Shown in pieces: positions 1 through 64,000 of a stretch of 64,000 bases of DNA. Where the stretch lies: contig JAFCMP010000105.1 in NCBI GenBank assembly GCA_017506865.1, forward strand, positions 124,001-188,000, written 5' to 3'. The stretch comes from Tribonema minus. Lineage: Eukaryota > Sar > Xanthophyceae > Tribonematales > Tribonemataceae. The notes beneath the pieces were generated by a model. That model was not told the origin of the DNA. It saw nothing but the letters and a program-made list of their open reading frames with translations, and made no database searches. Numbering within the stretch: position 1 is the stretch's first letter; each line of letters opens with the position of its first letter. The position numbers were made by a program, and so were the translations under genes.

Positions 1-2652
1 AGTGTGGCTGCTCTATGCCCACCACCACTTCCTCCGGCTCCTGGCTGTGATCTGCCTAGCACTGTCTGTCATGGTGGTGTGGAGCGAGTGTACTCTGGCT
101 GTGCCATATGACCTCAGCCCCTTTGGTTGGCTCATTGAGGTGAGTGCAATGCGGCAAGTCCACTCTCATCTGTAGTTGAAGTATGTAGGCAAGTCACTTC
201 TGTTTTGGTCGGTTTGGAAGTCCCGTGCTGTTTGAGTTGGTCGCTGTGGTAAACGGTGTAACAGCATCAACGAGCATGGCCCAGAACTACATCTGGGACA
301 GGCTGCCTGAATCGCTGGAAACCGCCGCCGTACTACTTGTGAATCCTGCCTTCTACAGCAGAGGTGATATGTGTGGAACATAGAACGGCCTCAGGTTGGA
401 GGCAGAGCGAAAGTATCTGAAGCTGGTAGACTGTACTCCAGATGCAATTCAGAGTTTGTCAGACAGCATTGATGCTTGCGCAGCAGGTCTCTTGGTGTTT
501 CCTAGGAGCAGTTTGCCGGTCGTACTCCCCTATCACGAAGCTGTTAGTATGTTGAACTTCCTCCGAACCTGAGCGACTGGATGCTGTGCGTTGCCATCGC
601 TGACAGGTGCTGGATCCATTTGGAGCCCTAGCAGTGCAAGCGGCCGTGCTGGTGCCCTTCATCTACATGAGCTTCTGCACCTTCAGGAGGTCAGTGCATG
701 GGCTACCTTCTCCCCACCCTACCCCTAATGCTGACCTCAAAACGCACCCTGCATTGTGCATCCATATAACTTCACCCCATTCTCAAGCATTGCCTGAGCG
801 CTGCACAGTTCCTGCGCACCAGTGCATATCAGGACCATACCATGAGAGAGGTCTTTGAGCTCCACAATTATGGAACCATGTCTGCGAAAGCCAACGCAAC
901 CGTCATAGCATCAACACACCGCACAAGGCCTATCCTCACTGTTGCAGATATCCACGCCCATGTCGTGTGCCTGAAGCTACTCTGCTGACACTTCAGTATT
1001 TAGTACAGCACCTGACCACTGACCACTGCGTCAGCAAACTCAGGTCACAACTTCACATGCATTGCTTCTGTCTCGCCCCCCCCCCCTCCCCCCAGCCTGT
1101 TTAAGCTTAAGCTATTTGGCAGCTTTGCCCTCAACGGCCCCCATCAGAGCCTGCCAAGGCAGCTCATCATGAATGCGCAATACCTGGTGCGGCTGCAGTT
1201 CCCCCTGGGGTACAACTTTGTGACTCTCCTAGGTCCTGAGGGGGGCGCACTGCAGCGCATTGCCTTCAACAAGCTCATGAGCAACATGGCGGTGAGTGTT
1301 GACTTGACTTGTTGAGTTGATGACTCGACTTGTTGGCGAGAGCACTAGGCATGAATGACATGTCGCCCTCAACTCCAACGGAAACCATGCTTCTCTTTGC
1401 AATCAATGTGCAATACACGATGCACAGCTGTGCATACATCCATTGCGCATGCGTCCAGTTTATATCAGTATATCCTCAGGGCAACACAACCCACTGTTGA
1501 AGTATGGATATCCAGTTGTGTCTGTGAGCCAGCGATTTTCCTGCGAAATGCCCTTCCCGGCCGCTGTGTGTGTGATGTATCAATTTGTCCTTGCGTTTTT
1601 TTCATCTCTGCCTCATGACGGTACGCACAACTTCACGTGAACTCCTCATGTGTGACGCTTCTGCTGAACTCAAGGCAACAAACCCTCACACCCACAACAA
1701 GCACTCGACCAACGCCTGCATTTGCTTGCTGCTACCTACCTGCCTTGCTGTGACACGAACAGGTGGTGCCTCTGCTGGGCACAGACTTCAACATCTACGC
1801 ACCGCTTCTGATGGTGCTTCTGTGCCTCTTCACGGCCTGTCGTGGCTATGCGCGACTGTTGCGGTTGGTGGGCATTGAGCACGAGGACCTGCACACAGCA
1901 GACGTGGATGGACAGGCAAGTATGCGCAGGTCCAATGCTTTGTGAAGTATTTTGAATACTATTTTCAGCTACTTTGCCAAGAGCAAATACTTCAAGTTGT
2001 TCAACAGTTGACTGGAGCATGGGGTGTGACAAAGACCGCATGCGGTCTAGTAAGCTTCAACAAAGCGCATCCGTCGCATTGTTGCGGATGGCACATCAGG
2101 TGTGGGAGTTGAGATAGACACTGCGATATATCTCAAATGTTCATCTGTTCTGTTAAGTGAACAGATACAGTAAAACATCTCTGGTTGTTCGCAAGCCTTG
2201 GACAACGCACGTCGTGGCATGCTCAAGCATACTTCCTAATTACTTCAAGTACATACCGAACAAACATTAGGGTCACTATATCACCGCTTGCCCAGGTGCA
2301 TAAATGCTGTAAGCAGTAATTTAGATCTTCAGAGACAGTTCTGCCACCACTGTGTGACCCATTAATCCCTCTGCCCCCCCCCCAGCCCGCCCCCCATTTA
2401 TGGCAATGAATTGTTTTCTGGCCTCCACCCTACAACTCCTCACTCCTACTTTCACCTCAATGATTAATTGCGCAGGAGCGAGTGGAAGAGGGTCGCAAGC
2501 TGATTGAACGAGCCAGGAGACAAGCAGCCATCAGAGAGGCACGAAGGCTCACAGATGCGCCCAGTGTTGTCTACAAGGCCCTTGCAGCAGATACGCCATC
2601 CACCAGGAGCTTCTCTAGCCCTCGCACGTACAGCTTCAGCAGCCATGCATAG
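1..2652 (+). CDS. LMBR1 domain (LMBRD2-like) membrane protein, 3' part
   Basis: Five coding exons can be joined in phase: 2-139, 607-689, 1096-1291, 1763-1915 and 2476-2652 (stop TAG 2650-2652), giving the C-terminal 248 residues; the start lies left of the window. The first exon reads LRLLAVICLALSVMVVWSE, matching the 'VVVWSE' membrane segment of LMBRD2 proteins. The third and fourth exons carry the polar loop and the next hydrophobic span. The last exon starts ERVEEGRKLIERARRQ, matching the EGKELIRRERRKRQ tail of the family. LMBRD2 proteins are multi-pass membrane proteins; the animal ones have been linked to GPCR signalling, but no role can be read here. Intron 4 (1916-2475) begins with GC (CAG|GCAAGT), a standard GC-AG intron. 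The other introns are GT-AG. The assignment rests on remembered family motifs, and the match runs through all five exons. Confidence 0.85.
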
Positions 2653-4096
2653 ATCCGTCAGGCGCATCATTAATCCTGTTTCAGTGAGTGTGCCGGTGGT
2701 AGTAGCAGTGCCTGTCAGTGTGCAAGACTGCATTTGGTCTCTTTCATATTTGGTGAGAAAGGCGGTCTGTGTGACTGGCGAAGCCTTGTGCTTCCCAAGT
2801 GCTGCAGATTGCGAGTGCTGTACTCCTACATTATGTATGGTCTGTGTGTGATGAATTCTTGCGCCCCAGTTGAAAATTCAACTACAGCCGGTACAATTGA
2901 GTGCTGTTGTATGCATCCAGAGATTTGCCTCTCATGCCGGTGTCAATGCAGTGTTAATGCAACGCCATCCAAGCCATCGTCAACAAAGAAAAGAAACAGC
3001 ATGTGTTTGGAGAAAGCCACATTGCTTATGTATTCTTGTCCGCCTGTTTTTTAAGCTACCTGTTCAATGCGCCATTTCGTGCAAATGTCTAGATTTTAGC
3101 CTTGTCCCAACTGTGACCTACGTCACCTAATCCGTACCCTGCGTTGTGTCAGGCAGCATGACGTCAAGCAATCCTGAGCTCAGATGTCATGTTTGCAGTT
3201 CAGCAATGCGTTTGTTATGAGGCACATTGTGCACATGACAGCACACACGTTGCGGGTAGCTCCATCAGTATGATGTCATGGGCTTGTCACACCGCCAATC
3301 TGAGCCTAGTCTGCTTTGGTGTTGTGCATGCTGGTGCCAGTGTGACACTGCTACCTCTATACAAGTACTACTTGCTTCGTATGCCCACAATGTATGTTGA
3401 CCACAAGCCGGCAGCGATGCGACCACATGCCGCATTACATTCCGTGAGCATCTGCCAAGCAAGCAGCGTAAATGAGTGTTTACGAACGGGTCCCTGGAAC
3501 GAGCTGAACAAAGTGAAAGCTATGCCCACGTAGCAGCAACATCCTCAGACTTATCAACCGCCCCGTGAGAAGTTGAAGTTACAGGCTGACGACTGGGAAA
3601 TACGTCCAAAAAGCATTTGCCTAAATACAAAGGATGAGCTGAATGGTGGCGAAAAGGGAGACAAAGAAACAAAACGTGTTGGCAGCTTCAGACACAGCTT
3701 GAGGAGGGAAGCGCACAGTACCGTGCATTGCATTACCGTGTGACATTCATGCACTTCCCCTTTGTCAACCTGGGTCGTGCATCGTTTGCTCAAAGCTCAA
3801 AATAAACTGGCTTTTCTCCAGAAAGCAACTGTGCGAGTTAACCTGGTAACATGCCATCTGCTACATAAGCATCATACAACACCTGACCTGCTGAACTGCG
3901 CAGACTGCGCAATGGGCCACTGCACCAGTCAAAAAGTGTAGCAACATTCTGGCTCCGTATTCGTCACAGTTCTCCAATAAAGTCCTGCAGAAAGTCGCTG
4001 GTGTCAGCAAGCTGCCTCATTCCAAAATATCTACAGCATTCGTTCAGACCAGCACACCACTGCTGCCCCTATGTCAACCCCATTGCAGCTACTTAG
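2653..4096. other. Intergenic, between convergent genes
   Basis: This lies between the stop of the LMBRD2-like gene (+) and the stop of the first GH16 gene (-). The open frames here are short, in conflict with each other and carry no recognisable domain or splice-consistent extension. It should hold both 3' UTRs; an AATAAA word occurs near 3800. No RNA gene was recognised. Confidence 0.6.
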
Positions 4097-7000
4097 CTAG
4101 GCTTTAGCTGCGTGGCGGCGCTTCCCAGGCGGCTTCACAGGAGGCTTGTAGCAGGAGTGGCTGAAGCACACTGGCACAGGCTCCAAGCCCCGGTTATCTG
4201 CTGCTGAACCAGCAGCACTAGCAGCAGCATCGGTGCGCCCAATGCGCAGCGTATGCAGGGCAAAACTGCCGCCGCCACCACACACGGCAACTGTGTGCAC
4301 GCCTCCCGGCACAGTGAGGTTGCTGCCGTAGTGGCGCAGCTCTGAGCCCTGCTGCAAACTTGTGGCAGCGATCAGCAGCTCACCCCCCTGGGCGTGCACT
4401 TCTGCAACGTTGGAGTGACACTTGGTGCTGTCCAGAAGGATGGACACCGTGCTGCCTGGCTGCGCATCTGATACCACAACTTCAATGCTGAAGTTTGCAT
4501 CTGCTGCACCAAAGGCAACAGTGTAGTCGGCACGCGAGCCGCTACCGCTGCCGAAAGGCGCCAGATACGCCTCAAACTTGGTGTTGCTGTCGGGAATGAC
4601 CGTCACATCAAGACCACTCTCGCCGCGCAGCGCTGGAGCGTTGCCGAGGTAGTTGAAGTTGAGAGGGCGCTCGTACGAGCAGCTGCCCTGGTCATAGAAC
4701 GGCGCGGAAATTTCCGTAGTACCAGCGCTAGGAACGGTCCAGGGCGCCGCCTGCTTTCCACGTGCAGTGGTCATGTAGGGTCGGGAGCCAGAGCACATGT
4801 TGACAAAGAGGTCGCGCACTGTTGCCTGAGGCTTGGCGTTGCTGCTGTGCGCCTTGCTGAGCGTTGATGCAGCTGCTGTGGCAGTGTCGGCGCGGCGACC
4901 GGTCTCGGGCTCGTTCCAGACGCGAACCTGCAGCAGGAGCGCATGTGCACGCACACAGGGATGGATGGCGTCAACGTGCATGCATGCAGTGGGTTATGTG
5001 CGGTTGCGGCGTAGCAGTTGCAGGGGACGACGGGATGTGAGCTGGTCAATGTCTCCCTGCAAGCACTTGTAAATTAAGCTGCTCGTGGCGTGGACATTGG
5101 TAACAGCCACCGCAAGTGACTGCAATACTGACGTCCGGGCTGTATACATATGAGCGCTCCCCTCTTGCCACTGGTGATGCTAACCCACTTCGAGCAGAGC
5201 AAGCAAGGATAAAGTAGATGAACAGACCTCACATGAGGTCACTCACCCAGTCAATGAGGAACTTCTGGCGGGCTCCATTGGCAAATACAGAGTCATCCAC
5301 AGCGGGTGTAGATAGTTGTCCCAGTGGCCAGTAGCCGCCAACAGCATGGTTCATGATGAGCACAAATGCCTGGCACCATCACAGGCAGGGAAGGGTCGGG
5401 CAGGGTAAGGGTAAGGCTAAGGTCAGGCGCAGTGCAGCAGAGGCGTGGGTGGAAGCAACACGCTTGAAGGATGGCTACATGAAACACAATGCTGCTCAGA
5501 TTATTGCAATCACATACATTGTACAGTGTGAGTGGCTGCGGTTCAAATGTGAGTCCATGATATAGCTGCAAGATTGGCAAAACCCACACTGGTGGTCAGG
5601 AGCACCAGTTGTTCATAAGGACGCTTTGTTGACACTCAACACGGACAGTTTGAGCAGGTTGCTCACTGAAGTCCAGCGAGCCGCCATCATTGATGCTTCC
5701 TGCAGGCTAAGCCTAGCGTTCAGTCACTTGTAATTCACCTCCCACCCAACTACTACTGACATGTCACTCACTCACCTGGTCAAAAGGCTTTATCAGCGTA
5801 TTCGGCGTGCCGTACAGATCATTGTCCCATGGCACCGGGTTCAGGTACACCTGGCCATCGACATAAAAGGCCAGCCTGTGATCGCGCGAACGCTCCACCG
5901 CAAACGTGTGAAAGGCGCCCTCCCCCAGATCAGTATGCGGAATCCATGTGGACTGCATGGCGTGAGCGCCGTTGCTGCCGGCGGCATAGTGGATGGTCTC
6001 GTGAGATGCTGCCTCGCGGTTAATGTGCTCCATGACATCCAGCTCTCCTGATGGGCATGCAAGATTGCGTGGCAGTAAGGTTGGCATTCACCCGGCCCAT
6101 TTGGCTGTGCTGCGGTGTGAGCTCTGCATTAGGCATGGGCTCTGCACAGCATCAGGGCCAGGATAGTGCATTGCAATGTACTTTTGAAGAATGACAAAAC
6201 CTGTAGACTCCCTTTGGCAAGCATAACTAGGCAACAGCTGTGCCACCAGCTTATGTCCAGCTGCTCGGTATTTGTTTTAGTAACACTGTACAAGCCGTGA
6301 GCCTATACGGTAGGCATCATGATGCAACGCCCACTGCGCCCATTGAGCAGAATGTGCATGACATGGCACCATTCCGCATACGGTGCGTGTCAATACATGC
6401 GCATCTTCACCCTGCATAGAAGTACATTGACTGCATCAATGCTTCACAAGCGATTGCACCTGTGATTGTGCGCTGCACACTGTACTCAATTGTGTGTGCT
6501 CACCTGATCTGGGCCATATCCCATATGAGCCGTCGCTTGGATAGCTGTATGACAGAGAGCAGGCACCAACACATGTATGACAGCATGAGTACATCTGCAG
6601 TTTGGCAGTGTGCAGCAGACAACCAACCTTACTCAATGATGCCGGCGATCCAGCGTTGACATGCGAGATGCTCATATGCCTAACCCTAACCCTCAAGAAG
6701 ACTCATACTGCGGTAAGCTACTTGCTTAGGGCTTGTGCCACAAGCCCTCATATGCAGACATATGAGGTGTCTACTTGAAGCAGCCATGCATTACACTAAC
6801 CTGTCAGGCAACGCCCAAGCAGCGGGCCAGCTCCCCTATTACGCACACGGAAGCAAACACACAGGCACGGCACCAGAAGTGAGCAGCCTAAGACAATGAC
6901 CGCAAACTGTGTTACGCCATCCACTTGTGCTCAAGTGGCGCGGCCGATGGCCATGTCCTACCGCAGATGCAGGATGTGATTTGACTTCACTTCAGCGCAG

Positions 7001-9943
7001 TGATCCGGTTCTGATGCGGCAGTGAGCAGCAGAAGGCACCTGCGTCGCCCAAAGTACCAAAGCACAACATCATGTGGGCAAAAGGTATGGCTGCCCAACT
7101 GCAGTGGCACACATTCCAAGCATGGTCACAGCTGCGGTTGTTTCTTCCACGAGCCTGGATTAGCCCTGCATGAGCTGATTTTGCCACAAGCGTGCGCTCA
7201 ACATGTACGTGGGGGCTCGTCTGTTCCTTGTAATTTGCAGCACATTGCTACTTCAAGTGTGAGACCATGATGCACATCGCTGGAAGTGAGCCAGAGCATT
7301 CACCAAGACCCCATGAGATGCTTGCACACAGGTGTGTTGCCATCATATAGAGAGACAGCCAGTATGCAGGCAATTCCTTGTGTCTATAACTGTTTCACTC
7401 ACATCATACCAGGGTACGCTCACGCGCACTTCCATGCGGCCATACATGAACTTGTACACCCCCTGGGTGTCTGCACCATTGCCCGCCACGTTGGAATAGA
7501 CTTTGCCCGATCGGTAGTTGTAGGTGCCAGTGCATGTCTGTGTGGTTTCATATGACCGCTGATAGCATGCCTGGATGGGCTCCTGCAGTGCACAGATGCA
7601 GTGGACGGCAGCAGTGATGTTAATAAATACCAATGAACTGTGAATGTCGAAGAACTGATAAACTGCGGTTTTGAAGAACCAGTGCTTCCTGTAAAGTATG
7701 GTGAAACGCACAATGAGGGTCTGAGGCTAGCGGCACGAACATGCAAACACTAAGACCGATGATTTGATGAATTGGTTGTGGATAGGTTGCAGCAGATTCC
7801 TACGCCCCTACCTGCGACCCATGACAATGAATTCACGTTCACCACTTTTAAGCTGCCCTTGCGTGTGGGTACATATTCAATGACGTGAAACTGCTGCACA
7901 CGTTTACTCTAAGCATACTTGCGAGAATCAATTCAGAACTAGTTTGAGAGGCTCACTCAGCAGCAGTGTTCTGTTGAGTGGCAGGGTAACGCTTAGGCGA
8001 AAAATGGATATAAGGGCAGCATACACTGCATGTATGCCGATGTGCATGCGCACACAACATTAGCAACATGGCACGCCAACGACCGCACAACAACAAGGCT
8101 CAGTGCTCCGTGCCAACATGAGTATGTATGTATGGTGCACACCACGCTGCACATCACAGACATCAGTCACAAACTTGCAATGCCATGGTCAAGCTCTTAG
8201 GGTTAGGGTTAACCCTAATCCTAACCCTAGCCCTATATCTTCAACCTCAAACTTACAGATTGTGTACGTTAAGACATGCCAGGGTGTTAGAACCAGAAAA
8301 GAATGGGCACCAGTCAGCTTTACTGCGTCATCATCTCTTGGCCTAAGTTCTGGTACAGTAATCATCATCTAGTGCACGCACACACGCACACACAGGCGCA
8401 CGCGCATGCGCGCTCACTTCAAGATCTGCATATGTGCAAAATGATGCATCTCCCAAATTTTCTAAACTCAGTGAGCCACTTGTGCACACAAATATGCGTG
8501 TGCATACATGTATACCATGATCACACTATGACGCGCCTGTGCAGTCACCCACCTTACGGGCCTCCAGCACCAGCTTGTTGTTCTCTAGGTAGACAGCGTC
8601 GTCTACATACACCTGCAGCTCGTTGTTGCCCCATCCTGGAATCCACCACGCGGCTCCGTCACCTGTTGCAAATCAGGCCAAGTGCATATTGTTGGACAAA
8701 ATTCTTGACTGCGCAGGGGTGGTGAGCCTGCAAATGCAGTTGTTGCTTGGACTCTGAGTCGCGACACAGATTGTGTTGCGAGTGGGGGAAGGCCCAGTAC
8801 TCAGTGCATGTCAGGGGCATCGAACTGTGACCTAGTATTGAATTTGCTGATGCATACTTCACATCATCCCTTCATACATATATACTTCTATATGCAACGC
8901 AGGTTGGACACCAGCTGTGCCATAACATGTGCACCACTATGCTGTCCTCCATATATACGATAGAGCGTTTGTCTAAACACAACAGTGCTGTCCATTATGA
9001 CAAACATGCTGCTGTCATCAGGGTTATAATGGGAAACTGGGGGCATTGAGGTACGCCTCCTGCCTTGTTCAGTGCCAGCTGCATGCTACACGCAACACAT
9101 CCTACTTCAACAGGCAATGGTAGTGCTTGTGACCACACATGCATGGTATACCATTCACTGTCAGCCACACCAAAGCGCATATCTCACGCTCCTGTCTTGA
9201 CACTGAAACTGACCAATGTAATGCAAGCGTGCCAAGGCCTCACCTTTCATCACCACCCATTTTGATGAATCAATGCTCGCCCGTGCAACTGACGCCGTAG
9301 TGAATTCATCACTCCACTGCAGGGTCAGCGTCTTCCCGCTCAAAGCAGATTTGAATGTCTGCGCATCAGGCGGGGTGCTTGGATCTATGGCAGGCCCGGG
9401 GGGCGTCGTGGCATACGTTGCAGTTGGACTTGAAGTTGAGACAGCGGTTGGGGTAGAAGTTGCAATTGCCCCTATAGGAGTGGTGGGTGTTGAAGTAGGG
9501 GCGGCAGTGCTCCTACCGGTAGGAGTGAGTGTCGGGGTGCCAGCTGTTGGCGTGGCGGTTGGTGTTGAAGATGGCAGGGCAGAGGGCACAGCAGTTGGTG
9601 TTAAAGTGGTTGGTTTTGCAGTCGTGGGGCGTGCTGAAGGCTTTGCTGTGGATGGCTTGGCTGTGGGTTTTTGAGTGGTGGGCTGCGCTGTTGTAGGCCT
9701 TTTGGTCGTGGGTTTTGCTGTAGGGCGGTTGGTTGTGGGCTTTGCTGTAGGGCGGTTGGTGGGGGTGGGTGTAGGTGCTGCGAAACAGGTTGCGGCGCTG
9801 CAAAGGAAAACACCGTAGACAGCCAGGATCAACAGATGCGGCACACGTGTTGCCTGTGAGACATGTTTTGCAATATGATGTCAAGAGGTGTGAGCGCAGT
9901 CACTTGTTGCAGATTCACTTACTGACCCAACAAGCCAAACCAT
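4097..9943 (-). CDS. Secreted GH16 glycoside hydrolase with PT-rich linker and CBM6/35-like C-terminus (copy 1)
   Basis: Exons on the minus strand, all in phase: 9923-9943 (tentative start exon), 9244-9853, 8553-8662, 7403-7582, 6801-6835, 6504-6544, 5776-6047, 5247-5369 and 4097-4927, about 740 aa. A hydrophobic N-terminus (LLILAVYGVFLCSAATCFA) is followed by about 100 residues of PT/AKPT repeats, then the GH16 domain: LQWSDEF, WGNNELQVY, WPAAW (micro-exon), the active site GELDVMEH (ExDxxE), NHAVGGYWP and closing VRVWNE. The C-terminal 250 residues include ADYTVAFGAADANFSIEVVV and PGGVHTVAVCGGGGSF, resembling CBM6/CBM35 beta-sandwich modules. GH16 enzymes hydrolyse or transglycosylate beta-1,3/1,4-glucans or galactans, so a secreted wall- or laminarin-type glucanase is likely; the substrate is inferred. 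The start is uncertain: the exon at 9797 could instead begin after TTTGCAG, in the same phase as an alternative acceptor in copy 2. Confidence 0.85.
6679..6693. repeat. Short interstitial telomere-like tract
   Basis: Two and a half CCCTAA units sit in an intron of GH16 copy 1. Similar short tracts occur at 8197-8235, near 57182-57196 and inside every LTR. TTAGGG-type telomeres are common in stramenopiles; the tract alone does not prove telomeric origin. Confidence 0.6.
8197..8235. repeat. Head-to-head interstitial telomeric repeat
   Basis: TTAGGGTTAGGGTT is followed directly by AACCCTAATCCTAACCCTAG, so the two strands of a telomere-type repeat meet at a central TTAA. It lies in the intron between the PWxY-loop exon (7403-7582) and the WGNNELQVY exon (8553-8662) of GH16 copy 1. 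Such an inverted junction is what an ancient end fusion or a repair insertion leaves; a chance palindrome cannot be excluded at this length. Confidence 0.6.
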
Positions 9944-12164
9944 GTTGAAACTTTACAATTTGTTATTTTGATGCCGTGTGCCTCTGCATAAGCCCTGGAC
10001 TTCTTGTCCGTGTGCACATGAATGTTTCATGTGATCCTTGTCCAAGACATGATCCATAAGTATATTCGTCTGGCGAGAGATGGTGCTGCATGCTTAGGCA
10101 CTGCATGAAATGATAATGCGGAGGCCACGCTACGTTTCAAGCAATGCTGCATAATATGCGTCCAACCAGCTGTACGCAATAAATGCATGTTGCACCACAG
10201 CACGAGTTTGCTCCAAGATTTAGGACAGCGGGCATGCAGAAAACAGTTGAAGTGCCTGTGGAGCTGGAACTCCTGCACACACACATGCTCATAAATTCTG
10301 GCTAAATATTGTCCTGCAGCATCAAGCTGAACTGTCCTTGTAGCTTGCACAGCCACACGTGGCAGCATCACCTGTGCCCTACATATCAAAGTGCTTGTTG
10401 CTGTAGACACACTTCCATTCAGAAATGCGCGCCAGATTTCAGCACTTTTGAGACAGCTGTGTTCATTGAATAATAAAGCGCGCATTTGGCAGATGTAGAA
10501 CCTACAATTGTGCTTGACAGCCAATCAAGTATAGAACTTCCCACACGACAGTTGCAACATGCGTTGACACCAAACACCACCCTCAAACCCAACCAAACGT
10601 CAGAGGAGCCAGCAAAAGCAGTCACCTGTGCCTAATTTGGCGCAATCAAGCCACTCAGTCTACTCCAGCTGGCTCAGACAAAGCAATCGCTGTTCTTGTC
10701 TCTTGCATTTCGTCCGAACTTTGTGGCTTCCACATGTACCAATACATGCTGCTGAAAAGGCCATATACTATAGTGTACTGGTATGCATGCGTGGGAGTCT
10801 TCCAAACGCACATGCAGCGACCACTTCTCATGCCTTTGTTGCCATAAATTGGGAGTTGAAATAAGCTGTGATGAATCACGCAACATTATTGCCGTCGTTG
10901 TTGATTAGCATTGTTGACATCATCGTCGATTAGCAGGTGCACTGTGTTGTCGCCTCGAGCCTTTAGACGCTCAGCATGTTGATCGTAAAGTATGAGTAGG
11001 CATGCTCTCAGTTTCAAAGCGCATTTGCAAGTGCCGCTGAATTGCGCCGAAACAAAGATCATATAGCACGTAACGCCGCACGTTACATCCACACCATAGC
11101 TTGTTGTGGCTGTTTGCTTCAGGTGCCTGGTATTTCCTAAACAAAAAGTATAGAGTGTGCAGGGCTCACCAGCAGCAGTGCGTGCTGGTACTGCTTGCAC
11201 AACGATGACAGCCAAGCGGAAACGAGACGTTAAAGCCAAAAGAGAGCGGAGTGCTCCTGTGCTGCGGTGCTGCTTCGCGGCCGCGACGCGGCTGCATTCA
11301 ATGACCCGCGCCACTCACCAGAGTGCGCACACGGTCGCAAGCAGGGTTGAACGCTGTCGAACCATCGGCAGGCACCAGCACGGCTCCAGCTGCCGCCTTG
11401 CAGCTCCCACAAGCAGTGTGAGGCTTCATGACCCCCCGGGAGGTGCATCAGTAAGAGCCAGCAGAAACTTTGTCGCCGACTGCATTTCACCGGCGAGAAC
11501 AAATGCAAGTGTGTTATCATGACCGGTGAAGAAGCCATGGCAATTATGTGCTGGCACATGCACGACCTGCCGCCGCTGTTCAACCGCAGAGGCAGGCAGT
11601 TCGTAACGTGATGTGTTGAACCTTCCTTCCACGACGTTACCAAGGTTGAACTGTCGAAAGGTTGAAGTTTGTCTACTGAAACTGTTAGTTTGCTGAAGCT
11701 TACAGTTGAAGCCATACTCCTAAATGACCCCTACAGTAGGTGCGCGCATGAATGCGCACTTGGGCCCAGCCGGACGAAATTATTGTCAGTTGCATGCCAG
11801 CGTGCACTCCAAGTCTCCAACAGCACAAGCTGCCAGATTATATCCATTCGAATTGTATGCAGAAGAACAATGCATAGCTCATGCAACCAACACAAGGAAC
11901 CAACAGTTGTGACACATGGTGATGCCAGCATGCAGACATGAGAACATGCTCTGCGCATACTTGATGTGTGGCCCCTTCACACAAATGTCTGGGTGTTGTG
12001 ATGCTATTGACATGCAATGCAAACCCTTTCTGCTTACAGTAGTTACAAACGGCTTTCTCGCACCGCATACCTGTCGACACGACTCACGAGCGATTGCACA
12101 ATAGCAGGCACAACCTTGGCGCCTTGTGTGCATTTGCTGAATGCACCAGCATCACATGGCTACA
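9944..12164. other. Region between GH16 copy 1 and the rhomboid gene
   Basis: No conserved domain was recognised in about 2.2 kb. The one candidate is the weak minus-strand exon at 11319-11429, listed separately. Other frames are short and overlap on both strands. The promoter of GH16 copy 1 should lie at the left end. No tRNA-like or other RNA structure was recognised. Confidence 0.5.
11319..11429 (-). CDS. Possible first exon of an unrecognised gene
   Basis: An ATG at 11429 opens 37 codons (MKPHTACGSCKAAAG..., ending NPACDRVRTL) that stop exactly at a strong donor, CTG|GTGAGT. Composition and the splice junction make it look coding, but no following exon was found and no family is recognised. 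The overlapping minus frame (11426-11632) ends in a stop next to this ATG. It could be a chance open frame. Confidence 0.2.
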
Positions 12165-14608
12165 TCATCGTCCCTGCCTCCTCAAGTGCACCCAATCTTG
12201 ATCTTCTGCCCCCGCTGCCCCCCCCAAGCGCACCTCTTCCAACGAACGCCGCAGCGCCTCCTGAAGTTGTGCATCTGCATCTTCAACTTCAAATGCTGCA
12301 CTGTCGGACGCCGCTCCCGGCGCAAAGGCAGGCGGCCGCGCCACTGGCGAAGTTGAAGTGGCAGCACTACCTGCTGCAGCGGTGCCCGATGTTCCCCGTG
12401 CATATGTATACCTGCTGCCCCTCCCCCCATACGTATCGTACGCGCCTGGGCCCCCTCTCCCCACCCCCAGCGGTGCGAGTGTCTTGGCAGTGTACGCAAC
12501 AACTGCCCCCCCATGTACCCACAGTACCCCCGCCAGAATCCCACACAGGTGGCCTAAGAAGGACGCATTGGGCACCACCACCTGTATCAGGATGAGCTCC
12601 GCCCAAGACGCCCACCGCGAGTCTATCAAGAAGTAGCCGACGGGGGTGGGGCGGGCTGGCTCGCGAAAGGCCGCAACGTACTTCAATGCAAACAGAACGG
12701 CGCTGAATCCCACCATGCATGAGTTGAACCCTGGGTCAAACCCTAGGTATACGGATGCGAGGGCCACAACCACTACTAGGGTGTGAGACAGGGCCCACAA
12801 GAACACTACAAGGAGGGCAAAGGCTGGCGTGCCCATTGTGGTCTCCAGGGATACGCCCTTCATCAGCAGAGAGCCCATGTTGTACCTGTTGTGGCACAGT
12901 GAGCACGGTGATAAAGCAGGCGTGAATGAGAGAGGACCATGGCATAAGGTCAGGCCTAGATGAGCAATGTTAGAATCTGACCTCAAATTGCATGAAGAAA
13001 ATGGGCAAGAGTGCTTGGTATGTTTGTCGCGCTGAATCCCACTGTTCAAAAAGGCGACTGTCACACAAACGGCCGAAGAACACATACTTCCACAGAGTAT
13101 GCACCATATGAGAGTTCGATGCTGCATGTACGAGTTGTGCTCTCGTGGCAAGATTGTGCAGCCAACGATGCTGTGTTGCGAATGGTGAGTTCGGCCATAC
13201 ATTTATTGAAAAACATCGATTTGATGCTCAAAGCTGGCGCTCTAGTGCAGGTAATATTGTTCCTTTGACATGTTGGGCACCCTTTCACAACATCACATAC
13301 TTCAAAGCACTAAAAGTGGAAGTTTGGAAGTTGGGTCAGCACGAGACCATGAACGCGATAGCGAAAGGCGTTGTTCCTGTGCCAACGTGAGAACGAGAAC
13401 GTAAGCCACCCGCTCCACCGCCCTAAAGTGTGATTTCCAGTGGGACAATTCACAGACACGGTAAGACTGATGATTATTGATAAGTGGTGCATGCTTAGCC
13501 TGGAGCCTTGCGAGAGCGAGATTGGCGCTGTTGCCATAACAAACTGCTACCTATGGAGGAGCAATAATTCACGCAGCCAACCGGCAAAGCGGCTGGACCG
13601 GAAACTGGCGGCTCCTATTGGGCTGATAACTCAGCAACTTTCCTGTTCAGGCCGTCTTTTATGGCGTTCAAGTCAGGCGCCCAGCATCGAGGCCCAAACG
13701 CCCCATTTTCAATCCATGCCAGCCTCAAAGGAAAGTGAACTGGGCTTTTGCCTCAAAATGAGGCAAACAGAATGGGCGACACAATCGGGCAAGGACCTTT
13801 TAAGACGAAAAGGCGCAGAACCGCTGATGTTTGCATGGCACAGGCTCAATGCGGCGACGCCCGATCCGTTCTGATTGGCACTTTTGGTCCCCGTGAAAGA
13901 CGGCCTCGTCTTACACAAAATGCACCAACTCCTCATTTTTTGCTCAAGGTACTTGATGCGCCTACCAGGATTGAACATCCGACAGGACAGGTGCTGTTGC
14001 TGGTTATCAGCTGCTCTACATATTGGTAACATGCTGCTGTGAGCTTGGTAACATGCTGCTGTGAGCTTGTGCCGATAGTGATTTGTATAAGAAAAACAAT
14101 CTAAAGATGCATACAGCACATGATTGAGGTATTATTCCCAATCAATGGTCACAGCCTGGAACCTTCTGCCTGAAGGAAAGACCAGGAAGCTTTGACAAGC
14201 AGCATCTGCACACCCTGCTATGCACCGAACTGGTTTTGCTCACCACAAATGCAGGTCGTCCCCATGTATCAGCGCCGATCCAAATAGCCGCACCGCGTCC
14301 ACCTCGCCATTCAAAAGCTCCTTCACCACCTTGGCAGGCTTCAGGCACACTTTCGTGTAGTCACCGAACAGCAGCCTCGCAGGCAATACGCCTGCCAGGG
14401 CCGCTGGGTACAGGTGTATGCACGCATTCAGAGCTATCAGGAAACAGGTAAAAGGGGGCTTGTACGGGAGCTGTAGAAACCTGTTGAGCAGGTCTAGTGC
14501 AACCCCTGTTGCGTATGGATTCCCAGTTCGCTGACGTCCGCTGTGATTTCGCATGCCACCGCCCAGCCCGCCCCCGCCCATGCCGCCCGGCATTCGTCTG
14601 CCATACAT
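12165..14608 (-). CDS. Rhomboid-family intramembrane protease, RHBDL4/RHBDD1-like, with UIM-like C-terminus
   Basis: Two exons, 14244-14608 and 12165-12885, join in phase to 361 aa (intron 12886-14243). The join completes HGDDLHLW|YNMGSLLMKG, the rhomboid L1-loop motif seen as H(A/D)DWHLYFNM in RHBDL4. The catalytic serine lies in GFSAVLFALK and the histidine in ASFLGHLCGILAG, so both dyad residues are present. About six hydrophobic spans are followed by a Gly/Pro/Ala-rich tail ending in DADAQLQEALRRSLEE, which fits a ubiquitin-interacting motif; animal RHBDL4 also has a UIM and acts in ER-associated degradation. Role in the ER is inferred from that family. The start chosen is MYGRRMPGG at 14608; the longer open frame to 14701 lacks an ATG nearer the conserved part. 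The serine motif is GxSA rather than the usual GxSG. Confidence 0.85.
14021..14069. repeat. Two-copy direct repeat in the rhomboid intron
   Basis: The unit TTGGTAACATGCTGCTGTGA plus GCT occurs twice in tandem without mismatch. It lies in the intron of the rhomboid gene. Probably slippage; no function visible. Confidence 0.7.
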
Positions 14609-16750
14609 ACTGCTATGTACAACCGCACCGCAACCGCTCCGAAAGACTTGTGTGTCGCTGTGTTCTACAACCCGTGCCACTTTTGAGTGCCCGCCCGCCA
14701 CACTTACTGTACGACAAAGGGGCTGAGAAAGGCCCGCTGCAGCCTACGAGCTCAGATGGCGCTGGCGGCGATCGGGCTGCTTGAAAGTAACAAGCACAAG
14801 AAGCGCCACGTGTGAACACACGAACTTTTTCATCATCAAACTTCAAGCGACGCTTGAAGTTATCGTTTTTTTGAAAGTGTGTGTGTGGCTAACTACTCCT
14901 CTCTCTACACAGTCTGGACACATCACCAGCACAGGCGCACAACTACCTATTAGACACATGCATGTGACTTCACGCCTGAGGCTCTCACTAGGCACTTCCT
15001 ACTCGTTTACTGCTGACAGACATTGAAGTTGCTGAGCCTGTGCGCGACCTGGTGACCTCCGCCTCTTTGTGATCTTGTAACACGATAGAGTACAAGCTCA
15101 TCGCTCAGCATATCCGTCTGGTGAGTGTACCACCTTGGCAGCAGAGAGTGTAGCAAGTCAGAAGGCACAGCGGAATCAAGTTTGTTTTACCCGAGATGCC
15201 ACTGCCACTCCCACACGCGTGCGTCCTGCACTCAGCCGCTCGCGGAGGCGCGGTCGCGGCTTGAATTGCCGTGCGTAATGCTACGACGACGCTGGCTTCC
15301 ATGGGTGGCGGCCGTGTGTCTGTTGCGGTAAGTGAGCACAATCTCGGCCCTCCCTCCGTTTGCTAGAAAATCACCGCGAGGTGCGCTGATCGAGTCTGAG
15401 ACAAGCATTCACCAGACGCGAGACGCACTGGATCACCATTACATGAACTCAGCCCAGATGTCTAACTCTAACTGTCTGCGTGCCGCCTTCGGTGCTTGGA
15501 GTAGCCCTCTGGTGATGCTGTGCGGCGCACCAGACTTCGAATGGAATTTACAATGCATTGCGCTTGCGGCTCAGTCCATTCAGTGACGTGAAACGTTGAC
15601 TGATCGAGTAGTCACTTCTGTTTATGGCGAACTTCATCATGTTGTGATTTGGGCTATGTCTCACAGGCATCTACATAACTTCAAAAAGCCTCAGGCTTGT
15701 GCTGATGATTCATTGAAGTGCCGGGTTGGGGCTATGATACCAAAAACTCTATTGTCTGGCGCACCAAAGTGTGGGCTTGACCTTCATTCTACTAGACTAA
15801 GCCATCCAGAGATGCCAGTCATCACACGTGTACACCATCATGCATCATGCACCGTGATGACGGCCTGCAGCCTGAGTGTGTATGCATTCTAAGACTTGTT
15901 GTCAGCAAGAAAGGCAGACTGTCATAGCATTGGAGTCCGTCAATTCAGGCGCAGGTGCACTATGAAGTATCGCAGTCTTGTAGTCAATGACGAGACTGCT
16001 GTTTGATATCATGCACCCAGGTACGGCGCATGGTGTTCAGAGGCTCAAATTGGAGCACCAATTTGATACTTCAAAGTATTCAATCAAGTTGCCTTTTCCC
16101 CTCCACTTTGTGCCGTCATATTAAGATTTTGCCACATCAACAAGCACTACTGCAAGGCTCATGGCTCATTCGCAGCAACAACATTGAAAGTACAGGAGCT
16201 GAGAGGGCACGCAGTCACGCGTGACCAACTGTCTTTGATGAGTGATGCATGGGACTGGTACTTTTTATACTGGTACTATAGAATACTAGTACAATGCAGG
16301 ACACTGCGCCATGTCTTAGCCTGTTAATCAAATGCTCAGCTACCTTAATTGCAGCACGCCACTGAATTTTGTCAGTGACAATCACCCTAGTGGTTGTAGT
16401 GATACCTGGCTACAACCCATCCTCGTCAGAAGCCTCAGAGTCAGAGTCACTGACTGGCAGGCGGCCTTGAAGCAGGCCCCTGTGCAAAGCCTGACTGCAA
16501 CAGCCCTAGGGCATCCGTTACGGTATGAGATGTGTTACACTAACCTAAGTGCTGAAGGTAACCCGTTGACAAATTACATGCTCAAGTCCTTTCGTATAAT
16601 AGCGTCATGCCATCGCTACAGAGCACAGTGTCACGTCATGATGCTCAGACAGCGCCCAACATGCTGTTACATCTCTTTGTGGTACCACATGCTCACAGCA
16701 TATTGACTGCCGAGCGACTGCAGCGCCGAGACAGCGACTGCACTCATGCC
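14609..16750. other. Region between the rhomboid gene and GH16 copy 2
   Basis: The two genes are divergent here, so both promoters should lie in this 2.1 kb. The only exon candidate is 15278-15327 (+), listed separately. The remaining frames show no domains. A small inverted repeat, CTTCAAGCG/CGCTTGAAG, lies near 14841-14860. Confidence 0.5.
15278..15327 (+). CDS. Possible alternative first exon of GH16 copy 2
   Basis: ATG at 15278 encodes MLRRRWLPWVAAVCLLR, with a basic start and hydrophobic core typical of a signal peptide, and stops at a strong donor (TTGCG|GTAAGT). It joins in phase (2 nt carried over) to the acceptor at 16827/16828 (ATGCAG|C), giving ...CLLRTVALTAAAPTSS and then the PT linker. 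That acceptor phase equals the one available in copy 1 at 9797. The competing model starts at 16751 without this exon. Transcript ends would decide. Confidence 0.4.
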
Positions 16751-19700
16751 ATGATGGCGATGACCGCACTAACAGCAAGCTGGTGCCCCCTGTTGCTCCA
16801 ATTGCCGCATACTGCGCCGTCATGCAGCACTGTCGCCTTGACGGCAGCAGCGCCCACCTCAAGCCCCGCGACTCGCAAACCCACTACTGCCAGGCCCACC
16901 ACCCGGCGCCCGACCACACGTAGACCCACCGCCAAACCTACCACAAGGACGCCAACCCCCCGACCAACAACTGCACGGCCTACCCGTAAACCTACCACGC
17001 CGCGCCCCACGCAGAGTCCAACCACCCCCAGGCCCACACAAACTCCTACCGCAGCACCATCAGCCAAGCCTTCGGCAAGCCCCAGTGCAACACCTACGGG
17101 TCAGCCCACTACGGCATCGCCTACAGCTCAGCCTACTACAGCGGGGCCAACGGCAGTTCCCACGGCTGCGCCAACGCGCACTGTGACGCCGCCTGGCCCT
17201 GCAATACATGTGGATACGCCAGGGACATCGGATGTACAGACGCCAAAATCGGCACTGTCAGGTAATGTGCTGCAGCTGGTGTGGAGCGACGAGTTCAGCA
17301 CGCCGCCGGGTCAGACTGCGGCCATCGACGCGTCCAAGTGGGTCATCATGAGAGGTGAGGGCACACAAACCTTTTGCCGAGGCCTGATGTTGGGGCCATT
17401 CAAGAGCTGCGAGCGCAATGGCAATTGCAGCTGACAGTTCCTGAGACGTGAAAGACATGAGCAGTTGGAGCCAACCCGGCGAGCCCCCAGTTGAAGGCCA
17501 TACAAGGCGCGCCAGTTTACCCTGATTCAGTCAGGACCATCAGTCATGGTAGCATGCAAATGAGCAGCAAACTAAGCAACCTTCAATGCACCAGCAACTG
17601 TGCAACACATGCTCGCATGACCTGATGATATTCATTTGGGCTTTTGCCTTGTGAGCGTTCGAATGGTATGTCTGTGTGATAGGGCCTCATAGTACCAAAT
17701 ACATGACCTCTGTCTGCCTGTCCACCCTTGGTTCCATCGCAAAACATGAACTGTGTTTATTCATTTGCCATGCTAATAAGCCTTGGGTGCTTGTCTGTGC
17801 GTCAGGTGATGGCTCCGAGTGGTGGAATCCAAGGTGGGGCAACAACGAGCTGCAGGTGTACGTGGATGATGCCGTTTACTTAGAGAACAACAATCTGGTA
17901 CTGGAGGCACGCAACGTGAGTGCAGTTGATGTTGAGCACTAAGTAGTATCAGTGCATGACTCTCAAGTCTGAAGACTATGTAGAGTACGCTTGATGATGT
18001 GGAAAGACCATGCTGCCATCACCATCAAGATTCTTGTGGCGTGTCGATGGCTGCATTGAAGTTCGGCCTGTGTTGAAGTTGAGCCACCTGCGGTGTCAGC
18101 ACCTAAGATTCAGTTAAGGTTGTAGGGGAGTGACGTGCACAGTGCCATTTCATCTGTAGCACATCAAAACTCTGCCAGGTATACGCATTTTTTGGGCAAA
18201 TCCTATACGCAGGGCATGCCTGTGTAGCGTTTGCCGTGCTGCTTTCAATACTGCTTAAACCTAAACCACAGTGCTGTGGTGGTTGTGACCGCATGTCATA
18301 CCACGTCGGGTCTGCACTTGTGAGGTATGCACACCTGTACAAGTCACAGTGCCGCCACTGTTCCGTACACCACAGCAGAGTGAAAGCTCATCTCAATGAG
18401 GCCCTTGCTATCAGAGCATACCGGGGGACCCGTTTATAGCAGTGTTGGCGCTTGCTGTCAAGTACACCTCAGAGTGCGTTTGCGTTTGATCACAACACAA
18501 CATGTCTGCTGCACGCATTGGTCGAGTGGACGCTCACGAGACAGTAGTTGCAGTGGCTTCCGCCTATAGTTCACGCATGAAAAACTTCAGCAGCCACGCC
18601 AACCTACATTTCAGCGACCAGCCACTTGGTTATGCTCTCACGATGTGGAACTTCAACTTGCGCACTGCAGGAGCCCATCCAGGCGTGCTATCAGCGGTCA
18701 TATGAAACCACGCAGACATGCACCGGCACCTACAATTATCAGTCGGGCAAGGTTTATTCCAACAGCACTGCGCTCTACAACTTCATGTATGACCGAGTTG
18801 AGGTCAACGTCAGCGTTCCCATGTACAATGTGAGTTTCCAAACCCATCACTCTGACCCTGCATGCATCATGGCATGTTGTAGCCCTATGCTGCATGGCGT
18901 GTGTGCTGTCATGACGTGTTCACTCGCCTCACATTACTGCAGCACGTCTTTCTGTACATAACGTTCACATGAATTCTGCGAGTTTCTGTGTAAGCACGGG
19001 CCACAAGAGCCCAAGTGTGCTGACCTTCCACTGCAGAATACTTGCATCAGAGATTCGGAAGTATCACAATTTCGCAGTACGCAAGCAAGACATGGTCAAG
19101 ATTGTTGAGTCTTGCTGAATACTGGTCGATGCATCGCATCTTACCACCAGCTGCTGCACGTTGCATGGTCAGAATACCACCCAGCATTCCCACTCCATGC
19201 ATCAGTGGGCACGACATGCAAAGTACTCTCCCTGCACCAACACTTCCACTCATTGATTCAGCATCATGTCGGTCAGCTAGGCAATCAGTCAATTAGCACA
19301 ATGCAAGTTGCGGTTTGATTGCTGAGCAGTGCTGCGTGTGCATTTGCGCTTTGCTGCTTCACGCAGGGGGGGTGGCCTGCTGCCTGGATGTTGGCCGACT
19401 CGTAAGTACCAGTGCGCTGTTGTGTCACTTCTGCACTGACTTTTGGCTGAAGGTGCTCAGTGCCATTGCTGTCTTGTGCTTGCTGATGAAACACCATTGT
19501 GAAGTCACCAATCACTGTACACCAAGATACTTTCACGTCGAAGTTTGAAATTCCTCAACACTTCTTTTCAGGAAAACCACTATGTACTCGTCTCAGCATG
19601 AGTAGGGTAGGTAAGGTATCGGGATTGATGCATTGCCAAGCACAGTCACTTCAGGCATCATTCATGTAGCCCCTACAACATAATTAGTTCCTCATGTTCG

Positions 19701-22700
19701 GAGCATGATGCCAGCATTTGCGCAGAGCTATTTCCAGCCACATGGACTTGGTGGTTCACACCGCTGCACTGTGGTGCATACATAGGTATACCTACCTGTA
19801 CCTGCATTCACTCAAGTTGCCTGTGCTGCACTGTGCATTTGACCCACGGCACACACATGCGTCATCAGCGACATGTGTCTGTGTAGAGCTCCAAAAACGG
19901 GCACCGAGCGGATATGCCTGCTGGCAGCACACTGCATGGTGACCCACTGGTGATCTACCAGTACGACACACGCATGCCGTGACGCACTTAGCCGTTTGCA
20001 GGCCCCACCCGGCCCCAGTGGAGATGCCCGTTCATGCTACAGTGATGTGCAGGCCTGCTGCCTTGATGCATTACATACAATACATGCTTCATACCTCAGA
20101 TGTTTCTCTGATGGATATGCAATGTTTCGATGCCAGAAGGCACAGCAGATCATCATATATCTGCGTCACTCTGGCAGGCATGCAGCTGCTGTAGCATTCC
20201 TGATGGGTATGCAATGTTTCAATGGCAGCAGGCACTGCAGATATCATGATATCTGCATCACTCTTGCAGGCATGCAGCCTCTACTGTCGGAAAGGCAGAC
20301 AACGAACGTCAAGAGCATATGCAAGACCATGGTAGCCAATCAAAGCATCGAGGCCGGGAGGAACCGCCAGCTCCAGAAAAGACAGGTGTGAAGCCCATCT
20401 AAAGCTGACGCTCAGCTTGATCCATTGCAATCTAGTTCATTAACAGGAGTGAAGCTTTTCAATATCAATAAATGGTATAATTGTCTCGATGCTGCATCAT
20501 ACCATCACAGCACGCGCTCGCCACAACTGTTCTGAGCCTTGAGTTATGCCCCTTTGCTGTGTCTGTCTTGTGTGCTTGTCAGTTATCCGAGTGAGGGCTC
20601 CTATGGCATCTGGCCCCGATCAGGTGATTTGCGCGTGCATCGAATATTACATGTACAGTGCATCAAGATCATCACATACTCACCTTTTACCCTCATGATC
20701 TGGCTTTGTGCTGATGCATACCCGATGAGTCATTCCTGGCATATATTTAGTAGGTGCTGGCTCTACACATACCTGCCTGTATGTGCTTCTATTATTATTT
20801 AGCACAGGCACGTTGACCAAAAGCAGGCAGCTTATGCAGTACCCATTATCGACAGCAATGACTATCTCCAAAAACATGAGCAGATATCACCACATCACAC
20901 TGATGCCCTCCCCGCCTGATCCTGCCCACTCACCTGCCTGTCCTTGTGTAGTTCCCTGACACCATAATATATCACAGCAAAATTCTGAATCAAAGCGCTA
21001 TGTCCTTTTTGTTTGTAGGCGAGCTCGACATCATGGAGCACATCAACGACCAGATGGCGGCATACACAACAGTCCACTATGCGACTGACAGCGCTGGCGA
21101 CCACGCCATGCAGTCAGCCGGAATAGCGGTGAATTGGCCACAGGGCACGTTCCTGAAGTTTGCCATAGAGCGCGCCAGAGATCACAGGATGGCCTTCTAT
21201 GTAGGAGACCAGGAGATACTGGCTCCAGTGCCATGGGCTAATGCTTTTTATGGCGATCCCAACCCGTTGCTGAAGCCCTTCGACCAGGTGATCTGATGCG
21301 TGCGTACCTCTGTGATGATGCTTTGCGTCAATGGCTAAAGGGTTGTGCGCTAACTGCCCGTCCCTTGCAGCCTCATTGTTGACCTCCAGTAGCTCATGCG
21401 TCGAATCGCTAGTGGCAGAATATTACTTCATCACTAGTGGCAGCACATGATGCTCGTCACTAAATGTACAACTCAAGCTGGCTTTTGTTACAACAACTGT
21501 CGGCCACTACGGCGTTATTGGTGCTGGCAGTTGTTTGAGGGCCATCAGGTCTGGCAACCAACACTTGCAATTCTGTGTGATCCATGTTGCAGCAGGTTGT
21601 GGTTCCACAAAGTGTATCTGGTGCAGCAGGCTCGTTCCTGGGATCGTTCCTGGCATGACCCTCAGGCTGTATCCGACGTTACGGGCAGGCGATTGACATC
21701 ACACAATGGCTAGTAAAGTGTTAGTCTCATCCAACTTTATGACATGAGAGTGAATCGCTTGCTAATTCCAACCATACCTTCATATGCAACTTGCATGCAG
21801 TGCCGGGAGAGACACCCTCCTGACCCCCAGAAAGCAGCCATGGTTTTTGACCACCAGCACCTAGTTTCTGTGTTTCGCTCTGTGTCACCATGGCAATCTG
21901 TACACAAAGAAGTCTGCGATTGTCAGCTCTCACGTGACGGCACTATCGTTTGCCTGTACTCTTAAACACACTGGCGCTGCAAACTGAGCTGATGATGCTC
22001 AGCAAACCTGAAGTGCTCATCTCAGCACACTCAATGCAATGTTAAGCCAGTATCATCTCACCACCATCTGAATCATCTGATTTTCTTGTGCTGCCTTGTT
22101 GACTGTCAGGCATTTGTCCTCATCCTAAACCATGCGGTCGGTGGCAACTGGCCCCTTGGACAGGCCTCCACTGGCGGTGTTGTGGACGACACAGCGTTTG
22201 CCGGTGGCGCCCGACAGAAATACCTGATTGACTATGTGAGTGAAGCAAATGACTTCCCTGCGTGAGGCGCGAAATGATGTTGGCAGTAAGGTCATGGTGC
22301 CGGCAGTGCGTAAAGAGCGTGTGTTGTTACAGACTTGCCAGATGACTATGCTCCAACAGCCATGATGATGCTCAAACAGCCCTGCAAAATGTCCGATCTC
22401 AGCTGCTGACAGGTTATTCCTGAAGTACATGGTCCTTCGTTGCGAGGTCACATGCTCTGCAATTACTGCAAACTATGCAACACAACAGCGTCTCACAGCG
22501 CCTCTGCCGTATGGGGTGCCAAGAGCCGCAACACTGCAGATTCTGCCGAGAGTTGTTTCCTCAATTTATCCACATGCGCATCATCAACGTACGCTCTCTG
22601 CACAGCCGTCCCGTCACATGCTTGCGTCGCCTCGCAGGCTCACACTACAATCCTTACATAAAACGTTTTTTCACATGCTGAGCATCGCCATAGTTAGTAT

Positions 22701-23665
22701 CGCCACACTGAGCAGCACTATGATGCAGAGTGGCGTCATGCATCATCCCTTGCATTGAATGTCTTTCACGCGCGCTCCAGGTGCGTGTCTGGGAGGAGCC
22801 ACCGTCAACACCTGTGCCATCGTCAACACCTGTGCCATCGTCAACACCTGTGCCATCGTCAACACCTGTGCCATCGGCAACACCTGTGCCATCAGCGCGC
22901 CGCACCGCCGCAGCAACAGCATCATCGGCTCAGCAGCAGCACCAGCACCAGCAGCTCCAGCGGCCGCGGCAATTCCGTGAGCTCGCAGGCGCGTGCTCAG
23001 CCTCCCGGCCATACAGCCGCAGCGCTGTTACACAGAAGGCGGCACCCTGGACCATTCCCAGCACCGGTCCCCTCGACATTTCCGCGCCGTTCTACGACGA
23101 GGGCAGTTGCTCATTTGAACGTCCTCTCAACGTCAAGTACCTTGGCAACGCTCCAGAGCTACGGGGCAACAGTGGGTTGAGTGTTCAAGTCATTCCCAAC
23201 AGCAAGGCCAAGTTTGAGGCGTATCTGGCGCCCTTTGGCAACGGCGGCGGCTCGCGTGCCGACTACACTGTTGACTTTGGTGCTGCAGATACGAACTTCA
23301 GCATTGAAGTTGTGGTGTCGGATGCCCAGCCAGGCAGCACGGTGTCCATCCTTCTGGACAGCACCAAGTGTCACTCTAACATTGCAGCAGTGCACGCCCA
23401 GGGGGGTGAGCTGCTGATCGCTGCCACAAGTTTGCAGCAGGGCTCAGAGCTGTGCCGCTACGGCAGCAACCTCACTGTGCTGGGAGGCGTGCACACAGTT
23501 GCCGTGTGCGGTGGTGGTGGCAGCTTTGCCCTGCATACGCTGCGCATTGAGAGAACTGATGCCGCTGCTAGTGCTGCTGGTGTAGCAGCAGACAATCGGG
23601 GTTTGGAGCCTGTGCCAGTGTGCTACAGCCACTCCTGCTACAAGCCCCCCACAGGCCCCCCCTAG
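16751..23665 (+). CDS. Secreted GH16 glycoside hydrolase with PT-rich linker and CBM6/35-like C-terminus (copy 2)
   Basis: Eight exons in phase: 16751-17354, 17806-17915, 18671-18829, 19367-19401, 20583-20623, 21019-21287, 22110-22235 and 22781-23665 (742 aa). Order: hydrophobic N-terminus from MMAMTALTASWCPLLLQL, a PT/RRPT linker of about 120 residues, then GH16 with LVWSDEF, WGNNELQVYVDDA, WPAAWMLADSYPSEGSYGIW, active site GELDIMEH (E-x-D-x-x-E complete), NHAVGGNWPLG and VRVWEE. The C-terminal domain (ADYTVDFGAADTNFSIEVVV; GGVHTVAVCGGGGSF) matches copy 1 closely. Every intron after the linker exon sits at the same place and phase as in copy 1, but intron sequences differ, so this is an old inverted duplication. 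Differences: the loop exon is 159 instead of 180 nt, and the last exon gained a STPVPS repeat. Likely a secreted beta-glucan-active enzyme; substrate inferred. Confidence 0.87.
20105..20280. repeat. Two degenerate direct repeats with a central palindrome
   Basis: Two units of about 90 bp share ATATGCAATGTTTC, GGCA(C/G)..., ATCTGC.TCACTC and GGCATGCAG. Each centres on a hairpin; in the second it is the perfect 20-bp palindrome at 20237-20256 (GCAGATATCATGATATCTGC). They lie in the intron before the YPSEGSYGIW exon of GH16 copy 2. Origin unknown. Confidence 0.6.
22803..22893 (+). repeat. In-frame 18-bp minisatellite encoding STPVPS
   Basis: Five tandem copies of CGTCAACACCTGTGCCAT (the last with one change) encode STPVPS repeats just after the VRVWEE end of the GH16 domain. 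GH16 copy 1 lacks them at the same place, so the array expanded after the duplication and lengthens the linker to the C-terminal module. Confidence 0.9.
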
Positions 23666-24427
23666 GGCTGACTGATACTCTTGGTTTTACAGCAGGCTGC
23701 ACGTTGCACGTCGAAAGGCATACGTGCCACTAGATGTAGGCATGCTTGCTTTTCGCCGTCGGTGTAGGCAGCACACATTGCTAGGACTACGGCCACAAGC
23801 ACTGCTTTGGGTGCCTGCCAGCGCATTTGAAGGTGTAGTGATATCGTACAGCCAGACACTGGCAGCAAGTGACTGCCACATTCTTGTCAGCACTTCAATC
23901 TGAGGCATTGCTGGTGATACGAGCCCTGCTGGTGAATTGCAATGCTCAGTCAAGGCTAGCTGCACTCAACGGCTGATGGGACGCTTCTGTATACGTCTCT
24001 GGTCGTACCTCGAGGGTTTGCTGCACACATAGTGGCGTGAGAGTGGAAATGACATGAAATGCTTCGCATGGTGCCTCATGTATTTGGTCACTGCTGGTGG
24101 ACCTGTGCAACATAAGATGCATGCAACAAACTCTGTGTGCCTACACCTGCCCTATTTTAGTCGAGCCGCACCTGTACTGTACCTCAAGTCAAATGTCCCC
24201 CACTGTGGTTCTTTCTTTTTTTAGAAAGAAGCCATCAGTCGATGAGGTTCACAACTCAACGCAAGGAGCGGTCTCACTGATCCTGGGCATGCAGCAGGCA
24301 AATACGTGGAAGGGGGATCAACTTCAAACAGCGACTAAACAGCTGTATACAGGGAAACACACACTTCAAGTGTTTGGAGCGTCACCGGCGGTGATGAGAG
24401 ACTTGTGTTCCTTGCCAGCTTGTGAGC
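23666..24427. other. Intergenic after GH16 copy 2
   Basis: The 3' UTR of GH16 copy 2 and the promoter of the next plus-strand gene should lie here. No domain-bearing frame or RNA gene was recognised. Confidence 0.5.
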
Positions 24428-24896
24428 ATGGCATGCGCGGCCCCAGAGACGCGGCAGTACCGCCAGCGAGTGCCGTGCCTTCCTGTCTACCAGTACTGGA
24501 AACGAGGTGAGGGTGCAATCCTTTTTTTGGCGGCTTGCTTTTCGAGCTGGCTCTCTAAGCTTGGTGAGCTGCCTGGTGTGCGTGCAGCGTAGGTGGCGAG
24601 ACAGCTGCGAAGGCACGCAGCAGCTTTCGTGCTGCCTTTGAAGCGCCAGCTGCTGTCTTCAAAGCCAGTGCTGCGCCATATTGCCAGATATGCAGTTCCC
24701 TCACTTTTCAAAGCTTCGGAATGCTAGAAACAGTGTGAGGAGTGAGGGTGATAAGCCCTGCGGGGGGGCGCTGTGGAAGCAGGTTCATCGAAAGCATGGT
24801 ATAGTGAGTAAATGTTCTCACTGTTCACCGCTGGTAATCAGTTGTCACGTCTTGGGGTCTGCAGTGTTGGCCTGATGTTGTCGTATGAGCAATGTG

Positions 24897-25238
24897 TGAA
24901 TCAGATTGACCATAAAGGACACATGCCCTAGGGTTAGGGTTTGACTGTGGATCATGTTCATGAATGAACTGTGGTCTGAGTCAGATGGATACCCTCAACT
25001 GGCATCAGTAATGGTCTCTCACTCCACAGTCTCCACACGGCTCCAAGGTCTGTGAACAAGACCGCCACCCCTGAGGAGGTTCCACCTCCGCATCATCCAG
25101 CATCGAGTGCCAAGGAGGATCGGCCTCCATCTCTGAGCCTCAAACACCACCCACTCCAGCAGGAGCTGCTAGCTATTCAGGTGTGTGTCTCCAACTCTTG
25201 ATACCTCAAGTCTGTGTGCTCACAGGACAGAGCACTCA
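24897..25238 (+). repeat. 342-bp LTR (copy A)
   Basis: It starts TGAATCAGATTG and ends GAGCACTCA (TG...CA). Two more 342-bp copies exist, 27187-27528 (-) and 53627-53968 (+). The LTR contains CCCTAGGGTTAGGGTTT and an exon-like open stretch. The sequence after it (TTTTGGCAACCAAAGAC) is where a primer-binding site would lie. The 5 bases flanking the outer pair of direct LTRs (24892-24896 and 53969-53973) do not match, so no simple target duplication is seen. Confidence 0.88.
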
Positions 25239-27186
25239 TTTTGGCAACCAAAGACAGCTGTTCCTAGCTTTCTCCTCGCTAGCGCACGCGCTACCCTGCT
25301 CCTACGCGCTCGGCTTTGTGCAAACTTCGTGATCTGGAATTCTTGAAGTTTCGCGAACCACCTTGGAGCTCCACGTTAAGTGCTCGCCACGGTGATTGCA
25401 TGAGCGTTTCGTCCGGTGGCACGGCTTCCTATCACGCGTGCATGCGCAGTGTTCAGGCTGCGCCACATGGCGGTCTTCACATCGCATTGTTCTGGAATGC
25501 AACTGCTTGCATGGCGTGGGCATCGCGTTTGCGTGTATGTATCGCCTGCTTGTACCCAACGCCGCGAGGCATTCCCACTCTGGACCTCTCTGAGGCCGGA
25601 GGCTGCCTCGAGCAGCATCACCAAATTCAATAAAGTGACGCAGAAAGAGCACTTGGTTGACCAGGGCATGCATAGCAACACCCGTTTCTTCCGGTATCTC
25701 TGCACTTTCTAGCAGCCGCTTCACTGCTGAGCAAAACGCATCTCTTTTCTGCATGGTGATGAAAGCCTCCCTGCTCAGCATGGCTGGTACTGGGACTTTA
25801 TTCTGGCTTTCCTCTCCCCCTTCTTTTGAAGGATCCCGGGCAGGCTCTGGTCTCGGGATTGTTCTTTTGCGTTTTTGAGGTGGAGAAGCATTCGCTTCGC
25901 CTGGGCCCTGATCGGCGCTGTCTGCAGAGTGCGAGCCAGTAGAAGGCTCCTGCTCAACTTCTGAATCAGCGACTTGCTCGCCTTCGGGTTGAAAGGCATG
26001 TTGCCACTCGGCATCTAGTGCATCATCGCTGGATTGGGATGCTTGGAGGATGCGTGCCTTCAAATTGGTGCAGTGTAGCTCCCATGGATCGCTGTGCTGC
26101 AAATTCAGGAATCTTTGGAGACCGGATGTGGTGACGCGCTGCGATCTAACTCTGGAGGGTCGGTAAGCACTGGAGTATCATCAAGCAGTGCATCTTCATC
26201 TTCCAGTATTTCTTGCAGCTCTTGGAAGCACTCTAACAAATCAATTTGAAATTGAAATTGACACCGGTGATGCTGAGCCAATCGCCCAAAAGGCCAGAAG
26301 GTGGGACAAGAAAGAAGCTGATTACATCATGCAGCACATCGAAGCGGTGTATGCACGTGGCCAGATAGAGCCAGCGGACGGTCCATGGGCTTGTAATCCA
26401 GTACTAGCTGTGCAGGGAGACAAGATACGCTTTTGCGTTGACTTCCGCAAGCTCAATTCTGTCACAAGGAAGGACAGCCATGGGTTGGGCAACATTGATG
26501 ACTTGCTTCAAAAAGTCCAAGAGGCAGCCATACTGTCATCAATAGACATGGCAGCAGGGTATCATCAGATTCCCCTTGCAGAAGATGCCAGAGCCAAGAC
26601 TGCATTCAGAGCACCCAATGGCTCGCTGTGGCAATACAAAGTGGCCCCATTTGGATTGGTCAATTTGCCCGCACAATTCACGCGATTCATGCACCACATA
26701 CTGGGCGCTGCCCTCGGCACCCATGTCCTGGTATATGTAGATGATGTGCTGGTATACAGCAAGGACATGGAGTCACACCTACAGCATCTAGACAATGTCC
26801 TCAAGCGAATCATTGCTGCCGGAATGAGTGTGGCAAGGCATAAGTGCCAATTGTTCAAAGCTGAGGTCAAGTTCCTAGGCCACATAGTAGGACCCGATGG
26901 TGTTCGTCCCGACCCTGAAAAGGTTCAGGCCATGAAAGGCATGAGCGCACCGCTCAAGAATGGAGTGCCAGACAAGCAGCTAGTTCAAGCTGCCTTGGGC
27001 CTCTTCAATGGTGTAAACTCTTGGTTGACCAGGGCATGCATAGCAACACCCCTGTCTTCCGGTATCTCTGCACTTTCTAGCAGCCGCTTTACTGCTGAGC
27101 AAAACGCATCTCTTTTCTGCATGGTGATGAAAGCCTCCCTGCCCAGCATGGCTGGTACTGGGACTTTATTCTGGCTTTCCTAAAAA
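25239..27186. mobile_element. Scrambled Ty3/gypsy fragments between oppositely oriented LTRs
   Basis: Reading left to right: 25239-25651 is probably element leader not found elsewhere here. 25652-26235 is the RNase H-integrase spacer in minus orientation. 26236-27010 is the RT domain in plus orientation (FCVDFRKLNS, YVDDVLVYS). 27011-27181 repeats part of the spacer in minus orientation. Both junctions around the RT piece are abrupt, so the open frame 26188-27183 is a chimera and not a gene. It is bounded by LTR A (+) and LTR B (-). The structure suggests template switching or self-integration during reverse transcription, or later rearrangement. Confidence 0.8.
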
Positions 27187-27528
27187 TGAGTGCTCTGTCC
27201 TGTGAGCACACAGACTTGAGGTATCAAGAGTTGGAGACACACACCTGAATAGCTAGCAGCTCCTGCTGGAGTGGGTGGTGTTTGAGGCTCAGAGATGGAG
27301 GCCGATACTCCTTGGCACTCGATGCTGGATGATGCGGAGGTGGAACCTCCTCAGGGGTGGCGGTCTTGTTCACAGACCTTGGAGTCGTGTGGAGACTGTG
27401 GAGTGAGAGACCATTACTGATGCCAGTTGAGGGTATCCATCTGACTCAGACCACAGTTCATTCATGAACATGATCCACAGTCAAACCCTAACCCTAGGGC
27501 ATGTGTCCTTTATGGTCAATCTGATTCA
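27187..27528 (-). repeat. 342-bp LTR (copy B), 3' LTR of the minus-strand element
   Basis: Same length and TG...CA ends as copies A and C, in minus orientation. It is directly preceded (on the minus strand) by a purine-rich tract, AGAAGGGGGAGT, the expected polypurine primer of plus-strand synthesis. Confidence 0.9.
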
Positions 27529-27769
27529 ACTCCCCCTTCTTAGAATCAGCGTCGCCCTCGACGCTGGGCATCATTGAGTGAAATTGCTTGGAGTTCTTAA
27601 CCTTACTCGTCACGTCATCGCCATTTAAACCCACTCAGGGCAGGGGTGGTGCTGTAGCCATTCTTCATCGGTGTGGAAACCGGAAAGTAAAAAGTATTTA
27701 CTAGCTACTTAAAATTATAAATAAATTGCACCTCTCAATCTTAATATGGGTCTTATGCCCTTGTTACTT

Positions 27770-28301
27770 ATGATCTTGTATTTATAGCAGCCCCAAGGTG
27801 GGCTTGATGCGTTGGATAAGAATGCAAAAAACTAAAATCGGACGGGCCCTTAGAGCCCTGCGTTGCAGGCTTGTACTAGACTCATGGGGGGCAGACACAG
27901 CGGCACCCAGTCTGAGCCACACCTATCGTAGCCGATGTCTCCATCTCTTGAGCGAAAACGCCGGAGGACCGCGGTTATGCCTCTAGTATACATTTGGGCC
28001 AGAGGCGCCCGGTCCTCGATTCCTTGCCTAAGCACGCCGCTGACGTGCCTGGCCGAGGTTCTCTTTCTTGCGTGTTCAAGCAAACGATCTACAGTGTGCC
28101 CTGATGCTATCCGTATCCCCATGTTCCAATATCCCCTGCTGCTGCCCAAAGCCGTATCCTCACCACACGCGACTCCGCAGCTCCTGCTCACAGCCAGCAT
28201 CTCCCATCCCCTTGCTGCCTGATGCACCCTCGCCACCATCAGCGCCACCGCGAGTGCTGCCGCACCTCTCGGTGCTAACGAGCAGTAGTACTCAAATGTT
28301 G
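27770..28301. mobile_element. 532-bp insertion in the 3' UTR of element 1
   Basis: Element 2 has an uninterrupted 3' UTR at the matching place. In element 1 it is split by 532 bp flanked by 9-bp direct repeats TTGTTACTT (27761-27769 and 28302-28310), a target-site duplication. No terminal inverted repeats were seen. A 132-codon minus frame inside (27850-28248) has no recognised domain. Nine-bp duplications are usual for Mutator-like elements, but without inverted ends that class is only a guess. Confidence 0.75.
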
Positions 28302-28353
28302 TTGTTACTTGTATGATATGGGCATCTCAGACCATTTGTCAAATTGCTGCAGT

Positions 28354-30024
28354 TTAGACCCTTTGCCTCTTGTTCGTGCCACTTTGTTGCACTTGGCTGA
28401 GTGACTGTGCCCTTTTGGCTGGTGTGCAGTCACCATTTGAAGCCTTGAGTCTCTTTAGTGCAGGCTGCTGTGAGTCGTTGACATCATTTGCTGTAGCATT
28501 GGCCACTTCAATATCACTAGCCTGAAAAGTGTCAGCATTGACCAACTCTGGGTCTTCAACTTCAACTTCATGGACTTCGCCAGCATTATTGCTGTCGCAA
28601 CAGAGCAGTAGGTTCCATGATGACTGTGGTCCATCGCCCTTTGGGATGTAATAGCCTGGCCGCAACTTCAACCTGCGAACCTTGCCATCAGCGAACTTCA
28701 CATCAAATGTGTGCTGCCCACTGCGGGGGTAATACTTGATCAGTTCGCCCCTGCCCCATCCCGTGGCAAAGTGGTATCTGACCACCTCACCAAGGTATTT
28801 CTCTCCAAAATCTGAGGGCATGACCGGGCTGACCAGTAACTTCAACTGTGGTCGTTTGCGTGCAGGTGTAGCTGCACCATTAAGCTCTGCTTGCCGCTTA
28901 GCCCTTTGTGTGACTGCCTCTGCCAATCTCATACCCTGCTTGAGCTGTGTTGCAGTCATTTCTTCCCAGTCACCATCTTCATAGCGCACCCGCCAATATG
29001 GGCTCATGTAGTTGCGCACTTCACCCCAGACATAGGTCAAGGTGTCACCCTGGACATCAGAAGGGTCGCGCCATTCACGCACTACTGCTGTCCCCTTTGG
29101 GAATTTCTGCAGTGCTTCTTCTTTGCGCATGTGGGAATCTTTTGATGGTGCAGGTCTGGCTGCATGTGGGGGTATGCTTCCTCCCAATCTGAGCTCATAT
29201 AGGGCATGGAAATTGTCCAATGTCCATGTGCTGACCTTCAATTCCTTCAGCATGGTGTCCTCTGAGACCCACTCAGAATTATTTCCATCACGGGAGAGCC
29301 ACTTGTAACTCCACGTGTCATCTTCTTCGAGCTTTCGGTCAACAATGCGATATATCTTGTCAGCACCTTCAAGATGTTCAAGCATTGCGGGACTCAGCTG
29401 GGCGGGTACGCCTGATGCCTCCAAATGGGCGGGGCGCAGATTGTATGGCTTCATATTCTGTACATGCCCGCGGGTGTGCTTGATTTTCCTTCCCATCATG
29501 CGGCATGTGTTAGAGAGGCCAGATCTGTCCGCTGCCGCAACCAGCTTCCATGGTCCGCTGAATTTGTCGTCCAAGGCGTCTGATCGGCCTTCTTCTCTGG
29601 GACGTCTGAGTAGGACACAATCGCCCACTGTAACTTTCAAGGCGCGTTTGACCAGCTCATTGATCTTCTTCACTCTCTCTCTGCGTCTCTCAAATGCCTT
29701 GGCTATGCACTCCTCAGCCATTTGCATGTACTCGATCCGCCTCTCAATGTCATGGTGCAAGTCAGGAGGGACTTCACCATTGTCCATGAATGCGTCATGG
29801 GGCAGATGAGCTTCACGGCCATGAACGCAGAAGAATGGTGTAAGGCCTGTCTCTTCCCTTGGGACATGTCTCAGGGCAAATTGCACAAACTCAATGCCTT
29901 CAGCCCAATACCCAGAACCGCAGTGCTTGCTTAACGCGCATATTCATGTGCTCCGCAGGGCCATTTGTCTGTGGGTGGTAGGCAGAGGTGTCGATCTTGT
30001 GTACTTTTATTATATTCCACTTGT
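28354..30024 (-). pseudogene. Element 1 integrase C-terminus, chromodomain and Tudor-like modules
   Basis: The 510-codon open part (28354-29886) begins in the integrase C-terminal half and runs through a chromodomain-like segment (IYRIVDRKLEEDDTWSYKWL, then WVSEDTML) and two Tudor-like segments (YWRVRYEDGDWEEMTATQL; GHTFDVKF-type ADGKVRRLKL). Compared with element 2 it has a short deletion just upstream (near 29910-29915, where element 2 reads CAGACCAAACACAAGAG), which breaks the frame to the integrase core. The non-LTR element at 30039 separates it from the rest of pol. See element 2 for the intact version of these domains. Confidence 0.8.
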
Positions 30025-30028
30025 GTAC
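29996..30028. repeat. 15-bp micro-insert with 9-bp target duplication (in element 1)
   Basis: TTTTATTATATTCCA (30005-30019) lies between two copies of CTTGTGTAC (29996-30004 and 30020-30028). It is the element 1 version of the micro-insert at 51660-51674 and was therefore present before the two elements separated. Confidence 0.85.
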
Positions 30029-30787
30029 CTTCATCATCGACAGCCCAACCTGCGTGTGTACAGCATGTTAGGAGGAGCCGCTGGCGGAGCGGCGGCGCGG
30101 AAGGCGAGGATGCACAGGGGACACTGAGGGCACAGCAGCACCGCACGCTCAACCTGTCAGCCTGGCTACAGCCCGAGGACTAGAGAGCGGATTTCGCTCC
30201 ACCGCGGGCCTGTGGCGAACAAGGCCAGACACGCAGCGTGGGTCGCCGGTGACAGCAAGTAAGCCTCGCATTGATTTTGCTAAAGCTACCTACGCACACA
30301 GCGACATCGGCCGAAGCACAAGAAGGGCAAACTAAACCAAAAAAAAAAAGAAAACATCAGACGATATCGCCGTCGACGGATCGGGAAGGGGGAACCTAGG
30401 GCACACTGGATCGCAGGACAGAAGATAGCAGTTCACCAGATTAAGGTTTGAACGCTTGCTGACCAGCTTGATTTGCAGCCGCACAAGGGACCTCGCCTGG
30501 CAGAGACTGACTGCATTCAGCACACGCACAGACACGACAGGATCACGACACTGCAGCGGCAAGGACACGAATTGCACAGCATTGCATTCAACCTAGCTGC
30601 CTTGTGTTGGTCAGAGGCAGAGAGCTTGAGCACACCGACTCGTTCCACCACCGCTCGTTTCACGACGGCGTGAAAAGCACCTCACCAGATACACCAGAGC
30701 AGGGTGAGATTTTGAACTGGAAGTGGTATAGCTGTGCAGGGACGAGTTCGCGGTAGGCAGCCGCGCTTTCGAGATCGAGCCTGGGCT

Positions 30788-30821
<34 letters not shown>

Positions 30822-30837
30822 CTCTCGCCCCTCAAAG

Positions 30838-33800
30838 TTGCCTTTCAAAGCTATGGCCCTCCACTGGCTTACCAGCCCTGCCTCACATGGGGAGGGGTCA
30901 CCTCTGAAACGCAAACGGGGACAGCGCAACCACGGGCTGAATACTGGCTTGTGGTGGTGGCAGGTCAAAGCTGCACGCCAATCTGACACACGCCGCAGAC
31001 GCCGCCATGGTGTTGGCCGTTGGGTACGCCTAGCGATACCGCCGCCGCCACCGATCCCGGGCCCGCCGCCAATTTCGGGCCCGCCGCCGATCCCAGGCCC
31101 GCCGCCGATACCGGGCCCGCCACCGATCCCGGGCCCGCCGCCGATACCGGGCCCGCCGCCGATCCCGGGTCCGCCACCGATTCCGGGCCCGCCGCCGATA
31201 CCCGGCCCGCCACCACCTCAGCTGATGGCCCAGAGCTCTAGACCGCGGCCGATGCCAGAGGTGCCAGTATGCAGTCAGGTTGCAGAGCTGTGCAGAAGCA
31301 TGCGCAGACTACACTTGTCGTCAGCCGACTCGGACGAGCCTCAGGGCAGTGGCAGCCATGCGCACGTCAAGAAGCGCCGCCGCCATCTGACCAGCCCAGG
31401 TGCCAGTAATCATTGTAACAGGGGATGCTCACAGACGAAGCGCCCGCGGCATCAGCCTGCCAGTGACTCGGAGTCTCAAGCGGCGAGTTTACGGGAGGCT
31501 CTGCCGCCAACAGCGATAATTGTACTGAGCTTGGTGGTACTACCACCACCAGCGGCAAGTACACGCCGTCGGGCGACACTGCCGCCGGATCCACCAGTAG
31601 CGACAACGCCAATGCCAAAACGACGATCGCGGCGGAAAACGCCTTTAGTGACGGCTGCCACTGCCGCACCAGCGGCGGGGCCCGCACCGGCCAACCAGGT
31701 GGTTGCACAGCCACGGACGACTGTCACAGCCGCCGCTGCATGCGGTCGCAAGGTTACCTCCGACTTAACGGCGGCGGCAACGCCACGTGCGGCAGACATG
31801 GTGCCAAAACCACCGGCAGCCGCTGCCGCATCAGATGGCCAACGCGGGGCAGCTGCATCCCGGCGGGGTCGGCGCCGCGGCGCCAACGCTGGGCCGCCCC
31901 TGGGCCGCCTCGGAAGCATTGGCAGCATCAACCGCCCAGAGTCGCCGTGTGGCAAACTGAGTGCGCTGGCAAAGGCGGTCACCATGACCGTGCCCGTACC
32001 GATGGAAGTTGGCGAACCTACTAGTGGGCCAGCGGGTCACCAGAGACGGATCACGTCGCGGCCTTCGCAGCCAGCTAGCAGCGGCGCCTCTCCCCAGTGG
32101 CATCCCGGTCCTCAGCCGATGGAGGTCACCGCAGCGGCAACCCCATGTGCTGCAGACATGGTGACAACAGCACCAGCGGCCGCTGCTGCACCGGGCGGCG
32201 AACGTGGGGCGGCTGCACCCCGGCGGGGTCGGCGCCGCGCCAGCGCCCAAAGCACTGGCAGCGTCACCCGCCCAGAGCCACAGTCTGGCGGTGCGCTGGC
32301 AAAGCCGGTCACCGTAACCATGCCTGTACCGATGGAAGTTGGCGAACCTGGGCCGGCGGGTCACCAGAGACAAATCACGTCCCGGTCTTTGCAGCCAGCT
32401 GGCAGCGGCGCCTCTCTGTCAGGCGGCAGCGTCACCTCTGACGGTAACAGTCGCAACGGGCACCCAATATCCGGCATCACCGCTAGGACAGATCTGGCGC
32501 CCGCCAAGATACACGCTGCCAACCGGAAGGTCAATATCCCGGGGCTGGACTGCCGCATGTGCGACAAGTTCATAGTGCGAGCAAATCCTCGCGCCCTGGA
32601 CAAGAATTGCCCAGCGGCACACGCATGTGCACACCAGCGCACGCGCCACACAGGGAAAGGGAAGCAATTTGCAGAACTGCATGTTCAGCTTTTCCTAGAC
32701 CACCGACCAATATGCGGCGGCCTGGAGCAGGTCTGCGATGGGTGCGGCAACCTCTTCATCAGACGCACAGCAGCAAGCGCCACGACACCATCTGGTGATC
32801 TAGGGGCCCTGGACCAGTGCGACGTGTGGCGCTGCGCCGACTGCCTCGCAGGCCCGGTCGCCGCGACAGCATGCACACTGTCAGGCTGTGACCGTGCATC
32901 AGGCCATGATCACATTGCTGACATACACACCCGACCAACGACATGCGCGGCGGCAGCGGGTGGTGCAGCTGTTGGTGGGGGGAATAGCCTGAAGCCAACA
33001 GCCGCGCTGCTCGCCGCCGCTAGCAAATGTGGTCCCATACGCAAAATCCTCGGATGCGAGCACCTGGGGGTGGACCCCAGGCAAGCCCATGCATCTACGT
33101 TGGACGGTGTGGCAGTTGCGCCGCTGCCGAGACTGACCCGGAGCAGCACAATGGGTGTGCTGCCTGGCGAAAGTCGTGCTAGCGATAGCGGCGCAACGAT
33201 GTCAAGCAACGATCGTGTGCCCAGCACACCTGGCAGTGCAGCAGCTGCTGTCGCAGCGGGCGCTCAGTCTAGCGAATGCCCCAGGGACCCGACGGGATCT
33301 CACTGGCAAGGCTTGCTGGGGGCGGCTGGCGCACTCGCGCGCAGGGTACGTGCACTGGCCCTTGCCCCCAATCGGGCACGCGTCACGGTGCTTTGCGCTT
33401 GGCCGACGGGTACCAAGCTTGAACCCGGCCGCACGTCACGCCGACTGCACGCGCCAGCAACACAGACCCTGCTGGGCCGGACTCCCTGCGCACCGCTGGT
33501 GAATCAGATGCATGACCTGACGGTCACGTTCAGCTTGCTCTCCCTCCGAGAAGAGGGTAACGACCTGGCAGCGGTGTTTGACCAACTCTCCCTTAGGGAA
33601 CCGGTCGTTGCCAGGTCGCCTCGCCAGCCAGCCGGGAAACATGGCGAGTCAGACGTAACGCAGGCCGGTGATAACAGCACCCACGCAACAATGACCGAGA
33701 CAGCATCTGTCACGGCTATGGTTGCCAGTGGAAAGCGCAGTCGACGCAGAGGTAAACACAGACGGCGGACGCAGGAGCGACAGGCCCAGTGCGACAATTC

Positions 33801-36800
33801 TCCTGCACCCCTAGGGCAGCTGGCACCAGCCACCACACCGCCAAGGGGCGGTGCCTCTGCCCCCTCAGCACCAATATCCGGGCCGGCGAAGGTCACCACC
33901 GTGACGGTGGCGACCCGGATACCCTCAACCGTGTGCCATACAGTCACCGTGGAGGAGCAGCAAGACGCGCTGGCAAAAGCCACCAACTATGGCTTTTCCA
34001 CTTGGCACACGGGCCTGCAGGCACTCCACAAACAGGCGCTTGGGGAAAACACAGCGACGCTAGCACGTGGTGGGGAGCTTCGCCCCGTGAGCAACGTGGG
34101 CAACGGCAACTGCCTGATTCATACAGCTCTACACGGCATAGGCAGCGTCGCAGTTGAGCACGGACTGCCGGCCCCAGCGCTGGTGATTGCCATGCGAGAG
34201 GCACTGCTGGACGGGATGGTGGCATACGTCACGCAGGGGGCGGGCAAACAAGGGGCCAGCATGTCATCGATGCGTCAACTGACCGCGCATGCCGCAGCCC
34301 AACCTGCGTGTACACGTGAACAATTCGACACGTACGGGACACGCGCTCGCTGCCTCGCAATCGAGTACGGCACAAATGAAACGGATAGCAAGGACAGCGG
34401 GCACACGCTCCTGCTGCAACGCCTACAGGAAGAGGGCGTGTGGGGACGGCCCCTCGGTTTGTCTGTGTGGGCCATTGTTGCAGCGGTCTACGCGGTCTCG
34501 GTGACGGTGTGGCAGGCCAAGCCTCAGGCCACTGGCAGCACGCAAAAATCAACAGGGCTGGTGCTGGCACAACTGATGGGGCTGCCAGCGGTATTCGCAC
34601 CGGCGACTCCAGCTCAGCCTGACTGCCATCTGGATGTGCTGTGGACGCCGCCTGGGCTATATACAAATGTGGGACACTTTGAACTGCTTGTCGCCCCTGC
34701 GGCAGCTCCGCCCTTGCCAACCACTATGACAGCGTCGGCGACCACTCAAGCTGACAGCACCCACATCACGGCTCCGAGTCGGACACAGCCCCGTACTGCG
34801 CTGCAGTTGCCACAGCAGCCTGAGCCACTGAGGTGTCCACTATGCACACTGGCATTTTGGCAGCTTGGTCAGAAAGAGGACAGCAAACAGCGAGGCAAAC
34901 TGTCAGCTGCGAGCCGCATGGCACCGGTAGTGGCCCACTTCAACGGTGGTAGCTGCACGAGGTCGATGCTGAACCCTGAGGCGAGCACATCACACTGTCA
35001 GCAAAATCCGGCGGCAACATACGCCAAGGGCATCCGGCAGCAGGTTGATCACGACCCATCCGGTGACCGTGCCCCTTCAGGCAGCAGTACCTGCAGCACT
35101 GGGGCACACCATGCCAAGCATGTGCAGGAGATGAGCACCATGTATGGTTGCACGGCAGAAGACTTCCTACGGGCGGTAAGGAAGCTGAGTGCATGCACAG
35201 GTGCCTGCGGCCTGGTCCATATGTCAGCCAGCGCGGGGCAGAGGCAATGCGCGCTGACCTCGCCATGCCACACGTGTCGACGGAATGGAAGCGCCCCCAC
35301 GCGCGCACGCCCGGCAGTACCCCCGGGCCAGTCCGAGGGCGGGGGTGCGGGTAGCGACGGCGCGGCCGCGGCGGCGGGGGCTGCCGCAGCGACACCTCCA
35401 AAACTACCGGCGGTGCCGGCTAGTGGCGCTGCCAACTCAAAGTCTAGCAAGAAACGCCCGGCGGCCACGGCAACCGGCGCGCAACGCCGGCGCCGAACGG
35501 CAGCTGCTGCGGCACCGCCTAGCAGCGCCGGCAGCCGCACTCAGTCTGACAGCCTGAGGCTGCAGGACAGCAGCCCCCCCCACGGGACGGCCGTGGGATG
35601 GGCGGACATGGACGTGGACCCGCCGGACGATGCCGCGTCACCGCCCCCCCCGACCACCACCACCAGTGGCAGGCCCTCAAAGCCCCAGGCACGAGCATCC
35701 CTGGCTTGGGACCTCTCGACGCCCTCGGTCGTCCACGCACTTGACCAGACCAATGAGGCGGATCTACTGCTGCTGCGGTTCACCACGACTGCCAACCCCT
35801 TCCGCACTCAGCTGCAGTGCACCCAGTGGGCACGGCTAGTGGAGCACGCCACACGACTACTGGCGGACGCCACAGACAGTGCACGTGAGGCGGCACGGGT
35901 GCGCCTCCACCATGGTGCCGGGGCGTTTGCTCATCAGGTTTCTCAGACTCTAGTGCAGCGCGGCTACAGGCTGCTGCACCTGCTAGCAGCGATGGCCTTT
36001 GGTAGGCAACCGGAGGGAACCGGTATGCCGCCTGCGGCCCGGCTGGCAGCGTTGCTGTCTGGCGACTTCGCGGAGCTACTGAGAAAGACGCTGTCAGCAG
36101 CAGCGGCGCTGCGGGCCCCCAAACCAAACAACGCAGCTATGGCGTCGGCACAAACGAACTTCGATGCCGACTGGACGGAGGCTGACTCCAGGCAGCAAAC
36201 AGCATGCGCTGCCCTCTCAGGCAAGCGACGGGGGGTAGGCTTGGCTGCCGCACGACTAGAGGCGCGTGAAGCATGCGCCCCAGCAGACGAGGTCACGGCA
36301 CAGGTGCTGGCAGCAAAGCACCCTGAAACTGGCACCCGGCCGGGGGTAGTCGATACGCCAATGGAGCAAGTGCGCGGCCTGGTACGCGACGCCCGGCGGC
36401 ACTGCTTACACAGCGCAGGGGTGGCAACGACCACCGGGCCAGCTGGCAGCGGCAGTCCTGTCTTCGAATCGGGTCAGGCACATGATCACAGCGATAGGCC
36501 TGAGGATGCTGCCAGCGCAGCCGGACGGCGCCTCGAGGTGGAGGCGGCAGACATACTGTCGACCTTGTCCGCAGCAGGGGCGGGGAAGGCAGGAGGGCTG
36601 GACGGCCTACGCTATGAACACCTCTTGATGGCCGCTGGGCCTGGTGCACCAGTGAAAGCAGCCACCCGCCCCGTGAGCAGTGCCTCGCCAGGACTAGCTG
36701 GTGATTCAGAATCAGATGTGATGGAACCGGCATTCGCTCATCACCTGGCCAAGGTGTTCACGACGCTGCTTGTTGAGCCCGAACTGCTGCCGGAGCAATC

Positions 36801-39669
36801 GCAACGGCTTCTCCGCGCCGCGGCCCTCTCAGGCATAGGACAGAAGCGGCGTCCGATCGCCTGCTCCAGTGTCTGGCGCAGACTCCTCGGGTCCACAGCG
36901 GCACGGAGTGTCAAGGGCAAGATATCGGGGCTGCTGGCCTCCATGTCGCAGTTTGGCGTAGGATACCGGTCTGGCGTCGAGCATGTGGCAGCGCGCGCGC
37001 GCGTGTGGCACGAGCTGTATGGCACCACTATCCAACTGGACTGTGAGAACGCATTTAACAGTGTGGATCGCGCCGCCATTGTGCGGGGGCTTATGCTCTT
37101 CTGTCCGGAGCTGCTCCCGCACTTTGAGTCCGTATACTGTGGTGACACTGCCCCAGAGATGCGGGTGGAGGTGAACGGTGAAGCTCGCATTATCTGCTCC
37201 CACCTAGGGTGCCAGCAAGGGGACCCTCTAGGGCCGCTGTACTTTGCAGTGGCAGCGGCCTTCCTACTCTTCTACCCTGATGGAGTGAATGCGACGCCCG
37301 GCAGTATGCCGGCCTACGGCCACAGCACAGCGGAACCGCCAGCCCCGCACTGCGCTTTCCTGGATGACCTCAACGTGCTGCAAGCTGCCTACTTCGACGA
37401 TGCAGCGGCCGCTGGGGTGGCAGAGGTGATCCGCCGGCTGGCGGCAGGGGGCCTACGCGTTCGACCAGACAAGTCGCTGGCCATCGCCATGCGCGGCACA
37501 GTGTTTGATGAAGCGGCCAGAGCACGCCTGCGCGCCCTTGACATACCGTTTGTGGACACCACCATGCCAGAATCCAGTCAGGGCTTTACGTCGGTCGGGG
37601 TACCGGTAGGGCACCCAGCCTATGTGCACGCTGCCATGAGCAAGCATCTTGTCGACGCAGGGACATGGCGATTGTCGTGGCAGCTAGCTGGAATGGCGCG
37701 GCATCACCTACAGGCAGCACAGTTCATTCTACGCAGGTCACTGACGAAGCGCATGGGCTTCTTAGCTCGGGTCGTTGACACGGCTTTGAGTGAGACATGG
37801 TTGCACGCGTTTGACGGGTTCTGTGCATGGACGCTCGAACGCATGCTGCATCTGCACGGCTGCTCTACCGCGGCAGCCATGAAGTCACACCTGCTGGCCG
37901 CCTGCACTGCTGGTGACAATGAGGAAGCCAGCAGTGGCAGCGTGCTGGTATTGCCGCGCTTGGGCCCGCCAGAACTCACGGACATCGCAGTGCCACTGCG
38001 GGCGTCACGGTTGCCGGAGCGACGAGGCGGTCTGGGCATGCCGCTTTTGGGGCTACTGGCACCAGCCGCATACACGGCCCAGGCATGCACAACACTGAGG
38101 CCGGCAATAATTCATGCCACTGTGGCAGCAGGGGCCCTGAGGCTCGGCACTGACGAACACGGCGCAGTCACCTGGTTCGCGCAGCACTCATGCGCAATAC
38201 GCGAGGACCAGGGACTGCCGCCAATCATCGAGGCCGTGCGACGCTCTACGCGAGCGCTGACAGCTGATGGCGGCGAAAAATCACGCACAGCTGTGGCCGA
38301 GCAGCTCCCAGCATCGTTGCTACGGTGGGCAGCAGATACGACGGCCGCAGCGTCGACGCTCCCCACTGCGGTGCAAGCGATCTACGCCGCAACTGCCGTC
38401 ACGGAGACAGTGACCACTGAGCCAGCCCCACACACCCACGGCATTGTGCCTGGCGCCGAGGCGGCCGCTGCGGCGGCGACCGTACCTGGCCCTCAAGCCG
38501 CTGCCGCGGCTGCCCCTTCCACGCCCGCTAAAACACAAACTAGCGCGGAAGAAAGCAGCTGCAGCGGCGGGCAGGAGGACGACGACGACGACTGGGAGGC
38601 CTATGCTGATGAGATCTGCAGGAAGGTAGTGCCCCGCCGCCGGCGCGGTCACTTCACGCACGGACTACAAGCCGGCCTTTCAAATGTTCTTCGACGTCAA
38701 TACGAGGATTGCCTGGTGGAGGACCTAGAGGCTGCCTCGGCTGGTGCCGTGGGCAAGCCGACGCAGGCTGCACCTATTGGTGACTCGCGCGACACCAGCC
38801 GCCGCCGCCAACAGGCTAGCGCACGGGTCCTGGCGCAGCTGCGCAGCCAGCGTGCGTCCGGGGCAATGGCGTGGATGAGCGTGCCACCCACTGCCAATGA
38901 CCGCCCGGGTGCGGCGCCCATGTCCAGTATGGCAGCAGCCACGATGATTTTGATTGCGATCTTCATAGACGGGTGGGGCATACAGGGCGAGGTGTGCCCA
39001 TGGCGGTGCAGTGATGTGAGCCCCACCTCCACGCATGCGATCAGCTGCCCCAGCCAGCACATACGGGGGCACAACGCGACACACACTGCCCAAAAGCGGT
39101 GCCTGCAGCGCATCTTGAGACAGCACCATGTCTCTATTGTCCGCAATGAGGACGCTAGCGTCTTCAAGGTACCGGGGTATCGGGCGGACACAGTCATTGA
39201 CCCAGGGTGTCTGCACTTTAGCAGTGCATACCGTAACAAGGGAATAGTGCTAGACACAAGTGTGCGCGCGCCCACAGCGAGCTCGTACCTGACAGGCAAA
39301 ACAAATGCCTCGAACACGGACGGCTATGCTGCTGGGGTGGGGGAGGACGCGAAGGTCAAGCACCACACCGGCACCTTGACGTCATCTTGGGCTTTTGTGC
39401 CATTCGTGCAGGAGTCGTACGGACGGCTGGGCAAGCAGACAAGCCTTTTTGTTAAGGAGTTGGCAATGCACTCAGCACTGTGCTCAGGGGGGGGGAAGGC
39501 AGATGTGTTACGCAAGGCCGGGTTAGCTAAGCGTCAGATCCTCATTGAGCTGAGCATATCGCTGGCGCGGGAGTTGGCGGAGCGCGTCATGGCGTACACA
39601 CGTGGAGCGCGAATGCTGGGCTGTGTTGCGGCGCCGGTATCCAAGCTCCTAGGGCACAGCGCAGACTAG
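30838..39669 (+). CDS. Non-LTR retrotransposon polyprotein: zinc fingers, OTU-like protease, reverse transcriptase, restriction-like endonuclease
   Basis: 2943 aa without interruption. Residues about 67-130 are a GPPPIP tandem repeat. Cys/His clusters near 571 (CRMCDKF) and 1332 (RCPLCTLAFW) look like zinc fingers. Residues about 1085-1285 resemble an OTU cysteine protease: the Cys motif is VGNGNCLIHTAL and the His motif GHFELLV. The RT lies near 1900-2300: motif A IQLDCENAFNSVDR, motif B GCQQGDPLGPLYFA, motif C FLDDL in place of the usual YxDD. The C-terminus (about 2720-2860) has a CPWRC...H...C zinc knuckle and RADTVID...GIVLDTSV...K, the PD-(D/E)XK nuclease of R2-type elements. It would nick the target and copy its own RNA at the nick. 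The ATG chosen is the first after the T tract; a later start is possible. Confidence 0.88.
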   Translation: MPFKAMALHWLTSPASHGEGSPLKRKRGQRNHGLNTGLWWWQVKAARQSDTRRRRRHGVGRWVRLAIPPPPPIPGPPPISGPPPIPGPPPIPGPPPIPGPPPIPGPPPIPGPPPIPGPPPIPGPPPPQLMAQSSRPRPMPEVPVCSQVAELCRSMRRLHLSSADSDEPQGSGSHAHVKKRRRHLTSPGASNHCNRGCSQTKRPRHQPASDSESQAASLREALPPTAIIVLSLVVLPPPAASTRRRATLPPDPPVATTPMPKRRSRRKTPLVTAATAAPAAGPAPANQVVAQPRTTVTAAAACGRKVTSDLTAAATPRAADMVPKPPAAAAASDGQRGAAASRRGRRRGANAGPPLGRLGSIGSINRPESPCGKLSALAKAVTMTVPVPMEVGEPTSGPAGHQRRITSRPSQPASSGASPQWHPGPQPMEVTAAATPCAADMVTTAPAAAAAPGGERGAAAPRRGRRRASAQSTGSVTRPEPQSGGALAKPVTVTMPVPMEVGEPGPAGHQRQITSRSLQPAGSGASLSGGSVTSDGNSRNGHPISGITARTDLAPAKIHAANRKVNIPGLDCRMCDKFIVRANPRALDKNCPAAHACAHQRTRHTGKGKQFAELHVQLFLDHRPICGGLEQVCDGCGNLFIRRTAASATTPSGDLGALDQCDVWRCADCLAGPVAATACTLSGCDRASGHDHIADIHTRPTTCAAAAGGAAVGGGNSLKPTAALLAAASKCGPIRKILGCEHLGVDPRQAHASTLDGVAVAPLPRLTRSSTMGVLPGESRASDSGATMSSNDRVPSTPGSAAAAVAAGAQSSECPRDPTGSHWQGLLGAAGALARRVRALALAPNRARVTVLCAWPTGTKLEPGRTSRRLHAPATQTLLGRTPCAPLVNQMHDLTVTFSLLSLREEGNDLAAVFDQLSLREPVVARSPRQPAGKHGESDVTQAGDNSTHATMTETASVTAMVASGKRSRRRGKHRRRTQERQAQCDNSPAPLGQLAPATTPPRGGASAPSAPISGPAKVTTVTVATRIPSTVCHTVTVEEQQDALAKATNYGFSTWHTGLQALHKQALGENTATLARGGELRPVSNVGNGNCLIHTALHGIGSVAVEHGLPAPALVIAMREALLDGMVAYVTQGAGKQGASMSSMRQLTAHAAAQPACTREQFDTYGTRARCLAIEYGTNETDSKDSGHTLLLQRLQEEGVWGRPLGLSVWAIVAAVYAVSVTVWQAKPQATGSTQKSTGLVLAQLMGLPAVFAPATPAQPDCHLDVLWTPPGLYTNVGHFELLVAPAAAPPLPTTMTASATTQADSTHITAPSRTQPRTALQLPQQPEPLRCPLCTLAFWQLGQKEDSKQRGKLSAASRMAPVVAHFNGGSCTRSMLNPEASTSHCQQNPAATYAKGIRQQVDHDPSGDRAPSGSSTCSTGAHHAKHVQEMSTMYGCTAEDFLRAVRKLSACTGACGLVHMSASAGQRQCALTSPCHTCRRNGSAPTRARPAVPPGQSEGGGAGSDGAAAAAGAAAATPPKLPAVPASGAANSKSSKKRPAATATGAQRRRRTAAAAAPPSSAGSRTQSDSLRLQDSSPPHGTAVGWADMDVDPPDDAASPPPPTTTTSGRPSKPQARASLAWDLSTPSVVHALDQTNEADLLLLRFTTTANPFRTQLQCTQWARLVEHATRLLADATDSAREAARVRLHHGAGAFAHQVSQTLVQRGYRLLHLLAAMAFGRQPEGTGMPPAARLAALLSGDFAELLRKTLSAAAALRAPKPNNAAMASAQTNFDADWTEADSRQQTACAALSGKRRGVGLAAARLEAREACAPADEVTAQVLAAKHPETGTRPGVVDTPMEQVRGLVRDARRHCLHSAGVATTTGPAGSGSPVFESGQAHDHSDRPEDAASAAGRRLEVEAADILSTLSAAGAGKAGGLDGLRYEHLLMAAGPGAPVKAATRPVSSASPGLAGDSESDVMEPAFAHHLAKVFTTLLVEPELLPEQSQRLLRAAALSGIGQKRRPIACSSVWRRLLGSTAARSVKGKISGLLASMSQFGVGYRSGVEHVAARARVWHELYGTTIQLDCENAFNSVDRAAIVRGLMLFCPELLPHFESVYCGDTAPEMRVEVNGEARIICSHLGCQQGDPLGPLYFAVAAAFLLFYPDGVNATPGSMPAYGHSTAEPPAPHCAFLDDLNVLQAAYFDDAAAAGVAEVIRRLAAGGLRVRPDKSLAIAMRGTVFDEAARARLRALDIPFVDTTMPESSQGFTSVGVPVGHPAYVHAAMSKHLVDAGTWRLSWQLAGMARHHLQAAQFILRRSLTKRMGFLARVVDTALSETWLHAFDGFCAWTLERMLHLHGCSTAAAMKSHLLAACTAGDNEEASSGSVLVLPRLGPPELTDIAVPLRASRLPERRGGLGMPLLGLLAPAAYTAQACTTLRPAIIHATVAAGALRLGTDEHGAVTWFAQHSCAIREDQGLPPIIEAVRRSTRALTADGGEKSRTAVAEQLPASLLRWAADTTAAASTLPTAVQAIYAATAVTETVTTEPAPHTHGIVPGAEAAAAAATVPGPQAAAAAAPSTPAKTQTSAEESSCSGGQEDDDDDWEAYADEICRKVVPRRRRGHFTHGLQAGLSNVLRRQYEDCLVEDLEAASAGAVGKPTQAAPIGDSRDTSRRRQQASARVLAQLRSQRASGAMAWMSVPPTANDRPGAAPMSSMAAATMILIAIFIDGWGIQGEVCPWRCSDVSPTSTHAISCPSQHIRGHNATHTAQKRCLQRILRQHHVSIVRNEDASVFKVPGYRADTVIDPGCLHFSSAYRNKGIVLDTSVRAPTASSYLTGKTNASNTDGYAAGVGEDAKVKHHTGTLTSSWAFVPFVQESYGRLGKQTSLFVKELAMHSALCSGGGKADVLRKAGLAKRQILIELSISLARELAERVMAYTRGARMLGCVAAPVSKLLGHSAD
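31050..31215 (+). repeat. 18-bp minisatellite encoding GPPPIP
   Basis: About nine tandem units of GGGCCCGCCGCCGATCCC type encode a proline-rich, collagen-like or linker segment near the N-terminus of the non-LTR polyprotein. Its high GC departs from the flanking host DNA. Confidence 0.9.
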
Positions 39670-39747
39670 GCTGCTGCGTTGACGCAAGCTTTTCGATTGC
39701 ATAGGCAACCCGGCCTCCCTTGGGCCTTTATAAATACAAGTCCATAC

Positions 39748-42700
39748 GTACCTTCATCATCTGGCATAGGCAGCACCAGATTGCTCATGAAGTTGCTGCC
39801 TTGATCTGACACCAGTTCCTTAATCAGGCAGCCACAGTCTAGCATGACAGTCACTGTCACCAGCTGCCTTGCAGTCTCTTCTTCACCCATAGTCTTCAGC
39901 AGAAATAGCCAGACATAGCCACAAGCTCCTTCAACCACAGTGAGCAAGTACAGGAATCCTTCCTTGGACCTCTTCTTTGCATACGAGATGTCCGTGTATA
40001 GCCGCTGATATATTTTCAACGTCTGTGGTAGTGCCTGTATCGCCTTGTCTGCTGGCGTTTGCGCATTTGGCAGGCATGACAGCTACGCGCATATGTGCGG
40101 ACATCTTGTCCCCTATCAGGCCAATAACATCGCTCTGCAATCTTGATGTGGGTAGCACCCGTGCTTGGGTGTTGCACACTGGCATCATCATGTCCCAGTC
40201 TGAGCACTAATGGCCTCAAATTGAGTGGAACAACCCACTGGAGTAGCATAACGCCACACTTCGGGTAGCTAGCTGTACAGTGAACAAGCAAGCCATCCTC
40301 TTCAATGGTGTAAAACTCTTGGTTGACATGCATAGCAACACCCCTGTCTTCCGGTATCTCTGCACTTTCTAGCAGCCGCTTTACTGCTGAGCAAAACGCA
40401 TCTCTTTTCTGCATGGTGATGAAAGCCTCCCTGCTCAGCATGGCTGGTACTGGGACTTTATTCTGGCTTTCCTCTCCCCCTTCTTTTGAAGGATCCCGGG
40501 CAGGCTCTGGTCTCGGGATTGTTCTTTTGCGTTTTTGAGGTGGAGAAGCATTCGCTTCGCCTGGGCCCTGATCGGCGCTGTCTGCAGAGTGCGAGCCAGT
40601 AGAAGGCTCCTGCTCAACTTCTGAATCAGCGACTTGCTCGCCTTCGGGTTGAAAGGCATGTTGCCACTCGGCATCTAGTGCATCATCGCTGGATTGGGAT
40701 GCTTGGAGGATGCGTGCCTTCAAATTGGTGCAATGTAGCTCCCATGGAATGCTGTGCTGCAAATTCAGGAATCTTTGGAGACCGGATGTGGTGACCTCGC
40801 TGCGATCCAACTCTGGAGGGTCGGTAAGCACTGGAGTATCATCAAGCAGTGCATCTTCATCTTCAAGTGTTTCTTGCAGCTCTTGGAAGCTTAGAGTGCG
40901 CAGCTTTGCCACATAAGCTTCGGCTTGGCTGGCCACATCATTGAAATTGAAAGGGACTCCATAGCTCGAGCTCACTGCTCGGCATCGGAACGTAGCTACT
41001 TTAGCAACGTTCTTGGCATCGGCACGCTGAACCCCGAACTCGAGGTCGGACGGCATTGAATTGCAAGCTTGAATGGTTTCATTGTCCGTGGCGAAACTCA
41101 CGCCAGACAGAGGTGCAGGGGCGCTAGGCACTACTTCAGGCCATGCCTCATCTGCATGATCATGGGGTAATGGTGCATCCATCTCTGCCTGTTGGGGCAT
41201 TCGAGAAGGTGCATCAACCTGATTTTTCTTGCCAGGTCTGTGCTGGATGGTCACATCATACTCTTGAATGCGCATTGCCCATCGGAGCAATTTGCCATTA
41301 TAGTCCTGCAAGGACAATAGCCATTTCAGTGCGGAAGCGTCGGTTACCACAGTGACGGGATTGCCCCATCCATAGGGCCGAAAGTGATTGAGGGAGAGCA
41401 CTACGCCCAAGCACTCCAGGGCTGTAGCTCCCGGCTTCCTGTCTTGCACTGAATTGATCTTGCTGTAATACCCCACAACAACTTCTCGTAGCTCAGTGCC
41501 GTCTTCAAGTTTCCTTGTGCCCATTTCTGCCCATGGAACGGCTGTACTCTTGCCTTCCAATTCTGACACGGGTCTGTATTGAGTGAGTATGCCAGGTACC
41601 GCCGTCTTGGATGCGTCCGTGTGGAGCACAAATGGTAGGCTGAAATCAAGGTGCATGACAATACTGGCACTGCACATGGCTTCCTTCAAATCTTGATAGG
41701 CGTCAGCTCTGCGCTTATCCCAGACCATACGCGCGCTATCTTTGGTCAGCTCCACTAGAGGTGCTGAGCGCTGTGCAAAGTTGGGAACGTATCGCCTGTA
41801 ATGATTGAAGAGGCCCAAGGCAGCTTGAACTAGCTGCTTGTCTGGCACTCCATTCTTGAGCTGTGCTCATGCCTTTCATGGCCTGAACCTTTTCAGGGTC
41901 GGGACGAATACCATCGGGTCCTACTATGTGGCCTAGGAACTTGACCTCAGCCCTGAACAATTGGCACTTATGCCTTGCCACACTCATTCCGGCAGCAATG
42001 ATTCGCTTGAGGACATTGTCTAGATGCTGTAGGTGGGACCCCATGTCCTTGCTGTATACCAGCACATCATCTACATATACCAGGGCATGGGTGCCGAGGG
42101 CAGCGCCCAGTATGTGGTGCATGAATCGCGTGAATTGTGCGGGCAAATTGACCAATTCAAATGGGGCCACTTTGTATTGCCACAGCGAGCCATTGGGTGC
42201 TCTGAATGCAGTCTTGGCTTTGGCATCTTCTGCAAGGGGAATCTGATGATACCCTGCTGCCATGTCTATTGATGACAGTATGGCTGCCTCTTGGACTTTT
42301 TGAAGCAAGTCATCAATGTTGCCCAACCCATGGCTGTCCTTCCTTGTGACAGAATTGAGCTTGCGGAAGTCAACGCAAAAGCGTATCTTGTCTCCCTGCA
42401 CAGCTAGTACTGGATTACAAGCCCATGGACCGTCCGCTGGCTCTATCTGGCCACGTGCATACACCGCTTCAATGTGCTGCATGATGTAATCAGCTTCTTT
42501 TTTGGCCCACCTTCTGGCCTTTTGGGCGATTGGCTCAGCATCACCGGTGTCAATTTCAATTTCAAATTGATTTGTCACCCGGGGGTTCTTGGGGTCTTTT
42601 GCAATGCACTGCGGTTTGACTTGAGCATCTCCATGACTCTGTCAGCCCACAACCTTCCTTGGTCGTCCTTCTTCTGCAGCATTTTGATTGTCACACCCTT

Positions 42701-43480
42701 GGGACTTATGATTTCCCGTAATTCATCATCAGTGCACTCGCCAAGGTCCTTATTGTGCTCGTTGGCAACTGATCGTGCGTGCTCAGGCGGCTGCGACTTG
42801 CGGCTGTTGCGAGTCAAATGAGGTTGCAGTACTTCGCGTGGAGAGTCACCCCCCCTTATTTGAGCTCTGCTCATTTCCTCAATTTGGGCGTGTACTAATT
42901 GGCCCATAATGGCTTCTTCAAACTTCCCTTCAAGCCATTCCCTTATGACCTGCTGAAGGTCCATGATTTCATCTGAGGAAAGCTTGTGAATGTACCCCAG
43001 GTACGTGCCCCTCTGTATGACAATTGGGGTCGCTGTGACAGTTGTCACTTCCAGAAATGCCGTATTACTGGAGTCTGCGGTGATTATTGCCCTTGAAAAA
43101 GCGGCTCCCTGTTGCATCAGGCGCTGATAAGTCTGGGACTCATAGCCTGGGATAAATGCCGCTGAGTAAGGCGCAACTCCTTGTATAGGGGGTGTCAACC
43201 CAACTTCAACAAGTTGACGGCCTCTTGGGGGTACCACTATACTCTCAGTGGTGCGCACCGCCCGATGCTTGGGGGGCTCTGGTGCACGTTGAAGTGGTTC
43301 TTGAAGTTTGTCTCGAAATTTGGGCGGCAAGCTCGCAGCTTTAACTGCATCATGCATGTTGGCATTGCTCAGAGAGGTGTGCGGTCCATTCTTGCCTTGC
43401 GTGAGAAACTGTTGGTTCTCATAGTCAATGACTATGGACTTGCAGCATTGGTGCTGCGTAGAGTTTAGCTCTCTCATGGG
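39748..43480 (-). pseudogene. Element 1 pol: RT, RNase H and integrase core, frameshifted
   Basis: In gene order the frames are 43477-42575 (pre-RT region and RT start, beginning MRELNSTQHQ at an ATGA overlap with the protease stop), 42578-41736 (RT with FCVDFRKLNS and YVDDVLVYS), 41848-40016 (RNase H with HTDASKTA, spacer, and integrase zinc region HPSTGATHIKIAERCYWP...C..C), and 40019-39748 (integrase core with YTDI and SDQGSNF). Against element 2 there is a 1-bp loss near 42605, a 2-bp loss near 41865 and a 4-bp loss near 40035, so the polyprotein is broken in at least three places. The protease upstream is split by an insertion. Confidence 0.85.
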
Positions 43481-43489
43481 GGCACTGCA

Positions 43490-44424
43490 TTGCCTTTCTC
43501 GCCAAATGGTCGCAGAACCATATCTTCATAGTCAATTATCGACTTGTACGACCCAAAAAGTCGCTGCCCAGCAAAGCTGGTATGTCTGGTAAGTTGACCA
43601 CATAGAACTTGTGCTTGAGCAGGTGGTCACCAAACCGTACACTGGCATGTACTTTTATTATATTCCACTTGTGGCTGTGGAAATGCCATGTTGTAGGTGT
43701 GTCGCCTTGTTCTCACTCTTGGATGTAGCATGCAAAGCTTGCACGCCACACCCCGCCCCCCACATCACCCCCAACAAAGCACCCGCAAGCGACTGTCCCC
43801 CACATACTAGCAGGGATACCAAACAAAGCTACAAGACTCTCCCCCCACAGACAGACCCGTCTTAGGGCCACCCAGCTCCACGCAGACTCCATCTTAAAGT
43901 TTTCATGCAGGCCAAGGTCACCATAATGGGCCCTGAACTGGAGATTGTGGCTATCTACGTGAACCCCGATATCATAAAGATAAGCAGAGGGAGTCACTGG
44001 GCGCCAGGCGCTGACGCTAGAAAGAAAGGCTATATAACTAAGCAAAGCATCGCCTCCTTGATGAGCGGGACGGTGGTTCACCGGGCCTCCCATATCACCC
44101 CCAACCTGGCATGTACCACGCCTATTATGCTGATTTTGGCATCTGAATCTGCCAGTGCCATGAGGGTAAAATCCCCCTTCTCAAGCCGGCATATAGAACC
44201 TGGAGGCAATATTTATCAGCCTCACGCTTCGACAGAATGCTGGCTTCTGCACCGCTATCTATGAGCGTGTGCATCGTGGTTTCTTTGATGTGCCCCTTTT
44301 CAATTACGCGCAAAGCCATTTGAACATATGTGTTGCGCTTGCTAGAGCCTTGCACATGCACAGTTCGCTCTCTGATGTTGGCAATGCGACTGCGTTTACT
44401 GGGCACTGCTGTAGCCCTAACCAC
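43490..44424 (-). pseudogene. Element 1 retropepsin, split by an insertion
   Basis: The N-terminal part (44424 downward) holds the aspartic protease motif LIDSGAEASIL. The reading then shifts near 44210 relative to element 2 (which reads ADKLPPGSICRLEKGDF). Homology stops at 44105 and resumes at 43652 after a 453-bp insertion. Retropepsin cleaves the gag-pol polyprotein; this copy cannot be functional. Confidence 0.85.
43653..44105. mobile_element. 453-bp insertion in the element 1 protease
   Basis: The insertion is flanked by CTGGCATGTAC on both sides (43642-43652 and 44106-44116), a 9-11 bp target duplication. Its left end begins with the 15-bp word TTTTATTATATTCCA seen as a stand-alone micro-insert elsewhere in the window. 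No inverted ends and no recognised protein were found. A plus-strand frame (43905-44105) includes VTIMGPELEIVAIYVNPD, vaguely like an endonuclease strand, which is not enough for a call. Confidence 0.75.
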
Positions 44425-44435
44425 TCTGGCTAGGT

Positions 44436-46328
44436 CTAGCTTGGTGAGGGTTGGGTTGTCACTGGTGAAGTTGACAACTTGAACTTCTGGACTGCCCTGA
44501 CTTGTGCCCTCATTGCCTGTGGTGATGGCATGTCAACTTCAATTTGTGCCATATCCTCAACTTCACTGTCTGCAATCACCTCAATGTCGCTTGCACTGAG
44601 TGCAGTGATGCGTGGGCTTTGCTGTGATGGCCCATGCAGGATGTAATTAGAATCTGCGCCCTGGATGCTAGGTACATGCAGTATTGGCAGGCCCCTACGG
44701 TCCACATACAGTGATATCCAGTCAGGAGGGGGTGCCTCGCAATCATGCATGACAAACTCTCCGGGCCCCTCACTGCGCTTGCTTTGGACATCCAGCAGGC
44801 CACAGCTCTCAATGGCCACCAATATGTGGTAAAGGACTGCAGGCATGACCAAATCTGCCAACCATTTACGCATGTGTACCAATGACACTCCAGTTGGCAG
44901 CTCACGCTCATATGATAGTAATGCGGCGTACTGCTGCAGAGTGAGCACTGCTGCATCTTCAACTGGACCTGCATCGCCACTGCGGCGCTTATAATTTGGC
45001 TGAGGTCCGCGCGTAGGGTGTATACGCACTGGACTCCTGAACAAGCCATCCGCGCTGAATACACCTTGTTGATCAGCATTGCGCGGCTCCATATAGAATG
45101 TGTTGCAAGTGGCAGGCAGGGGGACACCAGCACGAGAAAGGTCTTCGCGGACTGATGATGGCGTGTATTGCCTTGAAAAAAGATGTATTAGAGCCCCAAA
45201 CCTCTGCATGCACTTGCGAACTTCAAAATTGTTCCTGGCCACCACAATGAAACAACGCTTTCGGGGGCACGAGCGCCCGAAATCAGTGCCTTTAGCGCTG
45301 TAAACATACGCAGTGTAGCCAAACAACTCAAGTAGAGCCCGCGCCCTGCGCCAAGCATCTGACTTGAGAACTTGCACTAAATTCTCAATCATTGTTACCC
45401 CAACCCCCGAGCGGATGATGAGCCGCGCCGTCTCCACCGTGCACTCCGCGGCGAGACCTTCAACGTGCAGCCCATCGCCTGCCCAATCTGTGCAAGGGGG
45501 GGTAGCGATCATAATGTCAGGGTCAAGCTGACGTATGGCAGATGCGACCTGGGGGTGCTGCGCAGGCAAATTGAGAATCGGCACTTCAGGATGCATGGTG
45601 TGATACATGTCACATGTCCGTGCACATTTGTCAACTGCAAGTACCGTCTCACATGCAATGTTGGCCCTTGCGGTCAACTTGCCTGCTTCTCTGGCGCCTC
45701 CCAGACCCCCGCAAAACACCTCCACCACACGCATCTTGCGCGCACTCGCACCCGGCGCCTCTGCGACAGGCGGTGGAAAGGGGATGGTGTCAGCCATGTC
45801 ATCACCACTGACTTGATCTGATTCATTAACTTCAACTGACTCATTGACTTCCTCTGAGGCCACTACGGGGCCCAACAGAGCTGCAAGCACCCGAGCACAC
45901 CTGGCCTTATACCCTTCAGGTGGTTGATCGCTGACATGCATGGTGCAATGATCAGATTCAGGCATTGCACTCTGTAGCTCTGCAGTAGCGGCAGATGAAT
46001 CTGTGCCACCACCCGATGGCCACACTGACAGAGTGTGCAGCCTAGCAGAACTCATACTTGCGTGTGATTTGGATGTCAATTCTGAGACGCACGCTTCATT
46101 GACTGCGTCCAATGCGCAAGATGATGTGTCTGACCTCACTGCGCATTTACTGTCTTGTGTATTGGCAGCCACAACTTCAATTGAACCTGAGCACTGCACA
46201 GGGGTAGACTTACATGGCTGCTGGCCGTATACGAACGCCTTGATGGCGGCGCAGGACTTGCCATCCGCCCACATCTGGATTGCGCGGTCGCACTTGTCCT
46301 CCAGACCCATGGACTTGAGGCTGGCCAC
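44436..46328 (-). CDS. Retrotransposon-encoded DNA (cytosine-5) methyltransferase
   Basis: An intact 630-codon frame between gag and protease of element 1. Residues about 200-505 carry the C5-methyltransferase motifs in order: I VVEVFCGGLGGAREAG (SAM binding), the AVDKCA acidic strand, IV DIMIATPPCTDW with the catalytic Cys at about 279, VI MIENLVQ, VIII GRSCPRKRCFIVV, IX LTLQQYAALLSYERELP and X MRKWLADLVMPAVLYHI. About 120 residues follow to the C-terminus (ITALSASDIEVIADSEVEDM). The frame is open upstream of the Met into gag-like sequence, so the natural product may be a gag-DNMT fusion made by a -1 shift near 46417. It would methylate cytosines in DNA. Retrotransposons with captured DNMT genes have been reported in dinoflagellates and a streptophyte alga, so the principle is known; target and activity here are inferred. 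This is the longest undamaged frame in element 1. Confidence 0.85.
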   Translation of the reverse strand: MASLKSMGLEDKCDRAIQMWADGKSCAAIKAFVYGQQPCKSTPVQCSGSIEVVAANTQDSKCAVRSDTSSCALDAVNEACVSELTSKSHASMSSARLHTLSVWPSGGGTDSSAATAELQSAMPESDHCTMHVSDQPPEGYKARCARVLAALLGPVVASEEVNESVEVNESDQVSGDDMADTIPFPPPVAEAPGASARKMRVVEVFCGGLGGAREAGKLTARANIACETVLAVDKCARTCDMYHTMHPEVPILNLPAQHPQVASAIRQLDPDIMIATPPCTDWAGDGLHVEGLAAECTVETARLIIRSGVGVTMIENLVQVLKSDAWRRARALLELFGYTAYVYSAKGTDFGRSCPRKRCFIVVARNNFEVRKCMQRFGALIHLFSRQYTPSSVREDLSRAGVPLPATCNTFYMEPRNADQQGVFSADGLFRSPVRIHPTRGPQPNYKRRSGDAGPVEDAAVLTLQQYAALLSYERELPTGVSLVHMRKWLADLVMPAVLYHILVAIESCGLLDVQSKRSEGPGEFVMHDCEAPPPDWISLYVDRRGLPILHVPSIQGADSNYILHGPSQQSPRITALSASDIEVIADSEVEDMAQIEVDMPSPQAMRAQVRAVQKFKLSTSPVTTQPSPS

Positions 46329-46416
46329 AAGAGCACTGGAGAGGCGATGGCTCTCCCTGCTGTCGCGCCTGTCGCGCGCCCCGGTGAGCTTGAAGATCAG
46401 ACTGCCTGCGCAAGTC

Positions 46417-47110
46417 TCGGAGTGCCTCTGCGCAGGTCTTCTGTGTCAAACGACACATCACACCCAAAACACTTAGGCTCAGCAGAGCGAGACTTGGGGC
46501 GGCGCTGGGGGGACGGCTGCCTGCCCAACGCCACCTGAGCAATGCGGGCCGGGTCGAAACCGCTTGAAGTCTTGTTGGCCTTCTTCTTGGGCCTGCCGCT
46601 GGAACTGCCTGTTGAATGCGAGTCGGCAGTATCAGTTTTGTCACCAGTACCATTGACAGGGGTGCGTGACCTCAAATATATGGGCCAGACGCCATCTGCT
46701 TTGGCGGCAATGTCTGGAAGGCTAGCGGTGCGCAAATCACATGACAGTGACACAAGACTCTTAACGTCCTCTGGCAAGCCCTGCAAAAGGGTCTGCCTCT
46801 GAACGTCCTGGTTGCCGGCAAAGCCGGACTCTCCAGCCTCTTGCACCTTGCGACACCATGCAGAGGGCATCATGCCATCTGGCCGCTTGGTAAGCGACAT
46901 GAACTCTTGAGCCCTTGCCTGGCGCTGTGCGTCATTATCATGAGTGAGTGTGAGGACTTGACGCTTTTCGGCAAAAGTCAGCTCTCTGAAGAACTAAGTG
47001 CGCCCATCTGTGCCTATGCCGGTCAGGCCCTCATACTGTTCTGGCCGTAGGCATTGAATGAATGCGACTGGCAGCATGTGCGCAGGGACCTCCTCTTGCT
47101 CTGCACGCTT
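46417..47110 (-). pseudogene. Element 1 gag remnant
   Basis: One frame reads through EVPAHMLPVAFIQCLRPEQ, has an in-frame TAG after GIGTDGRT, then continues FAEKRQVLTLTHDNDAQRQA, MPSAWCRKVQEAG and LLQGLPEDVKSLVSL (a gag-like helix motif), a Lys/Ser-rich stretch and a KCFGC cysteine pair before a TGA at about 46417. The next frame (-1) leads straight into the DNMT ORF. Gag forms the particle shell and binds RNA; assignment rests on position and general character. Confidence 0.6.
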
Positions 47111-47204
47111 AATAACCAGTCAATGCTTTGCTGGAGTAAACCAGGCTTAGTGGTGATTGGTATTTTGTCGGGCGTAAATTCGCGCAGAAAATTGCGTCTG
47201 CGAT

Positions 47205-47220
47205 CAGCAGATGCTAAGCC
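47205..47220. other. Head-to-head junction of two retrotransposon copies
   Basis: Left of here the gag region of element 1 runs on the minus strand; right of here element 2 starts abruptly on the plus strand inside the C-terminal tail of the DNMT ORF (AAGCCCACGCATCACTGCAC, also found inverted near 44600). The two arms form an inverted repeat with a 2.6-kb spacer (about 44631-47214) holding gag and the DNMT. No LTR lies at the junction. Confidence 0.8.
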
Positions 47221-47395
47221 CACGCATCACTGCACTCAGTGCAAGCGACATGGAGGTGATTGCAGACAGTGAAGTTGAGGATATGGCACAAATTGAAGTT
47301 GACATGCCATCACCACAGGCAATGAGGGCACAAGTCAGGGCAGTCCAGAAGTTCAAGTTGTCAACTTCACCAGTGACAACCCAACCCTCACCAAG

Positions 47396-47896
47396 CTAGA
47401 CCTAGCCAGAGTGGTTAGGGCTACAGCAGTGCCCAGTAAATGCAGTCGCATTGCCAACATCAGAGAGCGAACTGTGCATGTGCAAGGCTCTAGCAAGCGC
47501 AACACATATGTTCAAATGGCTTTGCGCGTAATTGAAAAGGGGCACATCAAAGAAACCACGATGCACACGCTCATAGATAGCGGTGCAGAAGCCAGCATTC
47601 TGTCGAAGCGTGAGGCTGATAAACTGCCTCCAGGCTCTATATGCCGGCTTGAGAAGGGGGATTTTACCCTCATGGAACTGGCAGATTCAGATGCCAAAAT
47701 CAGCATAATAGGCGTGGTACATGCCAGTGTACGGTTTGGTGACCACCTGCTCAAGCACAAGTTCTATGTGGTCAACTTACCAGACATACCAGCTTTGCTG
47801 GGCAGCGACTTTTTTGGGTCGAACAAGTCGATAATTGACTATGAAGATATGGTTCTGCGACCATTTGGCAAGAAAGGCAATGCAGTGCCCCCATGA
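47396..47896 (+). CDS. Element 2 retropepsin-like aspartic protease
   Basis: An open frame of about 165 codons with the catalytic LIDSGAEASIL and the second conserved strand ALLGSDFF (like the ILGxDF of Ty3 proteases). It lies in the -1 frame relative to the DNMT ORF tail, which ends in TAG at 47397-47399; sequence in this frame is open upstream (DNPTLTKLDLARVVRATAV), so it was probably made by -1 frameshifting from gag-DNMT. Its stop overlaps the ATG of the next frame (ATGA, 47893-47896). It looks intact. Confidence 0.8.
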   Translation, partial: LDLARVVRATAVPSKCSRIANIRERTVHVQGSSKRNTYVQMALRVIEKGHIKETTMHTLIDSGAEASILSKREADKLPPGSICRLEKGDFTLMELADSDAKISIIGVVHASVRFGDHLLKHKFYVVNLPDIPALLGSDFFGSNKSIIDYEDMVLRPFGKKGNAVPP

Positions 47897-50180
47897 GAGA
47901 GCTAAACTCTACGCAGCACCAATGCTGCAAGTCCATAGTCATCGACTATGAAAACCAACAGTTTCTCACGCAAGGCAAGAATGGACCGCACACCTCTCTG
48001 AGCAATGCCAACATGCATGATGCAGTTAAAGCTGCGAGCTTGCCGCCCAAATTTTGAGACAAACTTCAAGAACCACTTCAACGTGCACCAGAGCCCCCCA
48101 AGCATCGGGCGGTGCGCACCACTGAGAGTATAGTGGTACCCCCAAGAGGCCGTCAACTTGTTGAAGTTGGGTTGACACCCCCTATACAAGGAGTTGCGCC
48201 TTACTCAGCGGCATTTATCCCAGGCTATGAGTCCCAGACTTATCAGCGCCTGATGCAACAGGGAGCCGCTTTTTCAAGGGCAATAATCACCGCAGACTCC
48301 AGTAATACGGCATTTCTGGAAGTGACAACTGTCACAGCGACCCCAATTGTCATACAGAGGGGCACGTACCTGGGGTACATTCACAAGCTTTCCTCAGATG
48401 AAATCATGGACCTTCAGCAGGTCATAAGGGAATGGCTTGAAGGGAAGTTTGAAGAAGCCATTATGGGCCAATTAGTACACGCCCAAATTGAGGAAATGAG
48501 CAGAGCTCAAATAAGGGGGGGTGACTCTCCACGCGAAGTACTGCAACTTCATTTGACTCGCAACAGCCGCAAGTCGCAGCCACCTGAGCACGCACGATCA
48601 GTTGCCAACGAGCACAATAAGGACCTTGGCGAGTGCACTGATGATGAATTACGGGAAATCATAAGTCCCAAGGGTGTGACAATCAAAATGCTGCAGAAGA
48701 AGGACGACCAAGGAAGGTTGTGGGCTGACAGAGTCATGGAGATGCTCAAGTCAAACCGCAGTGCATTTGCAAAAGACCCCAAGAACCCCCGGGTGACAAA
48801 TCAATTTGAAATTGAAATTGACACCGGTGATGCTGAGCCAATCGCCCAAAAGGCCAGAAGGTGGGCCAAAAAAGAAGCTGATTACATCATGCAGCACATT
48901 GAAGCGGTGTATGCACGTGGCCAGATAGAGCCAGCGGACGGTCCATGGGCTTGTAATCCAGTACTAGTTGTGCAGGGAGACAAGATACGCTTTTGCGTTG
49001 ACTTCCGCAAGCTCAATTCTGTCACAAGGAAGGACAGCCATGGGTTGGGCAACATTGATGACTTGCTTCAAAAAGTCCAAGAGGCAGCCATACTGTCATC
49101 AATAGACATGGCAGCAGGGTATCATCAGATTCCCCTTGCAGAAGATGCCAAAGCCAAGACTGCATTCAGAGCACCCAATGGCTCGCTGTGGCAATACAAA
49201 GTGGCCCCATTTGGATTGGTCAATTTGCCCGCACAATTCACGCGATTCATGCACCACATACTGGGCGCTGCCCTCGGCACCCATGCCCTGGTATATGTAG
49301 ATGATGTGCTGGTATACAGCAAGGACATGGAGTCCCACCTACAGCATCTAGACAATGTCCTCAAGCGAATCATTGCTGCCGGAATGAGTTCGAGAAGGCA
49401 TAAGTGCCAATTGTTCAGGGCTGAGGTCAAGTTCCTAGGCCACATAGTAGGACCCAATGGTATTCGTCCCGACCCTGAAAAGGTTCAGGCCATGAAAGGC
49501 ATGAGCGCACCGCTCAAGAATGGAGTGCCAGACAAGCAGCTAGTTCAAGCTGCCTTGGGCCTCTTCAATTATTACAGGCGATACGTTCCCAACTTTGCAC
49601 AGCGCTCAGCACCTCTAGTGGAGCTGACCAAAGATAGCGCGCGTATGGTCTGGGATAAGCGCAGAGCTGACGCCTATCAAGATTTGAAGGAAGCCATGTG
49701 CAGTGCCAGTATTGTCATGCACCCTGATTTCAGCCTACCATTTGTGCTCCACACGGACGCATCCAAGACGGCGGTAGCTGGCATACTCACTCAATACAGA
49801 CCCGTGTCAGAATTGGAAGGCAAGAGTACAGCCGTTCCATGGGCAGAAATGGGCACAAGGAAACTTGAAGACGGCACTGAGCTACGAGAAGTTGTTGTGG
49901 GGTATTACAGCAAGATCAATTCAGTGCAAGACAGGAAGCTGGGAGCTACAGCCCTGGAGTGCTTGGGCGTAGTGCTCTCCCTCAATCACTTTCGGCTATA
50001 TGTATGGGGCAATCCCGTCACTGTGGTAAACCGACGCTTCCGCACTGAAATGGCTATTGTCCTTGCAGGACTATAATGGCAAATTGCTCCGATGGGCAAT
50101 GCGCATTCAAGAGTATGATGTGACCATCCAGCACAGACCTGGCAAGAAAAATCAGGTTGATGCACCTTCTCGAATGCCCC
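47893..50180 (+). pseudogene. Element 2 reverse transcriptase and RNase H
   Basis: Starting at ATG 47893 (MRELNSTQHQ) the frame meets a TGA at about 48055 where element 1 reads CGA, then stays open from there to 50076. It covers the pre-RT region (RGRQLVEVGLTPPIQG), the RT (FCVDFRKLNSVTRKD, SSIDMAAGYHQIPL, YVDDVLVYSKD, KFLGHIV) and RNase H (LHTDASKTAVAGIL, ATALECLGVVLSLNHF). One extra A near 50025-50030 (GTGGTAAACC against GTGGTAACC in element 1) shifts the frame; the RNase H end (SLQDYNGKLLRWAMRIQEYD, HRPGKKNQVDAPSR) continues in the next frame from 50057. Confidence 0.88.
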
Positions 50181-50927
50181 AACAGGCAGAGATGGATGCA
50201 CCATTACCCCATGATCATGCAGATGAGGCATGGCCTGAAGTAGTGCCTAGCACCCCTGCACCTCTGTCTGGCGTGAGTTTCGCCACGGTTAATGAAACCA
50301 TTCAAGCTTGCAATTCAATGCCGTCCGACCTCGAGTTCGGGGTTCAGCGTGCCGATGCCAAGAACGTTGCTAAAGTAGCTATGTTCCGATGCCGAGCAGT
50401 GAGCTCGAGCTATGGAGTCCCTTTCAGTTTCAATGATGTGGCCAGCCAAGCCGAAGCTTATGTGGCAAAGCTGCGCACTCTAAGCTTCCAAGAGCTGCAA
50501 GAAATACTTGAAGATGAAGATGCACTGCTTGATGATACTCCAGTGCTTACCGACCCTCCAGAGTTGGATCGCAGCGAGGTCACCACATGCGGTCTCCAAA
50601 GATTCCTGAATTTGCAGCACAGCGATCCATGGGAGCTACACTGCACCAATTTGAAGGCACGCATCCTCCAAGCATCCCAATCCAGCGATGATGCACTAGA
50701 TGCCGAGTGGCAACATGCCTTTCAACCCGAAGGCGAGCAAGTCGCTGATTCAGAAGTTGAGCAGGAGCCTTCTACTGGCTCGCACTCTGCAGACAGCGCC
50801 GATCAGGGCCCAGGCGAAGCGAATGCTTCTCCACCTCAAAAACGCAAAAGAACAATCCCGAGACCAGAGCCTGCCCGGGATCCTTCTAAAGAAGGGGGAG
50901 AGGAAAGCCAGAATAAAGTCCCAGTAC

Positions 50928-50945
50928 TTTTATTATATTCCACTC
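50928..50945. repeat. 15-bp micro-insert, element 2 only
   Basis: TTTTATTATATTCCA plus CTC stands after GTCCCAGTAC, where elements 1 and 3 read straight through (GTCCCAGTACCAGCC). The 18-bp gain keeps the frame. It occurred after elements 1 and 2 separated. Confidence 0.85.
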
Positions 50946-51641
50946 CAGCCATGCTGAGCAGGGAGGCTTTCATCACCATGCAGAAAAGAGATGCGTTTTG
51001 CTCAGCAGTAAAGCGGCTGCTAGAAAGTGCAGAGATACCGGAAGACAGGGGTGTTGCTATGCATGCCCTGGTCAACCAAGAGTTTTACACCATTGAAGAG
51101 GATGGCTTGCTTGTTCACTGTACAGCTAGCTACCCGAAGTGTGGAGTTATGCTACTCCAGTGGGTTGTTTCACTCAATTTGAGGCCATTAGTGCTCAGAC
51201 TGGGACATGATGATGCCAGTGTGCAACACCCAAGCACGGGTGCTACCCACATCAAGATTGCAGAGCGATATTATTGGCCTGGTATGGGACAAGATGTCCG
51301 CACATATGCGCGTAGCTGTTATGCCTGCCAAATGCGCAAACGCCAGCAGACAAGGCAATACAGGCAAGCACTACCACAGACGTTGAAAATATATCAGCGG
51401 CTATACACGGACATCTCGTATGCTAAGAAGAGGTCCAAGGAAGGATTCCTGTACTTACTCACTGTGGTTGAAGGAGCTTGTAGCTATGTCTGGCTATTTC
51501 TGCTGAAGACTATGGGTGAAGAAGAGACTGCAAGGCACCTGGTGACAGTGACTGTCATGCTAGACTGTGGCTGCCTGATTAAGGAACTGGTGTCAGATCA
51601 AGGCAGCAACTTCATGAGCAATCTGGTGCTGCCTATGCCAG

Positions 51642-53342
51642 ATGATGAAGGTACACAAGTGGAATATAATAAAAGTACACAAGATCGACACCTCTGCCTA
51701 CCACCCACAGACAAATGGCCCTGCGGAGCACATGAATATGCGCGTTAAGCAAGCACTGCGGTTCTGGGCAGACCAAACACAAGAGAATTGGGCTGAAGGC
51801 ATTGAGTTTGTGCAATTTGCCCTGAGACATGTCCCAAGGGAAGAGACAGGCCTTACACCATTCTTCTGCGTTCATGGCCGTGAAGCTCATCTGCCCCATG
51901 ACTCATTCATGGACAATGGTGAAGTCCCTCCTGACTTGCACCATGACATTGAGAGGCGGATCGAGTACATGCAAAGGGCTGAGGAGTGCATAGCCAAGGC
52001 ATTTGAGAGACGCAGAGAGAGAGTGAAGAAGATCAATGAGCTGGTCAAACGCGCCTTGAAAGTTACAGTGGGCGATTATGTCCTACTCAGACGTCCCAGA
52101 GAAGAAGGCCGATCAGACGCCTTGGACGACAAATTCAGCGGACCATGGAAGCTGGTTGCGGCAGCGGACAGATCTGGCCTCTCTAACACATGCCGCATGA
52201 TGGGAAGGAAAATCAAGTACACCCGCGGGCATGTACAGAATATGAAGCCATACAATCTGCGCCCCGCCCATTTGGAGGCATCAGGCGTACCCGCCCAGCT
52301 GAGTCCCGCAATGCTTGAAGATCTTGAAGGTGCTGACAAGATATATCGCATTGTTGACCGAAAGCTCGAAGAAGATGACACGTGGAGTTACAAGTGGCTC
52401 TCCCGTGATGGAAATAATGCTGAGTGGGTCTCAGAGGACACCATGCTGAAGGAATTGAAGGTCAGCACATGGACATTGGACAATTTCCATGCCCTATATG
52501 AGCTCAGATTGGGAGGAAGCATACCCCCACATGCAGCCAGACCTGCACCATCAAAAGATTCCCACATGCGCAAAGAAGAAGCACTGCAGAAATTCCCAAA
52601 GGGGACAGCAGTAGTGCGTGAATGGCGCGACCCTTCTGATGTCCAGGGTGACACCTTGACCTATGTCTGGGGTGAAGTGCGCAACTACATGAGCCCATAT
52701 TGGCGGGTGCGCTATGAAGATGGTGACTGGGAAGAAATGACTGCAACACAGCTCAAGCAGGGTATGAGATTGGCAGAGGCAGTCACACAAAGGGCTAAGC
52801 GGCAAGCAGAGCTTAATGGTGCAGCTACACCTGCACGCAAACGACCACAGTTGAAGTTACTGGTCAGCCCGGTCATGCCCTCAGATTTTGGAGAGAAATA
52901 CCTTGGTGAGGTGGTCAGATACCACTTTGCCACGGGATGGGGCAGGGGCGAACTGATCAAGTATTACCCCCGCAGTGGGCAGCACACATTTGATGTGAAG
53001 TTCGCTGATGGCAAGGTTCGCAGGTTGAAGTTGCGGCCAGGCTATTACATCCCAAAGGGCGATGGACCACAGTCATCATGGAACCTACTGCTCTGCTGCG
53101 ACAGCAATAATGCTGGCGAAGTCCATGAAGTTGAAGTTGAAGACCCAGAGTTGGTCAATGCTGACACTTTTCAGGCTAGTGATATTGAAGTGGCCAATGC
53201 TACAGCAAATGATGTCAACGACTCACAGCAGCCTGCACAAGAGAGACTCAAGGCTTCAAATGGTGACTGCACACCAGCCAAAAGGGCACAGTCACTCAGC
53301 CAAGTGCAACAAAGTGGCACGAACAAGAGGCAAAGGGTCTAA
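51642..53342 (+). CDS. Element 2 integrase C-terminus with chromodomain and two Tudor-like modules
   Basis: 566 codons, open to the stop. It holds the third catalytic acid of integrase in SAYHPQTNGPAEHMN. The GPY-type region follows (KVTVGDYVLLRRP; GPWKLV). About residues 235-300 form a chromodomain (IYRIVDRKLEEDDTWSYKWL, EWVSEDTML). Then two short modules resemble Tudor/PWWP folds: YWRVRYEDGDWEEMTATQL and, near the end, GEVVRYHFATGWGRG with FDVKFADGKVRRLKLRPGYY. Chromodomains on chromovirus integrases guide insertion to marked chromatin; the extra modules are an inference from sequence character. The reading frame is separated from the integrase core by a frameshift shared with element 1. 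Confidence 0.8.
   Translation: MMKVHKWNIIKVHKIDTSAYHPQTNGPAEHMNMRVKQALRFWADQTQENWAEGIEFVQFALRHVPREETGLTPFFCVHGREAHLPHDSFMDNGEVPPDLHHDIERRIEYMQRAEECIAKAFERRRERVKKINELVKRALKVTVGDYVLLRRPREEGRSDALDDKFSGPWKLVAAADRSGLSNTCRMMGRKIKYTRGHVQNMKPYNLRPAHLEASGVPAQLSPAMLEDLEGADKIYRIVDRKLEEDDTWSYKWLSRDGNNAEWVSEDTMLKELKVSTWTLDNFHALYELRLGGSIPPHAARPAPSKDSHMRKEEALQKFPKGTAVVREWRDPSDVQGDTLTYVWGEVRNYMSPYWRVRYEDGDWEEMTATQLKQGMRLAEAVTQRAKRQAELNGAATPARKRPQLKLLVSPVMPSDFGEKYLGEVVRYHFATGWGRGELIKYYPRSGQHTFDVKFADGKVRRLKLRPGYYIPKGDGPQSSWNLLLCCDSNNAGEVHEVEVEDPELVNADTFQASDIEVANATANDVNDSQQPAQERLKASNGDCTPAKRAQSLSQVQQSGTNKRQRV
51651..51683. repeat. 15-bp micro-insert with 9-bp target duplication (in element 2)
   Basis: TGGAATATAATAAAA (51660-51674) stands between two copies of GTACACAAG (51651-51659 and 51675-51683). 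The 24-bp gain adds eight in-frame codons in the integrase (KVHKWNIIKVHK). Confidence 0.85.
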
Positions 53343-53626
53343 ACTGCAGCAATTTGACAAATGGTCTGAGATGCCCATATCATACAAGTAACAAGGGCAT
53401 AAGACCCATATTAAGATTGAGAGGTGCAATTTATTTATAATTTTAAGTAGCTAGTAAATACTTTTTATTTTCCGGTTTCCACACCGATGAAGAATGGCTA
53501 CAGCACCACCCCTGCCCTGAGTGGGTTTAAACGGCGATGACGTGATGAGTAAGGTTAAGAACTCCAAGCAATTTCACTCAATGATGCCCAGCGTCGAGGG
53601 CGACGCTGATTCTAAGAAGGGGGAGT

Positions 53627-53968
53627 TGAATCAGATTGACCATAAAGGACACATGCCCTAGGGTTAGGGTTTGACTGTGGATCATGTTCATGAATGAACT
53701 GTGGTCTGAGTCAGATGGATACCCTCACCTGGCATCAGTAATGGTCTCTCACTCCACAGTCTCCACACAATTCCAAGGTCTGTGAACAAGACCGCCACCC
53801 CTGAGGAGGTTCCACCTCCGCATCATCCAGCATCGAGTGCCAAGGAGTATCGGCCTCCATCTCTGAGCCTCAAACACCACCCACTCCAGCAGGAGCTGCT
53901 AGCTATTCAGGTGTGTGTCTCCAACTCTTGATACCTCAAGTCTGTGTGCTCACAGGACAGAGCACTCA
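53627..53968 (+). repeat. 342-bp LTR (copy C), 3' LTR of element 2
   Basis: Starts TGAATCAG after the purine tract AAGAAGGGGGAG and ends GAGCACTCA, followed by host intron sequence (CGAGCGTGCG). Same length as copies A and B, with a few base differences (for example near 53768). Confidence 0.9.
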
Positions 53969-56181
53969 CGAGCGTGCGCATGCTCACGATGGCGGCTCGC
54001 CTGCATCTGCATCAGCCATGCAGATCAATAGTGTATTTGAGTGCAACCATGTATGTATCAGTACAAGTGGGAAGCACGATAATCAGCCAGTTGAGGTTGC
54101 CCTGCATGCTGATATTCCAAAGTAGGTTCAATGCTCGTGCAGCTCATCCACCTTCACATATCGGATATCCTGTTCTCATGTCCACAATGCAATCTTGTCA
54201 GTTTTCTCACAATCTGCGCGCCGCACATTTTTCAATTGAACCTGCTGCCTTCCTCATAGGAGCGCTGTCACTGGCTGGTTCTACATGGTTTCCCGTAGAA
54301 CAAGAGCAGCAGCAGCAGCAGCAGCCTGAGAACGGCTCTCATGGCACTGACTGCACGGGAAAGAAGCACTCACGTGATTACATCAAGACTGAAGTTCACG
54401 TCAAGAGCGAGGCTTCCCTCAACCCCCCTGACTCTGGCAGCAATGGCAGCTCTCAGGCCACCACGAACGCGCCATCACCTGGAGGCGCACCAGATGCCCA
54501 ACTTGAAGGTCAAATGCCGCCGCCGCCCCTGCCTGTTGTCTGGGCACCGCACGGCAGCCTGCCCTGCCCCTGGAACTGCTCCTCATTGCCACCAGGGCAC
54601 CAGTCCGCGTTTGTGACCAGTGGGAATGCGCTCACAGCAAGCTCTGCTAGCGCGACGGTGGATGTCGCCTATACTGAGGCTGCCATGATGGATAAGCTGG
54701 ACTTGCGGAGCGGTGGGCATGGGCTGGCAGTGACCAGCGCACCGTGGCGGCCCGTCAATGTAGTCGGTGATCAGATCTTACACTATGGTGAGCTGAGTTG
54801 CGCTTAGCTTTAGGTTTAGGACCAAAGCGGACTGTTGGTGGCTGACGCAGTGACCTCTTGTGCGTTTGTGCATTGTAAATCTGCACCAGCAATGAAATCG
54901 CAGCTGCTCCTAAGCATCTGGAATGCTGAGCGGAGGACACTGACTTAACCGCTGGCAGCAATCACCTGCTTTTTGCCCTAACTCCAACGTTTGCTGGTCT
55001 GCGAGAGATTGCTGTACTACTGTGAGCTTGCTTGCGTGCTCCGGCGTGGCAACAATGCCTACCTGCCCAGCTCCCGGCGTGCTTCTGTTTGCCTCAACCA
55101 TGTGCTAATAGTAGAGACGTCGACACACTGTACCCTTGCAGCAGGCTGCTGAACGTTTTCGTCCGCACCCAGTCTGCTACCGCACCATGTAAATGTGACA
55201 GGCAATCATCTATTGCGATACAGCAAGTCGCAAACACCAAATAAATCACTTGTGCTGAAAAGGTCACTGGTGCGCCCTATGTGTACAATACTGTACGTAT
55301 GACAAGCTTGGCCCCTGCTTACAGAAGCTGCGGTTGCCATGGTCTACTTGGCCAACAGGATGCAGAGCAATGTTCTCAAAGCATGCAACTTACAACCTCC
55401 CTGGCAGCGGTACGCATGCAACAGCATTGGAACTGCAATGACGTTGAGCAAAGGCTGTCCTCCGCAATAACCCTGCATTTCAAGTTGTCCACGCTCAATA
55501 CTTTCATAATTATTTCCCATGCGCAGCATGGTTGTGAATGTGGCGTTCACATTACAACTTGAAGTGTTCTCCTGCCTCACCCAATCCCATTCAATGTTCG
55601 CAGGCAGCCTGGCCCTGTACCTGCGTGAACCAGCCATTGCCACCACCCCTCCCACCTACACATTCTGCTCCAACTTCATGAGCGGCGGCGTGGCACTCAG
55701 AGCTCTGCCCGAGCCCAATGACCATGCCCCTGTGGCAGTTACACAAGGCGTAACTGTAATCCTGAGCAACGCCGCCGGGGTCGCGAGGGCGTTGGCTACT
55801 GCCTGGTGGGCTTGCCCAAGGCCGCATTCGCCACGGTGTTTGCAGCCATCAGGGGCATCAGCGCCTCAGCACTGGCGCATGTGACGGACGACCCCTGCGA
55901 GTGATTCTATTGGGTGACGGCGGCATGGGGCACGCGCGCTGTGGCAGCACTCTTTGCGTCTGAGGACGGCAGGAGCCTGAATAATCAGGAGTTCGTGCGA
56001 CTGATGCTGCTGGTGAGGTTTGCAGCTGTGGGCCTGCTCATTGATGGAAACACACATGGCCCGAGGGTTCACCTGTGCTGCAGCAGGATACCAAGAGTGT
56101 CTTCATAGCAGCGGTGTCTTGACCTAGCAAGCGCTTGACGGTTGCATGACAACTTACCAGAAGTAGGACTTCAACAAAGAA

Positions 56182-56245
56182 CATGTGTGCGCCCAGGTGG
56201 TCAATGCGACGCATTTCGACCTGTACGCACCTGGGCGCACACATG
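56182..56245. repeat. Perfect 18-bp inverted repeat (hairpin)
   Basis: CATGTGTGCGCCCAGGTG (56182-56199) and its exact complement CACCTGGGCGCACACATG (56228-56245) are separated by 28 nt. It lies in the last intron of the unknown host gene. No RNA family is recognised; it could be a small non-autonomous element or a structured intron element. Confidence 0.8.
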
Positions 56246-56713
56246 CTGTTGGTATTGCAAGTAGCTGCGAGCGCATCACCACTTGAATCATCTGCTCACT
56301 GCCTGTCACAACCTGCGCAACAGGTTCTGCATGCAGAAAACAACAAGGCATGGCAGATCACACAAGCTGGCTGGAACTTGGCCTTCTAGATCTGACGACA
56401 AATCATGGTTCGTCCACGTGCGCTCTTGCAGGATCGGCTCGCGCTGGGCACTGCCGTCTTCACCATGAGCCTCGCCGCAGAGACCGCGGACGACGTTAGT
56501 TGTGCGCAGAACAGCCACGACAGCAGCGCTCAAATGCAGCTGGTCATCAACCTGCACTCCTTCGACTGCAGCGACACCGTCAGCGTGGCGGACGTCTCTG
56601 CCCTCATCGCGCTTGGCACCGCTCAGCTGAAGTCTGGCAAGTCTGAGTCTGAGTTGGGCGGAGAGGAGGATACGCAGCCACTCACCCCAGCTTTGTCGCA
56701 GGAAGCAGAGTAG

Positions 56714-57421
56714 GCTCGGCGGCTGCAGCTGGTGCTGCGCTGGGATGCGATGGCAGTGGTTGGGCTGTGTAAGAGCAGGACTGCAACAGGGAGACCAAGA
56801 CTTGATCTTCGCAGCTCACTTGTGTGTTGTTCGATGCTGAAGGCAGCATGATGCCACAGTACGTTCTGTCATCACAGCACACATAAGTCTGCGGTGCATG
56901 AACTGCACCGATGCTGCTGCTCAGCAATACATACACTCTTGAAGAGCAATCTTCACAATTTCAAATTACCAGTCGGTGAGTAATAGTGATGATGATGAGC
57001 AGCAGTGGACTGCGTGTCACGCTGCCTGAATGTGTGATGTGCGGCAGCGCAGTGTCATATATGTATGCATATGCGATCTCAATGCGTGCCAGCCCCTGTC
57101 CCATCATTTTCAAATTTAAAAACTTAAAAAGCAGCATAATGCCATTTGGCTCGAGCACTGACAGGGTTTGAACATGAGAGGGTAACCCTAACCCTGTACT
57201 GTCGCATTCGGCTGAAGCGGTGAGTTTACCGCATAAGGGTAGCATCAGCACACATCATCGGCGCCAGCAGTGGTAGCCTCAGCGTGATGCCTGGAGGCGC
57301 CGGCTAGAGGAAGCTGGCGTCTGGCACGGTCGAGGAAGCCGTTCTCTGCAAGGCGACACCCAGGAGGCACACGCACACGCCTTGCTGCTGACGGTGGACT
57401 GGCCAGACAATTGTTGCAAGG
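56714..57421. other. Intergenic
   Basis: Between the unknown split gene and the four-span membrane protein gene. It contains a short CCCTAACCCT tract near 57182. No gene was recognised. Confidence 0.5.
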
Positions 57422-60400
57422 ATGACGGATATCGAGGCACCTCTGCCTCTCGAAGTGCGCTGCGCTTCCAATGTCAGCATTCTGGTGCAATCCGGGGGCG
57501 ATGAGAACTCAGACATCGAGGCAAACCTGGAGCCAAACCCGAAACTCAGCAGGTTCCACAGCGCAGGCGAAGGCAGATTTCTGGGTCCCACTCCCCCGCG
57601 TCGTCATACCAGGACGCTGTCGAAGGTCGACGGCGTGGATCCGGGCGAGGGAGGGGTGGCTGGCAAAACTCATCGGAGGAGGCACAGCAGCATTTATCAG
57701 AGCACAAGCAGTCTTCCCACGAAGCCCGGGCTTCCTCCCGGCAGCAGCTCGAAACCGCACAACAGCCAACCCATCAATCCAACCAATGGCGAGCGACATC
57801 ACAAACGTCGGCCCAGCGGCCAACCATCCCTGCCTTCGACCGAGGATTTATTAGTAGCAGCGGGAGGGGCCCGAGTCGGCGCGCCTGCAGAGGATGCTCG
57901 CCAATCTGGTGACTCTCGAGGCGAGAACTCCCACGACACAGAGGTTTCACCCTTGCCTAGCGCGGAAAAAGTGGTTGACAGCAGCGGTGCCCACCAACGC
58001 GCTCCCATTTCTACTACCCACGCCAGTAACACTAGCACAGATAGCACCGACTCCGTTCCCCAACACCAGTATGGGAAGGAGGGCTGGGAGTGGATGGAGC
58101 TGGGCTCGAAGGCGCGCCCGCTGCGCGACTCTCCCTTTGAGTGCGCGCCAGACCCCACTCCAGGCATGACGGTTGTGGAGCTCACTGCCGAGAACCTCAA
58201 GGCGCACGAGCACACAGCAGCCATGGCACACGTGCGAGCGCTGGCGGCGCTGCGGCAGCTGCCGTCGCCGCTGTGGGACGACTCCGAGTACGGTGCCCGG
58301 GCGCAGGCGGGCGCTGCGGCGATGGCGGCGGCAGCGGCATCCCGCGTCCCATCGCGCGTCGCCACACACATGCTGGACCCTAATGCGGAGGGGGGAGGGG
58401 GGGGCGGTAGCGGCACACCGCACGGGGTCAGCTCTTACAAAACCGTGCAGCGGCGATTCACGGTGGAGGTGGCGGTTGAGGCAGCGCTATTGGCGGCGTG
58501 GTGCGCACAGCTGGTGCTGTCGCTGGTGGCGACGACGACAGGCGGGGCGGCGGGCAATGCGGCGTGGGTTGCGGTGTATGCGTTTGGAGCGGTGGGGACG
58601 GTGGCCAGCATCTTGCTACTGGTGAGTTGTTGCACGAAGCTATGCATGCTCTTTGTCAGAACATAGTGGTATTGGCTGGCGCAGTTGCACTTGTTGTGAA
58701 GGTGAGGGGATGCCGTCCCTGCCGCAACTTGCTGCTGGTAAGTCTCTGTGCCGACATGTGAGGGTGATGTTTGAGGAGCTGACGTCACCGGAGGATTGCG
58801 ACAAGCATCAGTCCATGCTACTGGTGTCGTGCTGTTGAAGCATCAAGACGTATGACATGCAGGAGTGTGCCTAGTAGCCAGCACTTCATGGACTAATAGA
58901 TGGGCTGCCGTACAATGCATGATGGTACATCGGCAGCTTGCGTTGCCGAACATCATTGACACGACGCTTGCATCACATCCGATGGGTGTTTTATGCCTGG
59001 CACTCGGACTGACGTGTGTACGGTATGTATGTCGCCTCTACATATCGTAGGCAGTAGCTCTAGGAAGGGCGGCGCAAGTAGCATCCGGCATATGTGCGTG
59101 ATTCCGGTGATGGCTGCTGCTGTGAGGGCTGACCAGAGTATCCTGTACACTCTGAAGATGACATCACTTGATGAAACCAATACTCTGGCTGTTTGAATGT
59201 GAGGATCATTCAGCCAGGGCTAGGTTGAAGTGCCCTACTTGTGTGAAACAGCTCAACCCCGCCGTTACCCCAATAGCTGCAGCTGAATGCAGAGTGACTG
59301 GGCCAATCAAAAGCCGCAATGCCTAAGTTGCAACGCACTTCATGTTCGTCATCAGCGCAAGCCCCCCCTCCCCTCCCATGAACATGGCATTGTTGAAGTT
59401 AAGTTTGAACCACAACCTATTTGTTGACATGCACAAGCAGGACCACAAGGACAGCATCTTGTGGAGCTCATCGGGCGGCTTGTGTGACAGTGTGGTGCTT
59501 GAGGCAATGTACTCTTTACATATGCTACTCATGTTGATGATTTGCACAAACTGACCCACCCCCAGCATGCTCCAGTGCTCAGTACGGCACTGCTTAAAGC
59601 CCTGCCACTGCAGTCTACTTTAAAGTATGTATATTTCAACAATAGTGTGCTTCAACGCATGGCCACTGTACAATGATGATGGTAGTCTGTTTTAGTCTGT
59701 CATGACCATGCGTCTTGCATGGGTTGCTGTTGTGTGCTGTGTAAGTCTGGCAACAGCACGTTTCGCCGTATGCATGCCACTGCCAATGTTGTGAAATCTT
59801 ATCATATGGGATGGAGGCTGTTGCGAAGCCAGCAAAATCACTTCACTACGTGTCTCCATACACATGCACACAACTCTATCCACATGTAATGCTGAGTGCT
59901 AATATGCCTCTGCTACGCAGTACCATTACGCCGTGTCATTATCACTCATGGAATCATACATAGCATGGGTGTCGCTGGTGCCCTGTGCTGTACCGCACCA
60001 TTACCAGTCCTCTGGCATATGACTCACAACAGCTCGAGTCTGCTGTTAGTGCATGCCAGCAACAATATCAGGCATTTGTATGTTTAGGGAATATGGAAAA
60101 TTTCATGTCAGGGCTAAGCCTGAAACTTACATGCTGTAGCTGATGTATGTAGCCATCAACCGCGGCCGTCAATGCTCTGCAACTGATGTATTCAGGTCAC
60201 ACACTTCAAACGCTCTGATCTGATTGCATGCTCTTCACAGTACGGCTCTGCCATTTACACTGCGCACCTCACCACCATTCCTCGTGATTTTTGTTCTGAC
60301 AGGCCCATTCGGTCAGGACACGCCCCATACACCGGTCACCCATCCCCTGCAAGACCCCCCCCGCCGCTCAGAGCCAAAAGCTCCTACGACCAGGCTACAG

Positions 60401-60713
60401 CTTGCCAGTGGTGCTGCTGCTGCAGGGCCTGTGCGTAGTGTCTGCCACGGTGTGTCTGGCTATGCACAGCTCGGCACTGGCTGCCTGCGGCGGCGCGGCA
60501 TCCTTCCTCACAGACGATGAACGCGCTGCGTTGTGTGATGGCACAGGGCGCCCCCTGCTGATCCCCCTGGTATGCATCGAGGCGGTGCTCCTGACTGGCT
60601 CACTGCTGCGCTGTGGCGCGATTTTGTTGACGAGCAACGGCAGTGCGCGCGCGCTTTTTGGCTGCGGCGCCGCTGTTGCGGGCGGAAAGGGCCCCCCCGC
60701 CCTCCCCCAGTAG
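57422..60713 (+). CDS. Unknown protein: disordered N-terminus, four predicted membrane spans
   Basis: Two exons, 57422-58621 and 60303-60713, join in phase (intron 58622-60302, GTGAGT...ACAG) to 536 aa. The first about 340 residues are polar and low in complexity (Ser/Pro/Gly/His; RRHTRTLSK and THRRRHSSIY basic-Ser clusters that could be phosphorylated). Membrane-like segments follow: AALLAAWCAQLVLSLVA, AAWVAVYAFGAVGTVASILL, SLPVVLLLQGLCVVSATVCL and LLIPLVCIEAVLLTGSLL. The start is the first ATG of the long frame. No family is recognised; no function is proposed. Confidence 0.7.
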
Positions 60714-61559
60714 TTATGTTGTGGTAGCTGACAGGTGCACCTGCAGTAGCGTAGACGACTCTGTGTACCTGATACCATTGTGTGTAACGCACATGAGAAA
60801 CCCCCTTTGCCCCCCCCCCCCCCCCCCAAACCACCACCACCACGATAAAGGCCATGCATGCCACCCCCCTTCCCCCCTCTCCCCGTCCCCTCCCTCGGGA
60901 GCCTCTACAAGGCAGCAAGTGGTGAGTAGGCAGGGCAAGGGGGTTTGGGTGGCTGGCACTTGCGTCAGCGCACGCCATTTGGTGTGCGCTTCTTTTCATT
61001 GAAAGGGGGGCAGCTAGCGTTGTCTGCAGGGCAGTATCAGCACTCACAGCACGCCTGAATAGGAAGCCCCCGCCGCATTTTGTCTTTGTACCATCGTCAC
61101 CATCCACGCCACAGGAAGGAACTGTCAGCGCACCTGAGGCAGGCATGCAGGGTATGCCTTGCGACCATGCAGTGTGGTTGTGTACGAGCCGCATCAATGA
61201 CACTGGCACTGCACACCGATCCTCTGATGTTTTTGTATGCTGTTGTCGTCTCTGTTGCACGGGTGTCTGTCATGAAGTGGCTGCCCTCGCCGCTTTGTGT
61301 CAGGAACATTACGCTTATGCTGCATAGGTATGCCATGAACCTCTTTTTTATTCTCGCTTATGGCGCGAGTAAGCCCATGTGGGGAGCCAACTACTTCTCG
61401 CTTGGTTCACCCCCCCCCCCCCCCCCCCCCCCCGGCACTGTACGCTACTGCATTTTTTGGGTCCTTTGGTGTCGTTCATGTATGTACAATGTGGGTGATG
61501 TCATATCGCCAAATGGCGATTTGCCATCACACACTTTAAAAAACCCAAGTGCGTGCACC
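60714..61559. other. Intergenic upstream of phosphoribulokinase
   Basis: Contains long C runs (near 60819-60835, and 24 C at 61410-61433). It should hold the phosphoribulokinase promoter. The 264-codon frame starting at 61080 crosses the C run and has no domain, so it is not called. Confidence 0.5.
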
Positions 61560-64000
61560 ATGGTCGCAAGAGCAGCAGCTACAGTGCTGGCATGTGCTGG
61601 CATGGCGACCGCCTTCGTGGCGCCAGCAGTGCCTAGCACCATGCTGCGGTCGTCAACTTTTACTTCAGCAAGCTCTGGCCTGTCAACAAAAGCTGCTGTG
61701 CGATGGCAGGCGCTGCAGATGAAGCTGGGAGACGCCGATGAGCCCGTGAGTGATGTAGAAACGTGTCATTGCTGCAGTGCACACATTTCTGATATCACCA
61801 TGCTGCGCTTGCTGTCATGCGTATCAACTGGCGAACTACGTACGCGTCCTTCAAAAATATATGCTGCTGCGTGATTACCTGTGCAAGCTTGCAAGAAGTG
61901 CGCTTATCAGTTGTAGTCGCGCTGCATCGTCCTACAGGTGGTGGTCATTGGCGTGGCGGCCGACTCCGGTTGCGGCAAGTCGACCTTCATGCGTCGCCTC
62001 ACTAACATTTTCGGCGGCTCTACTGTGGGCCCTCTGGGCGGTGGCTTCGGCGCACCTGGAGGTTGGGAGACCAACACGCTGGTGTCTGACCTCACAACGG
62101 TTATCTGCCTGGATGACTACCACTTGAACGACCGCGGCGGCCGGAAGGTGTCTGGGCGGACTGCTCTGCACACTGCCGAGCAGAGGTTCGACCTAATGGC
62201 GGAGCAGCTGGCCGCCCTTAAGGTATGTACATTAAGTATAAATGGTGCATGAGGCAGTGGTATTGCTGAAGTACAGGTCCTGCTGCGGCAAACACCTTGA
62301 ATTTGGAGCTGTTGTTGTGGCCGCTGCAGGTCTGGATGATACCCTGTACGTGTACAAAAGCTCAAATGCTATGGCAAATAGGTTGTCGCCTTGCATGCCT
62401 TTTTGAGAGCGGTTTTACTGCTGTTGCAGCCTTTGCAATAGGCACACTACGATGTTTGCGTTCATAGCGCGCACACACGTTCAGAGGGCACACTGCACTG
62501 CATTATTAGACTTGATGATGTGCTGCTTCACGCAGCACGCCCGCCTAGTTGAGAGCGCTGCACATCATTCACAGAGCGATGATTAATGACATTGACATCT
62601 TGCGCAAAGTTCAGGATAGTATGGCAATGCTGAGACTGCTACTGCAGTGCATCTCACAAAGATGATTGAGAAAACCAGCTGCGCAGCACACTTCACCACA
62701 TACTTCTAAGTATAACACGGGGTTGGTAGTGCAGTTGCGGCGCCTGCTGCACTTTTCCTGGCATGGCTTCTGTAAACCTCTACAGCACTTGAGCTTACTG
62801 ACATTCCTGTTGAATACCAAGGAAAGTTCAGCACCAACTGCACGCTGCACACTCTGAACCAGGTTTCGTCAAGTACAGGAGAGGAATTGCGAGCTTGTAT
62901 GCTTGACATACGCACATATACAAATTGCGCCTGTGGGCTTAGTGTTTGTTCTCGCCATGAGACGCTTGAAAAAGTGGAGGGCAGCGCATACCCAATTTTT
63001 GTGCACCGACAGAGCAGAGCGAATTCTTCGGAAGCAAGAGCTTATTGGTCGTTATGTAATGGGATTCTTTGTCATTGCAGTCGATTGAACCCAAATATCT
63101 GTTGCCTTAGACATGTTAGCAGTAGTCGATAGAATGTTGGATACATGGCATCAGTTGGAAACAATTCGCACACACAAAATTCCTATTCGAGGGAACTGCG
63201 CAGTCTAGAGAAGCAGCAATGAAGCGCCAGTACCATAATGGTAGTTTTTTGCAGTTTACTGGCACATGCACACACACATGATGTTTTAGAGGCGCAAGAT
63301 GTTGCACTTGCATGCTTCAAGCGTATGTGAAGCACACGTGCCAGAGAATGACCATGGACACACGCCGGCCAACACTTCAATGACTGACAATCCACATAAC
63401 GTATATGCGTGTATTCTTGTGTTGTGCAACATGTACGTACAGCAAAGTTTGCAGCATGTGTCATTCAAATTGACGGCTAACCACACCTTGTCACCTAGAG
63501 CTCTACGATCTTTTGGTTTTTTTTCATGTGTATGGTAGGCGAGTTTGCCAATTTGACCGCAACATGAATGATGTGGTGGCAGCAAGATGCAAGAAAGCAG
63601 TGCACCAGCACCACCTACAACTTACATCGTTGTTCAACTGTGGCAGAGTACATTCCACCAGCTAGATTGTTGCGGCATTTGAGTAAGATTTGTCGCCGGC
63701 TTCGGAAGCAGCTGCACTTTGGGTGTGCACAGTTATGGTCGTGCATGTATGCTGGTGTGATACTCTGAGGGGTCTGTGTCAGCACAGCAACACCTGCTGT
63801 TAAGCATGCAGCAATCCAGTGGGAATCGTCACAGTGAGTGCCGTAGAATGGCTGCTGTAGCAGGCTGCTCTCTGTTGGTGATTGCTGCAGTACCTAATTG
63901 TCCAAGTGTAGAGCTGAGGTCCACAAGTTAACCTTGATTCAACCTATGCAATCAGGGTTGACAATGCCATCAGCAACAGCTACTGTCCATGATGTTCAAA
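61560..64000 (+). CDS. PRK: Plastid phosphoribulokinase, 5' part
   Basis: Exons 61560-61745 and 61938-62222 join in phase to the first 157 residues; the rest lies beyond the window (no further exon was found in 62223-64000). The protein phosphorylates ribulose 5-phosphate with ATP in the Calvin cycle. Residues 1-18 (MVARAAATVLACAGMATA) are a signal peptide, FVAP follows at the predicted cleavage point, then a Ser/Thr-rich transit peptide: the targeting signal of a plastid reached through the ER. The mature part opens VVVIGVAADSGCGKSTFMRR (P-loop) and TTVICLDDYHLNDRGGRK. Both cysteines that form the redox disulfide in plants are present (SGCGKS and VICLDD) but 45 residues apart; plant enzymes have about 39, because of an insertion GPLGGGFGAPGGWE, as I recall from stramenopile enzymes. 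Altered thioredoxin control is therefore possible. Confidence 0.92.
62223..64000. other. Long intron of phosphoribulokinase
   Basis: After the donor AAG|GTATGT no sequence fitting the next conserved PRK segment (KPIYNH, IEGLHP) was found, so this 1.78 kb is read as intron to the window end. No nested gene or RNA was recognised. Confidence 0.6.

Follow-up and report, generated by a model that had tools for sequence, protein, structure and literature searches.

Some retrotransposons are known to carry their own cytosine-5 DNA methyltransferase (DNMT). For instance, DIRS and LINE elements of Symbiodinium and Gypsy elements of Klebsormidium nitens are described as bearing DNMTs, and a retrotransposon-encoded DNMT was found to methylate CG de novo (PMC5890265). 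DAM- and DCM-encoding Ty3/Gypsy and DIRS elements have been reported from several groups, including stramenopiles, red and green algae and charophytes (PMC6338049), and some DNMT3 enzymes sit in Copia and DIRS retrotransposon structures (PMC12344493). In the excerpts available of two further articles, DNMT-bearing retroelements appear as nothing beyond a citation (PMC9998398; PMC11105155). Judged by the titles and abstract beginnings listed, the open PMC literature that was searched shows no Gypsy DNMT reported from any haptophyte, cryptophyte or comparable alga; subscription papers and preprints lie outside this scope.

Much like the element described here, KnitGypsy-Dnmt3 of K. nitens is an LTR Gypsy element with a C5-DNMT in its Pol frame, is present in several copies, and shows purifying selection on its DNMT (Ka/Ks under 0.2) (PMC5890265). 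However, its DNMT clusters with DNMT3, whereas here a grouping of one clade (clade I) with DNMT3A is rejected, though that of the whole set is not. It also has DIRS-like repeats, unlike the present elements, and the host considered here is an alga with red-type light-harvesting proteins. In this genome the DNMT occupies two slots relative to the protease; the text on K. nitens gives no exact slot within Pol, so that either clade may share the slot of KnitGypsy-Dnmt3. K. nitens is reported to have fewer copies than Symbiodinium (PMC5890265). SymbioDIRS-Dnmt3 of Symbiodinium offers a parallel in its many retroelement DNMTs and two domain orders within one genome, but it is a DIRS element with a tyrosine recombinase, in contrast to the reverse transcriptase (RT)-RNase H-integrase Gypsy elements found here. 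SymbioLINE-Dnmt carries a DNMT of no standard eukaryotic class, as the present elements may, though in a LINE without integrase, whereas integrase and LTRs are both present here (PMC5890265).

The original prediction for this locus pointed to earlier cases of DNMT capture by retrotransposons, in dinoflagellates and a streptophyte alga. This holds, and the precedent is closer than it stated, as the K. nitens elements are themselves Gypsy with the DNMT in the pol frame. What is new, as far as these texts go, is the combination of two DNMT slots in Gypsy elements, many copies, and a host with red-type light-harvesting proteins. With this genome, a further lineage joins the known cases of retrotransposons that encode a cytosine methyltransferase.

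The methyltransferase frame and its element

The window, that is, the whole stretch of DNA analysed, spans 64,000 nucleotides. The original prediction placed a C5-methyltransferase of a Ty3/Gypsy element in a 630-codon frame (44436..46328), which is the minus-strand ORF read from a GTG in a longer stop-to-stop frame (Table 1). Both coordinates and identity hold. Pfam profile PF00145 matches the frame at E 3.8e-11 (43.4 bits, cut-off 22), with profile positions 1-168 of 324, the N-terminal half, covered. The conserved domain (about 44646-45800) can be aligned with nine other retro-DNMT families from the same genome, and of the 16 columns invariant in those nine the window keeps 14, departing in a V to L change (ENV to ENL) and a P to R change. 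The columns which we take to be the motif IV Cys, motif VI Glu-Asn and motif VIII Arg-x-Arg are invariant in all 10 family representatives. With PF00145 above its cut-off and motifs I, IV, VI and VIII recovered by profile and alignment, the frame is by homology a C5-cytosine methyltransferase, and chance is excluded as the source of that homology. Protein searches from one sequence, be it the window DNMT or the DNMT region of a relative, L017, found nothing, nor did a PDB search with the window DNMT alone.

Table 1. Features of the Ty3/Gypsy copies in the window
Feature	Position	Strand	Basis
Copy A DNMT frame, 669 codons between stops	44439..46445	-	ORF list, PF00145
Codon of catalytic cysteine, motif IV (TPPC)	45492..45494	-	Sequence; Cys column invariant in 10 aligned families
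Copy A of Ty3/Gypsy element	~39748-47212	-	RT, RNase H, integrase pieces downstream of DNMT
Gag-position piece, frame differs from that of DNMT; gag by position only	46397..46990	-	ORF list
Aspartic-protease piece, third frame, downstream of DNMT	44125..44532	-	Translation, DSGA motif
Insert of ~450 bases in copy A, without counterpart in copy B	~43652-44106	-	Sequence comparison
Copy A reverse transcriptase piece	41739..42641	-	RVT_1 3.6e-27
Copy A RNase H and integrase H2C2 piece	40019..41866	-	Pfam search
Copy B, second copy of the family, facing copy A head to head; 98% identity over 3.9 kb	47213..53968	+	
Copy B reverse transcriptase and RNase H	48058..50073	+	Pfam search
Copy B integrase	50057..51748	+	H2C2 3.4e-16; rve 1e-5, below its cut-off
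Copy B integrase tail, PTM/DIR17-like Tudor match	51642..53342	+	Residues 342-373, 28.0 bits, cut-off 27.2
Polypurine tract directly before LTR, copy B	53614..53625	+	Sequence
3' LTR of copy B, 342 bases, TG...CA	53627..53968	+	Sequence comparison
Piece C, scrambled remains of window family (LTRs, RT, integrase tail)	24897..30038	.	

Downstream of the DNMT, the pol part of copy A is broken into three successive open pieces. The predicted position between gag and protease stands on the protease side, where we take DSGA to be the aspartic-protease motif; on the other side the assignment to gag is positional, and no Pfam gag match was found in the window copy or in the frames of intact relatives that were checked. 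Of the DNMT query, copy B retains no more than the final ~184 bases, and it has no gag position. The 342-base LTR recurs at 24897-25238 (+) and 27187-27528 (-), and the aligned parts of piece C are mostly 95-99% identical to copies A and B (90% in one part). Piece C has LTRs in both orientations, perhaps through self-integration. The terminal structures of the element are found piecewise, as LTR plus polypurine tract in copy B and as a 415-base direct pair at locus L106 (99.5% identical, read as a 3' LTR followed by the 5' LTR of the next element), and no single copy examined shows both LTRs.

Only one full DNMT of the window family was found, along with degenerate pieces at other loci, of which two form inverted duplicates. 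Outside the window, the RT of the family finds its nearest relative in one 85% match with a stop; the next matches are at 54-56%. The family has nearly vanished, and the window copy is one of its dead remains. Inverted head-to-head duplicates of this family are seen within the window (39748-44622 / 47213-51654) and, small and degenerate, on two other contigs (L108, 816-1245; L109, 667-1453). Such duplicates could form hairpin RNA, and an assembly artefact is possible. Elsewhere in the window lie a GC-rich frame of 2943 codons that contains 18-base tandem repeats and matches RT weakly, slightly below cut-off (30838-39669, plus strand), and a Rhomboid-domain ORF (12165-13202, minus strand).

An undamaged DNMT amid broken neighbours had raised the question of selection on this copy. 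The neighbouring frames are indeed broken, but the contrast carries little weight. Random placement of 5-7 lesions (our own count from ORF boundaries) on 7.46 kb leaves the DNMT frame intact in 0.21-0.12 of trials, and an equally long stretch remains open somewhere in 0.94-0.77. An intact frame in a dead copy is therefore in itself no evidence of selection, and no second full DNMT of the family was found with which the window copy could be compared.

Methyltransferases within Gypsy polyproteins across the genome

Two features of the window could be expected of an ordinary host DNMT gene, or of an assembly join, that came by chance to stand beside broken retroelement pieces: the DNMT lies in another frame than the gag position and the protease, and occupies the spacer within a head-to-head repeat. 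This account is extremely improbable for the locus and is refuted for the family by the many DNMTs elsewhere that share single frames with RT or are linked to RT on many contigs. Rather than the single host DNMT unlinked to gag-pol against which the original prediction had set itself, three combined searches of the genome (158 Mb in 554 contigs) located at least 191 DNMT places, or 187 without four, on C223, C181 and C523, that are apparently not retroelements. The figure of 191 combines two result sets in full with three entries of a third, whose other entries were judged overlapping. The PF00145 search by itself yielded 123 scored matches among 378 candidates, and the larger union after extra searches is at least 255 places. 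These totals are lower bounds, as only the best candidates were scored; they include pieces of broken copies, and RT presence was checked for part of the places. Open frames of at least 1000 codons hold 141 of the 191 places, and those of at least 3000 codons hold 36.

Linkage to RT is frequent. Among the 66 RT hits nearest to that of the window, 54 have a same-strand DNMT 0.9-1.7 kb upstream (44 before the results of a further DNMT search were added). A search with the RT of L026 returned 141 hits, 87 at 54-100% identity (clade II) and 54 at 32-38%. A same-strand upstream DNMT accompanies 72 of the 87 clade II hits (66 of the 72 longer ones and 6 of the 15 shortest or broken), as counted from two DNMT result sets in full and part of two others, picked by contig. 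No upstream DNMT was present in the respective result sets for 12 of the 66 and 15 of the 87. The DNMT-RT distances mostly take a few repeated values. For 52 of the 54 hits at 32-38% there was no DNMT hit within 6 kb upstream, a search in which divergent or unscored DNMTs may be missed; the two linked hits belong to one L006-type and one L013-type element. When 15 short RT pieces and three low-identity hits are set aside, the counts become 66/72 and 0/51. The distant hits suggest that Gypsy elements of this genome may be able to do without a DNMT. The 52 that have no DNMT hit, in frames of up to 3561 codons, are a possible DNMT-free comparison group; C214:55796-56641 is an example of these distant hits.

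Intact relatives reveal where the DNMT sits. L017 (clade I, to which the window belongs; 3020 aa read) encodes in one frame a DNMT (984-1131), a protease (1547-1630), RT, RNase H and integrase, with the protease and rve matches below their cut-offs. In L026 (clade II, 2758 aa) one frame holds a protease (591-682), a DNMT (853-1172), RT, RNase H, integrase and a chromodomain, with the protease, rve and chromo matches below cut-off. Thus, clade I has the DNMT before the protease and clade II has the protease before the DNMT. The clade II order recurs in L010 and L011, where a protease motif precedes the DNMT, and in the metagenome protein P0005. L027 (3177 aa) has DNMT, RT, RNase H and integrase in frame and lacks only a protease match, while L020 (2442 aa) gives DNMT, RT and RNase H matches only. 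A protease was looked for in clade III and in the L005/L007/L012 group and was not found. The one-frame order of L017 and the linkage counts support the view that the DNMT belongs to a Ty3/Gypsy element and precedes the protease, as had been predicted. The Gypsy order of RT, RNase H and integrase in one pol frame is seen in L017, L027 and L026, and in broken pieces in the window copy. Integrase H2C2 and rve are present rather than the tyrosine recombinase of SymbioDIRS, and no recombinase family appears in the Pfam tables of the window, clade I and clade II frames. At least two Gypsy lineages here carry a C5-methyltransferase as a regular component, and two slots are in use.

Near-identical element copies exist (e.g., 99.7% over 5.2 kb), which suggests recent movement. 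Several unusual arrangements were also noted. At G000:C311 3877-7788, DNMT and RT hits share a single open frame, which at 6208 codons is about double the usual length, and the RT of a DNMT-bearing element at L028 contains an exact 330-base duplication (7568-7897 and 7904-8233). L001 (390 codons) and L002 (367 codons) are single-frame methyltransferases on C223, where light-harvesting genes are found as well. The best PDB match of L001 is HhaI, and it adjoins an ORF that in our reading resembles a nucleotide kinase; L001 and L002 perhaps derive from an integrated giant virus.

Origin of the enzyme and selection upon it

The DNMT tree and the RT tree both recover clades I, II and III, with differences inside clade I; these trees used the best single-frame piece per locus with at least 180 profile positions (35 DNMT and 26 RT loci). 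Of the 8000 candidates scored in a search with the 10-family alignment, 24 proteins were retrieved, and five of these (P0001-P0005, source jgi) resemble retro-DNMTs; a search of viral contigs with P0001 found none. The L017 DNMT matched 9 phage records, at 26-31% identity among the matches listed, and the clade II alignment matched 61 loci in viral contigs at 21-39%. We read L045, the one locus of these 61 whose ORFs were inspected, as phage.

A class tree was built from 44 sequences and 175 columns, comprising 15 of the 35 loci, 13 of the 24 profile-found proteins (P0003 left out), 7 of the 61 viral-contig loci, three other loci and six references; its supports are weak, and it has one DNMT1 and one DNMT3 reference, the latter on a long branch. 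The retro-DNMTs group together with one phage enzyme inside, weakly supported. Clade I with human DNMT3A is rejected (p-AU 0.0152) and clade II (with L007 and L012) with DNMT3A is borderline (p-AU 0.0532), each against a single DNMT3 sequence, long-branched in this tree. Grouping all retro-DNMTs with DNMT3A (p-AU 0.146), DNMT1 (0.168) or DNMT2 (0.268) is not rejected. The minus-strand piece L004 1501-2088 groups with DNMT2 and is likely a host DNMT2 exon.

How often the enzyme was acquired is a sub-question of this history. One capture followed by movement of the DNMT within the polyprotein has a little under an even chance. It is favored by the three clades common to both trees and by the placement of all retro-DNMTs in one clade, which is not rejected (p-AU 0.253). 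Against it stand the slots that differ relative to the protease, the phage enzyme that falls weakly inside the group in the best tree, and the lack of a DNMT hit at 52 of the 54 more distant RT hits. A fuller scenario is more speculative, and we hold it only tentatively: two lineages may separately have taken up a C5-methyltransferase outside DNMT1, DNMT2 and DNMT3, which might be of a bacterial or a phage type. It would have entered ahead of the protease in one lineage and behind it in the other, and become a core gene beside the Tudor or chromo tails of the integrase. Such elements would combine a writer of DNA marks and a chromatin reader in one polyprotein.

Selection was estimated by the Nei-Gojobori method from pairs that share copies and so are not independent; pairs with dS at or below 0.02 or not computable, including L027 vs L020 for RT, were left out. 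For pairs between subfamilies, dN/dS of the DNMT lies at 0.07-0.28 where dS exceeds 0.3; for RT it is 0.03-0.13 in pairs with dS of at least 0.2. These low values indicate that the DNMT was kept under selection during divergence of the families, less strictly than RT. Selection on the domain, for which the original prediction had proposed a comparison of genomic copies, is thus seen as purifying between subfamilies, while among close copies DNMT dN/dS ranges from 0.12 to 1.07. Synonymous distances between the L017 group and L038-L040 disagree (0.33-0.58 for DNMT and 0.93-1.23 for RT), a hint of recombination between families.

The same data bear on whether the domain still acts as an enzyme. 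Motif IV is altered in some families, reading TSSC in L027 and TAPC in L020, as might be seen if the domain no longer methylated and had been retained for a structural role in the particle, binding DNA or SAM. We regard such a role as improbable, given dN/dS values down to 0.07 and the catalytic Cys, motif VI Glu and RxR kept throughout the 10 families.

Proposed role and host plastid

The DNMT is best explained as a domain of the Ty3/Gypsy Gag-Pol that most likely, though by no means certainly, methylates the element's own cDNA so that new copies arrive marked. The methyltransferase would be made together with the Gag-Pol product and packaged in the particle, where it would methylate cytosines of the double-stranded cDNA before or at integration. 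New copies, already marked on arrival, might then be shielded from host recognition or nucleases. Alternatively, the benefit may be that marked copies are silenced early, at low cost to the host.

The target could instead be RNA. In a PDB search with the 10-family alignment profile, the best matches are DNMT2 / tRNA C38 methyltransferases (9.4e-26), followed by HhaI (2.4e-20) and, behind it, HaeIII, DNMT1 and others. Based on these solved relatives, a DNMT2-like enzyme might act on genomic RNA or on the primer tRNA and aid priming or packaging. De Mendoza et al. considered RNA methylation for a LINE-borne enzyme inactive on DNA in yeast (PMC5890265). However, the tree does not join the retro-DNMTs with DNMT2, although their joint grouping is not rejected, and motif IV reads PPCTD in 8 of 15 representatives as against PPCQP or PSCQP in three DNMT2 enzymes. 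We consider an RNA target unlikely, if somewhat less so than a purely structural domain. Methylation of the element's own cDNA is the reading that we carry forward. Many bearing copies occur in the same genome as related RT hits that lack a DNMT hit, so the two can be compared directly; at issue is whether enzyme-bearing copies have more or earlier 5mC than relatives without the enzyme.

The original prediction also described the plastid-targeting signal of the lineage as looking red-derived, and a red-type plastid fits the comparisons of the host's light-harvesting proteins. When three such proteins were searched against the PDB, one had FCP chains as its best match. For the other two, multi-domain LHCI chains from 9vfj ranked highest, and ACPI/CAC and similar chains came next; for one of these two, chlorophyll a-b proteins also match, lower down. 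Pieces of PsaA/PsaB, 11 in all and each shorter than a plastid gene, lie scattered on contigs (e.g., C168:558775).
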